Shown in pieces: positions 1 to 64,000 of a stretch of 64,000 bases of DNA. The DNA comes from Shewanella psychropiezotolerans (GTDB taxonomy: Bacteria; Pseudomonadota; Gammaproteobacteria; Enterobacterales; Shewanellaceae). Location of the stretch: positions 744,001 through 808,000 of the forward strand of contig NZ_CP041614.1 in NCBI RefSeq assembly GCF_007197555.1. The letters run 5' to 3'. A model generated the notes under the pieces. It was given only the letters and a program-made list of their open reading frames with translations. It was not told where the DNA came from and did no database searches. A program made the translations under genes and the position numbers. The stretch's first letter is position 1, and each line of letters begins with the position of its first letter.

Positions 1-221
1 GTGGTGGTATTGATAGAAGAGTAAACATACATTCGAGTCGCTGTAAGATAGCAAAGCAACACCATGAAGCAACTTGAGGCTTAGCGTTCTCAAATTAATG
101 TCATAGTCTTTCCCATTCTTCTTAAGGGAAAAGCCTAGGCTGGTTCTTATTATGACTCTTTGTTAATAATGTGAGTTAGGCCTATTTAAGATACTATTTC
201 TTATCAAGTATTCATGAATTA

Positions 222-1148
222 GTGCAACGCTTAACTGACCCAAGCTTATTTGCCATGGAGGTGTGGGATGATAAGCCAAGGCTCTCTGTTGCTGGTGTAC
301 AGTCAAAAATTAACGTTTTGCAGCTAAATGGTGAGTTCGGCTTTGGTAGTGGTGATTTATGCTCTACTCATATTATCAAGTTTGAAAAGAGTACTCAGCA
401 GCACTTAGTGATTAATGAGTTTGTAACAATGAAGCTCGCCCAGTTAATAGGCTTGCCGACAGCCAATGTTGAGCTGCACTACTTTGACGAATATCCTGCG
501 CTGGTGGTTGAGCGATTTGACCGAAAACTCATTAATGACGTGGTAAAGCGAAAACATCTTATCGATGCCTGCCAGGCCTGTAACTTGGGAGTTGATAGAA
601 AGTACGAGCGTAATTTAGGTAAGCAGCGTGATGTTGCTCATATTCGTGATGGTGTCAGTCTCAAAAAGCTGTTTGAGCTAACTCAAGTGTGCCAGAACCC
701 CATTGCCGCAAAGTTAACCCTGCTGAATTGGGTACTGTTCAATTTGTGTGTGTTTAACCATGACGCCCACGGTAAGAACATGAGCTTCTTTGTCAGTAAA
801 GCTGGATTAGAGCCAACACCTTTGTATGACTTAGTTAATGTGCAGATGTACCCAGAGTTTGAACAAGAGCTTGCGATGGCAATAGGGGATGAGTTCGACC
901 CACATGCAATTAATGCTTATCAGCTCATGGAGTTTGCCGATGACTGCAATATCAACAGTAAGCTGCTTATGCGCCAGTTAGATAAAACAGCGAAGGCAAT
1001 CACTGCTCAGCTAAATAACGTGATTGAGTTGCTAGGCGAATTAAGTGCTGATCAACAAGCTTATATGGCTAAATACCACCAGCTGGTTGAGGCTCGTTGT
1101 CAGCACTTTACCGAGCAGGCACAGGAGATCCCGAAGATAGAGTTGTAA
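222..1148 (+). CDS. HipA-family Ser/Thr kinase, lacks N-terminal subdomain
   Basis: HipA-family toxins are kinases that phosphorylate protein targets such as glutamyl-tRNA synthetase and drive growth arrest. Visible in this 308-residue protein are the P-loop-like SVAGVQSK near residue 24, a catalytic loop NHDAHGKN near 180, and the metal-binding LYDLV about 20 residues later. Full HipA proteins are about 420-440 residues; roughly the first 110 (N-subdomain 1) are missing. The GTG start at 222 is uncertain, since the frame is open back to 180. The 220 bases upstream contain no recognisable HipA N-terminus or HipB/HipS in any frame. It could be a HipT-like short kinase, but with no partner visible a 5'-truncated remnant is equally likely. 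Confidence 0.7.
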   Translation: MQRLTDPSLFAMEVWDDKPRLSVAGVQSKINVLQLNGEFGFGSGDLCSTHIIKFEKSTQQHLVINEFVTMKLAQLIGLPTANVELHYFDEYPALVVERFDRKLINDVVKRKHLIDACQACNLGVDRKYERNLGKQRDVAHIRDGVSLKKLFELTQVCQNPIAAKLTLLNWVLFNLCVFNHDAHGKNMSFFVSKAGLEPTPLYDLVNVQMYPEFEQELAMAIGDEFDPHAINAYQLMEFADDCNINSKLLMRQLDKTAKAITAQLNNVIELLGELSADQQAYMAKYHQLVEARCQHFTEQAQEIPKIEL

Positions 1149-1400
1149 TCAATAGCACTGATTTAGGCATATGGAAACCTAGTCACCTCTCCCACTACAC
1201 CTGCATATTGGAAGCTTTGTTGTATTGTAGCTTGTAACTGAGCGTTTTAATTTCTATGTTTAAGTTTTCATTGCGCGATTCATGGGGCTACAGTGATTTA
1301 TGGTATAAGCACTATTTTAAGAACCAGCCCAAATTATTCTTTTCATTAAAAAGATAAGCGCAACGGTAGTCCTAAACGCCACTGCGTGAGCATTTTTTTA

Positions 1401-2513
1401 TTACACATCCTTTGCACCTTGAGCTTTTGCTGTTTGTTCTTTAGGCGAAGGAGAAAAGGGTCGTAAACCAATAGAGCATTCAATGTGATTGCCATCACCT
1501 GCCCCTAACCCCACTAAACCATGCACTAGCTGCGGGCAGTCATGTTCTAACAGGCTTTCGGCTTGCAAACTTGCGGTTAGCTGTAGATAAAGTTGTGCTT
1601 CGCCAGATAGCTGACCAACCATTGCCAGCCAACGTGTGCGTGCCTGAAAGTTGCTGGAAAACAACTGGCTGGCATGACAAAACAGCGTTATGCAGCTAAC
1701 TTGGCTATTCGTTATTTTAAAGCTTAAACCAATTTTGAGTTTAGTGAATACTTCATCGCGTGGCAGCGCGGCCAGTTCGGCCAGATAATTGAGTACACAA
1801 GGTAAAATAGCTGCCTTACCTGAGGCACGGTACAACTTATGCAGCACAGAGAAACTGGGGTTTTCAACTTGCCCGTAGTACTCGGTAGTGTCTTTATCTG
1901 CTGGTAATACCCCAAGTAAGGTAGGCGTGAATAGCGCGCCTGATCTCACATTAGTGGTTAAGCTTACATTAGCCATTAAGCTTGCATAAAGCTGATTGCG
2001 CACTGGCTCGGCCATGGCTGAAGTGACTTCCTGATAAATTTTAAAATTTTGTTTAGCCCCTTTATGACAAACACCTAACCAGCAACCAAAATGTTGCGCT
2101 GGTTGTGCGATAAGTTGCGCTAATAAAGGGTTAAGTTGAGTGTCAGCTCTGCTCTCTAACTCGTGGGCAAAGGCCCATTTTTCTATGACCTTACTTTGTG
2201 CTAAACCGGGTTCGGCGGTATAGGCCAGCTCGGATTTGCTCGAACGAAAGGTAAACTCCAGCGGGTAACCGCTGGGCGTTAATAAGCTGTTAGCCGGTAC
2301 TTTGTTAGCTGGTGCACTGTTAGCCAGCACACCATTAGTTGAAACAGACGAAGACAACTCAGCGTCATTAGCATTAGAGCCTAAATGCCAAGAGCGATAG
2401 AGTAGTTGCAAAAACTGCTTAGCCCCGGCAACCTCTGCCGGACATATTGATTTTGCCGTTTGCAATAACGCTATTGCCTCTGCTGGCAATGATGCTGTGC
2501 TGTCCATCAACAT
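1401..2513 (-). CDS. Unknown 370-aa protein, last gene of pore-forming toxin operon
   Basis: I do not recognise a domain here. The protein is 370 residues with no signal peptide and no clear membrane segment. Residues 50-80 are a low-complexity Ala/Asn/Ser/Pro stretch, encoded by imperfect tandem copies of a TTAGC-containing unit at about 2285-2340; it looks like a flexible linker between a short helical N-terminus and a mixed alpha/beta body. The gene lies 35 bases downstream of the 752-residue gene on the same strand, so it is probably the last gene of the five-gene toxin operon. By position and size it may correspond to an accessory protein of Vibrio cholerae mak-type loci (from memory of those loci). 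Its role is unknown. Confidence 0.75.
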   Translation of the reverse strand: MLMDSTASLPAEAIALLQTAKSICPAEVAGAKQFLQLLYRSWHLGSNANDAELSSSVSTNGVLANSAPANKVPANSLLTPSGYPLEFTFRSSKSELAYTAEPGLAQSKVIEKWAFAHELESRADTQLNPLLAQLIAQPAQHFGCWLGVCHKGAKQNFKIYQEVTSAMAEPVRNQLYASLMANVSLTTNVRSGALFTPTLLGVLPADKDTTEYYGQVENPSFSVLHKLYRASGKAAILPCVLNYLAELAALPRDEVFTKLKIGLSFKITNSQVSCITLFCHASQLFSSNFQARTRWLAMVGQLSGEAQLYLQLTASLQAESLLEHDCPQLVHGLVGLGAGDGNHIECSIGLRPFSPSPKEQTAKAQGAKDV

Positions 2514-2548
2514 TATTTTACCTATATTTTTTGCCTGTATAGTTTGCT

Positions 2549-4807
2549 TTAAGCACTAGGTTTAGCCGGAATGTTCAGAATTAAGTCAGACTGATGTTTA
2601 TCGGCTTCATGCTGAACCGTTTGACCTGGAATAATATAATTGACCTTCCAGTTATAAGTGACTTCGTTACCCGCTTGTATGCTCACCGTTAGATACTTGC
2701 TACCCGTTTCCCCTTTATTCCAAGTAAATACTTGCTGAGAGGGCTGAGTCGTTACTTGGGTTGCTGCTGAGCCTTGAGCCAGGGTAATATCTACCAATAC
2801 TTCAGCACTATTAAACGTTGCCGACGGCCAGTTTATGGCGGCTGGGGTAATTTCTAGGGTGAAATAGCGTTGGGTTGGCGATACCATCAGTGAAGGTTGG
2901 CTATTGTTTAGTAGGGTTTCCGGAATTTCGGTTTGTCCCTGCGCAGAGCTAATGGTGGCGGTATAAACCAAAGGTTGATCACCATTAATAACACCAACAA
3001 AGGTTTCTCGGCCAAATAATGCGCCGGTTGCGTTACTGGCTGGCACAATATCAAAAGTTGCCGGAGCGGCTTTTGTTGGCAAGGTTTTCGCTCCTGGTGG
3101 TACTTTCGGCGTGCCCTGATACCACATGTTAACCGTCGCATCGAATATTGGATCTGTGCCGGCACTTTCTGCCGGTACATAAACAATGACTGGGCAGGCA
3201 TGCACGGCATTTGCCGCAGGAATGATTTGCTTAGGTCCATTAGCATTTTGAATCAAGGATGCAATATACTGAGCAGATTTATCATACACATAAGTAACTT
3301 GATAGTTGTAAGTACTATTGATGGGGAAGGGCACGAAGCTAGTGATAGAAGCCGCTTTGGTCGCATCAGTATTTTTAATGGTCAGCTCACGACTGATGCT
3401 GGGTGAATCGCTGTTACTAGAGACATAATTAAAGGCAATATTAATCTCGGTTGGCGGCGTACTCTCACTGGCAAAAGCTTGGCTTGCTTCAAAATCGACG
3501 GTTAAAATTCCGGCGGCCTCAACCTCTAATGTATAAGCTGCGGACTCAATATTTGATTTGCGGCCGCTGACCGCTTCCATGGCGGTGTCTTCATAATTTA
3601 CTGTGTAGTTTAAGGTCCAGTCTGGGCCAGCCTTTACATCGTAGGCCGTGGTAAATACATGGTTGCCATTTTTGGTAAAAGTGTAGGTAGCATCGGCTTC
3701 GGGTATGCCGGGGTAAGACACTTTTACGGTAACGTCTTTGACTAAAGCCTGAGCGACTTTGCCTCCGGGTAAGGTCGGTGCTGGTGCTGGGTTTCCGCTG
3801 CTACCGTCGCTGCTAAAGGGTAAGTGCACGGCCACGCTCATTTGCTGCTGTTGCTCATTCACCGTGTTAACAAAGTCAGCTATTTTCAAGTTTAAAGAAT
3901 TAAATGATGGCAAGGCAGCTGTTGGGGCGATAAGCCAATTAATAACGGTATTTTCGCTATAAGTACTGTTAAAGCTGCTGACGTCATTGATATTAAAGCT
4001 ATTATCACTATTGAGTCCCTGCAACTGAATGGTTTTTTGCACCTCAGTGGTTATTAGATCAGAGAGGGTGTTGTTAGCCCAGTTAGCCACGGCTTCGCGT
4101 AAAGCCGTAGAAGGATTGGTGGTGCCCCAAGTGATCTCAACCTTAGAAGATGAAGACTCATTGAGCAGTTTGGTGACCGAGCGTGGGCTGATTTGATTGC
4201 CCCAGCTATTGTATCTTGGTTGGCTAACCTGATACTGATAAGCAATGGTCGAATCAAAAGACAAATGTGCGGTAACCGCAGGCAAGCGGGCTTTGACCGA
4301 AAGGTGATAATCTACCTGATAGGCACCACCGCTGGTGGCAAAGGCGCCTTCAATCGTATCAAGCTGCTCTTTGGTCATCGGTAAATTAAAGCTGGCAACA
4401 TTACTGCCAAAATTTGATACCGGTGTTGAGAAGGTAATAGGGGCACCACCGCTGACAAACTCGAAATAGGCTCTGCTGTCGGGGTTATAATCCATAGTCA
4501 AAAACAAATACGGCGCTTTGGCCTGTGGAAAGGCGGTCGGGATTTGTTTGGTGATTGCCGCTTCAATGTCGCTCGGTACCGACAATTCGATATCAAAACG
4601 ACAAAAGCCTGAGCCGTTTTGCGCGCCAGTTTTTTGTTGATCTAGCTGGTAACTGGTGATTTGAAATGACGGTTTGCCTGAAGCTAAGGTAACAAATTGC
4701 GGTCGAGGTACAATATAAAAACTGTCTGCTTTAGTATCATCGCCGTAATAATCCCAAGTATAACCGGTGCTATCTTGGTAAGAGCCTTTTAGTTGGAAAT
4801 TTAACAT
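2549..4807 (-). CDS. Large beta-rich accessory protein of the toxin operon
   Basis: This 752-residue protein is of unknown function. It lacks a signal peptide and transmembrane helices. The N-terminal 330 residues are rich in Tyr, Ser, Thr and aromatic-polar alternation and contain one amphipathic helical stretch near residues 230-270. A Pro/Ala/Gly linker around 340-350 leads to a second half that reads as three or four beta-sandwich (Ig/fibronectin-like) modules of about 100 residues. A Shine-Dalgarno AAAGG lies about 9 bases before the ATG. It sits in the middle of the operon, 91 bases after the second toxin subunit. A large beta-rich partner could act as carrier, inhibitor or receptor-binding component for the pore-forming subunits; that is inference from context only. 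Confidence 0.75.
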   Translation of the reverse strand: MLNFQLKGSYQDSTGYTWDYYGDDTKADSFYIVPRPQFVTLASGKPSFQITSYQLDQQKTGAQNGSGFCRFDIELSVPSDIEAAITKQIPTAFPQAKAPYLFLTMDYNPDSRAYFEFVSGGAPITFSTPVSNFGSNVASFNLPMTKEQLDTIEGAFATSGGAYQVDYHLSVKARLPAVTAHLSFDSTIAYQYQVSQPRYNSWGNQISPRSVTKLLNESSSSKVEITWGTTNPSTALREAVANWANNTLSDLITTEVQKTIQLQGLNSDNSFNINDVSSFNSTYSENTVINWLIAPTAALPSFNSLNLKIADFVNTVNEQQQQMSVAVHLPFSSDGSSGNPAPAPTLPGGKVAQALVKDVTVKVSYPGIPEADATYTFTKNGNHVFTTAYDVKAGPDWTLNYTVNYEDTAMEAVSGRKSNIESAAYTLEVEAAGILTVDFEASQAFASESTPPTEINIAFNYVSSNSDSPSISRELTIKNTDATKAASITSFVPFPINSTYNYQVTYVYDKSAQYIASLIQNANGPKQIIPAANAVHACPVIVYVPAESAGTDPIFDATVNMWYQGTPKVPPGAKTLPTKAAPATFDIVPASNATGALFGRETFVGVINGDQPLVYTATISSAQGQTEIPETLLNNSQPSLMVSPTQRYFTLEITPAAINWPSATFNSAEVLVDITLAQGSAATQVTTQPSQQVFTWNKGETGSKYLTVSIQAGNEVTYNWKVNYIIPGQTVQHEADKHQSDLILNIPAKPSA

Positions 4808-4898
4808 AATTAACCTTTAAGAAATTTGTGAGTTTTGTGAATAAGAGCTGAGGCTGACGGTTAATCCAGCCTTGTTGCAGATATATTGTCGCTAGGTG

Positions 4899-6008
4899 TT
4901 AACTGGTGCTGCCACCCAGTACTAAGTCGTTATGACCCGCAGGCGATACTTCGGCATGTTGCCACTTAGCAGCGAATATGCTGATTTCATCCCACTGCTG
5001 GGCGGTTTTACCTAGGTCAAACTCGTTGATAATTTCATTAACGGGTGTTACGCCGTTTAAATCGGCGATAATGGCGACCATAACCGCTGATTCGCGTTGC
5101 CAGCCGTCAATGGTTTTTTGCAAAGAACTGATCATGTCTTCAACTTGGGTAACAAAACCAGCCAAGGCAGACGATGCGGTTTCTAACGCCAGTAGCTGAG
5201 CGGATAAAAATGACATATCCATCTCATACTTGCCTTCTTTTTGTTCTTCATTAAAACGGTTATCAACGGTTGCCAGTAAATCGTCAATGGTTTCAACGGC
5301 ACTGACGATAAAAATCAGTCCGATAGTTAGACCAACCACTTTGCCGGGATTGCCTAATTTCTTGCCGTATTTCATTGCATTTGAAGCAATGGCTAATTCT
5401 TTATTGGCTTTGATGGTATCGACATCGATACGACAATTATATTGCGCCACCATGGCTTTAACTTGGTTTAGCTTAATACGTACCGCGGCGAGGTTTTCTT
5501 TGTCGATTTCTTCTAGCTGTTTGAAGCTTAGATGCTTGTTTGAGAAGTTATTGGCATCGGCTGACAAATCGGTTTTGGCAGCAACCAAGTGCGACATTAA
5601 GCTGGTTAGGGTTAACAGTTGTTCGTCAATTTTGTCTTTAAATCCGCCAAAAATTGCGGCTAATTCGCTTCTATTGGGGCTTGATTGTCTGACAATAGAC
5701 AATATTGTTGAAATGCTGGCATTCCACTGACTAGCAAAGTTGATAGCAGCCTGTGGTACAAAGGTTAATTGTGGTTGTGTTTCATTGAACCAGTTCTCAC
5801 CATCTTTTTTTGCGATAATCAGATCGTTCTTCATGTCGCTGAGTAACTTGTCTTGATTGTGAATTTTTTTGGTCACATCATCAAACAAAACATCATTAAT
5901 ATTGACATTTAGTACGTTAAAAATTGAACCTTGGGTGGCAATTCGGTCGATAAATATCTGTGTAAGTTGGCTTTTTTCGGCTTCTACATCAAAAGTAAGC
6001 GTATGCAT
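4899..6008 (-). CDS. Alpha-pore-forming toxin subunit (Hbl/Mak-like), 369 aa
   Basis: A member of the ClyA/Hbl/Nhe superfamily of helical pore-forming toxins. The signature order is visible: a W..E.QP.LTFVPQ segment near residue 75, a long coiled region with a D...F heptad-like motif (SADANNFSNKH) near 150, one hydrophobic segment around 220-245 (VVGLTIGLIFIVSAVE) corresponding to the head hairpin, and a helical C-terminus. Two C-terminal motifs, GWQRESAVMVAIIADL and DLGKTAQQWDEISIFA, are shared with the two neighbouring subunits, so the three genes are paralogues. The length matches what I recall for MakA of Vibrio cholerae. There is no Sec signal peptide; Mak proteins are reported to leave through the flagellar channel. 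Confidence 0.8.
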   Translation of the reverse strand: MHTLTFDVEAEKSQLTQIFIDRIATQGSIFNVLNVNINDVLFDDVTKKIHNQDKLLSDMKNDLIIAKKDGENWFNETQPQLTFVPQAAINFASQWNASISTILSIVRQSSPNRSELAAIFGGFKDKIDEQLLTLTSLMSHLVAAKTDLSADANNFSNKHLSFKQLEEIDKENLAAVRIKLNQVKAMVAQYNCRIDVDTIKANKELAIASNAMKYGKKLGNPGKVVGLTIGLIFIVSAVETIDDLLATVDNRFNEEQKEGKYEMDMSFLSAQLLALETASSALAGFVTQVEDMISSLQKTIDGWQRESAVMVAIIADLNGVTPVNEIINEFDLGKTAQQWDEISIFAAKWQHAEVSPAGHNDLVLGGSTS

Positions 6009-6117
6009 AGTTTAAATCCATTGTGTAGTTAAGATGATTTACATCGGCAATCGGTTTAAAAAACTCACATTACCGATGTATTTTTGTTTTTTGAGCGGGG
6101 GTTAACAATAAGTAGTG

Positions 6118-7305
6118 TTAAGCTACTTTTTTGACTTTAACGCCAACGTTGTTTAGCTTCATTGTTGTCGCTGGCTTGGCTAGCACAGCGCTGTCCATCG
6201 CTTGCATTTGGTTGGCAAATGTTTGCAGTTGGCCCCACTGCTCTACTGCGGTATCTAAATCTACTATGCTCATGATGTCGCCGATTTTCTTCTCGGTATT
6301 TTCTAAATCAGCAATAACCGCTGAAATTTTGGCAGATAGAGTGGCCCAAGTATCTAAAATGACTTGCACGCTGCTCATGGCCAGTTTCGACTGAGTGACT
6401 AGGGTTTTTAAGGCAGTTTCTACGGTATTCAATGCCTGAACCTGTACGGTAAGTTCAGTCACTTCTAGTTGATCAAAGGCTTTCTTTTGCTCGGCGGCTT
6501 GTTTTTTATCGATTGATGAAACCAGTTCGCCAATAGAAACACCTAAACCAATCATACCGACAACCATAATACAGGCACCAGCAATTTCAGCCGCTGGTGT
6601 GGCTTCAACGTTTGCCATCAACAGACCACCACCGGCAATTAAGCCAACTGATGCGCCCACGGCAATAGCTTCAGCGGTAATGGCGGTATTCAAAGAAGAA
6701 ATAGCGCTATCAAGGCCTGTTATCGCTGTGTTCAATGACTTGATATTGGCTTTCTCGAATGTTTGAATGGCGGCAAAAGTACCATTGGCTTTACTGAAAT
6801 TGTTATGATCGTCAGTCACGTCGGTATTGAATTTTTTCAATTTGGTCATTTCAGTGGTGATTGAAGTTTGTTGTGCTTCAATTTTAGCTAGCAAGCCTTG
6901 TAGTAACTCTTTCACTTCTGCTCGTTTGGCAGGGTCGTCTTTGGCCGATAAGGCAACCAATAAAGGGTTAATAATACCGACTTCTATTTTGAACTGAGTG
7001 CTGTAATTGATGATGGTTTGCGGGATAAAGGTTAAGTTTGGTTGTATTTCATTGCTCCAATAAAGGCCATGGTTTTTTGCTGTGGCAAGATTAGTATTTA
7101 CCGTTTTGAGCAAGGTGGCCGGATTTTCAGGTAGCTTATCTTGGATATCCTTAGGAAGAACTTTAAAGTTTACCCCAGAAATATTGGTATTTTGTAAGGC
7201 GGTAACGTATCTGGCGACATTGGCTTTGGCGTTAACATAACCAGCTAGTTTTTCTTTAGTGACGTCAGTTTGAAAGTTTTTTTTCGGGTTTGATGTGGTA
7301 GTCAT
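6118..7305 (-). CDS. Alpha-pore-forming toxin subunit with long hydrophobic head, 395 aa
   Basis: This is the paralogue with the strongest pore-forming features. After the conserved YWSNEIQPNLTFIPQ segment (about residues 82-96) and the DVTDDHNNFSKA coiled-coil motif (about 160-171) comes a 50-residue Gly/Ala-rich hydrophobic hairpin at about 205-255 (VGASVGLIAGGGLL and IAGACIMVVGMIGLGVS), as in the membrane-inserting head of NheB/Hbl-B and AhlB-type subunits. The C-terminus carries the shared LDTWATLSAKISAVIADL and DLDTAVEQWGQLQTFA motifs. A good ribosome site (AAAGGAAA) precedes the ATG. There is no signal peptide. In tripartite systems such as AhlABC or NheABC the subunit with the long hydrophobic head inserts first; that role is inferred for this one. 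Confidence 0.85.
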   Translation of the reverse strand: MTTTSNPKKNFQTDVTKEKLAGYVNAKANVARYVTALQNTNISGVNFKVLPKDIQDKLPENPATLLKTVNTNLATAKNHGLYWSNEIQPNLTFIPQTIINYSTQFKIEVGIINPLLVALSAKDDPAKRAEVKELLQGLLAKIEAQQTSITTEMTKLKKFNTDVTDDHNNFSKANGTFAAIQTFEKANIKSLNTAITGLDSAISSLNTAITAEAIAVGASVGLIAGGGLLMANVEATPAAEIAGACIMVVGMIGLGVSIGELVSSIDKKQAAEQKKAFDQLEVTELTVQVQALNTVETALKTLVTQSKLAMSSVQVILDTWATLSAKISAVIADLENTEKKIGDIMSIVDLDTAVEQWGQLQTFANQMQAMDSAVLAKPATTMKLNNVGVKVKKVA

Positions 7306-7461
7306 TTTTATTTCCTTTAAATATAACGAGTTAAATTAGCAATTACCGGATAGTGCAAAACCAAACTAGGGATCTTTTATTACCGGAATATTGCGGGTTT
7401 ACGGTTAAGTACGATTTTTCAACCTTTGCTTTTCCAACCTTGGCCTTATGTCAGCGCATGG

Positions 7462-8364
7462 CTAGTTCAAAAGGCTTTGCGCGTAATCCGCCAATTGCTG
7501 CCATTGATTTTGGGCGGTTAGCAAATCGACCTGCTCTAAAATATTGCAATAGTCATCATCACTGGCGCTTTGTAAATCAGCGATCACCGCTTCATTTTTG
7601 ACATTGAGTGTGGCCCAGCTGTCTAACACGGCTTGCACGGCTTGCTCGGCAGGTGCGGCATTGTTGGTTTGGTTTTCTAGAATGGCTTTGGCAAACACTA
7701 AGGTGATAATGGCCGGGTTAGCGCCACTGCCTTGTACTTTGATAGAAATATTGGTGTTGATCTCAACAATGGCAATACAGGGGCCTAATACGGTTGATTG
7801 CAGAAAATTTTCGCCCATATCTGTTTTGATGTTTTGGATCCATTCATTGGCGCCGGCAAATTTTTCAGAAACATTACCCAAATCGGCCGCCAACACGTCT
7901 TGATCAGACTTGATATTGTTCGAGTAGCTTTTAATTTTGTTTTGCAAGGCAGTCAGTAGTTTTTGCTGGCTTTGAATGTGAGCACCTAGCTGATTAAACA
8001 ACGCCTTGATACTGTTTCGTTGCTGTTGGTTTGCTTTACCACCACTGCCTTGGATTTGTTGCAGTAGGTTTAATATTTCGCCACTGTTAGTTTGAAAGTG
8101 GCTACTGTATTCAATGATACTTTTGGGGATGTTAGTGCACATGTCAGGACAAATACTTTGCAACCAAGTAGTGGCGTGGCCTTTGGCCGTTTGTAAGTGA
8201 GCCTCAATGGGTGCTACCCATGATGGCGAGTCTGGCAGTGTCGGCACGGCGGTTAGCGTTGCTTGCGCATATCGGGTAACAATAGCAGCTGCATCTGCGC
8301 CTGCTTTGATATGTTTGCCTAGTGCTTTGTCAGGGTTTTCATTCGTTGTATTAGTTGATGTCAT
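7462..8364 (-). CDS. Alpha-pore-forming toxin subunit, short form without hydrophobic head, 300 aa
   Basis: The shortest of the three paralogous toxin subunits and the first gene of the operon. It keeps the family pattern: TTWLQSICPDMCTNIPKSII near residue 62 aligning with the W....P.....P motif of its neighbours, a coiled-coil stretch with KSDQDVLAADL near 150, and the C-terminal LDSWATLNVKNEAVIADL and DLLTAQNQWQQLADYA motifs. Between them, where the others have a hydrophobic hairpin, only a modest apolar stretch remains (about 190-230). This suits the soluble, membrane-binding or lytic partner of a tripartite toxin. Three cysteines near residues 68-72 and 195 are unusual for the family. An AAGG ribosome site precedes the ATG; no signal peptide is present. 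Confidence 0.75.
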   Translation of the reverse strand: MTSTNTTNENPDKALGKHIKAGADAAAIVTRYAQATLTAVPTLPDSPSWVAPIEAHLQTAKGHATTWLQSICPDMCTNIPKSIIEYSSHFQTNSGEILNLLQQIQGSGGKANQQQRNSIKALFNQLGAHIQSQQKLLTALQNKIKSYSNNIKSDQDVLAADLGNVSEKFAGANEWIQNIKTDMGENFLQSTVLGPCIAIVEINTNISIKVQGSGANPAIITLVFAKAILENQTNNAAPAEQAVQAVLDSWATLNVKNEAVIADLQSASDDDYCNILEQVDLLTAQNQWQQLADYAQSLLN

Positions 8365-8444
8365 CTCTTTACCTTATTTTTCCCTTGCTGCTGTGATTCA
8401 TAACTTGAGGTATGCTTATTTCTGGTGTATGGGCTAAGAGGATA

Positions 8445-8502
8445 GCGACGTATCATGTTTGAAGATTGTGTCAAATAATCAACTTACAGAGGAATACGTC
8501 GC
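8445..8502. repeat. 9-bp inverted repeat upstream of toxin operon
   Basis: GCGACGTAT at 8445-8453 and its exact complement ATACGTCGC at 8494-8502 are separated by 40 bases, just upstream of the toxin operon (start codon at 8364). A TTGACA-like hexamer reading toward the operon lies between them at about 8467-8472. The right half overlaps a ribosome-site-like AGAGGA and an ATG at 8503 that is soon interrupted by the IS6 relic, so the repeat may instead belong to a lost neighbouring gene. Operator function is inferred only. Confidence 0.35.
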
Positions 8503-8516
8503 ATGGATAATCATAA

Positions 8517-8985
8517 GGTTGCTGTCGCAAACAGAGATCGGGCCGTTATAAATTGAGGGGGCGGACTTCCTCAGACACAACTAGGCCGCTAAAGAATAAA
8601 ATTGTTCCCATGGTGTCATAATTTCAGTAGTGTCCATTTGCCCCGCTTAATCATGGACCAAAGTTCAACGCCTGCTAGTGTCGACTCAGCCCCTTCCCAA
8701 GATTTCCAACTTAGACATTGATGCATTTTCCCCTTCACTTTTCGATGGCTTTGTTGAAAAACGCTTGTGCCGCTGGCTCATCACGGGTCTCACTCAAATA
8801 AAATCAATAATAGTGCCGTATTTGTCCACGGCTCGATAATAGTAAACCCACCTACCTTTAACTTTTATGTAGGTTTCGTCCATTCGCCACGAGCCAGATA
8901 CTCGACGCTTTCTCTTCCTGAATATAGCTTCGAGTTGTGGCGTATATTTGATAACCCAGCGGTTCAGGGTTGAGTGGTAAAAAGG
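8517..8985 (-). mobile_element. IS6-family relic with internal 163-bp deletion
   Basis: This is a decayed copy of the intact element at 12543-13366. It starts with a damaged terminal repeat (GGTTGCTGTCGCAAA, one inserted base) and aligns with the intact copy through the transposase C-terminus. It then lacks exactly the segment lying between the two GATGGCTTT repeats found at 12771 and 12934 of the intact copy. A further single-A loss in an A-run breaks frame again near 8806. Homology resumes through the DETYIKVKG catalytic segment and stops at about 8985, so the transposase N-terminus and the other end are missing. The start of an unrelated small ORF (ATG at 8503) appears to have been interrupted by the insertion. 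Confidence 0.8.
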
Positions 8986-9040
8986 CCCCCGTTCGTAATA
9001 CATGTAACCAGTTGTCACTTTGAAATATGCTGGGGATAAT

Positions 9041-9091
9041 GTCTTAAAAATCAACAGTTATATGAGCTGTAGAAAATTTGATTTTTAAGAC
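9041..9091. repeat. 13-bp perfect inverted repeat, possible terminator
   Basis: GTCTTAAAAATCA (9041-9053) and its exact complement (9079-9091) enclose a 25-base loop that itself pairs weakly (ACAG/CTGT). A run GTGTTTTTT follows on the plus strand. It may be a terminator for plus-strand transcription or a small mobile-element end. It lies in the gene-free stretch 8986-9262, where I see nothing else. Confidence 0.4.
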
Positions 9092-9262
9092 GTGTTTTTT
9101 GAGATAAAGAAATCCAATGTTTCTGGGAGTCTTCATCTTATATTTGTAAGCCTCTAAAATGTTCGTTTTTTTGAGACGGTACCTTAATTCGCTATTTCTG
9201 AAAATAGTGAAGTGATACCTTATTACATGCATTACGAATCTACGCCATATAGCCCAATTTTT

Positions 9263-10315
9263 TTAATTTACTTCCGCTAAACCAAATTGACTCAATTCCT
9301 CTCTGGTCATCCAATGCTCCCCCTCTGTCGGAGCAGCGTTTAGTGTAAACAAATAAAATGGAATACCTTTTTCACCTAGCATTTTATTGAAGTAAGACCC
9401 TTGTTTATGATGACTTTCATTAGAAAATGGAATCTCTAACGCAACTTTTCCGTCACCAGCCCAACTATGAACTCCAACCTGTTTATGTAAACTAATCTCA
9501 ATATCGCTATTTTTACTGTTAACAACTCTCTCAATGCCTGCTGAGAATAAATCGGTGCCTCCTGAAAATACAGAACCATTAGTACTAACTATAGTGTTCA
9601 TTCGTCGTTCTCTAATCAGTAGCCCTGTATACATGTTAATATCATCATCACTGGAACCATCAATGATACTGTCAAAGACGAGTGTCATTTTTAAAGCAGG
9701 ATCTAAACTATTAACCAACTGTTCTAATTTAAGGTAGCTTGAAAATCCGAGATCTGAGCTCTCGTCAAACTCCGGGAAAACATTAACAGTTTTTAAAGTA
9801 ATGCTATTATCAGTCGACTCTAGCACCTCAAAAGAAGTAGATCCCATAAAATTAACATATTCTGAAAACTCTAATCTCACATCATTACCATTTAAAGTCG
9901 ATTGAATTAATATTAAACCCTCATTTTTGCTTCGCTTATCGGCTGAGCAGCTAAATAACTTACGTTCTGTTTGGATATGTAATATACAAGACTGAGACCC
10001 CTCCATATTATCTAAGATGGGGATAAGCATATCTATTTCTTTTCCTGCATTACTCTTTATTTTAAGTAAATAAAAAGCTTCGACTTCATCCTTAGAAAGA
10101 GTTGTTTTTCCATATAATAAAGAAAAAGAATCATCACCTATCGATAAATTAAATGAATTTAAAATATTCTGACGTTGTGAAATTATACTTTCTTTATCTG
10201 TAGTAAAATCATAATCAATTTCAGGTTCTTTTAAAGGTGCTGCCCCCGCGTCGCCACAAGCCGATAATAATATAATGCTTAAGTTAAAAGCTATTATCTT
10301 TTTAATCGTTTTCAT
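9263..10315 (-). CDS. Periplasmic lipoprotein with ClpP/crotonase-like C-terminal domain
   Basis: The start is set at the ATG encoding MKTIKKIIAF, because it opens a classical lipoprotein signal (positive N-terminus, hydrophobic stretch, lipobox LLSAC with Cys near residue 20); an in-frame ATG at 10393 would only add an unlikely 26-residue leader. The mature 330-residue protein has a poorly characterised N-terminal half. The C-terminal 100 residues carry a pattern I associate with COG3904-type periplasmic ClpP-like proteins: SGGTDLFSAG, then VGVHSWAG, then YFNKMLG, YLFTLNAAP and HWMTREELSQFGL at the end. Whether the Ser/His/Asp triad is complete is not clear. The gene is AT-rich, stands alone and is flanked by IS6 relics, suggesting transfer. 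Confidence 0.7.
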   Translation of the reverse strand: MKTIKKIIAFNLSIILLSACGDAGAAPLKEPEIDYDFTTDKESIISQRQNILNSFNLSIGDDSFSLLYGKTTLSKDEVEAFYLLKIKSNAGKEIDMLIPILDNMEGSQSCILHIQTERKLFSCSADKRSKNEGLILIQSTLNGNDVRLEFSEYVNFMGSTSFEVLESTDNSITLKTVNVFPEFDESSDLGFSSYLKLEQLVNSLDPALKMTLVFDSIIDGSSDDDINMYTGLLIRERRMNTIVSTNGSVFSGGTDLFSAGIERVVNSKNSDIEISLHKQVGVHSWAGDGKVALEIPFSNESHHKQGSYFNKMLGEKGIPFYLFTLNAAPTEGEHWMTREELSQFGLAEVN

Positions 10316-10397
10316 TGCCTTATAATAAATATCCACCAAATAGTATGCGTTAGTGTCGATTCTATTTATTCTCAAGATTCCAATTCTAAACATTTAT

Positions 10398-10600
10398 GTA
10401 CCTTTTCACGTAGATTCCATTCATTTACTATGAGCCAGAGATTCTGCACTTTCTCTCTGAACATGAGTCGATTTGCGGCGGACATTGATAGCCCACAGTT
10501 AAAATCGAGTGACCAATATGGATATTTCGCTCAATAAATATCTTTTCGATTTCACGAGAACCACTTTTTAAACTTAATTTAAGGTTCATATAATAACACT
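10398..10600 (-). mobile_element. Strongly diverged IS6-family transposase fragment
   Basis: This stretch aligns base for base, with many substitutions, to the 5' half of the intact transposase (about 13060-13250). The best-preserved block is at 10506-10555, where GAGTGACCAATATGGATATT corresponds to the intact GAGTGGTCAAAATGGATATT. No frame is open. It is more diverged than the relic at 8517, so it represents an older or different IS6 insertion. Confidence 0.65.
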
Positions 10601-11440
10601 GAATAAATTATTCAATTGAGTAATGCTAAGCCTTAGAAATCAAGGCGGAAATATATTATAGAAAACCCCTCTGTCAGAATAATATAGCCGAACTAATTCC
10701 ATACCATCAACTAAATCCCCTGCTGAATTTTCAATTATCCCATACCATTTCTTAAAGTTCGTTGTTGCTTATAACCCATAGCAACGAATTCGCTGGAATC
10801 CTTTAGGCAGAATATGTTACACCATGCGACCAATAAACACCTCAGGTTCAACACATCATATTCACGCTGCTTACTTTTGTGTTATTGATAATAAATAATA
10901 TATCCATTGATAACACGGGTTATCCTCGATATTCCTATTGGTGGGGAAGCTAAGTACTTAGTCCGATATTTTAGTAACCCTTAATGATACGTCTTTACCA
11001 TTTCTGGGAAGTACGTAGAATCCCTTAGGGTGTTTAACCCAGAGCCCATTAATAATTTCAGCTGGTTCAAGATATAAATATCAACCGATTTCACAGCTCA
11101 GAAACACTTAAGGTTAAATAAGGATACCTATTAAACTCTACAAGAGTAAATTAAATCACAATTTAAACCTATTAATAGCTGTCTTATTAGGCAGTTAAAG
11201 TTAACTTTAAAATTAGTCATAATTTATGTAGCTTTGCTCTATACCAATAATGCTAACCCTAAGCAAATAGTATAATTAAAGCGTTTTTTGAAACATAACC
11301 GTTTCGCTCGCTCTTTTGTAAATTCTAAGCTGCGCCACTGTTAAGCCAATGCTTATCATGCCACTTCAAAATTTAAGAACTACAAAAATCAACTCATCTT
11401 CTGCAGTATTCAATGTGGCTCTCTATGAGCCGTGATTAAT
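10601..11440. other. AT-rich gene-free stretch
   Basis: I see no gene here. All six frames are broken by frequent stops. Composition is AT-rich like the flanking lipoprotein genes. The last bases lead into the ribosome site of the lipoprotein gene at 11464. Confidence 0.6.
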
Positions 11441-11463
11441 GAAGGAGATAAAAGGAATATAAA

Positions 11464-12420
11464 GTGCACATTGCCATAAAAACCACAGCAGTAGCTATTA
11501 GCTTATCTTTACTTAGCGCATGTGGTGGTTCAAGTTCGGATGAGGGGGATAAAACCGTCCCTTCTCAATCAAAAGTAAACCCTGCTTACTTTGAAAATGG
11601 TATTAAAATTGTAAAAAAAGATTATCTACCTTTACATCTAAATATTATCAGCATGAGAGATGAGGGCATTAATTTTTCTATTGGATTACCTAAAAACAAT
11701 GGATATTCAGGTTTAACTTCTTCAAACTTGAATAAAACTAATTCTAATATGACTCAACAAGTGTGGCGTAGTGGTCATGATCAAAGTATTCAAATCCACA
11801 TGAGTAAAGTGAATGAAAAATTAAAACTGAAAGTGAATAACAGAGATGGTAATAAACCGTGGAAGCTAGAAAGAGATATTAACGTCGCCAAGGACGCTGG
11901 CTATTTGATTGTTACTCCCCAAGAAGCGGATATTGAAGGTGTAGAGCCAGTTGCATTTGTGGAAGGACTAGATAGTAATGCACAAGCTGACTTTTATTTT
12001 AGCATTATAAATCGGTTTTCAGATCCGACTTTAGGCTCTACTGATTCCAATATCTGCCTGGCGGCTGTTAGCCAGATCAGTGATGCCGTTTACCTAATTA
12101 GCGCATCGTTGAAACAAGGGAAGGCGACAGAATTACACAACCTTTCAATGTTAGATCAAATTTGGAGTTTAGCAGTGGTGACAAAAGCTAAGTTGAATGT
12201 TCTAGACGTATCAACTCTGCCTACTGATGAACAATTAACCGGGATCCAAGGAATATGCCCTGACTTTACTGTGGGGAATGGTGAAACACTCAGATTACTA
12301 AATCCTAAAGTGACCCCATCTTCAATGACTGCAAATATCATCTACAGTCCTTCACCTGGAGAAGTCGCATTTACTGATACCAGCGTAGGTTTAGCAAGCT
12401 TGGCTTGGGAAAGCGAATAA
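11464..12420 (+). CDS. Putative lipoprotein of unknown function, 318 aa
   Basis: The start is a GTG preceded by AAGGAGATAAAAGGA, giving a lipoprotein signal peptide with lipobox LLSAC (Cys near residue 20) followed by a Gly/Ser/Asp-rich tether. The mature part is polar and mixed alpha/beta, with two cysteines (in CLAAVSQ and GICPDF) that could form a disulphide in the periplasm. No conserved family is recognised. It is AT-rich, monocistronic and lies immediately before an IS6 element; a hairpin at 12473-12505 follows the stop and may end its transcript. Together with the lipoprotein at 9263 it is probably horizontally acquired. Confidence 0.7.
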   Translation: MHIAIKTTAVAISLSLLSACGGSSSDEGDKTVPSQSKVNPAYFENGIKIVKKDYLPLHLNIISMRDEGINFSIGLPKNNGYSGLTSSNLNKTNSNMTQQVWRSGHDQSIQIHMSKVNEKLKLKVNNRDGNKPWKLERDINVAKDAGYLIVTPQEADIEGVEPVAFVEGLDSNAQADFYFSIINRFSDPTLGSTDSNICLAAVSQISDAVYLISASLKQGKATELHNLSMLDQIWSLAVVTKAKLNVLDVSTLPTDEQLTGIQGICPDFTVGNGETLRLLNPKVTPSSMTANIIYSPSPGEVAFTDTSVGLASLAWESE

Positions 12421-12472
12421 CAAAATTTGCTGTGATCTTTCTGGTGTGAGTTCACCGCAAAGTCGTCGCTTC

Positions 12473-12505
12473 AGTTACTTAGGCCTTTTTAAGGCCTAAG
12501 TAACT
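12473..12505. terminator. Long perfect hairpin after lipoprotein gene
   Basis: A 13-bp stem, AGTTACTTAGGCC pairing with GGCCTAAGTAACT, closes a 7-base TTTTTAA loop. It sits 53 bases after the lipoprotein stop codon. No T-run follows; instead the next base begins an IS6-end-like sequence. A role as transcription terminator is plausible but not certain. Confidence 0.5.
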
Positions 12506-12517
12506 GGTTCTGTCGCA
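12506..12517. repeat. Orphan IS6 terminal repeat copy
   Basis: GGTTCTGTCGCA repeats the first 12 bases of the IS6 terminal inverted repeat, about 37 bases outside the left end of the intact element and directly abutting the hairpin. It is either the relic of an earlier insertion or a second end left by a partial excision. Confidence 0.6.
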
Positions 12518-12542
12518 TCTTGAAGGTTCATGAGTGCTCTCA

Positions 12543-13366
12543 GGGTTCTGTCGCAAACTGAGATCTCGCCGCTATAATTTGAGGGCGCAGTATCTCTCAG
12601 ATACAATTAGGCTGCCAAAGAATAAAATGGTTCCCATGGTGTCATCATTTCAGTAGTGTTCATTTGTCCTTGCTTAATCATGGACCAAAGCTCAAAACCC
12701 GCTAGGGTCGATTCAGTCCCTTCCCAAGACTTCCAGCCCAAACATTGATGCATTTTGCCTTTCACTTTTCGATGGCTTTGCTCGACAATATTATTCAGAT
12801 ATTTGATAGCCAAAATCTCAATCATAAACAGCATATGTCCAGACAGCCAAAGACGAATATTGATGGTATCTAATGCTGCGGCATTCGCACCACTTTTATC
12901 AATGACAACCTTTTCAGGTAAACCATGTTGGTTGATGGCTTTATTGAAAAATGCCCGTGCCGCTGGCTCATCACGGGTTTCACTCAAATAAAAATCAATA
13001 ATAGCGCCGAATTTATCCACGGCTCGATAATAGTAAACCCATTTCCCTTTCACCTTAATATAGGTCTCATCCATCCGCCACGAACCGGATACTCGACGCT
13101 TTCTTCGCCTAAACATGGCTTCGAGCTGAGGGGCATACTTGATAACCCAACGATTCAAGGTTGAGTGGTCAAAATGGATATTCCGCTCAGAGAATATCTC
13201 CTCAATTTCTCGGTAACTGAGTTTGTAGGCCAGGTAATAACGAAGCGCCCGCATGATAATATTTTGCGGATAATGCCGACCAGAGAAATTGAGTTTCATA
13301 AACCAAAATCATGAAGAGGGGGGGGGGCAAAATCATAAACTATCACTGCTATTTGCGACAGAACCC
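12543..13366 (-). mobile_element. IS6-family insertion sequence, complete, 824 bp
   Basis: The element is bounded by a perfect 15-bp terminal inverted repeat, GGGTTCTGTCGCAAA at 12543-12557 and its complement at 13352-13366, and contains a single transposase gene. The length of about 0.82 kb is typical of the IS6/IS26 family. The 8-bp flanks (TGCTCTCA on the left, ATATTAGA on the right) do not match, so there is no target duplication; this fits cointegrate or deletion events common to the family. A run of ten Gs near 13318-13327 lies just upstream of the transposase start. Confidence 0.9.
12607..13299 (-). CDS. IS6-family DDE transposase
   Basis: The 230-residue transposase matches IS26-like enzymes in length and layout. 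An N-terminal HTH-like region (YKLSYREIEEIFSERNI) is followed by the DDE catalytic triad: D in WRMDETYIKVKG, D in VVIDKSGAN, and E in NIVEQSHRKVKGK, the last being the family's usual Glu followed by a K/R-rich helix. The reading frame is intact and both element ends are present, so the enzyme may be active. It lies on the minus strand inside the 824-bp element. Relics of the same family at 8517 and 10398 show repeated IS6 activity here. Confidence 0.92.
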   Translation of the reverse strand: MKLNFSGRHYPQNIIMRALRYYLAYKLSYREIEEIFSERNIHFDHSTLNRWVIKYAPQLEAMFRRRKRRVSGSWRMDETYIKVKGKWVYYYRAVDKFGAIIDFYLSETRDEPAARAFFNKAINQHGLPEKVVIDKSGANAAALDTINIRLWLSGHMLFMIEILAIKYLNNIVEQSHRKVKGKMHQCLGWKSWEGTESTLAGFELWSMIKQGQMNTTEMMTPWEPFYSLAA

Positions 13367-13660
13367 ATATTAGAGATAGGATGATGTTTGTGGTGAGGCA
13401 AGGTCAACATTTAAGAATTAAACTGCTCACGGAAACCCCGTCGTCGATCACGTTCAAAAGTTATAATCCAGAATATCCTGATGAAGTTTATCCTTGCAAT
13501 GAACTTCAGGATTTTGAAGTGATTGGCCAGGTTATCTGGTTCTCAACCCCCATTTAATGCTGACAATGAGACTATTATTGGCATTTAAACATCATTGACT
13601 CTACCGCCAATGAAGGGGGGGCTGGCTTGCAGTGTAAGGCTATCATATCGCTTTCTAAAT

Positions 13661-14785
13661 TTACTTTTTAGGCTGATAGTGGCTGAACGTATTGCTGTCT
13701 TTGGTCATTAGTGTGACAAATTTAGGGTGGACAAATAACTTCTCTTTGCCCGATTGCACCTCTTCAAGCACTCCGATGTCACATAGCTGCTTTAAGTAGA
13801 CAGAGGCAGTTTGGCGTTTTGCTAAGCCGTTTTCAACGAGGTTTTGAATGCGGCAATAGGGCTGCTCGAAGATCACCTGTACTAGCTCATAGCTGTAGAT
13901 TTTAGGTAGCTGAAGACGTATATGCTCTGTGGTGTGCTCTATGAGCTCACGGGCTGCAGCGATTTTGTGGGTAGTCCACTTGGCGGTTTGCTCTACGGCA
14001 TTAAGGATAAAGATTATCCACGGCTGCCATTCTTGTTTACTGGTCACGTTGAGCAGCAAGCGGTAGTAATCCTGCTTGTTAGCGACGATATAACGGCTGA
14101 GGTACAGGATAGGAGCACTCAGCAGTTGTTGGTCGATAAGGTAGAGGATATTAAGTACACGACCAGTACGGCCATTACCATCAGTAAATGGGTGAATAGC
14201 TTCAAATTGGTAATGAGCCATGGCCATCTTGATTAGTGGGTCTACATCATCTTGATTATGTAGAAAGGCTTCCCAGTTACTTAGCAAGTCACGAATTACG
14301 TTCTCGCCTACTGGTGGAGTATAGATAACTTCACCAGTGGCCTGATTGGTTAAGCTAGTACCTGGTACTTTACGCACATCCATCTGTACCGATTTAATGG
14401 TACTGCAAATCTCTAATGCGGTGGTAATACATAAAGGCCTGCTGGTCAGTTCTGTAAAGCCTTGGTATAGGGCAGTGCGATAACGAAGCGCTTCTTTGGT
14501 CATGGGGTCGGCTTGGCTATCTTCCTGAGCGTACTGAAACAGCTTGTCGGTGGTAGTGACAATGTTTTCTATCTCACTACTGCCTTGCGCTTCAAGCAGC
14601 GGCAGTAGGTTGATGAGTAGCCCTTGGTTTGGCAGCAGCTCACCCGCTTGCTTTAGTTCGGCAAGGGCGGCACGTGCAGGAATACAGGCTTTTAGTACGG
14701 GTAAGGTTTCGGCTAACTCCCCAAGATCGCTCTCTAGCGGTAGTAGGGGTATATGGTTGTATGCTTGTTCAGCTTGCCATTTCAT
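13661..14785 (-). CDS. Fic-domain AMP-transferase with N-terminal inhibitory helix
   Basis: Fic proteins transfer AMP from ATP to hydroxyl side chains of target proteins. The core motif HPFTDGNGR is intact at residues 198-206. An N-terminal inhibitory helix motif, SSEIEN (consensus [S/T]xxxE[G/N]), lies at 69-74, making this a class II, self-inhibited enzyme like SoFic of Shewanella oneidensis, which has similar size (374 here) and a winged-helix C-terminus; here that region (residues about 300-360) includes the HTH-like QNLVENGLAKRQTASVYLKQL. The start is taken at MKWQAEQ, where SoFic-like proteins begin, rather than the in-frame ATG at 14845. The C-terminal winged helix and the palindromes upstream suggest autoregulation. 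Confidence 0.9.
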   Translation of the reverse strand: MKWQAEQAYNHIPLLPLESDLGELAETLPVLKACIPARAALAELKQAGELLPNQGLLINLLPLLEAQGSSEIENIVTTTDKLFQYAQEDSQADPMTKEALRYRTALYQGFTELTSRPLCITTALEICSTIKSVQMDVRKVPGTSLTNQATGEVIYTPPVGENVIRDLLSNWEAFLHNQDDVDPLIKMAMAHYQFEAIHPFTDGNGRTGRVLNILYLIDQQLLSAPILYLSRYIVANKQDYYRLLLNVTSKQEWQPWIIFILNAVEQTAKWTTHKIAAARELIEHTTEHIRLQLPKIYSYELVQVIFEQPYCRIQNLVENGLAKRQTASVYLKQLCDIGVLEEVQSGKEKLFVHPKFVTLMTKDSNTFSHYQPKK

Positions 14786-14833
14786 GTTCAAAAAACCCTT
14801 TTTTTCGACATAAATAGATATTGCTGTGAGCTT

Positions 14834-14852
14834 ATGTCGATTCAATCGACAT
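14834..14852. promoter_or_regulatory. Palindromic operator candidate upstream of fic
   Basis: ATGTCGATTCAATCGACAT is a perfect 19-bp palindrome 49 bases upstream of the fic start codon. Half-sites recur at 14805-14811 (TCGACAT) and 14884-14892 (AATCGACAT), and a second imperfect palindrome TGTCG-ATTG-CGACA lies at 14916-14929. The clustering suggests several binding sites for one dimeric regulator, possibly the winged helix of Fic itself. Confidence 0.55.
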
Positions 14853-14932
14853 GTAAAGAAAACATGTTTATAAAAATTGATTTAATCGACATGAAGTGCA
14901 TTTTATGAGTCATTATGTCGATTGCGACAACA

Positions 14933-14999
14933 TGTATAGAAAGTGCTGATATCTATACAGGTAAAATTTATATGTATAGAAAACGCGAATCCCTATACA
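14933..14999. repeat. Two inverted-repeat units spaced exactly 40 bp apart
   Basis: TGTATAG-N13-CTATACA occurs at 14933-14959 and again at 14973-14999; arm sequence and 13-base spacer length are identical while the spacer sequences differ. The distance between units is 40 bases, close to four helical turns. This suggests tandem binding sites for a second regulator in the fic upstream region. Confidence 0.55.
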
Positions 15000-15000
15000 T

Positions 15001-15304
15001 ACTGCTACTACACGCTAACCAGCTTGCCAAAGGTACTAATTAAGAACATCACGTACGGTATTTAGTAGGTCATGAAAGGGTACTAACTACTTTTTAGAAC
15101 TGATTCAACACCTGAGATGGAAGCGTTGATTCAATGAACCATGATGAAGATGTTAAACAAGTAAACTTCATTACCTCTAAAACTGGTATCAAAAAACACT
15201 CGTATATTGATATCAGCTTTCTCTACTTAATATCGGTATCATAAAATTAGGGTCTATCTTTGATGGCACTTTAATTATTTGATACCTCAATACTTGATAC
15301 CTTC
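15001..15304. other. Gene-free stretch between fic control region and phage remnant
   Basis: I see no coding signal or RNA gene here. The sequence contains scattered GGTACTAAT/TAGTACC-like words but no convincing structure. Confidence 0.5.
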
Positions 15305-15905
15305 TATAAAAGTGAGTGACCCATGCTTCATCATATTTGGACTGGTCGCCAAGGCCTGCGGTGTTGGCTGGAATAATTCCAACTAAGCTAGGTGCGAGTC
15401 GAGCACTTCTTGGGCGCTGACGTTCTTCACATTCATAAACTCATCTTTCGATTCAAAGTTACCCATGGGGATGATCTGCAGTCCTTTCTCTTTACCATTG
15501 GGAATATTCACAAACTGATATCCTATTCAACTTCGGGGTCCAGGTTCGTGTCGGAGGCATTCATGATAAAGCCCATGTGAGCGTCATTGATAAAGTCTCT
15601 ACGTCTGAACAGGGTGGCTCTTCGTTAAGGAGTGCAGCTTGCAGACCGCCCAAATAATCAGGGCAACCATAGTCCTGCTGCATCCAAATAATATCTTTGG
15701 CCTTATAGCGTTTGGATTGTTGATTACGCCCGAGTACTACAGTGCTGCCTTCTTTACCCACGTAAGTGATAGCTGAGTAGGGGGAATAATCGCTCCACCT
15801 GGCGAAAGCCGTTGCGGATCTTAAGCAAAGTCACATCACCAAACTGCACCAGATTTAAAAAGCTCGCCTTAACCTCTAGCGCACCTATACAGTCAGAGAC
15901 AAAAC
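15305..15905 (-). pseudogene. P2-type phage portal protein (gpQ-like) remnant
   Basis: Reading the minus strand from about 15900 to 15305 and moving between frames recovers conserved blocks of a P2-family portal protein in the right order: FLNLVQFGDVTLLKIRN, then YGCPDYLGGLQAALLNE, then RRDFINDAHMGFIMNASD, then NIPNGKEKGLQIIPMG, then KDEFMNVKNVSAQEVL, then GIIPANTAGLGD. At least three frameshifts and several stops separate them. No capsid, terminase or other P2 gene is present nearby, so this is an isolated relic of a degraded prophage next to the ssrA attachment region. Confidence 0.75.
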
Positions 15906-16041
15906 GACTCTGAAATCTGTGTAAATGAGCAAAAGGTTTGAGTTTGGTCTAATATTTTTCATGGGGCAACATCATAGGAGGACTGAATATTTCATCATGG
16001 GATCAACTAAGTCGATATGTTTCACTATCAAGGAGTCGAAA

Positions 16042-16254
16042 ATGAAACAAGTAATAATCGTCCTAAACGTGACAATTGCTAATGATCAAGTTGTCCATGC
16101 TCGTTTACAAAGTATGACAGATTCTAAAGGTGTTGATATAACAGATAAATTCATACATTTTTGTGATGATAGAAAGCTAGTCCCTACAACTCTGATTGAA
16201 TTTGAACAAGCTAAAGATTTATTCGTTAAAGACAGCGACTCGTGGTTGCCATAA
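16042..16254 (+). CDS. Small hypothetical protein, 70 aa
   Basis: The start is chosen at 16042 because AAGGAG lies 8 bases upstream of an ATG opening MKQVIIVLNVTI; the frame itself is open from 15925 but without a ribosome site. The product is a compact alpha/beta-looking 70-residue protein, acidic at its C-terminus, with no signal peptide. No family is recognised. It lies between the phage portal relic and the left ssrA-end copy. Confidence 0.5.
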   Translation: MKQVIIVLNVTIANDQVVHARLQSMTDSKGVDITDKFIHFCDDRKLVPTTLIEFEQAKDLFVKDSDSWLP

Positions 16255-16337
16255 AACATACATGTTGTTCATTGGTAAAATCATCATCGTGGATAAAAGT
16301 TAAAGCTGTGTGGTCAATTGGTGGACATTAGATGTGA

Positions 16338-16381
16338 CAAAGGGTTAGCCTTTGTTTTAATTGGTGGGGGCGGCGGGGCTC
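16338..16381 (-). repeat. Left copy of tmRNA 3' end with terminator hairpin (att-like)
   Basis: TAATTGGTGGGGGCGGCGGGGCTC at 16358-16381 (quoted in parts: TGGTGGGGGCGGCGGGGCTC) differs by one base from the complement of the tmRNA 3' end at 42626-42645. As at the right copy, a hairpin (CAAAGG-GTTAG-CCTTTG, 16339-16355) lies on the left, in the position of the ssrA terminator. Homology is lost to the right of 16381. It is read as the left boundary (att site) of an ssrA-integrated island. Confidence 0.6.
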
Positions 16382-16908
16382 TTGTTTAGAGTGTAACTTG
16401 TTGATTTAAACTTGTTTGTGTTGTGCGTATTTTGTAGGTGTTCCATTAGGTGTTCCATTGGAAGCGAGTCACTTTGGCCTTGTGTCAGGATAGTAAGAAA
16501 AAACTTTTAAAATTTGACAAAAAAATCATCGACGGCCTTCCTCGTATCATTCTAGCAAGTAAACCCACTCTGATTATAGCCATTAATTCCACCAGCCTGT
16601 TTAACTGGCTGCTTCGAAAGTTGAAAAAAACGTCCATTGCGCTCCCCTTCAAATTCACCATGTGGTTAGCTCCAGGTTTACAGACATTTAGTGATAATCG
16701 TTATTATCATGGTGTTAGGTTCTAGTGGTCATATTGAAAGCTGTAGTTGAGTTATTGTTCATTTACAATAGTTAGCTAGAGGCAATGCCTCTAGCTAATA
16801 TGGTCTATATAAAGTATGGTTAAACTTCAGTAGCTGTAAGCTTTTTAGCAAATACTTTATGTGGAAAATGAATTAAGACGATTTTTCACGACTCTGTGAT
16901 AATTCATC
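16382..16908. other. Island left edge, no clear gene
   Basis: An open frame of 91 codons on the plus strand (16450-16725) has no ribosome site or recognisable motif and is not called. A direct repeat GGTGTTCCATT occurs twice at about 16437-16458. Palindrome copy A, listed separately, lies at 16692-16715. The stretch ends at the 3' end of rdrB. Confidence 0.5.
16692..16715. repeat. Module-flanking palindrome, copy A
   Basis: TGATAATCGTTATTATCA followed by TGGTGTT. The palindrome has 7-bp arms and a 4-base loop. Near-copies lie at 22422-22445 and 27151-27174, so the three sit on both sides of the RADAR module and of the DUF262 module. Function unknown; they could be sites where cassettes were exchanged. 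Confidence 0.55.
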
Positions 16909-19428
16909 TTAATCAGCCCAATTTAGATGATTTGAGCGGAACAGTTCAACTCCAGTGCGTCGTATAGAGTCAATCCATAGGCTTGCATCCTGATCACTGG
17001 CTCCATAACTGCTAATAGCACAGTCTTTGAGCACCCGATGCTCATTCTCTAGAGTTGTTGGCATCAACCCAGCGTCATCGGTATTGATACATACACGCAC
17101 AGAGCCACTACGGATACCAAAGAGGTTTGCTCTTCCTCCTGGTTGCAGTTCATCCCGCTTTGGAGGAGACCATCTGAAGATTGGATGCTCATCGTAGGAG
17201 TTTAATCTGCCTATATAGAGGTTCGAAGTCGGGCAGGCTTCCAATACCCATTGAGATTGACTGAAGCGTTCTAGCATCAGATCTTGAATCCCATGGATTA
17301 ATTCAAGTTCAGCTGGCGATAATACATCTTCAAGTTGCCCTGACAGTAAGTTACGGGCGCCAATTTTTCCATTTCTTGAGTAATGAATTGAGACAACTTG
17401 TTCACGATCTCTATCATGTCTAGGTCGATCTAAGTATTTAACCCAAAGCTGATAAGACTCGTTTGCTGAGCTTGAATTATTTTCATCTTGAGCATGACGG
17501 ATCAAATCGAAGTCGGGGACCCAAAGTGGCCACTTCGTACCCAGAGCTTCATCTCGTTTTTCAAGTTTCATCGGGCAGTTACGGCGTAGCCTCCATGCCT
17601 GATAAAGAATTCGAGGAGAAAAATCTTGTCCATATAATTCATAGCAAAAATGATGGATTTTTTCTCTAATGACCATTACTGATGACTGAAACTGAGGGTG
17701 GCTCGCCACTAGTTCTAGGCCATGTTGGTAGCACCACACTAGGTTATCGAGATGCTCTTGTAATGGGAGATAGATATGCTGTTGTCGCTCAGCCCATTTA
17801 TAAACATCTATACCCAAGGCTAAACCGTGGCCAATCCGGTCCCCCGGTTGATAGTCACAAAAAGTAACAGCTTCATCAACGGCTCGTAATCCACTAAGAA
17901 TATGCCCAAAATCCTCTCCTGCATGCAGGGTGATAAAGGGTTGTCGCAATCGTTTTTCATTTGGAAACTTATGGTGATGGGTTGCGCTTCTTAAAGTGCG
18001 CAACGCCGGGGCAAACACCTCAATAGGTAATTCATTTTCATTGCCTGCTACATCAAGACCTCGCAACATGGCTCTAAGATCAACACGGCGGCTATCAGTA
18101 AAGTCTCTATTCATAATAGGGTATGAATCAAAAGTAACAGAGCCCATGAACCTCTGTAATTTCCTTACCACCTTATCGCTTTTGTTGCGTCCTTCTTTAT
18201 ATCGTCTATCTCCTCCCTTCTTTTTGGAGAACTCTCTGGTAAAGTGATAAACAAAATGGATCTGAGTGTCTAATTTTTGTTCTAAAAATACTCGAGCTGC
18301 CTTGGCAAAATAACGATAATTGTCTCCGGTAACCCTAAATTCGCGCAAATGTTGGTCAAAGAGGTCGTGAAGTTGACTGTGTTGGCTATAGTTCATACCT
18401 GTAACTGGCATTCGATATGTAAATCTAAAATACTTAACAAAATCCCCCAGTCCAACTCCAGAGACAACCATATAATTACGTAATACTGATGCGGTTTGAA
18501 TAAATGCTTGTGCCATCGAGGTTTGTCGAACGGTTGTAGCACGCCGCAATAGCAGTAAGATGGCAGTTGTGAGTAGTAACCAGCTAGCTGGACCGCTTTC
18601 ATCTATGGCTGCAACGAGAAGGCGATGAACAGGGCCTGCGGCAGGAAACTCTTTCAATTCAGCAGCATGTGACTCTATCATATGGGTAGCCAAGGAATCC
18701 CAATGATATGATTCGCATTCATCTTCATTGCCTTCAGCGCCACTTTCACGCATTAATAATCCGAACAATCTATGAAACATTACTGGTAACGATGTAAGAT
18801 CACACGCGCCGCTATTAAATAAGCTATGCTCCTGACGATAAGGCCACTCTTCTCGCGTCACTTGATCGGGCCGTTTATTTAAATGCAGGGCAAAAGAGGC
18901 CATTGATAGGCTGTAATGCCCATTTCCGCCTAGGTGTACATGATTATCGGCAATGGGTTCTCCATCAAAACGCTTAGGCAGAGCATTAGGGCATTGGGTT
19001 CGAGCTAGCTCAGTCACCTGTTCCACCGATAACATTCCATTATCTAGTAACTCAGCATATGCCTCTCCTATCACCCAGGCTGGATCTACTTGAGAAAGTA
19101 GTACAAGCCAGGTCTCCAACTGGTGATGTTTCACCTCAAAACGATCACCACGCCAGTGGATAAAGGCTTGCTGAAGTTTATTTAATATCGATAAGTAATC
19201 GACAGGGTGGTCGATATTTGTCCACTGACTCAGAGCAAGGTCTGAATCCTCTTTACGCAAGCGACCAGGTAAATAAGACTGGTAGTCTCTTAATGCCATG
19301 TGATATAGCTTTCTTTGGCTATCCACTTCAGTAACCGCTGACTCTGGGGGATTTAAAGCATGATCGAGCAGGCGGTCAGAACTGAGCAGCATGGCAGGTA
19401 CCAACCAATGTAGTTGCATATTATCCAT
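16909..19428 (-). CDS. rdrB: RdrB, adenosine deaminase of the RADAR anti-phage system
   Basis: RdrB is the adenosine deaminase partner of RADAR and acts on adenosine in RNA and/or nucleotides after phage infection. All metal and catalytic motifs of the adenosine deaminase fold are present, in order (residues from the 19428 start): HVHLGG at 163-168, HAGED at 502-506, RIGHG at 531-535, CPTSN at 732-736 and NTDD at 782-785. The 839-residue length, twice that of housekeeping deaminases, is typical of RdrB. The ATG at 19428 is preferred because GAGG lies about 10 bases upstream; it overlaps the rdrA stop by 8 bases, so translation is probably coupled. Alternative starts at 19452 and 19434 cannot be excluded. 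No third RADAR gene is visible. Confidence 0.9.
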   Translation of the reverse strand: MDNMQLHWLVPAMLLSSDRLLDHALNPPESAVTEVDSQRKLYHMALRDYQSYLPGRLRKEDSDLALSQWTNIDHPVDYLSILNKLQQAFIHWRGDRFEVKHHQLETWLVLLSQVDPAWVIGEAYAELLDNGMLSVEQVTELARTQCPNALPKRFDGEPIADNHVHLGGNGHYSLSMASFALHLNKRPDQVTREEWPYRQEHSLFNSGACDLTSLPVMFHRLFGLLMRESGAEGNEDECESYHWDSLATHMIESHAAELKEFPAAGPVHRLLVAAIDESGPASWLLLTTAILLLLRRATTVRQTSMAQAFIQTASVLRNYMVVSGVGLGDFVKYFRFTYRMPVTGMNYSQHSQLHDLFDQHLREFRVTGDNYRYFAKAARVFLEQKLDTQIHFVYHFTREFSKKKGGDRRYKEGRNKSDKVVRKLQRFMGSVTFDSYPIMNRDFTDSRRVDLRAMLRGLDVAGNENELPIEVFAPALRTLRSATHHHKFPNEKRLRQPFITLHAGEDFGHILSGLRAVDEAVTFCDYQPGDRIGHGLALGIDVYKWAERQQHIYLPLQEHLDNLVWCYQHGLELVASHPQFQSSVMVIREKIHHFCYELYGQDFSPRILYQAWRLRRNCPMKLEKRDEALGTKWPLWVPDFDLIRHAQDENNSSSANESYQLWVKYLDRPRHDRDREQVVSIHYSRNGKIGARNLLSGQLEDVLSPAELELIHGIQDLMLERFSQSQWVLEACPTSNLYIGRLNSYDEHPIFRWSPPKRDELQPGGRANLFGIRSGSVRVCINTDDAGLMPTTLENEHRVLKDCAISSYGASDQDASLWIDSIRRTGVELFRSNHLNWAD

Positions 19429-22060
19429 TCTCATCCTCGCCAAACTCTCCATTCAACATTTTCAGGATGTTTCGCTGGTATAGTTTGTATTGATTTACGT
19501 CTTTCCCTTCCAGTTCATGTTTGATTTTCACCCAAAGTTCTTTCCTTAAGTTCACTTCGGCTTTCTTTTGTTCGATTGCATCCTTTAACTGAGTAACAGT
19601 TGAAATTCCCTCAGTTTTATTAATAAAGGCTGTTATTGTATCCATATCAAAATTGGAAGGTTTAGTGATTTTTGCGGAGCTTTTTTCTGTATCTTTTGAG
19701 TCAGAACCTCCACTTGAACCACCTGAACTGTTAGTGATTTTGGCAGAAGTAACATCGCTGCAATTATCGATGTCCACACCTAATCCGACAAATATAGGAT
19801 GGTTTAATATGGCTTTTAAAAAATGTGCATTGTAAGGAACTTGATCTCTAGAGTCAGTTTTATGTTTTGTATCTTCCTCAGTTGAAATTTCCTTGGAATT
19901 TCTGTGTGATGCAGTATTGATCCAACTTACATTTATCTTATAAGTGCTAGAATAATTTGCGTAAGTGCCCATTTTCCGAAGGGTACCTTGCGACGTTGTT
20001 AGAGCCAAGTTAGCAGGCACTACACCTTGCTGTTTAATAAAGAAACCAAAGGCATTAGTCAGGATATATCGGAAACGAAGAATAGCATCGAGTAACTGAT
20101 CTTCTTTTACTTCTTTGGTGCCTTTGTGGTACTGGCGCCGTAACAGATCAAGCTGACTGAATGCTTTATTAAATACCGCAGAAAGTAGTGAGATAAGATG
20201 GGTTGGATCAGCTAAGTAAGCCTGTACATCATCCTTATATTCATTAACCCATTGAACCAAATCGTTCGCAAACGAATTCATAGTAACGCTATTGCCTTCA
20301 TCACTTACTTGTCCAGTATTGCCTTCATCAGATGGGGAGGTCTCTTCGACTGGTTTGGTTGGATTCAATTTATGGATTGAGTAGAACGGGGATGAGTTTA
20401 ATACTTCTAGAAATTGATTCTTCCATGTGTCCCCAGTTATTGGTCCACTTTGAGTTGTCGCCATTAGCAACGATGTACCCAGTAATTCGAATGCTCTACT
20501 GAAAAAGATCTTACGCTGTTGGTTCCCTTGGGTGTTGTAATATGCCCAATGGGTATAAATTGCTAGGGATAGCTGATTAGTTTCCTTTTCCGCTTCATTA
20601 CCTGTGATTGACATATTATCAGTATGCATTTCTAAGGGCGGCATACTGCGTAATATGTTACCTCTTAGAGAATGGGAAAGAAGGTATTTATTTGTACCCG
20701 CATTCTTATCTTTATCGAATGGCTCAGCTAAATTTTTTTGCTCAGCAATAAAGTCATTACCAGCCCATGGCAAACGTTCATCGGCTTGCTGTCTCACATT
20801 AAAGGCTATTAATTGACTCAACCGATAAGCTTCTGACTTTTGGATAAGTTGGATCGCTGATTGTGCCAACACATAACCCGCACCATGCTGCTTAGCCTCG
20901 GACCAGAGCCGCATACTTTCCCATTTTAGTATTAGATTAGTACTTTGTACCTCAGTACAAGATACTGCAGAAGGAGGTAGTAATCTCACTAATTGGCCGA
21001 CTTCGCGAGCGGAGTTAGGTTGTGGGTAGTCGGCGCTCTTTTCTTCACCATTGATTGGACCGAAGAAACTCTGTCTTAACGAATATTGATAGTCTGAATA
21101 TGAAACCTTCTTACTGTCTGTCGATAGAGTGGTGTCTATAATCCAGAGCTGTGGCACCAAATCTTCTATAGGCTGTAAGGCAATACGGTAATTGTTGGGC
21201 AGCACCTTGGTTAAATATGCCTCTGTCAGCTCTCGGCTGATCCGATCTCCATCTTCTTTTTCAAGTTTATCCGCTTTTTCATTTTTTAAGCTATTTATCA
21301 ACTTTATTTTTACTAGGTGTTGATAAAGACCCAAATCACCACTAACCAATGGAATAATGTCAGGGCAAGAGAGCCTCCGCCGGATTTCTTCCAGTACCGG
21401 GTAAGCTTGATCCAATGCCATATCAACATCATCAATCGACAGCACTATGGCGTCGCACTTAAGAATTAGTTTCGCTGCAGTGACAAAGTCATAAAATAGT
21501 GCATCGATTCTGATACCCGAACTGTATTGGATAATCTTATCCAAACCAGTATGTTCACTTTTTTCGCCAGGTTGCTCGATAGCGTCTGCTAGTTTGCGTA
21601 ACACTTCATAAAAAGATTGTTTATTTTTTTCTTGTTCTGATGTTTTTTGTTGGCATGTACAAGGATTAAGCGCATCAATCACCTGATTGTAAATATGTGC
21701 GACGATAACATTGGTAAAACTGTCATGATCTTGTAGTAGGGTGGGATCGATCAGAGGAGCAAAGAACAACTTAGCTTTATCTCTACTTGGTGACTTTTCC
21801 CAAATAGATTTAGCATTTTTGAGGAACACTGATTTCCCAGTTCCTCTGCTGCCACTGATTAAGATCGAATTATGAATATTGTGGCCAATATTATTGCTTG
21901 AATGAACTCTCTCTCTGCTCGCGTTATACTTCTTAGCTTGCAAGCCAAAATGCTCCAGATGTCTAACTAAGGCTGTTGCAGCCCGCCTTTGCCAGAGCTC
22001 CTGAGAAGAAAAGTGTTCGTCATATTCAGCTTTACCTAGATCTAGTTCGATCGGCTCCAT
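19421..22060 (-). CDS. rdrA: RdrA, AAA-type ATPase of the RADAR anti-phage system
   Basis: RdrA is the large ATPase that assembles with RdrB in RADAR. The 879-residue protein has a Walker A motif GSRGTGKS at residues 70-77 and a Walker B with IVLSIDDVD at 205-213, followed by a sensor-like PLVSGDLGLY near 240. The rest is a long helical region with no membrane segments, and a Ser/Gly/Asp-rich low-complexity stretch occurs at about 765-785. It is transcribed first, ahead of rdrB, on the minus strand. The 675-base gap upstream separates it from the divergent DUF262 pair. Identification rests on the combination of an ATPase of this size with an overlapping giant adenosine deaminase. Confidence 0.88.
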   Translation of the reverse strand: MEPIELDLGKAEYDEHFSSQELWQRRAATALVRHLEHFGLQAKKYNASRERVHSSNNIGHNIHNSILISGSRGTGKSVFLKNAKSIWEKSPSRDKAKLFFAPLIDPTLLQDHDSFTNVIVAHIYNQVIDALNPCTCQQKTSEQEKNKQSFYEVLRKLADAIEQPGEKSEHTGLDKIIQYSSGIRIDALFYDFVTAAKLILKCDAIVLSIDDVDMALDQAYPVLEEIRRRLSCPDIIPLVSGDLGLYQHLVKIKLINSLKNEKADKLEKEDGDRISRELTEAYLTKVLPNNYRIALQPIEDLVPQLWIIDTTLSTDSKKVSYSDYQYSLRQSFFGPINGEEKSADYPQPNSAREVGQLVRLLPPSAVSCTEVQSTNLILKWESMRLWSEAKQHGAGYVLAQSAIQLIQKSEAYRLSQLIAFNVRQQADERLPWAGNDFIAEQKNLAEPFDKDKNAGTNKYLLSHSLRGNILRSMPPLEMHTDNMSITGNEAEKETNQLSLAIYTHWAYYNTQGNQQRKIFFSRAFELLGTSLLMATTQSGPITGDTWKNQFLEVLNSSPFYSIHKLNPTKPVEETSPSDEGNTGQVSDEGNSVTMNSFANDLVQWVNEYKDDVQAYLADPTHLISLLSAVFNKAFSQLDLLRRQYHKGTKEVKEDQLLDAILRFRYILTNAFGFFIKQQGVVPANLALTTSQGTLRKMGTYANYSSTYKINVSWINTASHRNSKEISTEEDTKHKTDSRDQVPYNAHFLKAILNHPIFVGLGVDIDNCSDVTSAKITNSSGGSSGGSDSKDTEKSSAKITKPSNFDMDTITAFINKTEGISTVTQLKDAIEQKKAEVNLRKELWVKIKHELEGKDVNQYKLYQRNILKMLNGEFGEDENG

Positions 22061-22734
22061 GGCCCCACCTTATGATTGGATTATCGTTTAATTTTTAATA
22101 ATGTGCTGTATCATATTTTTAACTAAGACTTAAATCTATGTAGTTCAGGTAAATAATTGATAAAAATCATCTATATTTCAAATTTTATATGAATTTGGTC
22201 TAGAGTTATCCTTCGGATAAACAGGCTCTACATTAGTCTGAAGAATATCGCAGAATAGTTAATTAGCTAACTTGATTAGAGGTCGTCTTACGTTTTCTAG
22301 GGGGACCAGAGAGTGTAGAGAGCAGTAGCCCAACTCTACTGGAAAGAGATATGTTCCAGTTTCTGGAGCATACTCAGCTAAAATGATTGATGTCCTAGGC
22401 TTTATTTGAAGAGTCAACTTTATGATAACGACAATTATCATGGTATTGAATGTAACTCATTTATGCCATGTTATGTGTTAGTTCTAAAGCTCAAATACAG
22501 TCTGATCGCCTGTTTTTTTCATACCAGAAGTTATCCGAAAACTAATCTGTCAATAGTTACGTAGTTGGCAAAGAATGTTACAACAATCAGCCAGCTATCT
22601 TGAATTAATGGATGATTTTATGGGGTGATAACAATCCTGATATCGGGGAAGGGAGATCTAGTTCCTCGATATTCATTATGTGTTATAAAATCGAACTGAT
22701 GAATGGCATAAACTAGAGATAAAAGGGAAGAAAA
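22061..22734. other. Divergent intergenic region between rdrA and DUF262 pair
   Basis: The 674-base gap between the divergent rdrA and DUF262 genes must hold both promoters. Palindrome copy B, listed separately, lies at 22422-22445. No gene is supported; a 60-codon minus frame at 22259-22441 lacks a ribosome site. The 300 bases before rdrA are very AT-rich. Confidence 0.55.
22422..22445. repeat. Module-flanking palindrome, copy B
   Basis: TGATAACGACAATTATCA followed by TGGTATT, matching copies A (16692) and C (27151) most closely over the right arm ATTATCATGGT. It divides the RADAR module from the DUF262 module. Confidence 0.55.
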
Positions 22735-24717
22735 ATGACTGGGAGAGCTATTAGTCATTCAATGATAAGTATTGAAAACCTCATTGAGGAATATCAGCCG
22801 GAATTTAATCAGGTTGACTCGGCGGAGATGCAGGTATTTTTGAGCCAACTTCAGAACATCGTGGCCAGTAATAATACTCTGATTCTAAAGACTGTCGCTG
22901 AGCTATTGCCTTTACGCTTTTTTGTTGATGACTATCAACGAGGTTATAAATGGCTAAAACAACAAGTTGAAGAGTTACTTAATGATATCCACGAGTTTGA
23001 GCCTGGAGATGATAGTTTTTATTGTTTACAGCCTGTTGTAGTCAAACATCATTGTACGGAAACGACTGGGCTAAAAGGTCGATGGGAGCTTATTGATGGT
23101 CAGCAGCGTATGACCACAGTGTTTATGATCTTGGCTTATTTACAACATGATAGCTTTTCGATTGATTACCAAACTCGTGCTAGTAGCAGTCTCTTTTTAC
23201 GCAACTACTTACCTTTGACGCTTGAATCTGAAAACTGGGATGATTTTCTTGATAGGCAAAATCTGGAGGATGCGAGAGAGACTGAGCTAGATAATGTTGA
23301 TAATTATCACTTTTACAGAGCTTATAAAACTATTGACTGTTGGTTTTCTGATGAAAGTCGATTTGCTGATGATACAAGTAAAAAATATTGGCTAAACAAA
23401 CTATTACAGTACACTAAAGTCATCTGGTACGCAGCTAGAGAAGATAATACAGCGATTGATAAGCTGCAATCCATCGATATTTTTATGCGTATCAACAGTG
23501 GCAAGATTCCGTTGACTAATGCTGAATTGATAAAGGCACTGTATTTAAATTGTGTGGTTAATACTGGTAATCGTGAGTTGGCGTTGTTACAGCAGTCGGA
23601 AATGGCCCAGCAATGGGATATGGTCGAGCATGGATTGCAAGGGGCGGAATTCTGGGCTTTTTTGAATCCGTCTGACTGTCTAGCTAACAGCGCTACACGT
23701 ATAGAGCTGCTTTTTGACTTGATTAGTGGCAAACCAGAGGCTGCAAAGCGCCCGAACTCGGAGGAGCAGGATAAGTACTTTGCCTTCAACTATTACAATC
23801 GGCAGTTAAAAAGTTGTGACAGCACGCATGTAAGAGTGCTGAAACTATGGCATGAGGTGAAGCAGGGATATTATCGATTATTGGAATGGTATAATGATGA
23901 TGAGCTATATCATCTAGTAGGTTTTTTAATAAGCAGAAACATATCCAACATACAAAAGTTATGGAAACTAGCTGATCAGAAAAGCAAATCGGATTTTGCT
24001 TACTCTTTAAAAGAGTTGATAGCTCAAGAGCTAAGAAAATACTTCAAGAGTGAAAGTGGGACCGATTTTCTTTTCACTCAGGTTCAATATGATGCCAAGA
24101 GCCGCTCAAAGATAATCTCAATATTGATTCTATTTAATATTGGAGTACATCGTACTAACAGAACTCGTTTATCCTTTAAAACATATCGCGACACTTCCTG
24201 GGATATTGAGCATATTCATGCTCAGCAATCACAAGAGTTGAATGACCAAGCTCAGGCCGAATCTTGGTTTGAAGATCAGATTAAGATACTTGAATCTGAT
24301 CATATTCCCTCTACCATTAAAGCGAAACTTGAAGAGAAATTACACGCTTGGCATAGCTCTAATGCCAGTAGTGAGCCCAATTGTAAAGAGTTGAGAAATG
24401 CTTACCTCAACGCATTGCTTGATGTGGTTGGGGAGATCTCAGACGAGGAAGCCCATGGATTAGACAACCTCTGTTTGTTATCAGCCACAGTAAACAGGGG
24501 AATTGGCAATGAAATCTTTTCAATGAAACGCCAGTTGATTATTAACTACGAAAAAGGTAACCAATTTATCCCGATAGCCACAAAAAATGTGTTTTCAAAA
24601 TTTTATTGCACCAGTGTGTCACAAATGCACAAGTGGTCGGCTGATGACAGGAGTTCATACCGTGAAGCACTTATTACTAGCTTTGAGTATTTCCTTGGTA
24701 AAGGAGTTTTGGTATGA
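22735..24717 (+). CDS. DUF262/DUF1524 GmrSD-like endonuclease subunit, 660 aa
   Basis: GmrSD-type proteins are modification-dependent restriction factors: the DUF262 (ParB-like) part binds and hydrolyses nucleotide and the DUF1524 part is an HNH-type nuclease. Here DUF262 occupies the N-terminal third, with DDYQRGYKW near residue 64 and DGQQRMTT near 121. The C-terminal DUF1524 shows EHIHAQQ near 496 and LDNLCLLSATVNRGIGN near 578, the His and Asn expected for the HNH site. Both halves are in one polypeptide, like fused GmrSD. AAGGGAAG precedes the ATG. It overlaps the next gene by ATGA, so the pair is co-translated and probably works as a complex. Confidence 0.85.
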   Translation: MTGRAISHSMISIENLIEEYQPEFNQVDSAEMQVFLSQLQNIVASNNTLILKTVAELLPLRFFVDDYQRGYKWLKQQVEELLNDIHEFEPGDDSFYCLQPVVVKHHCTETTGLKGRWELIDGQQRMTTVFMILAYLQHDSFSIDYQTRASSSLFLRNYLPLTLESENWDDFLDRQNLEDARETELDNVDNYHFYRAYKTIDCWFSDESRFADDTSKKYWLNKLLQYTKVIWYAAREDNTAIDKLQSIDIFMRINSGKIPLTNAELIKALYLNCVVNTGNRELALLQQSEMAQQWDMVEHGLQGAEFWAFLNPSDCLANSATRIELLFDLISGKPEAAKRPNSEEQDKYFAFNYYNRQLKSCDSTHVRVLKLWHEVKQGYYRLLEWYNDDELYHLVGFLISRNISNIQKLWKLADQKSKSDFAYSLKELIAQELRKYFKSESGTDFLFTQVQYDAKSRSKIISILILFNIGVHRTNRTRLSFKTYRDTSWDIEHIHAQQSQELNDQAQAESWFEDQIKILESDHIPSTIKAKLEEKLHAWHSSNASSEPNCKELRNAYLNALLDVVGEISDEEAHGLDNLCLLSATVNRGIGNEIFSMKRQLIINYEKGNQFIPIATKNVFSKFYCTSVSQMHKWSADDRSSYREALITSFEYFLGKGVLV

Positions 24718-26981
24718 GTGTAAAGCAGACGCTCTGGCAGCTTTTGGATAATTACAATATTGAGATTCCAATAATTCAACGGGATTACGCCCAAGGCCGA
24801 ACTGATGCCAAAGTCACACAAATTAGAATAGATTTTGTGCAAAATTTGCATGCAATGGTCAGTAATAGTGGCCTTAGTCAAGATTTGGATTTTATTTATG
24901 GCTCAGTGAAGAACGATACACTTGTCCTATTGGATGGTCAGCAGCGTTTGACAACCTTGTTTTTGCTCCATTGGTATGTCGCTGCAGGTACAGGGGCTAT
25001 GAGTGAAGCCAGAAATAAATTAATGAAGTTTCGCTATGAAACCCGAGTTAGTTCAAGGGAATTCGTCGAGTCATTACTAGACTTTAGTGAAGGTCTGGTT
25101 GTGGCTGGCACTGATGAAGACCTTTCGAAAAAGATCATAGATGCACACTGGTTCTTTTCTGTGTGGCGCAATGATCCTACAGTGCAGTCAATGTTAACTA
25201 TGCTGGATGAGATTCACCGTGTATTCAGGTGTAATCTGCTTGAAGGTCGAGGATTATGGGAAAAGTTGGTGTGTAACGATAGACCACCTGTAACTTTCCA
25301 TTTCTTAAATATGCAGGAATTTTCCTTGACTGATGAGCTCTACATCAAAATGAATGCTAGAGGGCGCCCACTGACAGAGTTTGAGAACTTCAAAGCATGG
25401 TTGCAAAGTTATGTTGATAAATCTGATGATATTAAAATTTCAGATTCATTTTGGTCCTCAATGGATAAAGAGTGGACAGATGTATTTTGGCGGCTTCGCG
25501 ATAAGGGCGAGTATGAAGTTGATGATTTATTTCTACGTTGCTTTAAAAGTATAGCGCTGATAAACGTTGCAAAAACTTTAAATACATCTTCGAAACAACT
25601 GGACTTGAAGGATGACCAGTTAGTCGCTGCATTTCGTGATAATACCTACGTACCGACTCAGGTTTACAATGACAATAAGTGCTTTATTGAGGGTACCCTT
25701 AACGCTCTCTCTGTATTACTAAGTTTGCTCCATCAGTTACAAGCGTCAGTGACTGGCACTATCGGTGCAGAGTTATGGGGGCAATGCAAAGGTGTTTTTG
25801 AAGGTGTTCTGAGAGATAAGGGTTACTTAGAACAGGCTCGTTTTTGTGCCCTTTTTGTTTATGTGTCAGGTATTAAAAAGACCGGTCCATGGAATGAAGA
25901 TGAATTGCTGGAACTGGCCGATTGGTTGGGTGTTGCATTAAGAATGATCAATAACACTGCTTTTGATATATCGGTCAATTATGTTCGAGCTGTTCATGCC
26001 CTGGTCGGTATGATGGATTTGATAGGTGGTGTCGTGATGAATAACTTGGCTGAGATAGAAGCCAAAGATATTCGCTATTTTAATGAGACGCAGCGTGATG
26101 AAGAGATCCTAAAGGCTAGGTTGGTCGTCGGTGACCCAAGTTGGCGGTCGTTACTTAGAAGCTATGAAAGTCATGAGTATTTTTATGGGCAGATTGGTTT
26201 TTTATTAGAAGGCTCTCGTAGCACTGATTCAGATAATTACTGCCAAAGTAAATTTGTGAGTCTGGCAAATAAAGCATCTGTACTGTTTTCTAATTCTTTG
26301 ATAGAAACTGAGGATTTTTTATTGCAAAGAGCTTTATTATCCATTGGAGACTACCTTATTCCTTCGGGAAGTAATTTTAGCTTTTGCAAAAACACTAAGG
26401 TTAGCGCTCGCTATAGGTATGAAAATTGGCGTCGTGTATTTAACGATAAAGAGCGTAGAACGGTATTATTTCAGCTTTTAGGGTACTTAGAAGAGGGGAA
26501 AGAAAAGGAAGGCCTAGAGTTAGTTATTGCTAATGCGAGTTGCCCTGACTGGCGTCAATTATTTATTCAGTTTCCACAGGCTATTTCATATTGTAAGCAG
26601 CGACAAATAAGATTTGATAATGATGAGCATGATGAAATATACCTTTTGAATGGTCTCAGAATGTCGGGTAGGCATAAGGGTTTAAGAACATTTGTACTCT
26701 ATCAGGAAGTTAAAGGTTCTGACTGTTCTGACATTGTAGCGCTGAAAGAAATCATGCAGTCGTATTATGAAGTAAGTGGAGAAGGTGAAGTTCCTGGGGT
26801 TTTGTTTACCCCTTGGCAAGGAGGAGTTCTACAGGTTGATTACATCGAGGAAGATTTCTTATTGTCCTTATACGATCTTGATAATAAAGAGCAAGAATTG
26901 CAAATTAAGGAATGTAAGCAGATTGATGCTCTTAAACTATTGATTTCTAAAATAAGGGCAATGGAAGCAACTGAAGACTAG
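24714..26981 (+). CDS. DUF262 protein without HNH domain, 755 aa
   Basis: Second member of a two-gene DUF262 module. The N-terminus carries IPIIQRDYAQGR near residue 20 and LLDGQQRLTTLFLLHW near 73, the hallmark DUF262 active-site motifs; ELYIKMNARGRPLTEFENFKA near 210 is another conserved block. No DUF1524 HNH motif is found in the long C-terminal part, which is helical and rich in Trp and charged residues, so this subunit probably supplies nucleotide-dependent sensing while its partner cuts. It starts inside the stop codon of the upstream gene (ATGA). The pair is divergent from RADAR and flanked by palindrome copies B and C. Confidence 0.82.
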   Translation: MSVKQTLWQLLDNYNIEIPIIQRDYAQGRTDAKVTQIRIDFVQNLHAMVSNSGLSQDLDFIYGSVKNDTLVLLDGQQRLTTLFLLHWYVAAGTGAMSEARNKLMKFRYETRVSSREFVESLLDFSEGLVVAGTDEDLSKKIIDAHWFFSVWRNDPTVQSMLTMLDEIHRVFRCNLLEGRGLWEKLVCNDRPPVTFHFLNMQEFSLTDELYIKMNARGRPLTEFENFKAWLQSYVDKSDDIKISDSFWSSMDKEWTDVFWRLRDKGEYEVDDLFLRCFKSIALINVAKTLNTSSKQLDLKDDQLVAAFRDNTYVPTQVYNDNKCFIEGTLNALSVLLSLLHQLQASVTGTIGAELWGQCKGVFEGVLRDKGYLEQARFCALFVYVSGIKKTGPWNEDELLELADWLGVALRMINNTAFDISVNYVRAVHALVGMMDLIGGVVMNNLAEIEAKDIRYFNETQRDEEILKARLVVGDPSWRSLLRSYESHEYFYGQIGFLLEGSRSTDSDNYCQSKFVSLANKASVLFSNSLIETEDFLLQRALLSIGDYLIPSGSNFSFCKNTKVSARYRYENWRRVFNDKERRTVLFQLLGYLEEGKEKEGLELVIANASCPDWRQLFIQFPQAISYCKQRQIRFDNDEHDEIYLLNGLRMSGRHKGLRTFVLYQEVKGSDCSDIVALKEIMQSYYEVSGEGEVPGVLFTPWQGGVLQVDYIEEDFLLSLYDLDNKEQELQIKECKQIDALKLLISKIRAMEATED

Positions 26982-27343
26982 ATTATAAGTGTAGTGGTAC
27001 TGTTAATTTCACCACCTAATTAGCCGTGCCCCTGAGGTTTTTGGGGAACTGCTTTACACAAGCGATTACTCATTGTGATTTTACAGTAATTCAGGGTATA
27101 TCTCAGTTTAAAGATTGATTAATAAGAGGGAGTTGATATTCCAGCTTGACGGTAACAGTAATTATCATGGTGTTGGTGCCTTGGTATTGAGGAACTGGTT
27201 AAACTTAGCTATTCAATTGCTATTGGTTATTTGATATAAATCCTAGGTTATCGGCCTGGTTCGCCTCTAGTTTTTTAGAAAAATTGTAGTGGCACACTAA
27301 ATTTGGCTACTATCTAGAGCGCATACATAGAGGTACATAAAAG
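26982..27343. other. Intergenic region after DUF262 pair
   Basis: About 360 bases without a gene. Palindrome copy C, listed separately, is at 27151-27174. No strong terminator is seen after the DUF262 pair. The end carries the AGAGG ribosome site of the next gene. Confidence 0.5.
27151..27174. repeat. Module-flanking palindrome, copy C
   Basis: GGTAACAGTAATTATCATGG followed by TGTT. The right arm ATTATCATGGTGTT is identical to copy A; the left arm is degenerate. It marks the right side of the DUF262 module. Confidence 0.5.
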
Positions 27344-27763
27344 ATGTTGAAACAGTGGTTTAAGAAAATAATCTCATCACTCAGGAGGAAGCCAGACAAT
27401 AGCTACATCGACTATGAATTCAACAGAAGAGATGGCACTAGCATCTGTGTAGTAAGTCAGAGCAGAATGAGCATTCCAACAGAGAGTGAACAGCTAACTC
27501 TGTTTAATGATAGCAGGCTCATCTTAGCAGGGGAGCTGCAGTTAAAAGTATATCTGGAACAAGGCGACTACTTGGTGCTAGTCAATACCGGTGACTATAG
27601 CTACATTGACCATTTGCTATACGGTGAATACAAGAAAGACACCAGTAGTTATCACTTCTATTTTTCTCATCGAGGTGAGACGGTCTTATCCAAGTCGCAT
27701 GGACAAGCGCTCTATGATGAACTGCAGTCCAAGCCTATACCGCTGCCCACATTTATCAATTAG
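27344..27763 (+). CDS. Hypothetical protein, 139 aa
   Basis: The ATG follows AGAGG by 8 bases. The product has a basic amphipathic N-terminus (KQWFKKIISSLRRK), which could associate with membrane or nucleic acid, followed by a beta-rich, Tyr-rich body with alternating hydrophobic residues and a Pro-rich end. No membrane helix, signal peptide or known family is recognised. It lies on the same strand as the DUF262 pair but 360 bases away, and may be a cargo gene of its own. Confidence 0.55.
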   Translation: MLKQWFKKIISSLRRKPDNSYIDYEFNRRDGTSICVVSQSRMSIPTESEQLTLFNDSRLILAGELQLKVYLEQGDYLVLVNTGDYSYIDHLLYGEYKKDTSSYHFYFSHRGETVLSKSHGQALYDELQSKPIPLPTFIN

Positions 27764-28115
27764 AGGTCCGGGACCGAAAATTGACCTTCACAAGCTGTAA
27801 TAGTATTTAAATCGAATAGTAGAGAAGAATATCTCGAATCGCGCTTCGGTGAGCCGTTATGTGTGTTATTCACACAAATAATGCCTCAATCAGCGAACTA
27901 TATACCTCCCTTATAGTTTTACTCTCGTTTGTTCTCTGTTGGTGTGCCTTACTGTGTACTCATTCCTCCCAAACTAATAGCCTAGTACGTAAAGGTGGAT
28001 GAGTATTACTAGTGCTAGTACGCCTTGCTATATAGCTGAGCGATCTGCTTTAAGAGATACGGTAAAAAAATACTGACTTGGTTAATTAAATGAGATTAAT
28101 TACCAGGAATACAAC
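27764..28115. other. Gene-free stretch upstream of alpA
   Basis: About 350 bases with no supported gene. It probably holds the alpA promoter; no clear operator is seen. Confidence 0.45.
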
Positions 28116-28307
28116 ATGAAATTTTTAAGACTTAAAGATGTAATGGACTGTACAGGCCTAGCACGTTCAACAGTATATAAACTTATTGAAGAGGGAAGCT
28201 TCCCTAAGTCAGTTTCCTTGGGAGCTAGAGCCGTGGCCTGGGTAGAAAGTAAAGTTCAGGAGTGGGTTTTATCGAAAACTGAAGAGCGAGACCTTAGGAA
28301 TTCATAA
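28116..28307 (+). CDS. AlpA-family phage/island transcriptional regulator
   Basis: AlpA proteins are short MerR-like helix-turn-helix activators that control excision genes of prophages and islands. The 63-residue sequence shows the full family pattern: LRLKDVMDCTGLARSTVYKL as the HTH, EEGSFPKSVSLGARAVAW as the wing, and WVESKVQEWV near the end. An AGGA ribosome site precedes the ATG by about 9 bases. It is the only obvious island regulator here and supports the reading of this region as an integrated element; its usual partner integrase is found far to the right at 42685. Confidence 0.88.
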   Translation: MKFLRLKDVMDCTGLARSTVYKLIEEGSFPKSVSLGARAVAWVESKVQEWVLSKTEERDLRNS

Positions 28308-28376
28308 TTAGCTCGTAATGTGTTGTGGCATAAATGGAGGACCGACAAGCCATCCATGAACACGTACAAGTGCAGG

Positions 28377-28469
28377 CTAACAGTCAGTCTCTGCTGCCCA
28401 TTGGTACCCAGCAACAATACCTAATAAAAATAGCTCTGCGATAGGGCGATGCATAATAAAGCTAAACAT
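28377..28469 (-). CDS. Micro-ORF, 30-aa putative single-pass membrane peptide
   Basis: The ATG is preceded by a perfect AAGGAGG six bases upstream, which is the main evidence for translation. The product starts MFSFIMHRPIAELF, continues as a hydrophobic segment LFLLGIVAGYQWAA and ends in ETDC: one short membrane-spanning helix with a charged, Cys-terminated tail. It overlaps the preceding micro-ORF by 8 bases, so translation would be coupled. No homologue is recognised. It could be a type I toxin-like peptide, a phage-type membrane peptide or a small regulator; none of these can be shown from the sequence. Confidence 0.5.
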   Translation of the reverse strand: MFSFIMHRPIAELFLLGIVAGYQWAAETDC

Positions 28470-28539
28470 AGTTAGCCTCCTTCAATGCGTGATAGATGCC
28501 AACTCCAACAGCGAAGCCAGCTATAAACGCTATAGGCAT
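28462..28539 (-). CDS. Micro-ORF, 25-aa putative membrane peptide
   Basis: ATG preceded by TAAGGAGG with a four-base spacer, another near-perfect ribosome site. The peptide begins MPIAFIAGFAVGVGIYHAL, a Gly/Ala-rich hydrophobic helix with a G-x3-G-x-G packing pattern, and ends KEANYV. Its stop codon lies inside the start of the 30-residue micro-ORF. It sits 30 bases beyond a strong terminator that ends leftward transcription from the ftsZ-like gene, so it needs its own promoter within 28540-28569 or read-through. Confidence 0.5.
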   Translation of the reverse strand: MPIAFIAGFAVGVGIYHALKEANYV

Positions 28540-28569
28540 AATGCCTCCTTAATGAATCAGTAGAAGTAA

Positions 28570-28606
28570 AAAGCAGCTGGTGGCGATTACGGCCACCAGC
28601 TGCTTT
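28570..28606 (-). terminator. Strong intrinsic terminator, minus strand
   Basis: A 15-bp perfect stem (AAAGCAGCTGGTGGC pairing with GCCACCAGCTGCTTT) with a 7-base loop is followed on the minus strand by TTTTTAC. It would end leftward transcription coming from the ftsZ-like gene before it reaches the micro-ORFs. Confidence 0.8.
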
Positions 28607-28873
28607 ACTGTGCTGTTAATTGGTTACAGCATAGTGATGATATATATGTGAAATTAGTTGGGACCGTATTTGTATTGGTGATGACAGCCATAAATTTCTA
28701 CACGCTCAACTCATGTTGTAAATGAAACGATAGTTGTGATGGTTTCTAAAACATCCTTTAGTTAAGCTGTTTTTGACGAGTATAAGTGGGAATATCGAGT
28801 TCGGATTGATAGTGGAGATCATTACGACTGTCACCAGACTTCTCATTTAATAAGTCATGTATATTCAACAAGT

Positions 28874-29901
28874 CTAATGAGGCGAATCGGTCTTTGGGGG
28901 CGGTAATGTGGCAGCGTCCACCTGCACTGCTGAACAAGCTACAGGTGCTTGAATGCCCGTTGCAATTATCATCAACTCAAGATCGCAATCAAGCTCAGGA
29001 ACGATAGTTAATCCTATAATCACCAATGCGTTTGGATCTAACTGCTGATGCAAGGTTGCACCAATACTATTATATTGGCTGAGTTCAATATCTTCAGTCG
29101 CCATAACACTGACAATCGCCCCTTTGCATGACTCAGGTCAACCTCTTCTAGCAAAGGATTTTTCAGCGCATTGTTGATGGTAAGTTGTAAATCCTCTCCC
29201 TTTACTTGCTTTGCAACTCCCATAGCCGCACGGCCTTGATGACTTACAACAGCAATGAAGTCATTCAAGTCTATATTAATTATCCCTGATTGACTGATGG
29301 TCGTTGTCAGCCCGAGCAATACATCTTGCAGAATACGGTTACTTTCAAAGAAGGCGTTAACGAGGGTTATTTTCTTGTCTAATGTTTCAGCTAACTTGTC
29401 GTTTGGCAGTACTATTACGGCATTGGCATGCTGCATTAATTGTTCAACGCCAGTGTTTGCCAGCTGATTTCTTTGATGCCCTTCAAAGCAGAAAGGGGTG
29501 GTGACGACTGCGACTAAAGGTTTATTCAATTCTGCAGCTACAGAGGCTATAAAGGGAATGGCTCCAGTGCCTGTACCACCACCCATACCACCAGTGATAA
29601 ATATGATGTCGGCTAAGTCTATTAGCTCTTTGAGCTGTACTTCAGATTATTGTGCAGCTTCATGACCTTTTTTAGGGTTAGCACCTGCTCCTAAACCTTT
29701 AGTCGCTTCTAAGCCGATCTGCAAACGAGTAGTACATTTTGAGGCTGCCAATGATTGAGCATCAGTATTGACGGCAATCAGTTGTACGTTGTCACTTAAA
29801 GGGGACTGACTGAGCTGATTGATGGTATTGCATCCACAGCCCCCCACTCCGAAAACGGCAATGCGAGGTGATTGGTTGTTTTGTGTGAGTAGGTCAAACA
29901 T
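28874..29901 (-). pseudogene. Island-borne FtsZ paralogue, interrupted
   Basis: FtsZ is the tubulin-like GTPase of the division ring. The GTP-binding motifs are clear: FGVGGCGCNTINQL near the N-terminus and the tubulin signature GGMGGGTGTGAIP after about 100 residues; GANPKKGHEAAQ also matches FtsZ. The reading is broken by an in-frame TAA at 29647-29649, where FtsZ proteins have a Glu-rich helix, and by a one-base loss in the run CCCC at 29119-29122, after which MATEDIELSQYN resumes the family sequence. The total is about 340 residues, shorter than chromosomal FtsZ, and it lacks the conserved C-terminal FtsA/ZipA-binding peptide. It is an extra, diverged copy, perhaps once used to perturb or replace host division. 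Confidence 0.8.
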
Positions 29902-29954
29902 AGGTTCATCTCCTAGAAGTTATACTCCAAAGCGTAACCTATGGTTGCGACAAC

Positions 29955-30401
29955 CTAAGTCGCATCATTTTGATACCGAGCATTTACTTTGTTGAGCAAC
30001 CGTGTGAAATGGGTTCTTAATTTGATTGGTACCACGACTTCTACATTGTCTGCCATATTCCACAAAAATGCTCTTAACCCTGAGGTGGCTTTAACTTTGG
30101 CATTGACGCGATAACGCCCATCTTCCAATTGCTGGACGCTTTGACTTTCACTCAGCTTGGCATTTCGCATGATAAAGTTTGCTGATGGAGAAAACAGTAA
30201 CTCAATGTCAATTAACTCCGATGCGCTTTTATTTTGACTTCGAGCAATATCTAAATCACTTCGAGTGATTGATGGGGTATCTAGTAAACGCACGTTACGT
30301 AATAAATCTATGGACTTGGCATAAAGTTTTGAATCAAATTTGCCAATGGTAAATGTTAGGAGCGCGACACCATCTGATATCTGTATGCCACTAGCATAAT
30401 A
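29955..30401 (-). pseudogene. WYL-domain regulator, C-terminal remnant
   Basis: The open frame continues upstream of its first ATG (30293) to 30401, and the protein matches the second half of WYL-domain transcription regulators: a strand-rich stretch (LLTFTIGKFDSKLYAKSIDLLRN in two parts), a middle part ending YRVNAKVKA, and the typical C-terminal helix GLRAFLWNMADNVEVVVP. The N-terminal HTH and the W-Y-L sandwich core are missing. WYL regulators often control defence islands, so this may be the relic of the island's former regulator. It lies 54 bases upstream of the ftsZ-like gene. Confidence 0.6.
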
Positions 30402-30863
30402 CTAACCAGCGACAAGATCTGACGCACAAGGAGTTTTTTTGTCTAATAATCTGATATTGATTCAATGCATTGAGGCTTGTCATAATAAAGTGTCTTATGT
30501 CGATGCTATTGAAATCAGAGGTAATAAGCTGGCTTACCAGGAAGCTAATCAGATTTAAAAGACGTTATCGATTGCACTGGCTTAGTTTGTTCAACTATAA
30601 ATGAAAGCATTATCATTAGGCGGTTGGGTAGGAAGTGAAGTACTGGAGCAGATAATTGAAAGAAATGGTGATTAGTGGGAGGGATGATATTTAGTCTTTG
30701 CGTTAATAAATACTAAGCACTCGGATACCATCCAGTATTAGAGAAAGTAAAATCAGAGGATAATCTACAGCTCAATGTTAAACATTACGTGGTCAAATAT
30801 CCTCACTGATTTTAGAGCTTGGAAATAGCTAATAATCCAAAACTTCAAGATAAAAGTAGTCAA
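30402..30863. other. Degenerate stretch, no gene called
   Basis: All frames are broken. A 38-codon plus-strand open stretch at about 30440-30557 has no recognised homology. It separates AT-rich decayed DNA from the GC-richer restriction operon. Confidence 0.5.
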
Positions 30864-32159
30864 CTACTTTGTGGCAAACAGTTCGCCGTCTAGCCAGTCC
30901 CCGATTATGTCGATCAAAGCTTCATGCCCTCCGGACAGTGTCAACCTCATGAGGTTAATTGGGAGTGCTGTTAACTCGATGTCATTGCCACCCAAAGCCG
31001 ACGAAACCCGCCAAACTGTGGGCTTGCGATTCATGGCGACGGGGTATGTCAGCGAGACCCTCTGGCAGCCGAGAACATGACCAGCGGTTAGCACCTGATA
31101 AGTATCCGATGCCTTTGGTCGTGAGCCTAGACGTTTGTACTTAGCGTCAGTGATAGCGACCCGAAAACCGTCGGTGTCATGAAAAACTACATCGGGTGTC
31201 GTCTCCAGCTTGCTCCCATCCCCTTTAATTAACTGGCCAAATTTTATCCCATCTTTGTTAACTCGTATGCCACGCTGACTAGCAGCCCGATGACACAACC
31301 AGTAAACATAGTTTTCGTAGATAGTATCAGAGTTCCACAAAAAACCTGACAGTGCATGTTCGCCGCTGGTGTGATGAACACCAGATCCTTCCAATAGCAA
31401 CAATCCTACCACACGAGCAGCCTCAAGCCCTTGATGTTGTGGACCAAGGGAAATCCGCTGTGCTTCGAGCAGTTGAGGAGGCCTTCTACCAACGTGAGCT
31501 AGGCCTGCCACAACTTCGCGCAAAGCTCGTGCTCGGCTGGGTGCTTTTACGGTTGCCGCAAGACATTCTGCGGACCAGCGTAGTAGTCGGGCCAATGCAG
31601 TGTCATCAGTTAGGAGATCTGTTACATACGGAAGTACCCAAGGGCGTGCGACCCACTCCCCCAAACGTGAAGTATCTAGTCTTCCTCGGAGAGTGTAGCC
31701 AGCTCTTTGCTCGGCTACATAGCCGCGCGGCAGGCCACGTGCAGCCCCTTTGCCGTAGGATGAGAGGAACATCTCGGCGAGCAGGTCGGGTATGGACAGT
31801 GATTCCAATTGATGCGCTGCAGTTAGGTTTTCGTCCAAATGACTGCCCTCAACAACCGTTAGAATTCGCCATAAAACCGTCTGCCAACTGCCAACTGTAG
31901 CGCTTAGAAATTTCGGCGAGATCTCTATGTCCGTATTGCCAATGCGAACGACACCTGTAACGGCCTCTGCCCTCAACTTCAAGAGCCCGTTGCCGATATC
32001 CTCCACCCGGATAGGATCGCGTGAAAGACCTAGAGTCTTGCGCCAGCGCTTGTTCGTCTCTGCTAGTGTACGGAGATCAATATCTTTAGCTTGGTGAACA
32101 ATCGGTTCACCATATTCTTGGAGTTTGATGCGAACCGGGGCTGTTAGCGTGTAAGCCAC
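30864..32159 (-). CDS. mcrC: McrC-like nuclease subunit of an McrBC-type restriction complex
   Basis: McrC binds the McrB AAA+ hexamer, stimulates its GTPase and supplies the PD-(D/E)xK nuclease. The 431-residue length fits the family. The nuclease site is visible as TPDVVF at residues 321-326 and ITDAKYK at 336-342; a preceding SDTIYENYVYWL (277-288) is the conserved McrC block, and the N-terminal half is the McrB-binding region. The start overlaps the mcrB stop by 16 bases, indicating coupled translation. It is the last gene of a five-gene minus-strand operon. Base composition is richer in GC than the flanking island DNA. Confidence 0.88.
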   Translation of the reverse strand: MAYTLTAPVRIKLQEYGEPIVHQAKDIDLRTLAETNKRWRKTLGLSRDPIRVEDIGNGLLKLRAEAVTGVVRIGNTDIEISPKFLSATVGSWQTVLWRILTVVEGSHLDENLTAAHQLESLSIPDLLAEMFLSSYGKGAARGLPRGYVAEQRAGYTLRGRLDTSRLGEWVARPWVLPYVTDLLTDDTALARLLRWSAECLAATVKAPSRARALREVVAGLAHVGRRPPQLLEAQRISLGPQHQGLEAARVVGLLLLEGSGVHHTSGEHALSGFLWNSDTIYENYVYWLCHRAASQRGIRVNKDGIKFGQLIKGDGSKLETTPDVVFHDTDGFRVAITDAKYKRLGSRPKASDTYQVLTAGHVLGCQRVSLTYPVAMNRKPTVWRVSSALGGNDIELTALPINLMRLTLSGGHEALIDIIGDWLDGELFATK

Positions 32160-33325
32160 CTAAGGGACCTCTGAATTACGTCAATGTTAAGCTCACTAAG
32201 ACGGACGGGGGACAGAACCCTAGTCGTGACAGTGCTGCTCATTGAGGTTCGCAGCTTCCAAGCGTAATCGCCGAGTGATGGGGCTGTGTCGACGCGCAAT
32301 AGGTCGATCAATTGCTCTGGGCGGCCGGAGTACCTATCCTCCAACTGAGGGAATAGGACGTTATCCCAGATCGCAGCAAGGCTGCGCCAAGTATCATTTT
32401 CTTCAACGGTCGGTGTGGCCTGTCCTTCGACAGTTCGATTACTTACCACGGATGTTAGAAGGCCGTGACCAAGCTCAAATTCGGGACCAAAGTCGGAGGC
32501 GATGGCAATGTTTAGTCTGTCGAGCAGTAGATAACCGGTCACCAACGGACTGAGGGTTTCCCAATTGTCTTCACTTGGTTTAGGAATGGTTGTCTTGTCC
32601 AGGCCCCAATTCTGGGCTAGGACATCGAGGTTGGGACGCATTTCTATCCGATCGAATCGGCGTGCAAGGGCGCTGTCAATCGGTACAGCTGCTCGATCGA
32701 CGCTGTTCATCGTTGATACTATGTAGATATTTCTCGGAAATCTGAAATTCTCGGGGATATCAGATTTCTTGCCGCCGGGCCGGAAGATCTTCTCGCTCCG
32801 ACCGTCTTTGTAGGTCAGCTGTCGGAGGGGTAAGGGGAGAGGTATACGACCATCATCGCGGTAGTCGAAGTCTAGGAAAGTCATAAACTCACCAAAAATG
32901 CGAGCCGCGTTACCACGGTTTATCTCGTCAATAAAAATCACTACCGACTTGTATTCCGACGAGGGATCATCCAGTTCAAGTGCGGCGTCGAGAAAGACAC
33001 CAGCCCATGGTTGGAGACGCGTTCCTTCGGTGGTAATATCGGGCCTCAAGCCTAGCACAAAGTCCTCGTATCCGTAGGACTGATGGAACGTTGTCCATAC
33101 TACCTTAACGGGCTGGGGGATAGTGATCTCCTGATTCGGCCGACTAAGCGGGCTCGCCGCGTCGTTAGGGTCGAGGAGAATGCCGCGTTGGCTTTCCGGC
33201 GGTGTGTCTAGTGCCTGGAATAGCTCACTGATTAACCTCGTCTTGCCAGTCGCAGGGGGGCCGTAGAGCAGAACGTTCCGGCTGGCACTCCATGAGGCCA
33301 TAATGTCGTTGAGTTTATCAGCCAT
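32144..33325 (-). CDS. mcrB: McrB-like AAA+ GTPase, short form without DNA-binding domain
   Basis: The 393-residue protein is essentially just the AAA+ GTPase: Walker A GPPATGKT at residues 22-29, Walker B VVIFIDEINRGN at 128-139, and the McrB signature TMNSVDRA at 205-212, followed by the LARRF arginine-finger segment. E. coli McrB and LlaJI.R1 carry an additional N-terminal DNA-recognition domain of 150-200 residues; here only about 15 residues precede the AAA+ fold. The preceding gene in the operon, only 8 bases upstream, encodes a 185-residue protein that may supply this function separately. With McrC it should form a nucleotide-driven nuclease. Confidence 0.88.
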   Translation of the reverse strand: MADKLNDIMASWSASRNVLLYGPPATGKTRLISELFQALDTPPESQRGILLDPNDAASPLSRPNQEITIPQPVKVVWTTFHQSYGYEDFVLGLRPDITTEGTRLQPWAGVFLDAALELDDPSSEYKSVVIFIDEINRGNAARIFGEFMTFLDFDYRDDGRIPLPLPLRQLTYKDGRSEKIFRPGGKKSDIPENFRFPRNIYIVSTMNSVDRAAVPIDSALARRFDRIEMRPNLDVLAQNWGLDKTTIPKPSEDNWETLSPLVTGYLLLDRLNIAIASDFGPEFELGHGLLTSVVSNRTVEGQATPTVEENDTWRSLAAIWDNVLFPQLEDRYSGRPEQLIDLLRVDTAPSLGDYAWKLRTSMSSTVTTRVLSPVRLSELNIDVIQRSLRWLTR

Positions 33326-33333
33326 GTCTCACC

Positions 33334-33891
33334 TCAGTTTGCATGAATCACACCGCCTACATCATTGCCGAAAAGGTCCCACATCGGGTCGGTTTCAACC
33401 ATGCAGGTAGGACGCGGCCCCTTCGTGAAACCGGCGTAGTAATCACCTTCGATGGTCTTGGCGATATAGATGCGTAATCCGCCTTCGGGAAAATACGGGC
33501 GTGCGTCTTCCGTGCTGCATACGCCGTCCGGCGCCGTCGGGAAGCCTCTGGTTGAGGTCCACGAAGGATGGCGCTGAGATTGGGGTTGCTGGCGGTTCTG
33601 GCGGGCGATGCGCATGCGGCCGCCAGCCTTCCGCTGGAACTCAATGGGGCCGGAGATGCCGGGTTGGCCGATGACGTGAGCTTGGATTGTTATGACGGGG
33701 AGCGAGTTCACGTCAGTCGCGGCCACGCCGAGGAAGTCAAGGGTAGCGGGAACTATCGAACTTGGTATTTCGATGTAGAGGGATCCGCCGCCGCCTTGGA
33801 TTCGATAGTATCGCTCAATATTGTAGAACTCGCCCGGCTGAACATTACGCCACCAGATACGGTTGATGTTTAGTTTATTTGTCATATTCAA
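33334..33891 (-). CDS. Unknown 185-aa protein, candidate recognition subunit of the McrBC operon
   Basis: I recognise no domain with certainty. The protein begins with an aromatic, Arg-rich segment (NINRIWWRNVQPGEFYNIERYY), has a beta-rich centre ending at a basic stretch (RKAGGRMRIARQNRQQ near residue 86), and a C-terminal part with YIAKTIEGDYYAGF. No signal peptide or membrane helix is present. It overlaps the upstream methyltransferase by 4 bases and is 8 bases from mcrB, so all are co-translated. Given the truncated McrB, it is a candidate for the missing DNA-recognition domain; a role as a separate nuclease or inhibitor is also possible. Confidence 0.7.
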   Translation of the reverse strand: MNMTNKLNINRIWWRNVQPGEFYNIERYYRIQGGGGSLYIEIPSSIVPATLDFLGVAATDVNSLPVITIQAHVIGQPGISGPIEFQRKAGGRMRIARQNRQQPQSQRHPSWTSTRGFPTAPDGVCSTEDARPYFPEGGLRIYIAKTIEGDYYAGFTKGPRPTCMVETDPMWDLFGNDVGGVIHAN

Positions 33892-34910
33892 AAGGTCTCT
33901 ATGTGGTAAAGGCGCTCTAGCACTGTTCCTTCCTTTGTTCGGTTGTTACTGCGGAACCGAGTGTAGGGTTGCTCGTGTATTGTAACTTTTCCAAAGTCGC
34001 TCAAAATGGAGAGCAGCTCATCTTCGTGAACTTGGCCGTCTTGGCTATAGGAGATAAACACATGTGGCACATTAAGTTGCTCGAGTGTTTCGCGAAATGC
34101 TTTGCCGGCGTTGCGTCGGTAGCAAAAGTCAGAGGCCTGTTCTTTCCACGGACGGAGTCCCCCATCACCAGCTGCTAATGGCTCGTCTTCCCGAGCGAGT
34201 GTTTCCAAGATGTGGTAGTTCCCAGCATACTGCCTTTTGGTATATGGTGGATCGAGGTAGACTGCATCGACGCTGAGAGCCGATGCATGTTTTTCAACCG
34301 GCCCATGAAGAACTGTGTGGTGCCCTTGTGTTTGCTCGAACTCAATAGGGTCGAATGTAATCGGCCGAAGTGCCGATCGAGAGAGCTCTCGCAGGAAGTA
34401 CCCATAGGTACCGCTGATATTCGCTACCTTATTAGTGGCTAGAATCAGATGATGGAGTAGCACGCTATGCTCGATCTCACTAATGTCTCCAGATGAGGCC
34501 AACTCACGGATGCCGTCTCTAACACCGTCTATGTGTGCTGCGTTGGTTGCAGAGAAGTAGAGACGTGGCGCACGCCCGTTCGCAGGACTTCCGCCCTCGC
34601 CAAACTCCTTAAAAAAGTATCCATCTACGGGCGCAGCCGAGCACATCCAATCCAGAGCTTTGTCGTAGCCACCGAGTGCCTTGAAAGCTGGCGGCTGTTT
34701 GGCTAACAGTCGAACCCGCGCATGAATAACTGGGAAGGTCAGAGCATCGGCTGCAGTCACTGAGTAGCCAGCACGGGCCAAGGCCAATGAGACTGAGGCT
34801 GTACCACACATAGGGTCAGCGATCGTTGAGCCTGACGGAAGGACACGTCCAATCTCGCCGACAATCCAGTCGGTTAGTCGCGTTTTGTTACCGAGGTAGC
34901 GGAACGACAT
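33888..34910 (-). CDS. D12-class DNA adenine N6-methyltransferase
   Basis: Transfers methyl from S-adenosylmethionine to adenine N6 in DNA. Motifs of the D12/Dam class are present in the alpha order: FRYLGNKTRL at residues 3-12, the SAM-binding ADPMCGTASVSLAL at 31-44, and catalytic DPPYTKRQYAGNYHILE at 220-236. The 340 residues fit a solitary-domain enzyme. It lies between the EcoRI-type methyltransferase and the unknown protein, overlapping the latter's start by ATGA. Two different adenine methyltransferases in one restriction operon suggest an asymmetric recognition site with each enzyme protecting one strand, as in LlaJI-like systems; this is inference. Confidence 0.88.
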   Translation of the reverse strand: MSFRYLGNKTRLTDWIVGEIGRVLPSGSTIADPMCGTASVSLALARAGYSVTAADALTFPVIHARVRLLAKQPPAFKALGGYDKALDWMCSAAPVDGYFFKEFGEGGSPANGRAPRLYFSATNAAHIDGVRDGIRELASSGDISEIEHSVLLHHLILATNKVANISGTYGYFLRELSRSALRPITFDPIEFEQTQGHHTVLHGPVEKHASALSVDAVYLDPPYTKRQYAGNYHILETLAREDEPLAAGDGGLRPWKEQASDFCYRRNAGKAFRETLEQLNVPHVFISYSQDGQVHEDELLSILSDFGKVTIHEQPYTRFRSNNRTKEGTVLERLYHIETF

Positions 34911-34943
34911 AAATACCTCTCTGCTGCATTACTATTCTGGTGC

Positions 34944-35990
34944 TCATGAATGCTTCTTCCTAATGATTATGCGTTCGTACATCCGGCGGTACGTGCCGTC
35001 GCCGTTTGGCAGATAAAAACGTGGTCCACCTTGCTGAAAGGTGCCTTTTTCCGCTATCTGAGACATCGGCCGACTTAGAGCCTTACTGGAGCCAAGGATC
35101 TCGAACTGATCTGGGTTGAACTTATCGAGGAAGGTGATCGGAACTCCCATGGGGCCGTCATAATCCAAAGGGATGTCCTTCGTCTTACTGACCTCAATCG
35201 CGTCGAAGTTTGCATACTTCGGGTTTGCGTCTGGAGAGTAAGTCTTCTGGAGGTTCAGGTCCACGTGCCGACTGGGATAATCGAGGTTGGTGAACCAACG
35301 GATACCCTTTACCCTGACGTATTTGTTGCCGTACTCGTCGACCCTAGAGCCAGCGGCCATTAGCGGATAGTCGTCTGGCACTCGAAATTCTCGGTCTCCA
35401 CTGCGTATGCTTGGGCCATACCATATCTGGCTATTCTTGATGAGCGGAAAAATATTCGTATAGGTCACAGCATTCATGTTCCCGATGATTATGAACTTCT
35501 TCTCATACTCGACGAGCTGAGCTACGTATTCCTTGAAGAGCGAGAACGGCGGGTTGGTCACCACTATATCGGCCTGCTTGAGCAATGCGACACTTTCGTC
35601 GCTGCGGAAGTCTCCGTCTTCTACGAGCTGCTTGATGCCGTTCTCTTGATCACTTGGGATGCTATCGCGGTTATTATTACCTGTATACTCCAAGTAGACA
35701 GCCTTGTCAGAGTCATTCTGTCCGAAGTGCTCTGCGTCCTGACTTTGATAGCATGTGGTGATTAACTTCTTCAAACCAAGCTTCTCGAAATTCTCAGAAA
35801 AGTAGCGAAAGAAGTTACTGGCTCGAGGATCGTCACAGTTGCAGTAGACAACTTTACCCTCGAAGTGGCTCGTGTAATGCCTTAGCTCAAGCTCAATATC
35901 ACTGAGGGAGGTGTAGAACTCATCCTTCCTCGCTTGCCTAGCTTGTTGGAAATCCTTGTTTCTGGTGGGAATAGCTGTGTTTTTCGTCAT
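34944..35990 (-). CDS. EcoRI-family adenine-specific DNA methyltransferase
   Basis: This enzyme belongs to the M.EcoRI-like group of N6-adenine methyltransferases. The catalytic motif DIVVTNPPFSLFKEYV lies at residues 141-156, and VVYCNCDDPRASNFFRYF at 47-64 is the family's characteristic N-terminal block. The start at 35990 is chosen over the in-frame ATG at 36014 because GGAG stands 8 bases upstream, giving 348 residues. It is the first gene of the restriction operon, 33 bases ahead of the second methyltransferase, so protection would be made before the nuclease, whose genes come last. Confidence 0.88.
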   Translation of the reverse strand: MTKNTAIPTRNKDFQQARQARKDEFYTSLSDIELELRHYTSHFEGKVVYCNCDDPRASNFFRYFSENFEKLGLKKLITTCYQSQDAEHFGQNDSDKAVYLEYTGNNNRDSIPSDQENGIKQLVEDGDFRSDESVALLKQADIVVTNPPFSLFKEYVAQLVEYEKKFIIIGNMNAVTYTNIFPLIKNSQIWYGPSIRSGDREFRVPDDYPLMAAGSRVDEYGNKYVRVKGIRWFTNLDYPSRHVDLNLQKTYSPDANPKYANFDAIEVSKTKDIPLDYDGPMGVPITFLDKFNPDQFEILGSSKALSRPMSQIAEKGTFQQGGPRFYLPNGDGTYRRMYERIIIRKKHS

Positions 35991-36725
35991 CTGTAACTCC
36001 TGAGATCGGGACATGATAGCGCTAATTCAAGAATCGTCAACAGCTCAGTTGGATCTGTCCAATTCCAATAATCTGAAATACTGAATTAATAGAGCTTTCT
36101 AGAAGAGTAAAGTTTGCTAGAGCGATAGCCTGCTGATGTTGGAGTGGATATGGGGCACTCTGAACAAATGCTAGCCTTACCATCACGAACTTGATGATGA
36201 GTTTTCTTGAGCTCTTCGACCAAATTACTTGTAGACGTAATCTCTGCATCGATACCAAGCAAAACTTGGTTATTGAAAAAGATGGCGCTTAATTAATCCA
36301 CTCTGTGGCTTGTAGTCGACGAGTAGTAAGGTAAATAAGCTCAAAAACTAAGTAAAATATTGATTAGCGATTTAAGTTGATCGCAACAGCGAAACCAATA
36401 TTGGGGCCGAAACCTCTTGGTACGTAAGTTGCCGACCGTACATTACGCAATTTAAAAAGGCCTTTCCTGACAACTTCAAAGTTTACAAAATGGCCTGTAA
36501 CTAGAAGTCTTTGTTGAAGGTAAGGTACTTACCGTATTCCTTAATTCAATCAATGCGCCTTTAACTAAAGTACACTGGAAAGGTCAATCAAAGCTTGAAG
36601 GTATCGAATCGGGTTTGGAAAGCCTTAAAGATGAAGTTCGCCAACTTGACCTAAAATCCGTTGCTATAGTCGTTTTTATGGCCTGTACAAAAGCTAACAA
36701 ACGACTATGGCGTCAGTAACTTATT
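35991..36725. other. Gap with possible gene fragments
   Basis: No intact gene. The minus strand holds a roughly 65-codon open stretch at about 36090-36290 with a C-x2-C pair and no credible start. The plus strand holds a 71-codon open stretch ending in TAA at about 36720 that encodes KGQSKLEGIESGLESLKDEV and similar charged helices. Both look like fragments of lost genes. Confidence 0.4.
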
Positions 36726-36944
<219 letters not shown>

Positions 36945-37003
36945 CTAGCCTTACCTCAACAGGATGAAAAACACCGGCGAGAAAAACTCTCAAGTTGATT
37001 AGG

Positions 37004-37852
37004 TTATCCCCCGTTTATAAATTTGGTAAATAAGCCGTCTGTAATCTTTCTTAGTCTTTTATCATCAAGTTGTCTTTCAATAATTGACTTGAGATCCGTA
37101 GCAGCGATTTGCTGACTTAATTTCTCAGCACAGAAGGAAAAAACATCGATAGAAGGGTCATCTGAGACTGATTTAGCCGCCTTGGAAAGGTGTACAACCA
37201 CAAGCAAAATCAAATTGATTAGGAATTCACTGTGAAACGGGGTTCTACTTTTTTTAAGTAATTGAAGTACTATAAACCAGCCATTCTCAGATTGACTCAC
37301 TGCAACTTCCAAAACTTGGTCATATAAATATGGCAACGAATTCTCCGTTGCAATAATGATTTCTAGATATGACGGTAGGTCTTCTTTGGGGAGCTGCTGG
37401 CACAGCTCGACAGTTAGCGCTGCAGTGTTAGCGAACGGGATATCTTCCTTTTGAAAAAGAAAATCAAATTGTTTATCAATAGATAGGTACTGGGTCTTTG
37501 TGGCAAAGGACTGAGCGAGTGTTGAGGTTACGCTTTCATCGAAAATTTTGTGTAGTCTAGAAATGAAATCTGGTTGGTCTGCTAGGATAGGCTCAGTGAT
37601 TGTGACCAGTTTAAGTAGCTGTGTTAGGCTAGAAATCATTTCCTTAATGGCAAAGGTCTCTTCTGTCGTGATTGATAGCTCACCATTTGTGTATAGACCT
37701 GCCGCAAGGTAGTTACCAGAGTGATCTTTTATCCAACTTTTGGCATAGAAGAGTGTTTCTTGGGTAATTAGGAGCTGAACCCTAGCTGCTTTAAGTTGAA
37801 GACCAAGCTTCGAAATGGCTAATAAAGTTAATCCGTAAAAATCGGTGAGCAC
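37004..37852 (-). CDS. PIN-like RNase domain, C-terminal part of frameshifted TPR/PIN protein
   Basis: This frame continues the 779-residue frame upstream. Reading back past its nominal GTG start gives SKLAKPRVVLTDFYGLTLLA, the first strand and acidic residue of a PIN domain. Further matches are LLITQETLFYAKSWI and, about 140 residues later, TQYLSIDKQFDFLF with the late acidic residue. PIN domains are metal-dependent RNases. The two frames overlap by 25 bases; a single indel at the GGGG run 37880-37883 (CCCC on the coding strand) would join them into one protein of about 1,050 residues. Whether the shift is real, programmed or a sequencing error cannot be decided here. Confidence 0.6.
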   Translation of the reverse strand: MLTDFYGLTLLAISKLGLQLKAARVQLLITQETLFYAKSWIKDHSGNYLAAGLYTNGELSITTEETFAIKEMISSLTQLLKLVTITEPILADQPDFISRLHKIFDESVTSTLAQSFATKTQYLSIDKQFDFLFQKEDIPFANTAALTVELCQQLPKEDLPSYLEIIIATENSLPYLYDQVLEVAVSQSENGWFIVLQLLKKSRTPFHSEFLINLILLVVVHLSKAAKSVSDDPSIDVFSFCAEKLSQQIAATDLKSIIERQLDDKRLRKITDGLFTKFINGG

Positions 37853-40167
37853 AACACGCGGCTTCGCGAGTTTTGATTCGGGGTACTGTTCTTAGCGAAG
37901 TTTGGAGATAGGATTGCAGCAACAGCTCCCGACCATTTAGAGTGATTAGCTTGATGTGCCCCCCTAACTTGAATCGGATGATTGTTGTCAGAGAGAAGCT
38001 GTAATGATGACTCACTTCGTCGCTTATTGCTCATCGCGATTGTCTTTTTAAGGAACTCATTCAATTGCTTTGGATCTTCAGGGATCGTCAGCATTGCGAA
38101 GGAGTCAGTTCCGTCATTGAGTTCCTGCCTGAGTTTGTTTGCGATCTGTAAAGCCCCCTCAAAAGGGGAAACTATTTCTACGATGCGGTACTCAATTAGC
38201 TGGTTCTCTATTGTATCGCCCTTCTTTCCCTCTAAAAGTTGCTTCCCTAAGGGACTAGTTGGCAGGATGAAGTCAGGATGTTGGTTTTTAACAGCTGTTA
38301 CGAGTTTGTAATTAGTAGTCCCGTTAGATTCCAATAAATAGCAGTTTTGATGATCACCTACAGTAGTGGCATAAGTTGGTTGAAAACTACCTTGATCGTG
38401 AAGGAAGGCTGAGTTTACCCAGTTACTGTAATGAAGAGCCATTTCATTAGGGCTAACTACAAATAGATCCAAAGCGATCCGTTCTGCACGGCTGAAATCG
38501 CCGTATCTCAGACATGTAGCTAGCAATTCCCAAGAATAAGGAGATGGCCGAATGAAGCACTCGTCAGGAATAGTTTCAAAGATGGAGCGTAATTCAGCAG
38601 ATGAAACATGTTGAGATCGGCCTGCAAATTTTATTAAGTAGATCCAAGCGTTTATATGGTTATCTGAGCTCTCAATGGCAAGATAGGCGTGTTTAAGGAC
38701 ATTTTTGTCTTCTCCAATCGCCTCAAAATAACGGGCCCTACAAGAATGATATAGTGCTTGATGCTCGTCTGGATGGGTTAGAGCTAAGGTCGTATTCAAA
38801 GTGGAGAGCTGTTTTGTTTTTATCAGGGAGTCTAGATACATGCCCTTTGGTGGAGATAGCCAGGCACCTTGAATTTGAAATTGCGCTAAGATCTTAGGTA
38901 TATACCTATGCAGTTCTGCTTCATCTAACAAGTTACAAAGATGGTATGAGTGATGGAATGGATACGCCGTTAAATCATAAGGTGTATCGTTTAGCATCTT
39001 GTCTAAATAATCGATAAGCTGCCTCTGAGTTGTTGGCTCAATCGTAACGAGCTTTGCTAATAAGGAGACACGTACCAGCTTTTCCATCCTAGCTAATTCC
39101 GGCGCCAAATCTAATTTAAGAGCACGCCGCAGCATTATAGCTGAGTTTGTTGTGAACAGAGTTGGGAAGTGTTTGCTGCTTAATACTCCTTCGATAAAGT
39201 CGTCATCTTGAAACGCTACCGGAGACGGTGTTTTTTCTTTATTCAAATATGACTGTAAATTTAGCTTAAGCACAGTGAAGCTATCATCTATTTTATTGAT
39301 AAAGGGACACAGAGCTGTAGGTAGATCACTGATTTCATTTTGCGTGTAGGTAGCGAATGAAGCACAGGCACCAATAGTCATTCGATCTGACTGGCCTTGA
39401 TTGAGCAAACTGGCCCCCTCTACTACTAGCCTATCTACCTCGACCTTATCTGGATATGTAAGAAGGTAATAATGCCGATTAGTGAATCTAGGGAAAAGAA
39501 TGGCGCCTTGGCAAAAAAAGGTGAGAGCCTTATTGGAAAGGTTGGGCTCGTAGTGTTCTAGAGACGGATAGACCTTTGCTAGAAGATCGTGTGCTTGCAC
39601 TCTTAGGGCACCGATAATCAATCCTTTTAGTGCTGGCAAGTCTAAGTTTAACTCATGAGCTTCCCAAAATTGGCTTAGCTGTTCTGTACTGGCTAAGTTC
39701 TTATTAAAAATATACGTGCTGTAGCTTACAGGTGAGTGCTTTGTTTGTAGGTATCGCTTAGCGGCCATTGCTTCTTGAGAGTCTTTGAATTCATACAGCA
39801 TTAGCGCTGCAGTGATCACATCATTAGGTACCTGATGGGTCGAAGCCAAGCTTTGCTTCAGGGATTGATAGATTGCTCGGCTTTGTTCTTCATCACCAAC
39901 AAGATCATTAAAGATGCGAAGTGCACTGATCAACATTTGAGCATTACTATCTTTGCCCCCCATAGACTCAATGAGTTCAATGTCAGACTTAGCTTTGTCT
40001 AAGTCGTCATTAGCAATGGCGTTAAGGATCGCCTGAATCGGTCTTCGTAATAGGTCTGGTGCAATGCTTTGAATGTACTTATTTAATACATTGTCGCCTT
40101 GGCCATCATGGGACTGATTAACCGCTGCAGAGTTAAAATTTTGAGGATCTAGGGGAGTGGTGGTCAT
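37828..40167 (-). CDS. TPR-like helical repeat protein with Gre-like domain, N-terminal part
   Basis: The 779-residue frame begins with a disordered Asn/Gln-rich leader containing QSHDGQGDNV, followed by about 550 residues of degenerate TPR-like helical pairs (for example ALYHSCRARYFEAIGEDKNV). Near residues 610-667 is a segment, SPLGKQLLEGKKGDTIE with EYRIVEI shortly after, that closely resembles the C-terminal FKBP-like domain of GreA/GreB, the factors that enter the RNA polymerase secondary channel. The frame ends shortly after the point where a PIN domain begins in another frame. It starts 5 bases after the 110-residue gene, which carries a similar GTGDNVAGDKI motif, so the two products probably interact. 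No known system is recognised. Confidence 0.65.
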   Translation of the reverse strand: MTTTPLDPQNFNSAAVNQSHDGQGDNVLNKYIQSIAPDLLRRPIQAILNAIANDDLDKAKSDIELIESMGGKDSNAQMLISALRIFNDLVGDEEQSRAIYQSLKQSLASTHQVPNDVITAALMLYEFKDSQEAMAAKRYLQTKHSPVSYSTYIFNKNLASTEQLSQFWEAHELNLDLPALKGLIIGALRVQAHDLLAKVYPSLEHYEPNLSNKALTFFCQGAILFPRFTNRHYYLLTYPDKVEVDRLVVEGASLLNQGQSDRMTIGACASFATYTQNEISDLPTALCPFINKIDDSFTVLKLNLQSYLNKEKTPSPVAFQDDDFIEGVLSSKHFPTLFTTNSAIMLRRALKLDLAPELARMEKLVRVSLLAKLVTIEPTTQRQLIDYLDKMLNDTPYDLTAYPFHHSYHLCNLLDEAELHRYIPKILAQFQIQGAWLSPPKGMYLDSLIKTKQLSTLNTTLALTHPDEHQALYHSCRARYFEAIGEDKNVLKHAYLAIESSDNHINAWIYLIKFAGRSQHVSSAELRSIFETIPDECFIRPSPYSWELLATCLRYGDFSRAERIALDLFVVSPNEMALHYSNWVNSAFLHDQGSFQPTYATTVGDHQNCYLLESNGTTNYKLVTAVKNQHPDFILPTSPLGKQLLEGKKGDTIENQLIEYRIVEIVSPFEGALQIANKLRQELNDGTDSFAMLTIPEDPKQLNEFLKKTIAMSNKRRSESSLQLLSDNNHPIQVRGAHQANHSKWSGAVAAILSPNFAKNSTPNQNSRSRVLCSPIFTD

Positions 40168-40172
40168 TGTTA

Positions 40173-40505
40173 TTACCCGGTCACGATTTTATCACCAGCA
40201 ACATTGTCGCCAGTACCAGTGTGGTGTTGGTTTATTATCGTCGAACTGGTGATGTTACTGGCTGAGAGCATCTGTAGAAAACTCGGATCAGCACCAATGG
40301 CACGTTCAATTCTTTTTGGGGACCATTCGTCATCGATCTCTAGCTCTTGTGCTTTCGAAGCTATCTGCTGCAAGATTTCGTCAGAGGGAGGGTTATCGAA
40401 GTGCTTCTTGAGAATATCGACAGTGACCGTAGTGGAAATACACAGCGCTTTGAAAATAACATTCGAGACGAGCCCGATAGCAATGCCAGTTGAGATGGGT
40501 TCCAT
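40173..40505 (-). CDS. Small partner of TPR/PIN protein, 110 aa with GDNVAGDKI tail
   Basis: The protein has an N-terminal hydrophobic helix (ISTGIAIGLVSNVIFKALC), a charged helical middle (about 30-85), and a C-terminal tail NQHHTGTGDNVAGDKIVTG. Short tails of the G.GDNVAGDKI type are frequent, in my knowledge, on bacterial conflict proteins and adaptors, and the TPR/PIN protein downstream has a related GQGDNV in its leader. The genes are 5 bases apart, so they are co-translated. A role as an adaptor or membrane-linked sensor is inferred. GGAG lies about 8 bases before the ATG. Confidence 0.6.
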   Translation of the reverse strand: MEPISTGIAIGLVSNVIFKALCISTTVTVDILKKHFDNPPSDEILQQIASKAQELEIDDEWSPKRIERAIGADPSFLQMLSASNITSSTIINQHHTGTGDNVAGDKIVTG

Positions 40506-41558
40506 GGTGAACTCCTAAGTTATGGTACTTACAGATGCTGCCGCATTTAGCACAAAGAAGAGCAAGTTAACGACTGGCGCCATCGGTAACTGCCAGTGAT
40601 AACAGACTGTATGGTAACATAAAACCTCAAAGTAATTTCGTAGCGAAAGGGCAGAAGCAGGGCTTTAAAACTGCAAAGTTCTCTGTGATTTAACACTTGT
40701 TTCCTGCTGGACGCTTTTAATCTTTTGTCAAGAATATAAGCCACCGTAGACAACATTCTTCTTACCCTATGAATCTAGAGCACAAGCCTGAGATTATTCT
40801 CTATCCTATGGGTAACCCGAACGCCCCCTGATTTTTATGAACCATGTAGAGTAATTACTGATTTAAATATCACTCAAAATTAATAGTTACTTTCGAGTGA
40901 TTATTTGAACAATATTTCTTTTAAAAGGAATTATTTAGAGTGAATAGTTAAAGTAGAGCACAGGGGACAATACGCTTATTCAATAGTCTCTAAACTGATA
41001 TAGAGAAGCCAGTGCCTTTTAGTAAAAGTGACTTTTAAAAGAGGGTTCATAAAAGCCAAAAGTAAACGGTGCTAGTCCAGGGGACTACAAACCTAGGGCC
41101 AATCAATCAAAAAAGGCAAAAGCTATCACAAAACGCGGCTATGGTTGCAGTTAAACGTTCGGCGTCGAGAAGAGGCAACGAGAGGTTTAGGGGAGATCAA
41201 TCATATCGTTCAGGTTCAAATGAGGCTCTTGCCTGAGCAATCCAACAACAGGGATGTTGTCTTACAACGTGCGCGTGAGATCACTTCAATAGAGTGCCTT
41301 TCTCTGTGTAGAGCATTTTTAAACAGTTGGCAGCAACGCTCGAATCTCTTTGTAGGTAAACTTGCGAGAAAGGTTTTATTCATTAAAAATCTTTGCCCTA
41401 GGATAAGCTTTATGGTCTGCGCCACGACTTTGGAAAGTCTCTATGGCTTCGCAATCTTGAGATCTATCAGACCCTGTAGCAGATTCTAGGCACTTTTATC
41501 GACCCCCAGATTTTCTGTGTCCTGTTTCCCCCTGGAGCTATCCGTTACGATTAGCCCC
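40506..41558. other. 1-kb stretch without supported gene
   Basis: Open frames at 41145-41489 (plus) and 41216-41425 (minus) overlap each other, lack ribosome sites and show no family motif. The upstream half is very AT-rich and probably contains the promoter of the 110-residue gene. Nothing else is seen. Confidence 0.45.
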
Positions 41559-42422
41559 ATGAAAATGAAAACCTCCCTTGAACATCTGCCTGAGCAGAAA
41601 ATCCATGAGCTAAAACGTGCTGTGGCCACCATTCGTCAATTTGTTGAGCCGCAGATGATCATTCTGTTCGGCAGCTATGCCCGCGGCGACTGGGTCGAAG
41701 ATCTTGACCCCGATACCTTGCAGTTTCGCTATCAAAGTGACTTTGACTTGTTAGTGGTCATGGAGACTCGTCAACAAGCCAGTCATGTCGAACAAAATGA
41801 GCGTCTCAGTCAGGCGTTGATGAAACCCATTCAACGGACGCCCGTTAGCGTGATAGCCGAAGACCTTGCTTTCATCAATAGACGCATCAGTAAAAGTCAG
41901 TACTTCTATATCGACATTAAGCGTGAAGGCATTATGTTGTATGACACCGGCAACTTTACCATTGGTGAAGCCAAAGAGCTGACGGCACTAGAACGGTCTC
42001 TTCTGGCGCAGGAAGATTATGATTATTGGATGAAAAATGCGGATGAGTTTCTTATTACTTATTCATTTATGGTGAGCCAAAATTTTCTCAGTAATGCCGC
42101 TTTTTTACTACATCAAGTCACTGAAAAACTCTACAGTGCCATTCTACTCGTCTTTACTCGCTATAAACCCAGTGTTCATGATTTAAAAAAACTCGGCGGC
42201 CTAGTGGCTGGTATTGAACCGGAGTTTCTCACCGTGTTTCCGCAAGGGACCTAAGAGGAGCGCTGGCGCTTTAAATTGTTGCGAAAAGGCTATGTTGATG
42301 CGCGCTATAAACCCAGCTATGTTATCACCAAAGAAGAACTCGAATGGCTAGGCGAGCGGAATATCTGCAAGCGCTCACAGAATGTCTGCGTAAAGCCAAG
42401 ATCGCCAGTTATTTGGAGTAAC
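41559..42422 (+). pseudogene. MNT-HEPN fusion (nucleotidyltransferase plus HEPN), disrupted
   Basis: MNT-HEPN proteins combine a minimal nucleotidyltransferase, often an AMPylating antitoxin, with a HEPN RNase. The N-terminal half has the MNT signature ILFGSYARGDW and the metal-binding SDFDLLVV; the C-terminal half has HEPN-like helices, with RYKPSVHDLKKLG near residue 205. Translation stops at TAA 42252-42254, but the family sequence continues in the same frame as EERWRFKLLRKGYVDARYKP and then KEELEWLGER, after which a second lesion near 42358 shifts it to EYLQALTECLRKAKI and a stop at about 42422. Two independent lesions make real decay likely. It is the last cargo gene before the island's right end. 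Confidence 0.72.
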
Positions 42423-42588
42423 ATTGAGTCGTGCCTTTTGAAGCCATGGCTGTGTGCTGTCGCCACTTTGCCGCCATTTGGTCATTTGTCGCCATTGAGA
42501 AACGATGAAGGAATGGTTATTTTGGAAGAGTTTTACGCTGAATAAGGGGAGAGGGTAGTGCGTAACCGCTTGAAGTTAAGCAATAAAA

Positions 42589-42616
42589 AAAGGCCAACCC
42601 GTTAAGGTTGGCCTTT
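42589..42616 (-). terminator. Intrinsic terminator adjoining ssrA end
   Basis: AAAGGCCAACC and GGTTGGCCTTT form an 11-bp stem around a short loop; on the minus strand it is followed by a seven-T run. Its position immediately beyond the tmRNA 3' end suggests it is the original ssrA terminator. It could also stop plus-strand transcripts. Confidence 0.8.
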
Positions 42617-42625
42617 CTTAGTAAT

Positions 42626-42677
42626 TGGTGGAGGCGGCGGGGCTCGAACCCGCGTCCAAAAAGCCTACATCCAAGGC
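42626..42677 (-). ncRNA. ssrA: tmRNA (ssrA) 3'-end fragment, attachment site
   Basis: Read on the minus strand, this ends GGACGCGGGTTCGAGCCCC then GCCGCCTCCACCA: the T-arm, acceptor stem and CCA end of tmRNA, preceded by GATGTAGGCTTTTT. Only about 52 bases of the roughly 360-base RNA are present; the integrase gene begins immediately where the rest should be. It is therefore not a functional tmRNA but a target-site duplication left by an element that integrates at the 3' end of ssrA. A shorter, diverged copy is at 16358-16381. Confidence 0.85.
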
Positions 42678-42684
42678 TATTTGG

Positions 42685-43764
42685 TTATTTATTATCTGAA
42701 AACTTATCATGAAGTTTATGAGGAAATAACTGAGTGTAAACTTGCCATAAAATGTTTAGGTTTTTATGGCCGGTGACTTGAGCAACCTCTTCAATAGAAT
42801 AACCTTTTTCAAATAGTCGGCTGGCTCCCTCTCTGCGCAAATCATGATAACGCAGATCGTTAATGCCCAGTTCGTTACGCACCCGTTGAAAACCTGCCGT
42901 GACAGATCTCGGGTTGTAGGGGAATATCAAATCATTGTGTTGAGTTTGGCGTTTAACAATGTCAAATGAACCAGCAAGCAAAGGCACAATCATATGATTA
43001 CCAGCTTTTTTTCTGGGGTCCTTTCTGTCACGCACTAAAACAGTTTTATGATCTTGATTTAAATCTTCCCAGCGTAATTTGCACACTTCACCGATCCGCA
43101 TGCAGGTCAAAATACTAAAGTCTAAGATATCGAGAAAAGGTATCCGAGTTTTCCCATTGGGTCTAAAGTCCATTCTTGCTTGAAGACCCTCTTTGAGTTT
43201 TTCGAGTTCATTCTTTGTCGGGCGGCGCGTTCGTTTCTGGCTTTTGCCTACTAAGCCCATTTCGATTAGAACGGGGACCGCATCGTCGAAAATTTGATAG
43301 TTAGCAAAAATATCCCAAACGGGTAACGCTTTTTTCATCACACTGCGCAGGTAGGCAATATCATGATAGATAGTTGCAGGCCCAGCACCTGCTGCGCGCC
43401 TCGTTTTACAATGTTCTATCAGATCACTGGTTTTTAGTGAGCCGCTTTTCACCTTATAGATGTCACAGTCCATCAGCATCTTAATGACATAGCGTTTCGT
43501 TCGCCCTGTTTTTCCCCATAAGTCATGATCTTCAAAGTACAAATTTAGCAGGGTCCCAAGGGGCACGACTTTGTGTGTGTTGAGTGCCCCATGATGTTCA
43601 ATGGCATCGCATCGAATTTTGCCCCAGGTACGCGCCACGTCTTTTTTACTGAATGTTTTAGACTCACGATGTATAATTTCGCCGGATTCTTTGACGCGCA
43701 CAGTACAGCGATAACTAAACTTGCCGCTTGCTTTTGTGCGTTTCTCTATTGTAAAAGATGCCAT
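42685..43764 (-). CDS. Tyrosine recombinase (integrase) at ssrA/dusA junction
   Basis: Site-specific integrase of the phage type. The catalytic set is visible (numbering from the 43764 start): Arg223 in [17 protein letters not shown] at 307-310, His333 in TGHKN, and Tyr343 in LWQVYTQLF, with an SAM-like core-binding domain at about 70-150. The start is uncertain; the frame is open with ATGs at 43797 and 43821. The gene is divergent from dusA, whose coding sequence begins about 100 bases away, a place where dusA-associated integrases insert; its 3' end abuts an ssrA fragment. Which of the two sites it serves is unclear. The sequence in front of it contains CAACGAAATT twice in tandem near 43824-43844. 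Confidence 0.88.
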
Positions 43765-43870
43765 ATCAGTGAATTTCGCTAAATCGTCCACCCCCATAAT
43801 GGGGCCCCTATGGGACACCATACAACGAAATTCAACGAAATTACAGGCTATTCAGAGCGACTCGGAACAC

Positions 43871-44881
43871 ATGACAGTATCAACTAAACCAGGCTGCAAG
43901 CCAGTTACAGCAATGAAACCGCTCAATCGCACCTTCTCCATCGCGCCCATGCTGGATTGGACGGATCGGCATTATCGTTACCTGGCGCGGATCATGTCTA
44001 CAGAACTCTTGTTATATACCGAGATGGTGACCACAGGTGCGATTATTCACGGTAAAGGGGATTATCTAGCGTATAACAGTGAAGAGAACCCATTAGCATT
44101 GCAGTTAGGTGGTTCAAACCCTCAGGATTTGGCCACTTGCGCTAAGCTGGCTGCAGAACGCGGTTATGATGAGATCAATTTAAATGTGGGTTGCCCTTCG
44201 GATCGGGTTCAAAGTGGTCGCTTCGGCGCTTGCCTTATGGCCGAGCCTAAAGTCGTCGCCGAGTGTGTCACCGCGATGAAGCAAGTCGTGGATATTCCTG
44301 TGACGGTTAAGACGCGTATAGGTATCGATGATCAGGACAGCTATGAGTTTCTGACTGAGTTTGTCGATACTGTCAGTGATGTGGGCTGTGATACTTTTAT
44401 TGTGCATGCCAGAAAGGCCTGGTTACAGGGATTAAGTCCTAAACAGAATCGTGAAATCCCGCCCTTAGATTACCAGCGTGTGTATCGGCTGAAGCAGGAT
44501 TATCCTAAGCTGCATATTTCCATCAACGGTGGGGTTAAAACACTCGATGAATGTCGGGAGCATCTGCTCCATATAGATGGAGTCATGGTGGGCCGTGAAG
44601 CATATCAAAACCCCTATATATTGGCCGAGGTCGATCAGCTACTTTGCGGTAGCAATAAACCTGTGTTGAGCCGAGATGCTGTTTTAGAGAAATTTATTCC
44701 TTATATAGAGAAACACCTTGTCGACGGTGGCAGGTTAAACCATATCACTCGCCATATGACAGGAATGTTTCAAGGAGAGCCAGGCTCCAGAGCCTGGAGA
44801 CGCTATATTAGTGAGAATGCTCATAAACAAGGGGCTGGAATCGAAGTGATTGAACAGGCTAGAAAAAAAATGGATTGCTAG
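43871..44881 (+). CDS. dusA: tRNA-dihydrouridine(20/20a) synthase DusA
   Basis: FMN-dependent reductase making dihydrouridine at positions 20/20a of tRNA. The signature runs through [16 protein letters not shown] near the start, [40 protein letters not shown] with the catalytic Cys, VKTRIGID, and INGGVKTL plus [12 protein letters not shown] for flavin phosphate binding, all in the order of DusA. The length of about 336 residues is normal. The start may be 43871 (MTVSTKPG) or 43913 (MKPLNRT); neither has a strong ribosome site, as expected if integration replaced the original upstream region. An intrinsic terminator follows the stop. Confidence 0.95.
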
Positions 44882-44897
44882 ACTCGATTTAGCTTTT

Positions 44898-44924
44898 AAA
44901 AACCGCCAGACTGGCGGTTTTTTT
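44898..44924 (+). terminator. Intrinsic terminator of dusA
   Basis: AAAACCGCCAG pairs with CTGGCGGTTTT across a one-base loop region and is followed by TTTT. It lies 17 bases after the dusA stop. Confidence 0.85.
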
Positions 44925-45165
44925 GATCTCACTGCAGATAAATCAGTTCTCTATACCCTCACTTAGTGAATTTAACCAGCCCATGGTTAAAATTACTAAA
45001 ACCTTATTTACCTTTTCATATCATTTTCGAGCCAATTTAACACATCCATTCCCAAGTTATTGTTATTTAGCTACTTTAATTGTTTTGTCAAAGTTGGCAC
45101 GCTGCTCGCATTATCTAATTTGTAAATCACTTAAGTCGAAAGACACCAATGAAAAGGAAGACATC

Positions 45166-45465
45166 ATGTTTAATTCAACTGTTAGCAAAATAGCAAAAGC
45201 ATCTCTAGTGGTCGCAGTATTGATGGGAGCGAGTATGGGGGCCCATGCAGATGGTCTTATTCTTACTGATTTGACTCGCAATATAGAGCAGAACATCAGT
45301 GCCCAAATGCAAGATATGATGCAAGTCGCCCAACGCGAGCTCAGCCTCTCACTACAAACACAGCTTTCAGAAGCCATGTTTGAACTAGAAGACAGTGGCA
45401 AGACAAGTGAGTTAGTTAAGCAGCAATCTAAGGCAGTGATCACTAGCGCTATGGTTAAGGATTAA
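45166..45465 (+). CDS. Secreted small protein of PspC cluster, 99 aa
   Basis: The start at 45166 is supported by AAAAGGAAG eight bases upstream and by the signal peptide it opens (SKIAKASLVVAVLMGASMGAHA, cleavage before DGL). The mature part of about 70 residues is one long amphipathic helix rich in Gln, Glu and Met (for example NISAQMQDMMQVAQRELSLS), likely a coiled coil in the periplasm. Three further small genes for membrane proteins, including a PspC-domain protein, follow closely on the same strand, suggesting an envelope-stress operon. No named family is recognised. Confidence 0.75.
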   Translation: MFNSTVSKIAKASLVVAVLMGASMGAHADGLILTDLTRNIEQNISAQMQDMMQVAQRELSLSLQTQLSEAMFELEDSGKTSELVKQQSKAVITSAMVKD

Positions 45466-45467
45466 AT

Positions 45468-45575
45468 ATGTGGTTTACAGCGGATATAGTGACTCTACTA
45501 CTCATGCCAGTACTCAGTTTTACTTTTTGCGCTCTGTTAGTTTGCAGTTTTAGCTGGCACAAGGTTCAAGACTAA
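45468..45575 (+). CDS. Micro-ORF, 35-aa putative inner-membrane peptide
   Basis: Starting three bases after the stop of the secreted-protein gene, this ORF encodes MWFTADIVTLLLMPVLSF, then TFCALLVCSFSWHKVQD: a single hydrophobic helix with a short charged C-terminus. There is no strong ribosome site of its own, so translation by coupling with the upstream stop is assumed. Position, just ahead of a PspC-domain gene, recalls the tiny PspB/PspD proteins of phage-shock operons, but sequence identity with them is not evident. Confidence 0.5.
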   Translation: MWFTADIVTLLLMPVLSFTFCALLVCSFSWHKVQD

Positions 45576-45611
45576 AGTAAGTCTGGCAAGTAGATTTAAA
45601 TGGAGAAGAGA

Positions 45612-45830
45612 ATGAGTGCCTTTAGTTCAACTGATAGATATATGCGTCGTATGAAGCGACCGACTAGCTTGGTATGTGGCGTAGCTGCAATGATGGCCGA
45701 TAAGTTTAACTGGTCTTGTTTATGGACCCGAGTGGTGTGGGCGGCAGTGATCTTGCTGAACCCGGTGATGGGACTCTTGATCTATTTTGTACTCGCCTTA
45801 GTACTTCCTAAATGGGAAGCTAACTCTTGA
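45612..45830 (+). CDS. PspC-domain envelope stress membrane protein, 72 aa
   Basis: PspC-domain proteins sit in the inner membrane and modulate the phage-shock response. The domain is complete: MKRPTSLVCGVAAMMADKF as the conserved amphipathic start, WTRVVWAAVILLNPVMGLLI as the membrane helix, ending FVLALVLPKWE. The ATG at 45612 is preferred over 45600 because GGAGAAGA stands just upstream. It overlaps the following gene by 4 bases (TTGA). Confidence 0.85.
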   Translation: MSAFSSTDRYMRRMKRPTSLVCGVAAMMADKFNWSCLWTRVVWAAVILLNPVMGLLIYFVLALVLPKWEANS

Positions 45831-46231
45831 ATCGTCAGCAAAGTTATATAAATAAAAGTCGTGTAAATAAGAGTAAGGCAAGCCGAACGCTAGCGATATT
45901 GTTAGGTCTAAGTACCGCCATCTTGGTGATAGCTGCTCTGGTTATGGCGTTGGAGATTTGGGGAGTATCTGAGTTTGTTTCTCGTAAATTTTTGAATGTA
46001 GAGCCACTTTTTTGGATGGATGTTAGCTTATGGAGTGTCCTTGTCACCTCTGTGATGCTACTGGTTATTTTACTCTGGCTGACAGTCGCTTTTAGTGTCT
46101 TAGCTTTGGTCTCTGCATTATGTATCCTTGCGGCTCTGATTATGGTTGTTAGCGGCTTCTCTCTGCTTTGGCCTGTACTCTTATTACTATTGGCTGCATG
46201 GGGGGTTGGTAAGTCGAGTCAGTTTGATTGA
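45827..46231 (+). CDS. Membrane protein following PspC gene, 134 aa
   Basis: The gene begins with a TTG inside the upstream stop codon, so it is probably made by coupled re-initiation. The product has a basic N-terminal tail (RQQSYINKSRVNKSKASR) and three hydrophobic helices at about residues 23-45, 60-90 and 92-130, with Trp-rich boundaries. No family is recognised. Its coupling to the PspC gene points to a shared role in envelope homeostasis. Confidence 0.75.
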   Translation: MNRQQSYINKSRVNKSKASRTLAILLGLSTAILVIAALVMALEIWGVSEFVSRKFLNVEPLFWMDVSLWSVLVTSVMLLVILLWLTVAFSVLALVSALCILAALIMVVSGFSLLWPVLLLLLAAWGVGKSSQFD

Positions 46232-46338
46232 AGAACCGACTTAAGTTCTCCAGAGTTTGATATCTCTTCTCTATCAAGATGCAGAGTCCACGAGGACCCT
46301 GATCTTATCCAGTCAGCTGGGCTTTTAGATTAAGCCAA

Positions 46339-47076
46339 TTATTTTTTGAGAAATGCTTCGAAGCGAGTTCTGGCTTCATCACTCTTTAGTCTTATAGAAA
46401 ACTGCGCTAGCTCATCTTTCATCTGTTGACGTACCAGCTCTTTATTTGAGCGCATCAATGCACGAGATGCCTGAAGTGCCAGTGGTGGTTGCTTAGCGAG
46501 TTTGACCGCCTGGGCTAAAGCAAAGTCAAAAATGGTCTCCGAAGGGATCACATCATTGATAATATTGAGTGTTTTAGCCGTTTGAGCATCGAAACTTTCG
46601 CCGAGTAACAGTAATTCGGCTGCTTTCTGTGGTCCAACGAGTTGAGGAAGCAGCAGACTCGCTCCGGCTTCCGGTACTAGGGCTAAGTTAACAAAAGGTA
46701 ACTGAAACTTTGCAGTGTTATCGGCATAAACCAGATCGCAATGCAGTAGTAAGGTGGTGCCTATACCAACTGCAGCCCCTGTGACTGCTGCAACGATTGG
46801 TTTTTTGAGATCTAACAGATGAAAGAGAAAGTTAAAGGCCGGGTGTTTACTGTCTAAGTTACTATTTTTTAAAAAGTCTGCTACATCATTACCCGAAGTA
46901 AAACAGTCCTGTTGACCTTTGATTAAAAAGCAGTAAATTGCGTTGTCTGACTCACCTTGGATAAGGTATTCTGTGAGGTTAGTATACATCTCAAGGCTGA
47001 GAGCATTACGCTTTTCAGGGCGATTAATTGTGATAATTCTTACGCCTTGTTCATCCTTAACCTGAATTGTACTCAT
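46339..47076 (-). CDS. Enoyl-CoA hydratase/isomerase (crotonase) family protein
   Basis: Crotonase-fold enzymes act on CoA thioesters, typically hydrating or isomerising enoyl-CoA. The 245-residue protein shows the family order: NRPEKRNALS at 19-28, FTSGNDVADFL near 58 forming half the oxyanion hole, AVTGAAVGIGTTLLLHCDLVYAD (in two parts) near 96-118 forming the other half, and LPFVNLALVPEAGASLLLP with the Glu near residue 135. The acidic catalytic pair of true hydratases is only partly matched (PEAGAS rather than PGxG), so isomerase or other activity is possible. It stands alone and is divergent from the PCuAC gene. Confidence 0.88.
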   Translation of the reverse strand: MSTIQVKDEQGVRIITINRPEKRNALSLEMYTNLTEYLIQGESDNAIYCFLIKGQQDCFTSGNDVADFLKNSNLDSKHPAFNFLFHLLDLKKPIVAAVTGAAVGIGTTLLLHCDLVYADNTAKFQLPFVNLALVPEAGASLLLPQLVGPQKAAELLLLGESFDAQTAKTLNIINDVIPSETIFDFALAQAVKLAKQPPLALQASRALMRSNKELVRQQMKDELAQFSIRLKSDEARTRFEAFLKK

Positions 47077-47107
47077 TGCGTTTTCTCCTCTAAGCGAATG
47101 GGGTTAA

Positions 47108-47584
47108 ATGGAGTTTAAGACATTGAAGCAAATATTCAAACACATGTTTAACTTTGTCCTGCTGTTTGGGGCATCTTTCTCTGCCATGGCCAATGTTATG
47201 CTTGTCGACGGTCAGGTGAGAGCTATGCCACCTAGCGTGCCAAATACTGCGGCATATTTAACCCTGGAAAATCATGGTCCTTCGATAAAACTTGTTGCCG
47301 TAGAGGCCGATTTTGTCAAAGAGGCTCAGTTACATACCGTTATCGAAGAGGACGGTATGGTAAAGATGCGCCAAGTGGAAAGCTTCACTATCCCCCAGCA
47401 TGGTCAGTTAACTTTGAGCGAGTCGGGTAAACACATTATGTTGCTCGGTTTGAAACAGCCATTAGTCTCGGGGAAGTCAGTCAATTTAACCCTTAAGTTC
47501 GATAATGGCTCAGAGCTTCCTGTGAGCTTGATGGTGAGTAAGCAAGCCATGACTAAATCGGAAGGTCATCACCATCATCATTAA
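47108..47584 (+). CDS. Periplasmic copper chaperone PCuAC with natural His tail
   Basis: PCuA(C) proteins bind Cu(I) in the periplasm and deliver it to cytochrome oxidase. After a signal peptide ending FGASFSAMA, the mature domain contains the H-x10-M...H-x-M metal motif: AQLHTVIEEDGMVKM followed by GKHIML. NTAAYLTLENHG is the conserved first-strand block. The C-terminus ends SEGHHHHH, a native polyhistidine tail that could hold extra copper or zinc. The 158 residues fit the family. It is followed after about 30 bases by the DUF2333 gene, apparently in the same transcript. Confidence 0.9.
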   Translation: MEFKTLKQIFKHMFNFVLLFGASFSAMANVMLVDGQVRAMPPSVPNTAAYLTLENHGPSIKLVAVEADFVKEAQLHTVIEEDGMVKMRQVESFTIPQHGQLTLSESGKHIMLLGLKQPLVSGKSVNLTLKFDNGSELPVSLMVSKQAMTKSEGHHHHH

Positions 47585-47614
47585 TTTAATGTGGGATTCA
47601 ACGGAGTGTATCAA

Positions 47615-48586
47615 ATGCAAATGACATGGAAAAAGTGGACGGGTATCGCGGTTTTTATCATATTGATTGGCTACTTCATCAGTGTTTGGTGGAGCGTCGC
47701 GCCGGATGTGATTCAGCCGCAGCAGTTTAGTGCGGGACAAGAGTCTGGAGTCGTGGGCTATGCGACGACGACGTCACTCATAATGACGATGGAAACCTTG
47801 CTTAACAAGAGAGGTGGCTGGTTATCTAACGATGTGACTCCTCCCTCAATTTTTATGGACAATATGCCAGCCTTTGAGTTTGGTGCCTTGGAGCAGGCGC
47901 GGGATCTCGCATTAATCATGCGTAAAGAGTTCAGTCGTTCCCAGTCTCAATCCATGGCTGATAAAGATCTGCTAGCCGCCCACTCTAAGCTCAATATCGA
48001 GCATACCAGTTGGCTTGTGCCTAGCGCCGAAGGTGAATATAAAGATGCCATCAAATTACTGAAACTTTATCGCGCTAAAATATCAGATCCCAACAACCAA
48101 GAAGCGCAATTTTATGCTCGAGCGGATAATCTCAATGAGTGGCTCAAAGAGGTGCAGAAACGTTTAGGCAGCATGTCTCAGCGTCTCTCTGCCAGTGTAG
48201 GGCAAGATAGGTTAAACACAGATTTAGCCGGCGACAGTGAGGCTTCTCAGTCTACACCTAAGCAAGCTAGCCAACAGATTAAGACCAGTTGGTGGAAGAT
48301 AGACGATGTGTTTTATGAGACTCGAGGTGCTACCTGGGCATTATTAAACTTTATGAAGGCTATTGAAGTTGATTTTGCCGATGTCTTACGTAAAAAGAAT
48401 GCCGAAGTCAGTTTGCAGCAAATCATACGTGAACTGGAAGAGACACAACAGTCTGTTTGGAGTCCGATAATCTTAAATGGTTCGGGTTTCGGCGTAGTCG
48501 CCAATCACTCTTTGGTGATGGCAAATTATATCTCCCGCGCAAATGCTGCGGTGATTGATCTAACAAATTTATTGATTAAAGGTTAA
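47615..48586 (+). CDS. DUF2333 family inner-membrane-anchored protein
   Basis: The start at 47615 follows GGAG by about 10 bases; an upstream in-frame start at 47591 has no ribosome site. An N-terminal membrane anchor (WTGIAVFIILIGYFISVWW) precedes a periplasmic domain of about 290 residues. The conserved blocks TMETLLNKRGGWLSNDVTPP, FEFGALEQARD and DDVFYETRGATWALLNF identify DUF2333, a proteobacterial family without a known function. A low-complexity Ser/Gln/Asp stretch lies near residue 205. It is flanked by a PCuAC gene and an outer-membrane barrel gene, consistent with an envelope role. Confidence 0.88.
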   Translation: MQMTWKKWTGIAVFIILIGYFISVWWSVAPDVIQPQQFSAGQESGVVGYATTTSLIMTMETLLNKRGGWLSNDVTPPSIFMDNMPAFEFGALEQARDLALIMRKEFSRSQSQSMADKDLLAAHSKLNIEHTSWLVPSAEGEYKDAIKLLKLYRAKISDPNNQEAQFYARADNLNEWLKEVQKRLGSMSQRLSASVGQDRLNTDLAGDSEASQSTPKQASQQIKTSWWKIDDVFYETRGATWALLNFMKAIEVDFADVLRKKNAEVSLQQIIRELEETQQSVWSPIILNGSGFGVVANHSLVMANYISRANAAVIDLTNLLIKG

Positions 48587-48593
48587 TTAGATA

Positions 48594-49343
48594 ATGAAAA
48601 AAACATTAGTTGCATGTGCACTTTTGGCAAGCTTGGTAGGCACTTCTGCACAGGCTGCATCACTGATAGGCTTTAAGGTCGGTGGCGATTACTGGAAGGC
48701 CGATACCAGTGGTACTTTTGCAGAGAATGGTCAACCACAGCAAGATTTTAACTACAGCTCATCTTCTCAAGGTAGCATTTGGGTTGCCATAGAGCATCCG
48801 ATCCCTTTGGTACCCAATGTGAAAATCAGAGAGAACCGACTTGATGCGAGTGGTAGTAGTGTTGCCGATGGCTTTGAGTTTGGTGGTCAGACTTACAATG
48901 GCGATATCAATACAAACTCAGATCTAAGTAACACAGACTTTATTCTTTATTACGAGCTGTTAGATAATGATCTGGTTGCTTTAGATGTTGGTGCGGCCTA
49001 TAAGAAGATGCACGGCTCTTTCCGTGTTAACGATAAAGCGACAAGCGGCCGTGTAAATTCAGAAATTGAGCTAGATAGCGGTATAGTGATGGCTTATGCC
49101 GATGCACAGGTCGGCATTCCAGGCCTTGGTCTGTATGGCTTCGCCGATGTTATGATAGGTGTTGATGAGTCTAGTGTTTATGATTACTCTGTCGGTCTAG
49201 GCTGGCAGTTTGATGGCGTGGCTCTGGATACTAAGGTGCGTGTGGGTTACCGTGACTTTAACTTCGATGTGAACGACTTCGATGGCGTAACGGCTAACAC
49301 TCAATTTAAAGGTTACTTCGCCGGTGTCGAATTGGTCTTCTAA
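48594..49343 (+). CDS. TIGR04219-type outer-membrane beta-barrel protein
   Basis: The signal peptide KKTLVACALLASLVGTSAQA is followed by SLIGFKVGGDYWKADTSG, the start of TIGR04219-type barrels found in Shewanella and Vibrio. The rest alternates hydrophobic and polar residues as about eight to ten strands and ends in the outer-membrane insertion signal YFAGVELVF with C-terminal Phe. It starts 8 bases after the DUF2333 stop; an intrinsic terminator follows. Its transport or structural role is unknown. Confidence 0.9.
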   Translation: MKKTLVACALLASLVGTSAQAASLIGFKVGGDYWKADTSGTFAENGQPQQDFNYSSSSQGSIWVAIEHPIPLVPNVKIRENRLDASGSSVADGFEFGGQTYNGDINTNSDLSNTDFILYYELLDNDLVALDVGAAYKKMHGSFRVNDKATSGRVNSEIELDSGIVMAYADAQVGIPGLGLYGFADVMIGVDESSVYDYSVGLGWQFDGVALDTKVRVGYRDFNFDVNDFDGVTANTQFKGYFAGVELVF

Positions 49344-49382
49344 ATCTAGCCTGCTAAATTTACTGTTTCAAGCTTGATATAA

Positions 49383-49406
49383 GAACCGCCATTCGGCGGT
49401 TTTTTA
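49383..49406 (+). terminator. Intrinsic terminator after barrel gene
   Basis: GAACCGCC-ATTC-GGCGGTTTTTT: an 8-bp GC-rich stem, 4-base loop and T-run, 40 bases after the barrel gene stop. Confidence 0.85.
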
Positions 49407-49487
49407 TTGGAGAAATTATATGGCCACTAGATATGACTGAAAGATCCGATAACTTGTTTGGTATAAAGTTGATTTTTATCAGTCATA

Positions 49488-49520
49488 AAAAAACCGCCAT
49501 CGATTAAGAGTGGCGGTTTC
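49488..49520 (-). terminator. Intrinsic terminator of tolC
   Basis: On the minus strand, GAAACCGCCA pairs with TGGCGGTTTTTTT across a 9-to-10-base loop; the T-run follows in the tolC direction. It lies about 50 bases beyond the tolC stop. Confidence 0.8.
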
Positions 49521-49569
49521 TACTTAAGTTATCCAAAGCGGATAACTTAGCTACACATTAAAGAACTCG

Positions 49570-50916
49570 TTACTGAGTCGTTGTTTGTGTCGCTTGTGCA
49601 GTCAAACCATTATTGATGGCGATAACATCATCTTCATTCAAGGTACCGGCAGCTTGTTTAAGTGCAAGTATTGAGTTGATGTAACCGTAACGGGCATCAG
49701 ACAGCTTTCGCTTAGAATCATATAGATCGCGCGTACGGTTAAGTACGTCGACTATGGTACGAGTACCGACTTCAAAACCAGCCTGAGTCGCTTTAAGTGC
49801 ACTCTCTGATGAGATAACTGATTGCTCATAGGCACGGATTGAGCTGATTGAAGCGCCTACGTTATTGAAGTTGTTACGAACATCCTTGACTACCTTACGG
49901 TGAGTCTGTTCCATCTTCTCGCTCGCTTCTACGTACTGATATTGCGCCTGATTGACTTTAGAGCTGACCTTGAAACCTTCGAAAATAGGTATGCTCAAGG
50001 TCAGGCCTACTGTGCCGTTGTCAAAATCGTTTACACTCTCACTCTCACTACTGTTTTCTTGCTGAATATTGGTTGTGTAACCCGCATTTAGACTCAGTGT
50101 AGGCATATGACCCGCTTTATAGAGACTGATAGTCTCTTGGGCGATATCTTTACCAATACGTGTTGTCAGTAGATCGACACTGTTGCTTTCGGCCATCTTA
50201 AGCCAATCAGCCGTTCTGGCTGGTGAGGGGCTAACGGCACTGAAACGCTCGGTATCTAAGATATTGATGGTCTTATGTTCTATGCCTGTTATCTCACGCA
50301 GCGCCTCATAACTATTGATCAGTTCGTTTTCGGCTAAGATCTCTTGCGCGCGGGCCAAGTCATACTGAGCCTGGGCTTCGTGGACGTCTGTGATAGCGGT
50401 TAAACCCACGGCGAACCTTTGTTTTGTCTGCTCGAGCTGACGCTCAATCGCGCGCTTTTCCGAGCCCTGAAACTCAAAGGTATCTTTAGCCGATAACACC
50501 GCGAAGTAGGCACTGGTTACGCGGATAATCAGAGTCTGCAGCGATGACGCGTAGGCTGCATCGGCTTGAGAGGCGGCTAACTCGGCTAGGCTTAATCCTA
50601 CCCAGGCGCTGTGATCATAGATAACCTGATTCAAGGTGACGCCAGCATTTATGCCGCTTGCATCCGTATTAGACATTGTATCTTCATTGCGCCAGCTCTT
50701 GTCATATCCCACACTTGCACTTATGGTTGGCAATAATGGGGCACGGTTTTCTTCAATCTGTTCATACAGGGCGTCACGTTGAGCCTGAGCCTGCAGTGCG
50801 ATAGGGTCACTGGTTAGCGCTTGTTGATATATCTGCAGTAAATCGTCGGCCTGTACAGCAGAAGTGCTGAATGCCAGCGTGAGTGCTGCGCATATCGTGC
50901 GGATCTTGAATTTCAT
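49570..50916 (-). CDS. tolC: Outer-membrane efflux channel TolC
   Basis: TolC is the trimeric outer-membrane exit duct for type I secretion and RND/MFS efflux pumps. The 448-residue protein starts with a signal peptide (ALTLAFSTSAVQA, cleavage near 23) and then DDLLQIYQQALTSDPIALQAQAQRD in two halves, the typical first helix of TolC. The duplicated outer-membrane efflux-protein repeat is visible: VGLTAITDVHEAQAQYDLA in the first half and VGTRTIVDVLNRTRDLYDSKR in the second. The end is Gln/Thr-rich. It lies back to back with nudF, as in Enterobacteria and Shewanella. Confidence 0.95.
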   Translation of the reverse strand: MKFKIRTICAALTLAFSTSAVQADDLLQIYQQALTSDPIALQAQAQRDALYEQIEENRAPLLPTISASVGYDKSWRNEDTMSNTDASGINAGVTLNQVIYDHSAWVGLSLAELAASQADAAYASSLQTLIIRVTSAYFAVLSAKDTFEFQGSEKRAIERQLEQTKQRFAVGLTAITDVHEAQAQYDLARAQEILAENELINSYEALREITGIEHKTINILDTERFSAVSPSPARTADWLKMAESNSVDLLTTRIGKDIAQETISLYKAGHMPTLSLNAGYTTNIQQENSSESESVNDFDNGTVGLTLSIPIFEGFKVSSKVNQAQYQYVEASEKMEQTHRKVVKDVRNNFNNVGASISSIRAYEQSVISSESALKATQAGFEVGTRTIVDVLNRTRDLYDSKRKLSDARYGYINSILALKQAAGTLNEDDVIAINNGLTAQATQTTTQ

Positions 50917-51247
50917 TGGTCGTCCTTTTAGACAAAATCCTCCAGTGGAGGAGCCGTTTAACTTTTATAGAGTTAAGTGATACCACGCATAATAGCGAGG
51001 CGGTTTGCGCTTCCCGACGCTTCCCGATACATCAAAACTAATGGCCTGAGCCAGCTAGCCAATTATTAATAGCTATTAAGACATAGATATTAAGAAATTA
51101 CCTGTTTTCAAGTCAACTTAGAAGTGTAACAGTTTTTGATTTTTATTATGCTATTTCTATCTAAATAGAATTTACTCTAGTCTAGTGTGTTTCTTATACA
51201 CTTTTGAAGATGATTTGATACTGGATTGATCCAGGTGAGGGAGCGAG
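50917..51247. other. Divergent tolC/nudF promoter region
   Basis: The 331 bases between tolC and nudF must hold both promoters. A tandem CTTCCCGACG/CTTCCCGATA duplication occurs at about 51009-51030. The rest is AT-rich with no gene. Confidence 0.5.
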
Positions 51248-51850
51248 ATGAAACAGAAGTTTGATCAACAAGATGTAGTATTGTTAGGTAGAGAGACTGT
51301 GTTTAAGGGGTTTTTCTCGTTGGATGTGTATCGGTTCAAGCATAAGTTGTTCGAAGGGGGCTGGAGCGGTGAAGTTAAGAGAGAGGTCTTCGAACGCGGA
51401 GATGCCGTTGTAGTATTGCCCTATGATCCTGTGACGGATGAAGTGGTATTGATCGAGCAGATACGTATTCCCGTATTGGGCAAGACCAAGAGCCCTTGGA
51501 TGCTCGAGTTAGTGGCGGGTATGATAGAAGAGGGTGAGACGGCCGAGGCCGTTGCCCGCAGGGAGTTGGTCGAAGAAGCGGGAGTGAAGGCTAAACAGAT
51601 GTCGAAGATCTCCAGTTATTTTGCTAGCCCTGGTGGAACCAGTGAGCAATTCGAGTTTTTCTGGGCTGAAATCGATGCGAGTCAGGCACACGGAGTACAC
51701 GGGCTAGAGCATGAGAATGAAGATATCCAGGTTCATGTATTCAGTCGAGAGCAAGCTTTTAAATTAGTAAATGATGGTACAATTAACAATGCGTCTACTG
51801 TGATCGGCCTGCAGTGGTTAGAGCTAAATTATTCTAAACTGCGTAAATGA
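51248..51850 (+). CDS. nudF: ADP-ribose pyrophosphatase NudF
   Basis: Hydrolyses ADP-ribose to AMP and ribose-5-phosphate. The Nudix box is intact: G91-x5-E97-x7-REL-VEEAG at 105-112, preceded by PWMLELVAGM, and SSYFASPGGTSEQFEFFWAE is the conserved substrate-loop region of NudF. Length is 200 residues, as expected. The gene heads nudF-yqiB-cpdA-yqiA-parE, an order conserved in gammaproteobacteria. Its last 55 bases are copied twice more, imperfectly, in the spacer before yqiB. Confidence 0.94.
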   Translation: MKQKFDQQDVVLLGRETVFKGFFSLDVYRFKHKLFEGGWSGEVKREVFERGDAVVVLPYDPVTDEVVLIEQIRIPVLGKTKSPWMLELVAGMIEEGETAEAVARRELVEEAGVKAKQMSKISSYFASPGGTSEQFEFFWAEIDASQAHGVHGLEHENEDIQVHVFSREQAFKLVNDGTINNASTVIGLQWLELNYSKLRK

Positions 51851-52019
51851 TGGTGTATCAGTTTAACAATGCGTCTACTGTTATTGGCCTGCAGTGGTTA
51901 GAGTTAAACTATCAGAAATTGAGAAAGTAATTCTAAACTGCGTAAATGATGAGTGTATCAGCTGAACAATGCGTCTACGGTTATTGGCCTGCAGTGGTTA
52001 GAGCTGAATTATCAGAATT
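51785..52019 (+). repeat. Three tandem copies of the nudF 3' end
   Basis: The segment starting AACAATGCGTCTAC and running through GGCCTGCAGTGGTTAGAG occurs at 51785 (inside nudF), 51865 and 51965. Copies one and two are each followed by ATTCTAAACTGCGTAAATGATG and GTGTATCAG. Each copy still encodes NNASTVIGLQWLELNY; copies two and three carry coherent synonymous-type changes (for example GTTATT for GTGATC). Units are 80 and 100 bp long. Confidence 0.9.
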
Positions 52020-52045
52020 TGCTAGAACCTAGCGTAAACTTGAGG

Positions 52046-52504
52046 ATGAATCGGCAAGTGAGTAGTGCAAGTAGCTTAAACCCAAAGAGATATCAGCCGA
52101 ATATTAATAGGTTTCTCGCCCTGTGTGGACGTAATTATTTCCATATTCTTCGTTGGTTGCCCAATGGTGCAGAGCAGGGCGCGAGTTGGCAAGTTGGCGG
52201 TGATTACGGGCTGTTAGATGTTCGTTTACTTGAAAATACTCGCTATACCCAATTGATCGAAATCTCAAGAAATGTCGGTAAAACCGATTTTGTCGATACT
52301 CCTAAAATTACTGTTCGCGTGTATCATGATGCTAAATTAGCAGAAGTGTTAACTAGTCGACAGATTTATCAGCTTAGTCCGGTATATGATTATCCAAATG
52401 TACGTATGCACCATCGTGACGAAAAGTATCGAGTGAATGCTTTTTTGGAAGAGTTATTAAGAATTGATAACCACACGAGTGTAGTTTGTTTGGCTGAATC
52501 TTAG
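52046..52504 (+). CDS. yqiB: YqiB, DUF1249 family protein
   Basis: The start at 52046 has TGAGG just upstream; the longer frame from 51953 only translates the third copy of the nudF tail fused in frame. The 152-residue protein matches DUF1249: RYQPNINRFLALCGRNYFHILRWLP at the start (in two parts), then TRYTQLIEI and YHDAKLAEVLTSRQ, and YDYPNVRMHHRDEKYRVNAFL near the end. Its function is unknown, but it is a constant neighbour of nudF and cpdA in gammaproteobacteria. Confidence 0.9.
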   Translation: MNRQVSSASSLNPKRYQPNINRFLALCGRNYFHILRWLPNGAEQGASWQVGGDYGLLDVRLLENTRYTQLIEISRNVGKTDFVDTPKITVRVYHDAKLAEVLTSRQIYQLSPVYDYPNVRMHHRDEKYRVNAFLEELLRIDNHTSVVCLAES

Positions 52505-52516
52505 GGTCTATTTATA

Positions 52517-53385
52517 GTGTTAAAAGAGGCTATCTCTTATTCTATTGAAGAGAAGGCAAGTGTGAGAATCGTGCAAGTGACCGATCCTCATCTGTTTGCC
52601 GATCCAAATTCTCAACTTTTAGGTGTTAATACAGCTAAGAGTCTGGAGTCTGTGCTTAATACCATAAAGGCTGTGGATTATCCGGCAGATCTTATGTTGG
52701 CTACTGGAGATATCAGTCAAGATTACTCGGGGAGTCATATCACAATTTTGTGCGAGCGATAACCCCTCTCGATATGCCTTGCCATTATCTGCCCGGAAAT
52801 CATGATGATCCTCGTGTTATGAGTCTGCATATGCAGGGCTCAAAGATATTCGGTCAGCGTCGAATCTTGGCTGGCAACTGGCAAATTATCATGCTGGACT
52901 CTACAGTGAGAGGAAAGCCTGGCGGACACATGTCTGACCGTGAAATAGAGATAATCAAGAGCGCCGTTGCCGATCAACCCGAACGTCACGTCTTGCTAGT
53001 GATGCATCACAATCCCATTTTGGTTAAGTGCCGCTGGCTAGATCAACATTGGATGGATAATGGCAGTGAATTTATCGAGCAAGTTGCTCAGATCCCACAA
53101 GTCAAAGGCTTGCTATGGGGTCATGTACATCAAGAGTTGGATATAGAGCACCAAGGTATGCATGGTATTATCCACTTGATGTCTACGCCTTCAACCTGCA
53201 TTCAATTTAAGCCTTTATCGTCTTATTTTGCGCTGGACGCGCAACAACCCGGATATCGACTGTTGGAGCTTAAAGCCGATGGCAGCATGATAACCAATGT
53301 ATATCGCGTCCCGGGAGATAAATTCTCCCCGATAGAAATGTCAGTGGCTATTAAAGCTAAAATCGTCAACTTGTTTAGGAGTTGA
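52517..53385 (+). pseudogene. cpdA: 3',5'-cAMP phosphodiesterase CpdA, frame broken by one base
   Basis: CpdA is a calcineurin-like metallophosphodiesterase that hydrolyses cAMP. Motifs lie in two frames: VTDPHLFAD and ATGDISQD in the first, then PGNHDD, LLVMHHNPI and LWGHVHQE in the second, together the complete set of metal ligands. The first frame closes at 52762. One missing base next to the GGGG run at 52729-52732 would restore GESYHNFVRAITPLD and join both frames into a 289-residue protein of normal length. The GTG start at 52517 is used. Because parC shows the same kind of lesion, this may be an assembly error and not true loss. Confidence 0.88.
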
Positions 53386-53562
53386 TGCCAGAGTCTAATG
53401 GTGTTTCAACGTAAAAATTTGCGGCTTTCCCTCTCTTTGAAGCCTAATCACTTGGTAGAAACGTAAGCAAGTGTTAGCATCTCATTAATCATTTATTAAA
53501 ATTACTCTCTCACTCCTCAGAGTGATTATTCGATGATGGGAAAGATCCGTGTGTGAGGAAAT

Positions 53563-54135
53563 ATGCTGCTTTATATTCATGGGTTCAATAGCTCACCGTT
53601 ATCAGATAAAGGGCTTGTAACTGCGCAATTTTTCGCTGAACACTATCCCGATCTGAACTTCCATCAGCCTCAATTACCATCCACTCCCAGAGAGGCGATG
53701 GAATTACTGTCGGGACTGGTGGAGTCTGCACTTGAGGATGGAGAGACACTTACCTACATTGGCTCTTCTCTTGGCGGATATTTTGCGAGTTATTTAGCCG
53801 AGAAGTACGGTGGGCGGGCGGTGTTGGTTAATCCTGCTGTGACGCCTTTCGAGCTATTCGATGACTTTATCGGGCAGCAGTATAATCCTTACATCGAGGA
53901 GTATTACCAAGTTCTGCCTGAACATAAAGATCAGGTTGCCGCTTTTAATACTGACGTTATTCTTAATCCCGACCGATTTTTAGTACTATTACAGTCGGGC
54001 GATGAAGTCCTGGATTATCGACAAGCAGTACAGAAATATCACTGTTGTCAGCTGTTGATCCAATCCGGTGGCGATCATAGCTTCGTGGGCTATGAAACGC
54101 AGATGCACTTTATCTGCCAGTTTCTGTTTTCTTGA
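53563..54135 (+). CDS. yqiA: Esterase YqiA
   Basis: A small alpha/beta hydrolase with esterase activity toward short acyl-CoA and p-nitrophenyl esters in E. coli. The nucleophile elbow GSSLGG is at residues 67-72, the acid probably in LQSGDEVLDY near 147, and the His in GGDHSF near 172. MLLYIHGFNSSP at the start supplies the oxyanion loop. The length of 190 residues is typical. It sits between cpdA and parE as in related genomes. Confidence 0.93.
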   Translation: MLLYIHGFNSSPLSDKGLVTAQFFAEHYPDLNFHQPQLPSTPREAMELLSGLVESALEDGETLTYIGSSLGGYFASYLAEKYGGRAVLVNPAVTPFELFDDFIGQQYNPYIEEYYQVLPEHKDQVAAFNTDVILNPDRFLVLLQSGDEVLDYRQAVQKYHCCQLLIQSGGDHSFVGYETQMHFICQFLFS

Positions 54136-54190
54136 CAAGTAACCATATCGGGCCGCAACATGGCCTTAATAACTATAAATTGTGTGTGCC

Positions 54191-56077
54191 ATGACAAATC
54201 AATATACCTCTGATGCCATTGAAGTCCTGAATGGGCTAGATCCCGTTAAACGCCGTCCAGGTATGTATACCGACACCACGCGCCCAAACCATTTGGGACA
54301 AGAAGTTATCGATAATAGTGTCGATGAAGCATTGGCGGGACATGCAACTAAAATTGAAATAACCCTACATAAGGATAACTCGTTAGAGGTTATCGATGAT
54401 GGTCGTGGTATGCCGGTGGATATTCACCCTGAAGAGGGAATATCCGGAGTAGAGCTTATTCTCACTAAGCTGCACGCGGGCGGTAAGTTCTCTAACGATA
54501 ACTATCAATTTTCAGGCGGTTTGCACGGGGTTGGTATCTCAGTGGTGAATGCGCTCTCGAGTCGTGTGGAAATTACTGTGAGACGTAGTGGTATTGTCTA
54601 TGACATTGCCTTCGAGAATGGTGATATGGTCGAAGAGCTGCGGGAGACCGGAACTTGTGGCCGCAGAAACACGGGTACCAGAGTTCATTTCTGGCCCATC
54701 CCCAGCTATTTCGATTCAGCTAATTTTTCTGTGTCTAAGCTGACTTATTTATTGAAAGCTAAGGCGGTTCTCTGTCCCGGCCTTAAGATTAAATTCACTA
54801 ACAAGCAGACGGACGAAGTTCAAGAGTGGTTCTATGAGAGTGGTTTAACTGATTATCTACAATCTTCGGTTAAAGATGCGCTTATGCTGCCTGAAGAGCC
54901 CTTTATTGGCAGTTTACAAGGTAATAATGAGGCGGTAGATTGGGCAATTACCTGGTTACCGGAAGGGGGAGAGTATCTTAACGAAAGTTATGTGAATCTT
55001 ATTCCAACTCCCTTAGGTGGTACTCATGTGAATGGCTTCAGGCAAGGTCTGCTCGAGTCAATGCGTGAATTTTGTGAATTTCGTAACCTGATGCCCAGAG
55101 GCGTTAAACTAACCCCTGAGGATATCTGGGATCGCAGCAGTTTTATCTTGTCTATCAAGTTACTTGATCCGCAATTTTCCGGCCAGACCAAGGAAAAACT
55201 CTCCAGTCGTCAGAGTGCAGCGTTCGTTTCAGGCATTGTCAGAGATGCATTTAGCCTCTGGCTTAATACGAATACCGAGCAGGCTATGGCGTTGGCGGAG
55301 ATGTGCATCAATAATGCTCATAAGCGCTTAAAGTCGGCTAAGAAGGTGGCCCGTAAGAAGGTGACGTCTGGTCCGGCACTGCCGGGTAAGTTGACCGATT
55401 GTAGTGGTCAAGACCCTATGCGTGGAGAGCTGTTTCTGGTGGAGGGAGACTCGGCGGGAGGCAGTGCGAAACAGGCTCGTGATCGAGAGTTTCAAGCTAT
55501 TATGCCTCTGCGAGGTAAAATTCTTAATACTTGGGAAGTGGATGCCAGTCAGGTATTAGCGTCTCAGGAAGTACACGATATCTCGGTCGCGATAGGCTGT
55601 GATCCCGATTGCAGTGATATTTCCGAACTAAGGTATGGAAAAATCTGTATCTTAGCCGATGCCGATTCAGATGGACTGCATATTGCGACCTTGTTATGTG
55701 CTCTGTTTATGAAGCACTACAAAATTTTAGTCGAAAAGGGCCATATCTATGTGGCTATGCCACCTCTGTTTCGTATCGATGTAGGCAAAGAGATTTTTTA
55801 TGCGTTAGACGAAGCGGAAAAGCAAGGCATACTGGATCGTATTGCTGCCGAGAAGAAGAAAGGTAAGGTTCAGGTGACTCGATTCAAGGGGCTGGGTGAG
55901 ATGAATCCACTTCAGTTACGAGAAACCACCATGGACCCTAATACACGTCGTTTAGTGCAGTTGACCATAGATGATGTTGAAGACACCATAGCGCTTATGG
56001 ATATGTTACTGGCCAAGAAACGCTCTGGTGATCGTAAGATATGGTTAGAATCTAAAGGTGATCTTGCTGATATTTAG
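54191..56077 (+). CDS. parE: DNA topoisomerase IV subunit B ParE
   Basis: ATPase subunit of topoisomerase IV, which decatenates sister chromosomes. The start is at the ATG 54191 (MTNQYTSDAIEVL), not the in-frame GTG at 54182. The GHKL ATP site is visible as EVIDNSVDEALAG, IDDGRGMPVDIH and GGLHGVGISVVNALS; the Toprim domain shows FLVEGDSAGGSAKQARD and ILADADSDGLH. The 628 residues match ParE and exclude the larger GyrB. A sugar-dehydrogenase-like gene lies between it and parC. Confidence 0.96.
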   Translation: MTNQYTSDAIEVLNGLDPVKRRPGMYTDTTRPNHLGQEVIDNSVDEALAGHATKIEITLHKDNSLEVIDDGRGMPVDIHPEEGISGVELILTKLHAGGKFSNDNYQFSGGLHGVGISVVNALSSRVEITVRRSGIVYDIAFENGDMVEELRETGTCGRRNTGTRVHFWPIPSYFDSANFSVSKLTYLLKAKAVLCPGLKIKFTNKQTDEVQEWFYESGLTDYLQSSVKDALMLPEEPFIGSLQGNNEAVDWAITWLPEGGEYLNESYVNLIPTPLGGTHVNGFRQGLLESMREFCEFRNLMPRGVKLTPEDIWDRSSFILSIKLLDPQFSGQTKEKLSSRQSAAFVSGIVRDAFSLWLNTNTEQAMALAEMCINNAHKRLKSAKKVARKKVTSGPALPGKLTDCSGQDPMRGELFLVEGDSAGGSAKQARDREFQAIMPLRGKILNTWEVDASQVLASQEVHDISVAIGCDPDCSDISELRYGKICILADADSDGLHIATLLCALFMKHYKILVEKGHIYVAMPPLFRIDVGKEIFYALDEAEKQGILDRIAAEKKKGKVQVTRFKGLGEMNPLQLRETTMDPNTRRLVQLTIDDVEDTIALMDMLLAKKRSGDRKIWLESKGDLADI

Positions 56078-56130
56078 TGAAATGCCTCCAGTCATTAGAA
56101 TAATTAGAATAATTAGGCTTATAAAAAATA

Positions 56131-57294
56131 ATGTTGTTGAATCAGAAAAAAAATCAACGAAGGTGGAGCTTACTGTTAGCTTATGTCGCAGTGCTGTTTA
56201 GCCCAAATTTACTGGCCACACAGCCCATGATGATCACTGTGACCAAAGGTTTCGGCTTAACCCTCTATGCCTCTGGACTTGGTGATGCTAAGCAGATGGC
56301 GTTGGGAGATAAGGGCACGCTATTTGTGGGTTCCCATAAGAAGGGCACCATAGTGGCTCTGGTCGATAGCAATGCCGATGGCCGAGTCGATAAGCGCTAC
56401 ACGGTAGCCAAAGGCTTAGATAATCCTGAAGCCATCGCCTTTCATCTTGGTGATCTTTATGTCGCCGTCGATGAAAAGATAGTTAGGTTTGTCGATATTG
56501 AGAACCGCTTGCGCCGCCCCGGACGGGGCAAGGAGGTCTATGACCGCCTCCCAGGACAGACCAATAAGAGCCGACGTGCGATGCACTTTGGCCCGGATGG
56601 TCGCTTGTATGTTGCTGTCGGTGCACCCTGTAATGTGTGTGAGGCTGTAGCGCCTTTCGGCAGTATTATCGCCATCGATATGGAGACCGGCAGTAGTGAG
56701 CAAGTCGCAACGGGCATTCGCAGTGTGACGGGCTTCGATTGGTCGCCTACGGATGATGCCTTATGGTTTGCCGATCTAGGGCGAGATTGGATGGGAGACA
56801 GACTTCCTCCCGATGAGATTAACCGGCTGGAAAAAACCGGGGAGCACTTTGGTTTTCCCTATATTCACGCCGCTTCGGTCATAGAGCCTGCCTACGATAA
56901 ACCTAAGAACCTGAAGATCACTTTGCCTAATTTCGAATTACCAGCTCACGTCTCCCCAATGGGCTTGCATTTTTATCGCGGTCAGGCGTTTCCTGCTAAA
57001 TATCATAATCAGATGTTTGTCGCCGAGAATGGTTCCTGGAATCGTTCGAGTAAAATTGGTTACCAGGTGGTGATGTTAGAGATTGAACAGCAGAAAGTCG
57101 TCAAGCGCAGTACTGTGGTCAGCTTCTTAGATGGCGGCTTTCCCGTAGCTAGGCCTTACGCTTTATTAACGGCTCCCGATGGAGCCATGTATATATCAGA
57201 TGATCTTAAAGGCAATATTTACCGTTTGTATTACAAAGATATTGTTAAGAAAGAAACAGAACAAGCTGCGCAAGCAGAGGAAAATGAAAAATGA
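56131..57294 (+). CDS. PQQ-type glucose/sorbosone dehydrogenase-like beta-propeller
   Basis: A 387-residue exported protein: N-terminal signal sequence ([18 protein letters not shown]), then a six-bladed propeller of the GSDH/sorbosone dehydrogenase family. Typical blade motifs are [58 protein letters not shown] and [12 protein letters not shown]. The CNVC pair could form a disulphide or bind a ligand. The family oxidises sugars with PQQ, but no PQQ genes are near, so substrate and cofactor are uncertain. Its stop overlaps the parC start (ATGA), giving tight coupling. Confidence 0.85.
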
Positions 57295-59563
57295 GTGATG
57301 CGATAGATTTAAGTCTCGATGGCGTAGAGCAGATGTCGATGCGCCGTTTCACGGAAGATGCTTATCTAAACTATTCAATGTACGTCATCATGGACCGGGC
57401 CTTGCCACATATTGGTGACGGATTGAAACCGGTTCAGCGTCGTATCATCTATGCCATGAGTGAGTTGGGCCTATCGGCTCAGTCTAAACATAAGAAATCA
57501 GCCCGTACCGTAGGTGATGTGTTAGGTAAATACCATCCCCATGGAGATAGTGCCTGTTATGAGGCTATGGTACTGATGGCGCAGCCTTTCTCATACCGAT
57601 ATCCCTTGGTCGATGGTCAGGGGAACTGGGGAGCACCGGATGATCCCAAATCATTCGCCGCCATGCGTTATACCGAAGCGAGATTATCGAAGTTTTCAGA
57701 GGTCCTGCTCAGTGAGCTAGGCCAAGGTACTGTCGATTGGGGAATTAACTTCGACGGCACGATGAAAGAGCCATTGGTGCTACCGTCTCGTCTGCCTCAT
57801 ATTTTGCTCAATGGTATTACCGGCATAGCCGTGGGTATGGCGACAGATGTACCGCCACACAACACCCGTGAATTAGTGGCTGCCTGTGTCGAATTACTGG
57901 ATAACCCTAAAGCAGATCTCGAGCGCTTGATGGAGTTTGTGCCTGGACCCGACTATCCAACTGAGGCGGAGATCATTACCCCAGGGCGGATATCACTAAG
58001 ATCTATTCGACAGGTAAAGGTTCGATAAAGGCGCGAGCCGTTTATGCTGTTGAGAGTGGCGAAATCGTCATCACCGCTTTGCCACATCAGGCCAGTGGCG
58101 GCAAGATTTTAGAACAGATTGCCGCGCAGATGCAGGCCAAGAAACTACCTATGGTAGTCGATCTCAGGGATGAATCTGACCACGAGAATCCGGTTCGTAT
58201 CATTGTGGTGCCGCGCTCAAATCGTGTCGATTGTGATCAACTGATGGCCCACCTTTTTGCGACGACGGATCTGCAGAAAAATTTCCGAGTGAACCTGAAT
58301 ATTCTGGGGCTGAACGGTCGGCCTCAAGTCAAAGGGCTTAAACAGATCCTCACCGAATGGTTGGAGTTTCGTTTAACGACTGTGACTCGAAGAATCACCC
58401 ACAGGTTGGATAAGGTCTTAGCCAGGTTACATATTTTAGATGCCTTGATGGTTGCCTTCCTTAATATCGACGAGGTGATCGAGATCATCCGCTATAAGGA
58501 GAATCCTAAGGCTGAATTGATGTCACGGTTCCAAATCACCGAGATTCAAGCCGATGCTATTTTAGATCTTAAGTTACGCCATCTGGCCAAGCTTGAAGAG
58601 GTGAAGATCAAATCGGAGCAGAATGAGCTGGAAGTCGAGCGAGACAAGCTAGAGTTGCTGCTTAGTTCAGATAGACGCCTGAAGACCTTAATTAAGAAAG
58701 AGTTAAAGCAAGATGGTGAGACCTATGGCGATGATAGACGTTCTCCTCTGGTGGAGCGTACCGAGTCTAAAGCCCTGACTGAGCAAGAGTTAGCTCCGGT
58801 AGAGGCCGTGACTGTCGTTTTGTCTGAGAAAGGTTGGGTCCGCTGCGCCAAGGGACATGATATCGATGGTAATACTCTGTCTTACAAGTCCGGTGATGGT
58901 TTTCTCTGTTCTGCGGTAGGTCGAAGCAATCAGCCTTCGGTATTTATAGGCTCAACCGGTAGAGCGTTTGCCACCGAGACTCATACCTTGCCTTCGGCGA
59001 GAAGCCAAGGAGAGCCAATAACCACACGTTTTAATCTGTCACCCGGCGAGGTGATGGAGCATCTCTTGCTTGGGGATGATGAGAAGTTCTATCTGTTGGC
59101 ATCGGATGCTGGCTATGGGTTTGTTGGCTCATATAAAGATATGGTGTCCAGGAATAAAGCCGGTAAAGCCCTGCTCAGCCTACCGGCTAACGCTAAAGTG
59201 ATTAAGCCTCAGTTGGTGGATAAGTCGAAAGTCGAGTCGATTCTGGCTATCACCAATGAAGGCAGAATGTTGTTATTCTCTATGGAAGCCCTGCCCCAGC
59301 TATCTAAGGGCAAGGGCAATAAGATCATAGGTATCCCAACTGAAAAAGCGAAGAATAGAGAAGAGTTGCTAATCCACCTGCATGTGGTACCCGAAGATAC
59401 CTCAGTGACTCTCTGGGCAGGTAAGCGCAAGCTAACCCTGAAACCAAGCGATTTGGAGCATTATCGTGGTGAGCGAGGCCGGAGAGGGGCGAAACTGCCA
59501 CGGGGATTACAACGTGTCGATAGTGTAGAGCTAGGCGATGGTAATAGTGAGGCTAGCGACTAA
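57291..59563 (+). CDS. parC: DNA topoisomerase IV subunit A ParC, apparent frameshift
   Basis: Breakage-reunion subunit of topoisomerase IV. The catalytic Tyr127 lies in [11 protein letters not shown], and the quinolone-resistance region reads [12 protein letters not shown], the sensitive form (Ser87 and Glu91, matching E. coli Ser80 and Glu84). The frame breaks at 57979-57982: ACCCCAGGGCGG gives ITPGRIS and soon a stop at 58026, whereas one more C gives [20 protein letters not shown] and continues unbroken to 59563, for about 757 residues in all. Since parC is essential, the lost C is most likely a sequencing error. The C-terminal beta-pinwheel is complete. Confidence 0.93.
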
Positions 59564-59585
59564 GCTAGTCTCTAGCCAGAAATAA

Positions 59586-59610
59586 AAAAAGCTGCCGATG
59601 GCAGCTTTTT
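59586..59610. terminator. Bidirectional terminator between parC and bfd
   Basis: AAAAAGCTGCC-GAT-GGCAGCTTTTT is flanked by A-rich and T-rich runs, so it can end both parC (plus) and bfd (minus) transcripts. Confidence 0.85.
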
Positions 59611-59645
59611 ATTTATATCAATTGGGAGAATTAGTTCGTTGCTTA

Positions 59646-59837
59646 TCAGGCCACTTCGTAAAAGTTGGGCTCTATGTCCAGTTGTCTCTGGATTATTTGG
59701 CCAGCCATCTTAGTACATTTACCGCATTGACTCCCTACACCCAAACGCTTTTTCACATCAGCAAGTGAGACATCACCCTGGCTAACGGCTTCTTTTATTT
59801 GTGTATCGGTAACGGCGAAGCAAAGACAAACGTACAT
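59646..59837 (-). CDS. bfd: Bacterioferritin-associated ferredoxin Bfd
   Basis: Bfd is a [2Fe-2S] protein that reduces bacterioferritin iron for release. The 63-residue sequence shows the four Cys ligands, C4 and C6 in MYVCLCFAVT and the later pair in GSQCGKCTKMA, in the usual spacing. The C-terminal extension is normal. A Fur-box-like sequence lies about 35-57 bases upstream, in keeping with iron-starvation induction. Confidence 0.93.
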   Translation of the reverse strand: MYVCLCFAVTDTQIKEAVSQGDVSLADVKKRLGVGSQCGKCTKMAGQIIQRQLDIEPNFYEVA

Positions 59838-59871
59838 TGAGATAGGCCCCCTAATGAGATGACCGAATTAT

Positions 59872-59894
59872 AAATGAAAATGATTCTCAATGCT
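59872..59894 (-). promoter_or_regulatory. Fur-box-like operator upstream of bfd
   Basis: AATGAAAATGATTCTCAATG (59873-59892) resembles the Fur consensus GATAATGATAATCATTATC, with the GAxAATGAtt core and a matching right arm. It is placed where a bfd promoter would be. Inferred from sequence similarity only. Confidence 0.65.
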
Positions 59895-60102
59895 AATATC
59901 AAAAATGTATAAGTCAAATATAAATCTGTGTGAGGGGGTTATACCAAAGTGTGAACGGCTGCTAAAAAAAGGAAAAACTGGCGCTTCTGACTATTCGATA
60001 TAGAATTTATAATACCCTGAATAAAATTCGAGCTGCTAGGTGCGTGATTGGGTCCGATAAAGGAATGGAACTAATCGCACAAAACATTCTTTGGAGTGAA
60101 AA

Positions 60103-61680
60103 ATGAGACAAAACCTGCCTGTTACCCAAAAAAATTATGACTATCCTTCAGACTGGATCTTGTTATCAACGACAGATACTTCGAGCATGATCAAGTATGC
60201 CAATCACTCATTTTGTGAGGTGGCAGGCTTCAGCTTAGATGAGCTGATGGGCGAGCCCCATAATTTGGTCCGCCATCCGGACATGCCACCACAAGCCTTC
60301 GAAGATCTCTGGAACACGATCAATGGTGGTAATCCCTGGAAAGGCTTAGTAAAAAACCGCTGTGCTAATGGTGATCACTACTGGGTGGATGCCTTTGTTA
60401 CTCCAATAGCAGAGAATGGCAAGGTGATCGAGTTTCAATCTATCAGATCTAAGCCTAAGAATGAGCAGGTACAAAGAGCCGAAGAGGCTTATAAGGAGCT
60501 TAACGAGAAGGGAAGGGTATCTAAGCTTAAACGTGTTCTGAGTCTGTCGATGAAACTAGCCTTGTTAGCATGTTTCTCCCTATTGCCTATGCTGTATTTA
60601 GCTATTGAATCGGGTGTACTGGGTATTGGGTTGTTACTTATCACTTTAATGGCCTTGTTTATCGGTGGAAATCTCGTATTGTCTCGTTTTAAGGTCATAG
60701 TGGATAAATGTAAGGGTATTTATTCCAATCCCTTGATGTCATACCTGTATACAGGATACGTCGATGACGTGGCACAGATAGATCTTGCCTTACAGATGCA
60801 AAACTCTGAGATGAAAGCCATGCTTGGCCGGGCGTTGGATTCTTGTGAGCAAACGGCTAAAAAGTCGCTGGAGTCGGTGGCTAAGAGTGAGGATGTGAAA
60901 ACCAATAGTCATTCGTTAACTAAAGAAGTTGAGCAAGTGGCCACAGCCATGCAGGAGATGACGGCTACACTCGGCGACATGGCTTCTAACTGCTCCGATG
61001 CTGCAACCTCATCTCAGGCCGCCTCAGAAGAAGCCGATGCAGGGGATAAAATCGTGTCTCAAACTATATCATCGATTCAGTCCTTATCGGAGCAACTGAC
61101 CAATACCTCTGAAGTGATCACCGAACTCGAAGAGCAGAGTAAGGGGATTGGAACCGTGCTAGATGTGATTCAGAGTATCGCAGAGCAGACAAATCTATTG
61201 GCGCTTAATGCGGCTATCGAGGCGGCTAGAGCCGGGGAACAGGGACGAGGCTTTGCCGTTGTTGCCGATGAAGTCAGGGCGTTGGCAAAGAGGACTCATG
61301 AATCGACCACAGAAATTCAAACTATGATTAACTTGTTGCAGCAAGGTACGGGCAAGGCTGTACACAGTGTGCATCAAGGCGTCGATTCTGCTCAGTTATG
61401 TTCAGAGCAAGCGGATCAGGCTGGCAGTGCGCTGCGAACCATAAGGGATGCGGTGGCATCCATTACCGATATGACTCACCACATTGCCAGCGCGGTAGAG
61501 GAGCAGTCCAGTGTGGCCGTTGAGGTCAATCGAAGTGTGGTTACAATTTCAGAACTTAATGGCTCGAGTAATGATCTAGGGGATGAGATGGTGGGCATAA
61601 ATCATGAGGTTGTCGATAATATCAATTCACAGAAGATGTTGGTCGAGCAGTTCCTGAAGCGTAGTCAGAAGCAGATGTAA
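60103..61680 (+). CDS. Aer-like PAS-domain methyl-accepting chemotaxis protein
   Basis: Energy/redox taxis receptor. The N-terminal PAS domain carries [31 protein letters not shown] (in parts), which is the hallmark of Aer-type PAS domains that bind FAD. A two-helix membrane anchor lies at about residues 150-195 ([17 protein letters not shown] and [17 protein letters not shown]). A HAMP-like linker and the signalling domain follow, with the tip [20 protein letters not shown] (in two parts) intact. There is no periplasmic domain and no C-terminal CheR/CheB pentapeptide. Length of 525 is normal. It is monocistronic. Confidence 0.92.
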
Positions 61681-61749
61681 TCTAATTGCTAAAAGCTGTA
61701 ATTGAGCTTGGTAATTTGCTATGAATCGCTATTGTGATTAGTTGTTTGG

Positions 61750-62676
61750 CTAGTAACCGCGTTCGAAGTTGACTTCATAGGAGAGCCGCTCGCCTCTTAG
61801 CAGTTTATGGTAGTTATCGGCAAAGATCTCGACCACCTGCTCGGGAAAACTAGGGGCGGCAATATGTGGTGTGATGATAACATTGTCCAGTGACCATATG
61901 GGGTGATGTTGGGGCAATGGCTCTTGGTTGAAGACATCTAATATTGCATTTTGGCCGCTGTTTTCTTTTAGCTGTAAGTACAGAGCATCGAGATCCAGTA
62001 CATCTCCTCTTCCGAGGTTAAATAAAATACCATTGGGTTTTATCAGTGATAAGGTCTGGGCGTTGAGCGTTCCTCTCGTATCTGGCGTGCTTGGAAGTAT
62101 GCTGGCAATAGCATCAGCCTGAGGCAGATAGTGGGGCAGATTTGATAGGGTATTGACATCATCGAAACCAATCGTTGGCTTAGCGCCTCGGTTTATCCCT
62201 GTGACATGCATGCCAAAATGCTTCGCCGTTTTGGCTATATGTTTGGCTATATTGCCCGTTCCAAGCAGAAGTAAATGTTGACCTTGAAGGGTCTTGAAGC
62301 TGCCTGGGCGCCAAATTTTCTGCGCTTGTTGCGATCTGTATAGCGTGTGTTCTCTCTGGTGAGCAAGCAGGTATCCAAACAAGTATTCGCTCATCAAGGG
62401 GCCGAATATTCCCCTGACATTGGTCAGCCGATAATCTTTTCTTTGGCGCGGCTTGACCAAGGCATCGACGCCAGCTTCGGTCGATTGCATCCAGATGATA
62501 TGCTTCCCATGAGGCAGTAACGGTGCGGCGAGAGAAGGCTCTGCCAGCCAAATATTGGCTTGTGAAATCTGATGGGTTTCATCACCCAGAATTTCAACCT
62601 CTGGCAGATGACAGGATTCCAGTAAAGATCTATATCGCTCATTATCACCGGTGAGTAATAGTAACTTGTATCTCAT
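61750..62676 (-). CDS. D-2-hydroxyacid dehydrogenase family protein
   Basis: NAD(P)-dependent reduction of 2-keto acids, glyoxylate/hydroxypyruvate reductase-like. The Rossmann motif LLLLGTGNIAKHIAKTA, the Arg-containing LFNLGRGDVLDLDAL, the Glu in VFNQEPLPQHHP, and His in ITPHIAAPS form the expected active site. The ATG at 62676 is chosen because AGGGGAG lies about 8 bases upstream; the GTG at 62682 is the alternative. Its 308 residues are normal for the short GhrA-like branch. It is divergent from the DUF3392 gene, with only about 58 bases between start codons. Confidence 0.9.
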   Translation of the reverse strand: MRYKLLLLTGDNERYRSLLESCHLPEVEILGDETHQISQANIWLAEPSLAAPLLPHGKHIIWMQSTEAGVDALVKPRQRKDYRLTNVRGIFGPLMSEYLFGYLLAHQREHTLYRSQQAQKIWRPGSFKTLQGQHLLLLGTGNIAKHIAKTAKHFGMHVTGINRGAKPTIGFDDVNTLSNLPHYLPQADAIASILPSTPDTRGTLNAQTLSLIKPNGILFNLGRGDVLDLDALYLQLKENSGQNAILDVFNQEPLPQHHPIWSLDNVIITPHIAAPSFPEQVVEIFADNYHKLLRGERLSYEVNFERGY

Positions 62677-62734
62677 CTTCACTCCCCTTATTCTACTGAA
62701 TGATTCTGTCTATGGACCAATTAAGGACCCGAGT

Positions 62735-63067
62735 GTGGAACATATTATTTCAGTATTTCATCAAGTTGGGTCTTTGCTCTATCCTTGGCTCAATGAGATT
62801 TCAACAGCCATTATTGCTTGCTTCTTGATTGTGTTTGGCGCTGATATTAATCGGCTGTTAAGCCGGAAGTTGATCGGACGATCATTTGTATTACGTACGT
62901 TAGTCTTTGTTTTGATCAATGCATTTGGTTATGGGCTGTTAATTGTGACTGCTAGTCCCATTCTTGCTAACAAAATGGCTCAAGTGTCGGCCCATTGGTT
63001 GTTATTTCTCATCATCGGCTTCTTTATATTTATTGGTATTTGGGCTCAGCGACATAGGAAAATTTAG
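62735..63067 (+). CDS. DUF3392 family inner-membrane protein
   Basis: The GTG at 62735 follows AAGGACC by about 6 bases and opens a protein of normal family size (110 residues); longer upstream frames overlap the divergent dehydrogenase gene. The sequence LYPWLNEISTAIIACFLIVFGADINR, in two halves, and FVLINAFGYG are the family's conserved blocks. Three transmembrane helices are apparent, with a basic loop between the first and second. Function unknown. Confidence 0.85.
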   Translation: MEHIISVFHQVGSLLYPWLNEISTAIIACFLIVFGADINRLLSRKLIGRSFVLRTLVFVLINAFGYGLLIVTASPILANKMAQVSAHWLLFLIIGFFIFIGIWAQRHRKI

Positions 63068-63200
63068 CCGAGTTTACATATAGTTTAGATTGCGAGTGAG
63101 TTTTTGCGTGACAAATTCCGTTTTCATTGTGAGCATCAAGTTAGCGGTACTGGGACTCATTTCCAGTCGAGGTTTAACTAAGACCCTGGTTATATCAGGC

Positions 63201-63893
63201 TTAAGCTTGCAGAGCCTTCATGGCTCTATCCGGGAAATTAGTAAATATGCCATCTACCCCCATCTTCTGTAACTGAGTCATATCCGATTCATTATCGACT
63301 GTGTATACAAAGACTTTTAGCCCACGTGACTGAGCTTGTGTCACACAGTCTTGAGTGAGGAAACTGAGACTCAGATGAAGTGAGTATGCATCGAGCCGGC
63401 TGGTTGTTTCCTGACTATTCAAAGCAACACCTTCGAATAAAGGTGCCAGCAGAGCTTGAGGAAAACGCTGGCGGAATGTTGCCAGGAACCCGTGGTGAAA
63501 GGATGAAATAATTAACTTGTCTGTGGAGAAATTTAATTGATTGATTAGCTTAGGGTAAGTATCGATAAATATCTCTAAGCAGTTCATTCCTTTGAGTTCT
63601 ATGTTAACCAGGCAGTTATGCTGGTTTAGATAGCTCATCACCTGCCAAAGAGTGGGGATAGGTTCACCGTCGACTCTGAGGGAGTCGAGATAACTGCGAC
63701 TCACCTCTTCTATTAAGCCTGTGCCATTGCTCTTGTTATCTAAGCGACGGTCGTGGAAAACATAGAGTTCACCTTCAACATTATGAATATCGAACTCGAT
63801 GGCACGCGCGCCTAATTCGATCGCTTTTTTCATGGCCGCCAGGGTATTTTCCGGCGCGTATCCACTGGCACCTCTATGGGCAAAAATAATCAT
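63201..63893 (-). CDS. Glycerophosphodiester phosphodiesterase
   Basis: Hydrolyses glycerophosphodiesters to glycerol-3-phosphate and an alcohol. The GDPD TIM barrel motifs are complete: FAHRGASGYAPENT at 4-17, IEFDIH near 36, VFHDRRLDN near 48, the Glu in NIELKG near 98, and VYTVDNESDM near 195. It is a 230-residue cytoplasmic form without a signal peptide, like UgpQ. Its ATG overlaps the stop of the upstream MscS-like gene by one base (TAATG), so the two are co-translated. Confidence 0.92.
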   Translation of the reverse strand: MIIFAHRGASGYAPENTLAAMKKAIELGARAIEFDIHNVEGELYVFHDRRLDNKSNGTGLIEEVSRSYLDSLRVDGEPIPTLWQVMSYLNQHNCLVNIELKGMNCLEIFIDTYPKLINQLNFSTDKLIISSFHHGFLATFRQRFPQALLAPLFEGVALNSQETTSRLDAYSLHLSLSFLTQDCVTQAQSRGLKVFVYTVDNESDMTQLQKMGVDGIFTNFPDRAMKALQA

Positions 63894-64000
63894 TAGCTTC
63901 TGATGACTCCCTGAGCTTCTTTACTCTGAGTGTTATTGATATGTACTTCCAGTTGTGGATATGCGAGTTCCAGTTGGTTTTCTTGAAGTTTCTTACTGAT
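63893..64000 (-). CDS. C-terminus of a probable MscS-family channel (partial)
   Basis: The last 35 codons of a gene running off the right end of the window are present. They read ISKKLQENQLELAYPQLEVH followed by INNTQSKEAQGVIRS. The pattern of a short helix, then L-x-(Y/F)-P-Q-x-x-VH, is the typical end of MscS mechanosensitive channels, where I(E/P)(I/F)PFPQ is usual. The stop TAA shares a base with the start of the GDPD gene. Confidence 0.6.
   Translation of the reverse strand: MSKKLQENQLELAYPQLEVHINNTQSKEAQGVIRS

Follow-up and report, generated by a model that had tools for sequence, protein, structure and literature searches.

A probable divergent copy of the two-gene GapS6-like (TPR-GreAB-C-PIN) anti-phage system, split between two reading frames, in a Shewanella defence island

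Adjoining dusA in a Shewanella defence island, a gene for a small helical protein is followed by a long gene whose reading frame changes before its end, and the question raised by this locus is whether the two genes form a new conflict system or belong to one that is already described. The features found in the window, i.e. the whole analysed stretch of 64,000 nucleotides from Shewanella psychropiezotolerans, are listed in Table 1. A preliminary description of this DNA had reported a 110-aa protein with a hydrophobic helix and a GTGDNVAGDKI tail, followed after 5 bases by a long TPR-like protein with GQGDNV in its leader. All of this is confirmed, the helix and motifs in the sequence and the gap, between the stop of the 110-aa ORF and the ATG of the 779-aa ORF, from the ORF coordinates; the expected defence context is likewise borne out. 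Taken jointly with the mechanism outlined below for intact systems, we consider it moderately probable that the locus is a divergent, split GapS6-like (TPR-GreAB-C-PIN) two-gene anti-phage system. The system itself is already catalogued, and the window locus adds a divergent copy.

Table 1. Features of the GapS6-like locus, in coordinates of the window.
Feature	Position	Strand	Basis
Small GapS6a-like protein of 110 aa with HetE-N domain and a motif tail at the C-terminus	40173..40505	-	PF20701, NF047935
Tail motif GTGDNVAGDKI, residues 97-107 of the GapS6a-like protein	40185..40217	-	sequence
First part of the large GapS6b-like protein, 779 aa, with leader motif, TPR stretch and Gre-C-like region	37828..40167	-	NF047936
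Motif HDGQGDNVLNKY in the leader of the large protein, residues 20-31, corresponding to the GapS6a tail	40075..40110	-	pair test
GreA/GreB C-domain-like region, residues 613-665	38173..38331	-	PF01272, hhalign
Stretch where the GapS6b reading frame changes (lesion or sequencing error)	37828..37895	-	overlapping frames, single-ORF relatives
GapS6b-like large protein, second part, 282 aa, other frame: PIN-like domain and C-terminal region	37004..37852	-	NF047936, PF20698
PIN-like domain, match at residues 3-126 of the 282-aa ORF	37475..37846	-	PF20698 'PIN-TPR-GreABC'

The names GapS6a and GapS6b presumably go back to Mahata et al. 2024 and their GAPS systems. The 110-aa protein matches the Pfam family HetE-N (PF20701) with an E-value of 1.1e-13 and 51.8 bits against a cut-off of 25, and the NCBIfam model antiphage_GapS6a (NF047935) with an E-value of 4.5e-20 and 71.9 bits against a cut-off of 90. 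The model antiphage_GapS6b (NF047936, profile length 1089) is covered by the large protein in two pieces, positions 1-767 by the 779-aa ORF (E 2.8e-110, 369.8 bits) and positions 776-987 by the 282-aa ORF (E 6.2e-31, 107 bits), with a cut-off of 850 bits. As all window proteins score under the NCBI cut-offs we call the locus divergent, and as the unsplit relatives L029 (750.7 bits) and L063 (249.3 bits) miss the GapS6b cut-off as well, we keep to the label GapS6-like. These Pfam and NCBIfam models, together with the account in the accessible portion of Kaur et al. 2021 (PMC8195603), where a TPR-GreA/B-C-PIN core occurs with varying effectors and one of these is a domain common with fungal HetE proteins, rule out an undescribed system and overturn the earlier statement that no described system has this combination. 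The pair occurs naturally in E. coli: among complete genomes of E. coli isolates, 22 of 5426 contain a match over at least 80% of the pair. Each of the 11 plasmid records that match GapS6b contains GapS6a as well. In a genome of the same genus as the window (G048) a broken GapS6b-like gene was detected, but a HetE-N match was not found.

For the large protein, a profile built from 21 relatives hits a designed TPR protein with an E-value of 2.7e-18, which agrees with the TPR-like character described earlier, while the Pfam TPR match of the window ORF itself is weak (E 0.065). For the Gre-like segment, the string quoted in the preliminary description lies inside the region given in Table 1, and its assignment was upheld by hhalign, where an alignment of 26 sequences (window plus 25 relatives) compared with 29 PF01272 domains from 14 genomes gave a probability of 91.1 and an E-value of 1e-6, with 0.1 for each of five controls (four TPR, one PIN). 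In single-sequence comparison PF01272 reaches an E-value of 0.0016 in the window, under its cut-off, and matches none of the 21 relatives at E 0.1; a PDB profile search with the relatives did not find a Gre chain. The PIN-like domain matches PF20698 with an E-value of 9e-4 and 19.9 bits, under the cut-off of 27.8, and no hit at E 0.001 appeared in a six-frame PF20698 search of the genome to which the window belongs. The same family is matched over cut-off in the relative L008 (E 2.7e-12) and at E 0.1 in 15 of 21 relatives, while the profile comparison with 21 ordinary PIN domains is weak (probability 4.2). Two acidic residues, D772 and D894 of L008, are invariant in all 25 relatives with frames of more than 1000 aa, and their window counterparts, D4 and D126 of the 282-aa ORF, are both kept.

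Of the earlier claim of a PIN-like domain in another frame, the domain itself is probably right, whereas the separate design did not stand: the two overlapping frames match consecutive profile positions, by which the 282-aa ORF is the second piece of GapS6b and a separate PIN gene is ruled out. This ORF is listed from a GTG that is probably not a genuine start. Where 3.6 kb or more of downstream DNA was available, which holds for 29 loci, the partner is one ORF of more than 1000 aa in 24, and we call the window copy split for this reason; a programmed frameshift as a rule of the family is ruled out by the same count. It could still be argued that the split between the Gre-like and PIN parts is functional, by a programmed frameshift or a second start, as the domains are kept in both frames, the PIN acids in the second, and split genes also occur in Pseudomonas sp. 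FeN3W and one E. coli record. We consider this improbable not only in view of the 24 unsplit loci: the gene is broken up in L032 but unsplit in its relative L052, the two being 94% identical in the N-terminal part compared, and the split in the E. coli record falls earlier in the gene, so that the splits look independent. Moreover, alignment of the window copy with L008 stops about 24 residues short of the L008 C-terminus, and the GapS6b-like protein of the window seems some 20 aa short on the C-terminal side. Unless a sequencing error accounts for the frame change, this copy is probably not functional.

What probably links the two proteins is a short motif. The small protein ends in ...HHTGTGDNVAGDKIVTG, and this tail holds all four invariant columns of an alignment of 67 GapS6a homologues (A6) as well as both invariant columns of a second one with 77 rows and more motif classes (A4). 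In a structure model of the relative L007 the domain consists of five helices and the tail has a pLDDT below 50. Of 31 non-redundant gene pairs, 30 have a motif common to both partners, and its class (GDN, GDA, GHN or GxNI) is equal in 28 of the 30 readable ones, L028 and L035 being mismatched. The window tail scores 51 against its leader, which is above chance; in the control for the 31 pairs, with each tail set against its own leader shuffled, the mean was 21.2 (SD 4.4, maximum 43 of 1550). Cognate tails and leaders of these 31 pairs average 58.2 versus 43.8 for non-cognate ones, a value reached in 0 of 20000 permutations, although independent class changes may number only about four, because the motif classes track few clades. 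Within the 22 pairs of the GDN class pair-specific matching is not significant (z 1.32, 2217/20000), and the control comparison of the GapS6a domain with the leader gave a z of 2.09 (524/20000). Altogether the linking role proposed earlier for GDNVAGDKI between small and large protein is probable.

A common linker could also have been copied when a gene split, because in the archetype, as the accessible text of Kaur et al. (PMC8195603) has it, the effector is fused to the core. The tag pair would then be a mere leftover of gene fission or recent duplication and have no role, which we regard as very improbable: the tail holds the sole invariant columns among the 67 homologues, the classes match as stated, and the same codon is used at 161 of the 334 motif positions whose residues are identical within a pair (30 pairs compared), where codon usage predicts 152.3. 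As this count is near expectation, the likeness of the tags is kept at the protein level, and recent duplication as its origin is ruled out.

For intact GapS6 systems, a receptor-effector pair is the most likely arrangement. GapS6b, with its TPR superhelix, Gre-C-like domain and PIN-like RNase, would sense infection and pass the signal from the motif at its N-terminus to the matching one at the C-terminus of GapS6a, a small helical domain. RNA polymerase or RNA may be what is sensed or attacked. The motifs would co-assemble by homotypic, probably amyloid-type contact, and the GapS6a and GapS6b molecules so gathered would trigger a cell-lethal activity. The killer may, however, not be GapS6a, which would then be an oligomerising adaptor whose motif clusters GapS6b and thereby turns PIN into an active RNase. 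This RNase might act on the RNA of a stalled RNA polymerase to which the Gre-like domain holds on; the idea of RNA polymerase comes from the part of Kaur et al. at hand (PMC8195603). The invariant PIN acids speak for such a role, as do the naming of a GapS6a relative as 'soluble domain' by its depositors and the maximal N-terminal hydropathy of the 67 homologues, which with a median of 1.07 is not clearly membrane-spanning. The HetE-type domain is, on the other hand, counted among the effectors in the same portion of Kaur et al., and among the 67 it is the window protein whose N-terminal helix has the highest hydropathy (1.99). We see the adaptor role as possible, though less likely than the receptor-effector pair.

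The coupling of tail and leader would be homotypic and perhaps of amyloid type, in the manner of NLR-associated bacterial amyloid signalling. A GapS6a relative has a solved structure, PDB 9H9V, 'BabyBass soluble domain', released 2025-10-08, and this name suggests that others already hold the idea of amyloid coupling. A literature search, largely outside subscription journals, did not find a paper on 9H9V, and among the matches listed, judged by title and start of abstract, there was none on GapS6 or BabyBass motif pairing. The tag might instead be a plain docking peptide or solenoid rung within a constant complex. In line with this, a simple comparison of four published peptides with 30 tails yielded no clear match (mean z -0.24 for BASS3, 0.82 for sigma and 1.55 for the archaeal peptide, with the non-aggregating peptide, at 1.11, inside the range of the aggregating ones) and no support for BASS3 or sigma membership. 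Against it, the same motif was found on NACHT, NB-ARC, TIR and EAD11 proteins, within the TIR protein and at the N-terminus of one NACHT and one NB-ARC protein, and NLR N-termini are, in the accessible part of the source, the seat of bacterial amyloid signalling motifs (PMC7889193). Simple docking seems to us possible, but less likely than a contact of amyloid type.

Tentatively, and at a little short of an even chance for the reading as a whole, GapS6 may be a signalosome of amyloid type whose sensor is not an NLR but a TPR-Gre-PIN protein that possibly watches RNA polymerase. The small HetE-N (BabyBass) domain would serve as exchangeable executor and the cognate tag would set the partners; the same executor family would pair with TPR-Gre-PIN, STAND and two further large partners. 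If the tags are amyloid-type seeds, anti-phage motif templating reaches beyond NLRs to a possible transcription monitor, and a tag of roughly 15 residues could tell which partners belong together.

Compared with GapS6 as modelled in NF047935 and NF047936, the window pair agrees in gene order and spacing, in the sequence of its domains and in where the motifs lie, and differs by its scores under the curated cut-offs and by a GapS6b in two frames that is apparently short at the C-terminus. With the system of Kaur et al. (PMC8195603), as far as the available text describes it, it has in common the TPR and GreA/B-C-like parts of the core, probably the PIN part too, and a HetE-type effector, equated with Pfam HetE-N by name alone. 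In contrast to that archetype, which is fused and mostly stand-alone, effector and core are separate adjacent genes in the window, with PF20701 over cut-off, no fusion to the core and a matched tag that would join them. The chains of PDB 9H9V comprise 82-85 residues and lack the tail that the window protein carries; a sequence search with the window protein alone did not find this entry. BASS1-10 motifs with BELL domains were reportedly defined by Dyrka et al. 2020. As bacterial amyloid signalling motifs associated with NLRs they are covered, in the accessible excerpts, by PMC7889193 and PMC8086366. The tails do not clearly resemble the published BASS3 peptide, and the GapS6b-like partner is a TPR-Gre-PIN protein, with no NTPase domain among the Pfam matches listed for the window protein and 21 relatives. 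What the BASS systems, as these excerpts portray them, share with the present pairs is the adjacency of the two genes, with a C-terminal motif on a small helical protein and an N-terminal one on a large partner, and in one related pair (L023) a GapS6a-like gene has an nSTAND1 partner with a matching motif.

Judged by the NCBIfam matches, which are decisive here, the window genes are relatives of antiphage_GapS6a and antiphage_GapS6b, so the combination of a tagged small protein with a TPR/Gre-like/PIN protein, put forward as undescribed in the preliminary description, already has models in NCBIfam. All window matches score below the curated NCBI cut-offs of 90 bits for antiphage_GapS6a and 850 bits for antiphage_GapS6b. 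The small HetE-N gene (GapS6a) is separated by 5 bases from the 779-aa ORF, the end of which is overlapped by a 282-aa ORF in another frame. As the two latter ORFs match consecutive parts of the GapS6b profile, they represent one large gene split in two frames, and the PIN-like domain described as lying in another frame is its second piece. The frame change is placed between 37828 and about 37895.

Features of the window (matches as profile E-values)
Feature	Coordinates	Strand	Evidence
RADAR pair RdrB + RdrA	16909-22060	-	PADLOC E 1.8e-222 (RdrB), E 1.9e-176 (RdrA)
Two adjoining GmrSD N-terminal genes	22735-26981	+	PF03235; overlap of four bases
ORF with partial tubulin/FtsZ GTPase match	29038-29586	-	PF00091, positions 118-189 of 190
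McrB-like AAA, McrC-like, small protein without family matches, two DNA methylases	30864-36014	-	PF10117 (McrC-like)
GapS6b-like ORF, second part, 282 aa	37852-37004	-	antiphage_GapS6b positions 776-987, E 6.2e-31
GapS6b-like ORF, first part, 779 aa	40167-37828	-	antiphage_GapS6b positions 1-767, E 2.8e-110
GapS6a-like ORF, 110 aa	40505-40173	-	HetE-N PF20701 E 1.1e-13, over cut-off; antiphage_GapS6a E 4.5e-20
MNT-like nucleotidyltransferase + HEPN, single 245-aa ORF	41517-42254	+	
Tyrosine integrase, divergent from adjoining dusA	42685-44881		

Of the compared loci, 29 extend for at least 3.6 kb downstream, and 24 of these have a partner ORF of more than 1000 aa; the five exceptions are L027, which has a different partner, L032, L010, L044 and the window itself, where the last aligned residues stop about 24 residues short of the end of the L008 protein. 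Unless a sequencing error accounts for the frame change, the window copy is probably inactive. Relatives of the pair include intact copies.

The motif shared by the GapS6a tail and the partner leader was found to lie above chance. Among 39 GapS6a-partner pairs, 31 were left after dropping receptors over 70% identical. When the C-terminal 40 residues of GapS6a were compared with the N-terminal 65 of the partner frame, 30 of these pairs scored 48-83, while tails against their own shuffled leaders averaged 21.2 (SD 4.4, maximum 43). The sole pair without a shared motif, L013, scored 16; its GapS6a tail reads as unrelated sequence and is apparently frameshifted. Cognate pairs averaged 58.2 against 43.8 for non-cognate ones, a mean reached in 0/20000 permutations. 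A control that limits this result is the GapS6a domain against the leader, at 524/20000, while the tail against partner residues 100-165 gave 7606/20000. Tail and leader carry the same motif class in 28 of 30 readable pairs (20 GDN, 4 GDA, 2 GHN, 2 GxNI; mismatches in L028 and L035), an agreement that is modest if counted as about four events, since the classes follow clades. Among pairs of the GDN class, tails show no significant preference for the leader of their own partner (2217/20000 permutations). Recent DNA copying as the source of the likeness was rejected, as codons at identical motif residues agree in 161/334 cases against 152.3 expected from usage. Only four columns are invariant among 67 GapS6a homologues, and only two among 77 covering more motif classes, all of them in the tail. 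In the L007 GapS6a model, five helices span residues 3-77, and pLDDT is under 50 throughout the tail (84-110), consistent with disorder.

The proposed Gre-like segment of GapS6b (residues 613-665 of the 779-aa ORF; sub-threshold Pfam GreA_GreB match) held in profile-profile comparison. With hhalign, the region taken from 26 sequences reached probability 91.1 (E 1e-6) against PF01272, represented by 29 domains of 14 genomes; four TPR segments and the PIN one reached 0.1. Speaking against it, PF01272 matched 0/21 GapS6b relatives at E 0.1 and a PDB profile search with the relatives found no Gre chain. Directly after this region, a well-conserved R...ND-G-D-F segment was observed (GapS6b alignment, L008 residues 678-688). 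As to the PIN part, the 282-aa ORF has a sub-threshold match to Pfam PIN-TPR-GreABC (PF20698), which matches 15/21 relatives at E 0.1 (best 2e-21). A search of the own genome with it listed none at E 0.001, and the PIN segment reached only probability 4.2 (E 0.0097) against 21 ordinary PIN domains in hhalign, other segments reaching 0.1-0.2. Among relatives whose frames exceed 1000 aa, two aspartates are invariant (25/25); the window retains both (D4 and D126 of the 282-aa ORF).

The suggested role in conflict is supported by the neighbouring genes, as the pair sits between the McrBC-like locus and the nucleotidyltransferase-HEPN gene, with RADAR and GmrSD-type genes in the surroundings; in a Photobacterium plasmid, a GapS6 pair lies directly 3' of gmtX. 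The McrBC-like genes, all in a row with one D12-class and one EcoRI-methylase-class enzyme, look like a methylase-McrBC type restriction locus. The 245-aa ORF may be truncated, because its HEPN match spans only positions 2-65 of 117. A dusA-type integrative element probably carries this defence island; a search of the window for exact repeats of at least 16 bases found none.

HetE-N matches (E <= 0.001) occur in 8/129 genomes of the genus (7 over cut-off), 7/394 of the order (5 over cut-off), 2/369 of the class and 2/398 of the phylum, each count including the own genome, and in 1/24, 1/11 and 1/35 genomes of three further genera chosen because one member was already positive. A motif-bearing partner adjoins HetE-N in six of the 8 genus genomes (G000, G029, G036, G037, G140, G141) and was not seen at the matches of G152 (partial) and G021 (containing a stop and below cut-off). 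Conversely, G048 lacks a HetE-N match but carries a GapS6b-like gene that is broken. Two plasmid searches (9 and 7 records, 3 common) gave 13 records with GapS6a, which is present in 11/11 records with GapS6b. Of the two without GapS6b, the Buttiauxella record has another large partner, and the Photobacterium record ends within a partner resembling the Buttiauxella one.

The tag also extends beyond GapS6b. In L023, the GapS6a-like gene scores 23.6 bits, under the HetE-N cut-off of 25, and precedes an nSTAND1 NTPase whose motif matches. The motif-bearing partners in L025 (552-1487, - strand, 312 aa) and L027 (6327-9095, + strand, 922 aa) have no NCBIfam match and no Pfam match over cut-off; for the former, the sole match is a weak one to a phage sheath initiator (E 0.08), and the latter may represent an additional receptor family. 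In L035, the partner is a fragment. Scanning with the tag as one pattern gave six genome loci matching in the tag region alone: at the N-terminus of a NACHT (L058) and an NB-ARC protein (L059), after the domain in a TIR (L060) and an EAD11 protein (L061), and in a pentapeptide-repeat protein and a 134-residue open frame without matches. GapS6a tails bear no clear resemblance to published amyloid signalling peptides. In bacterial amyloid signalling, as described in PMC7889193, motifs of this kind occupy the N-terminus of NLRs and the C-terminus of small helical BELL domains. Because the tag follows a like layout, at the N-terminus of a large protein and the C-terminus of a small helical one, we favour homotypic, possibly amyloid, coupling via the tags.
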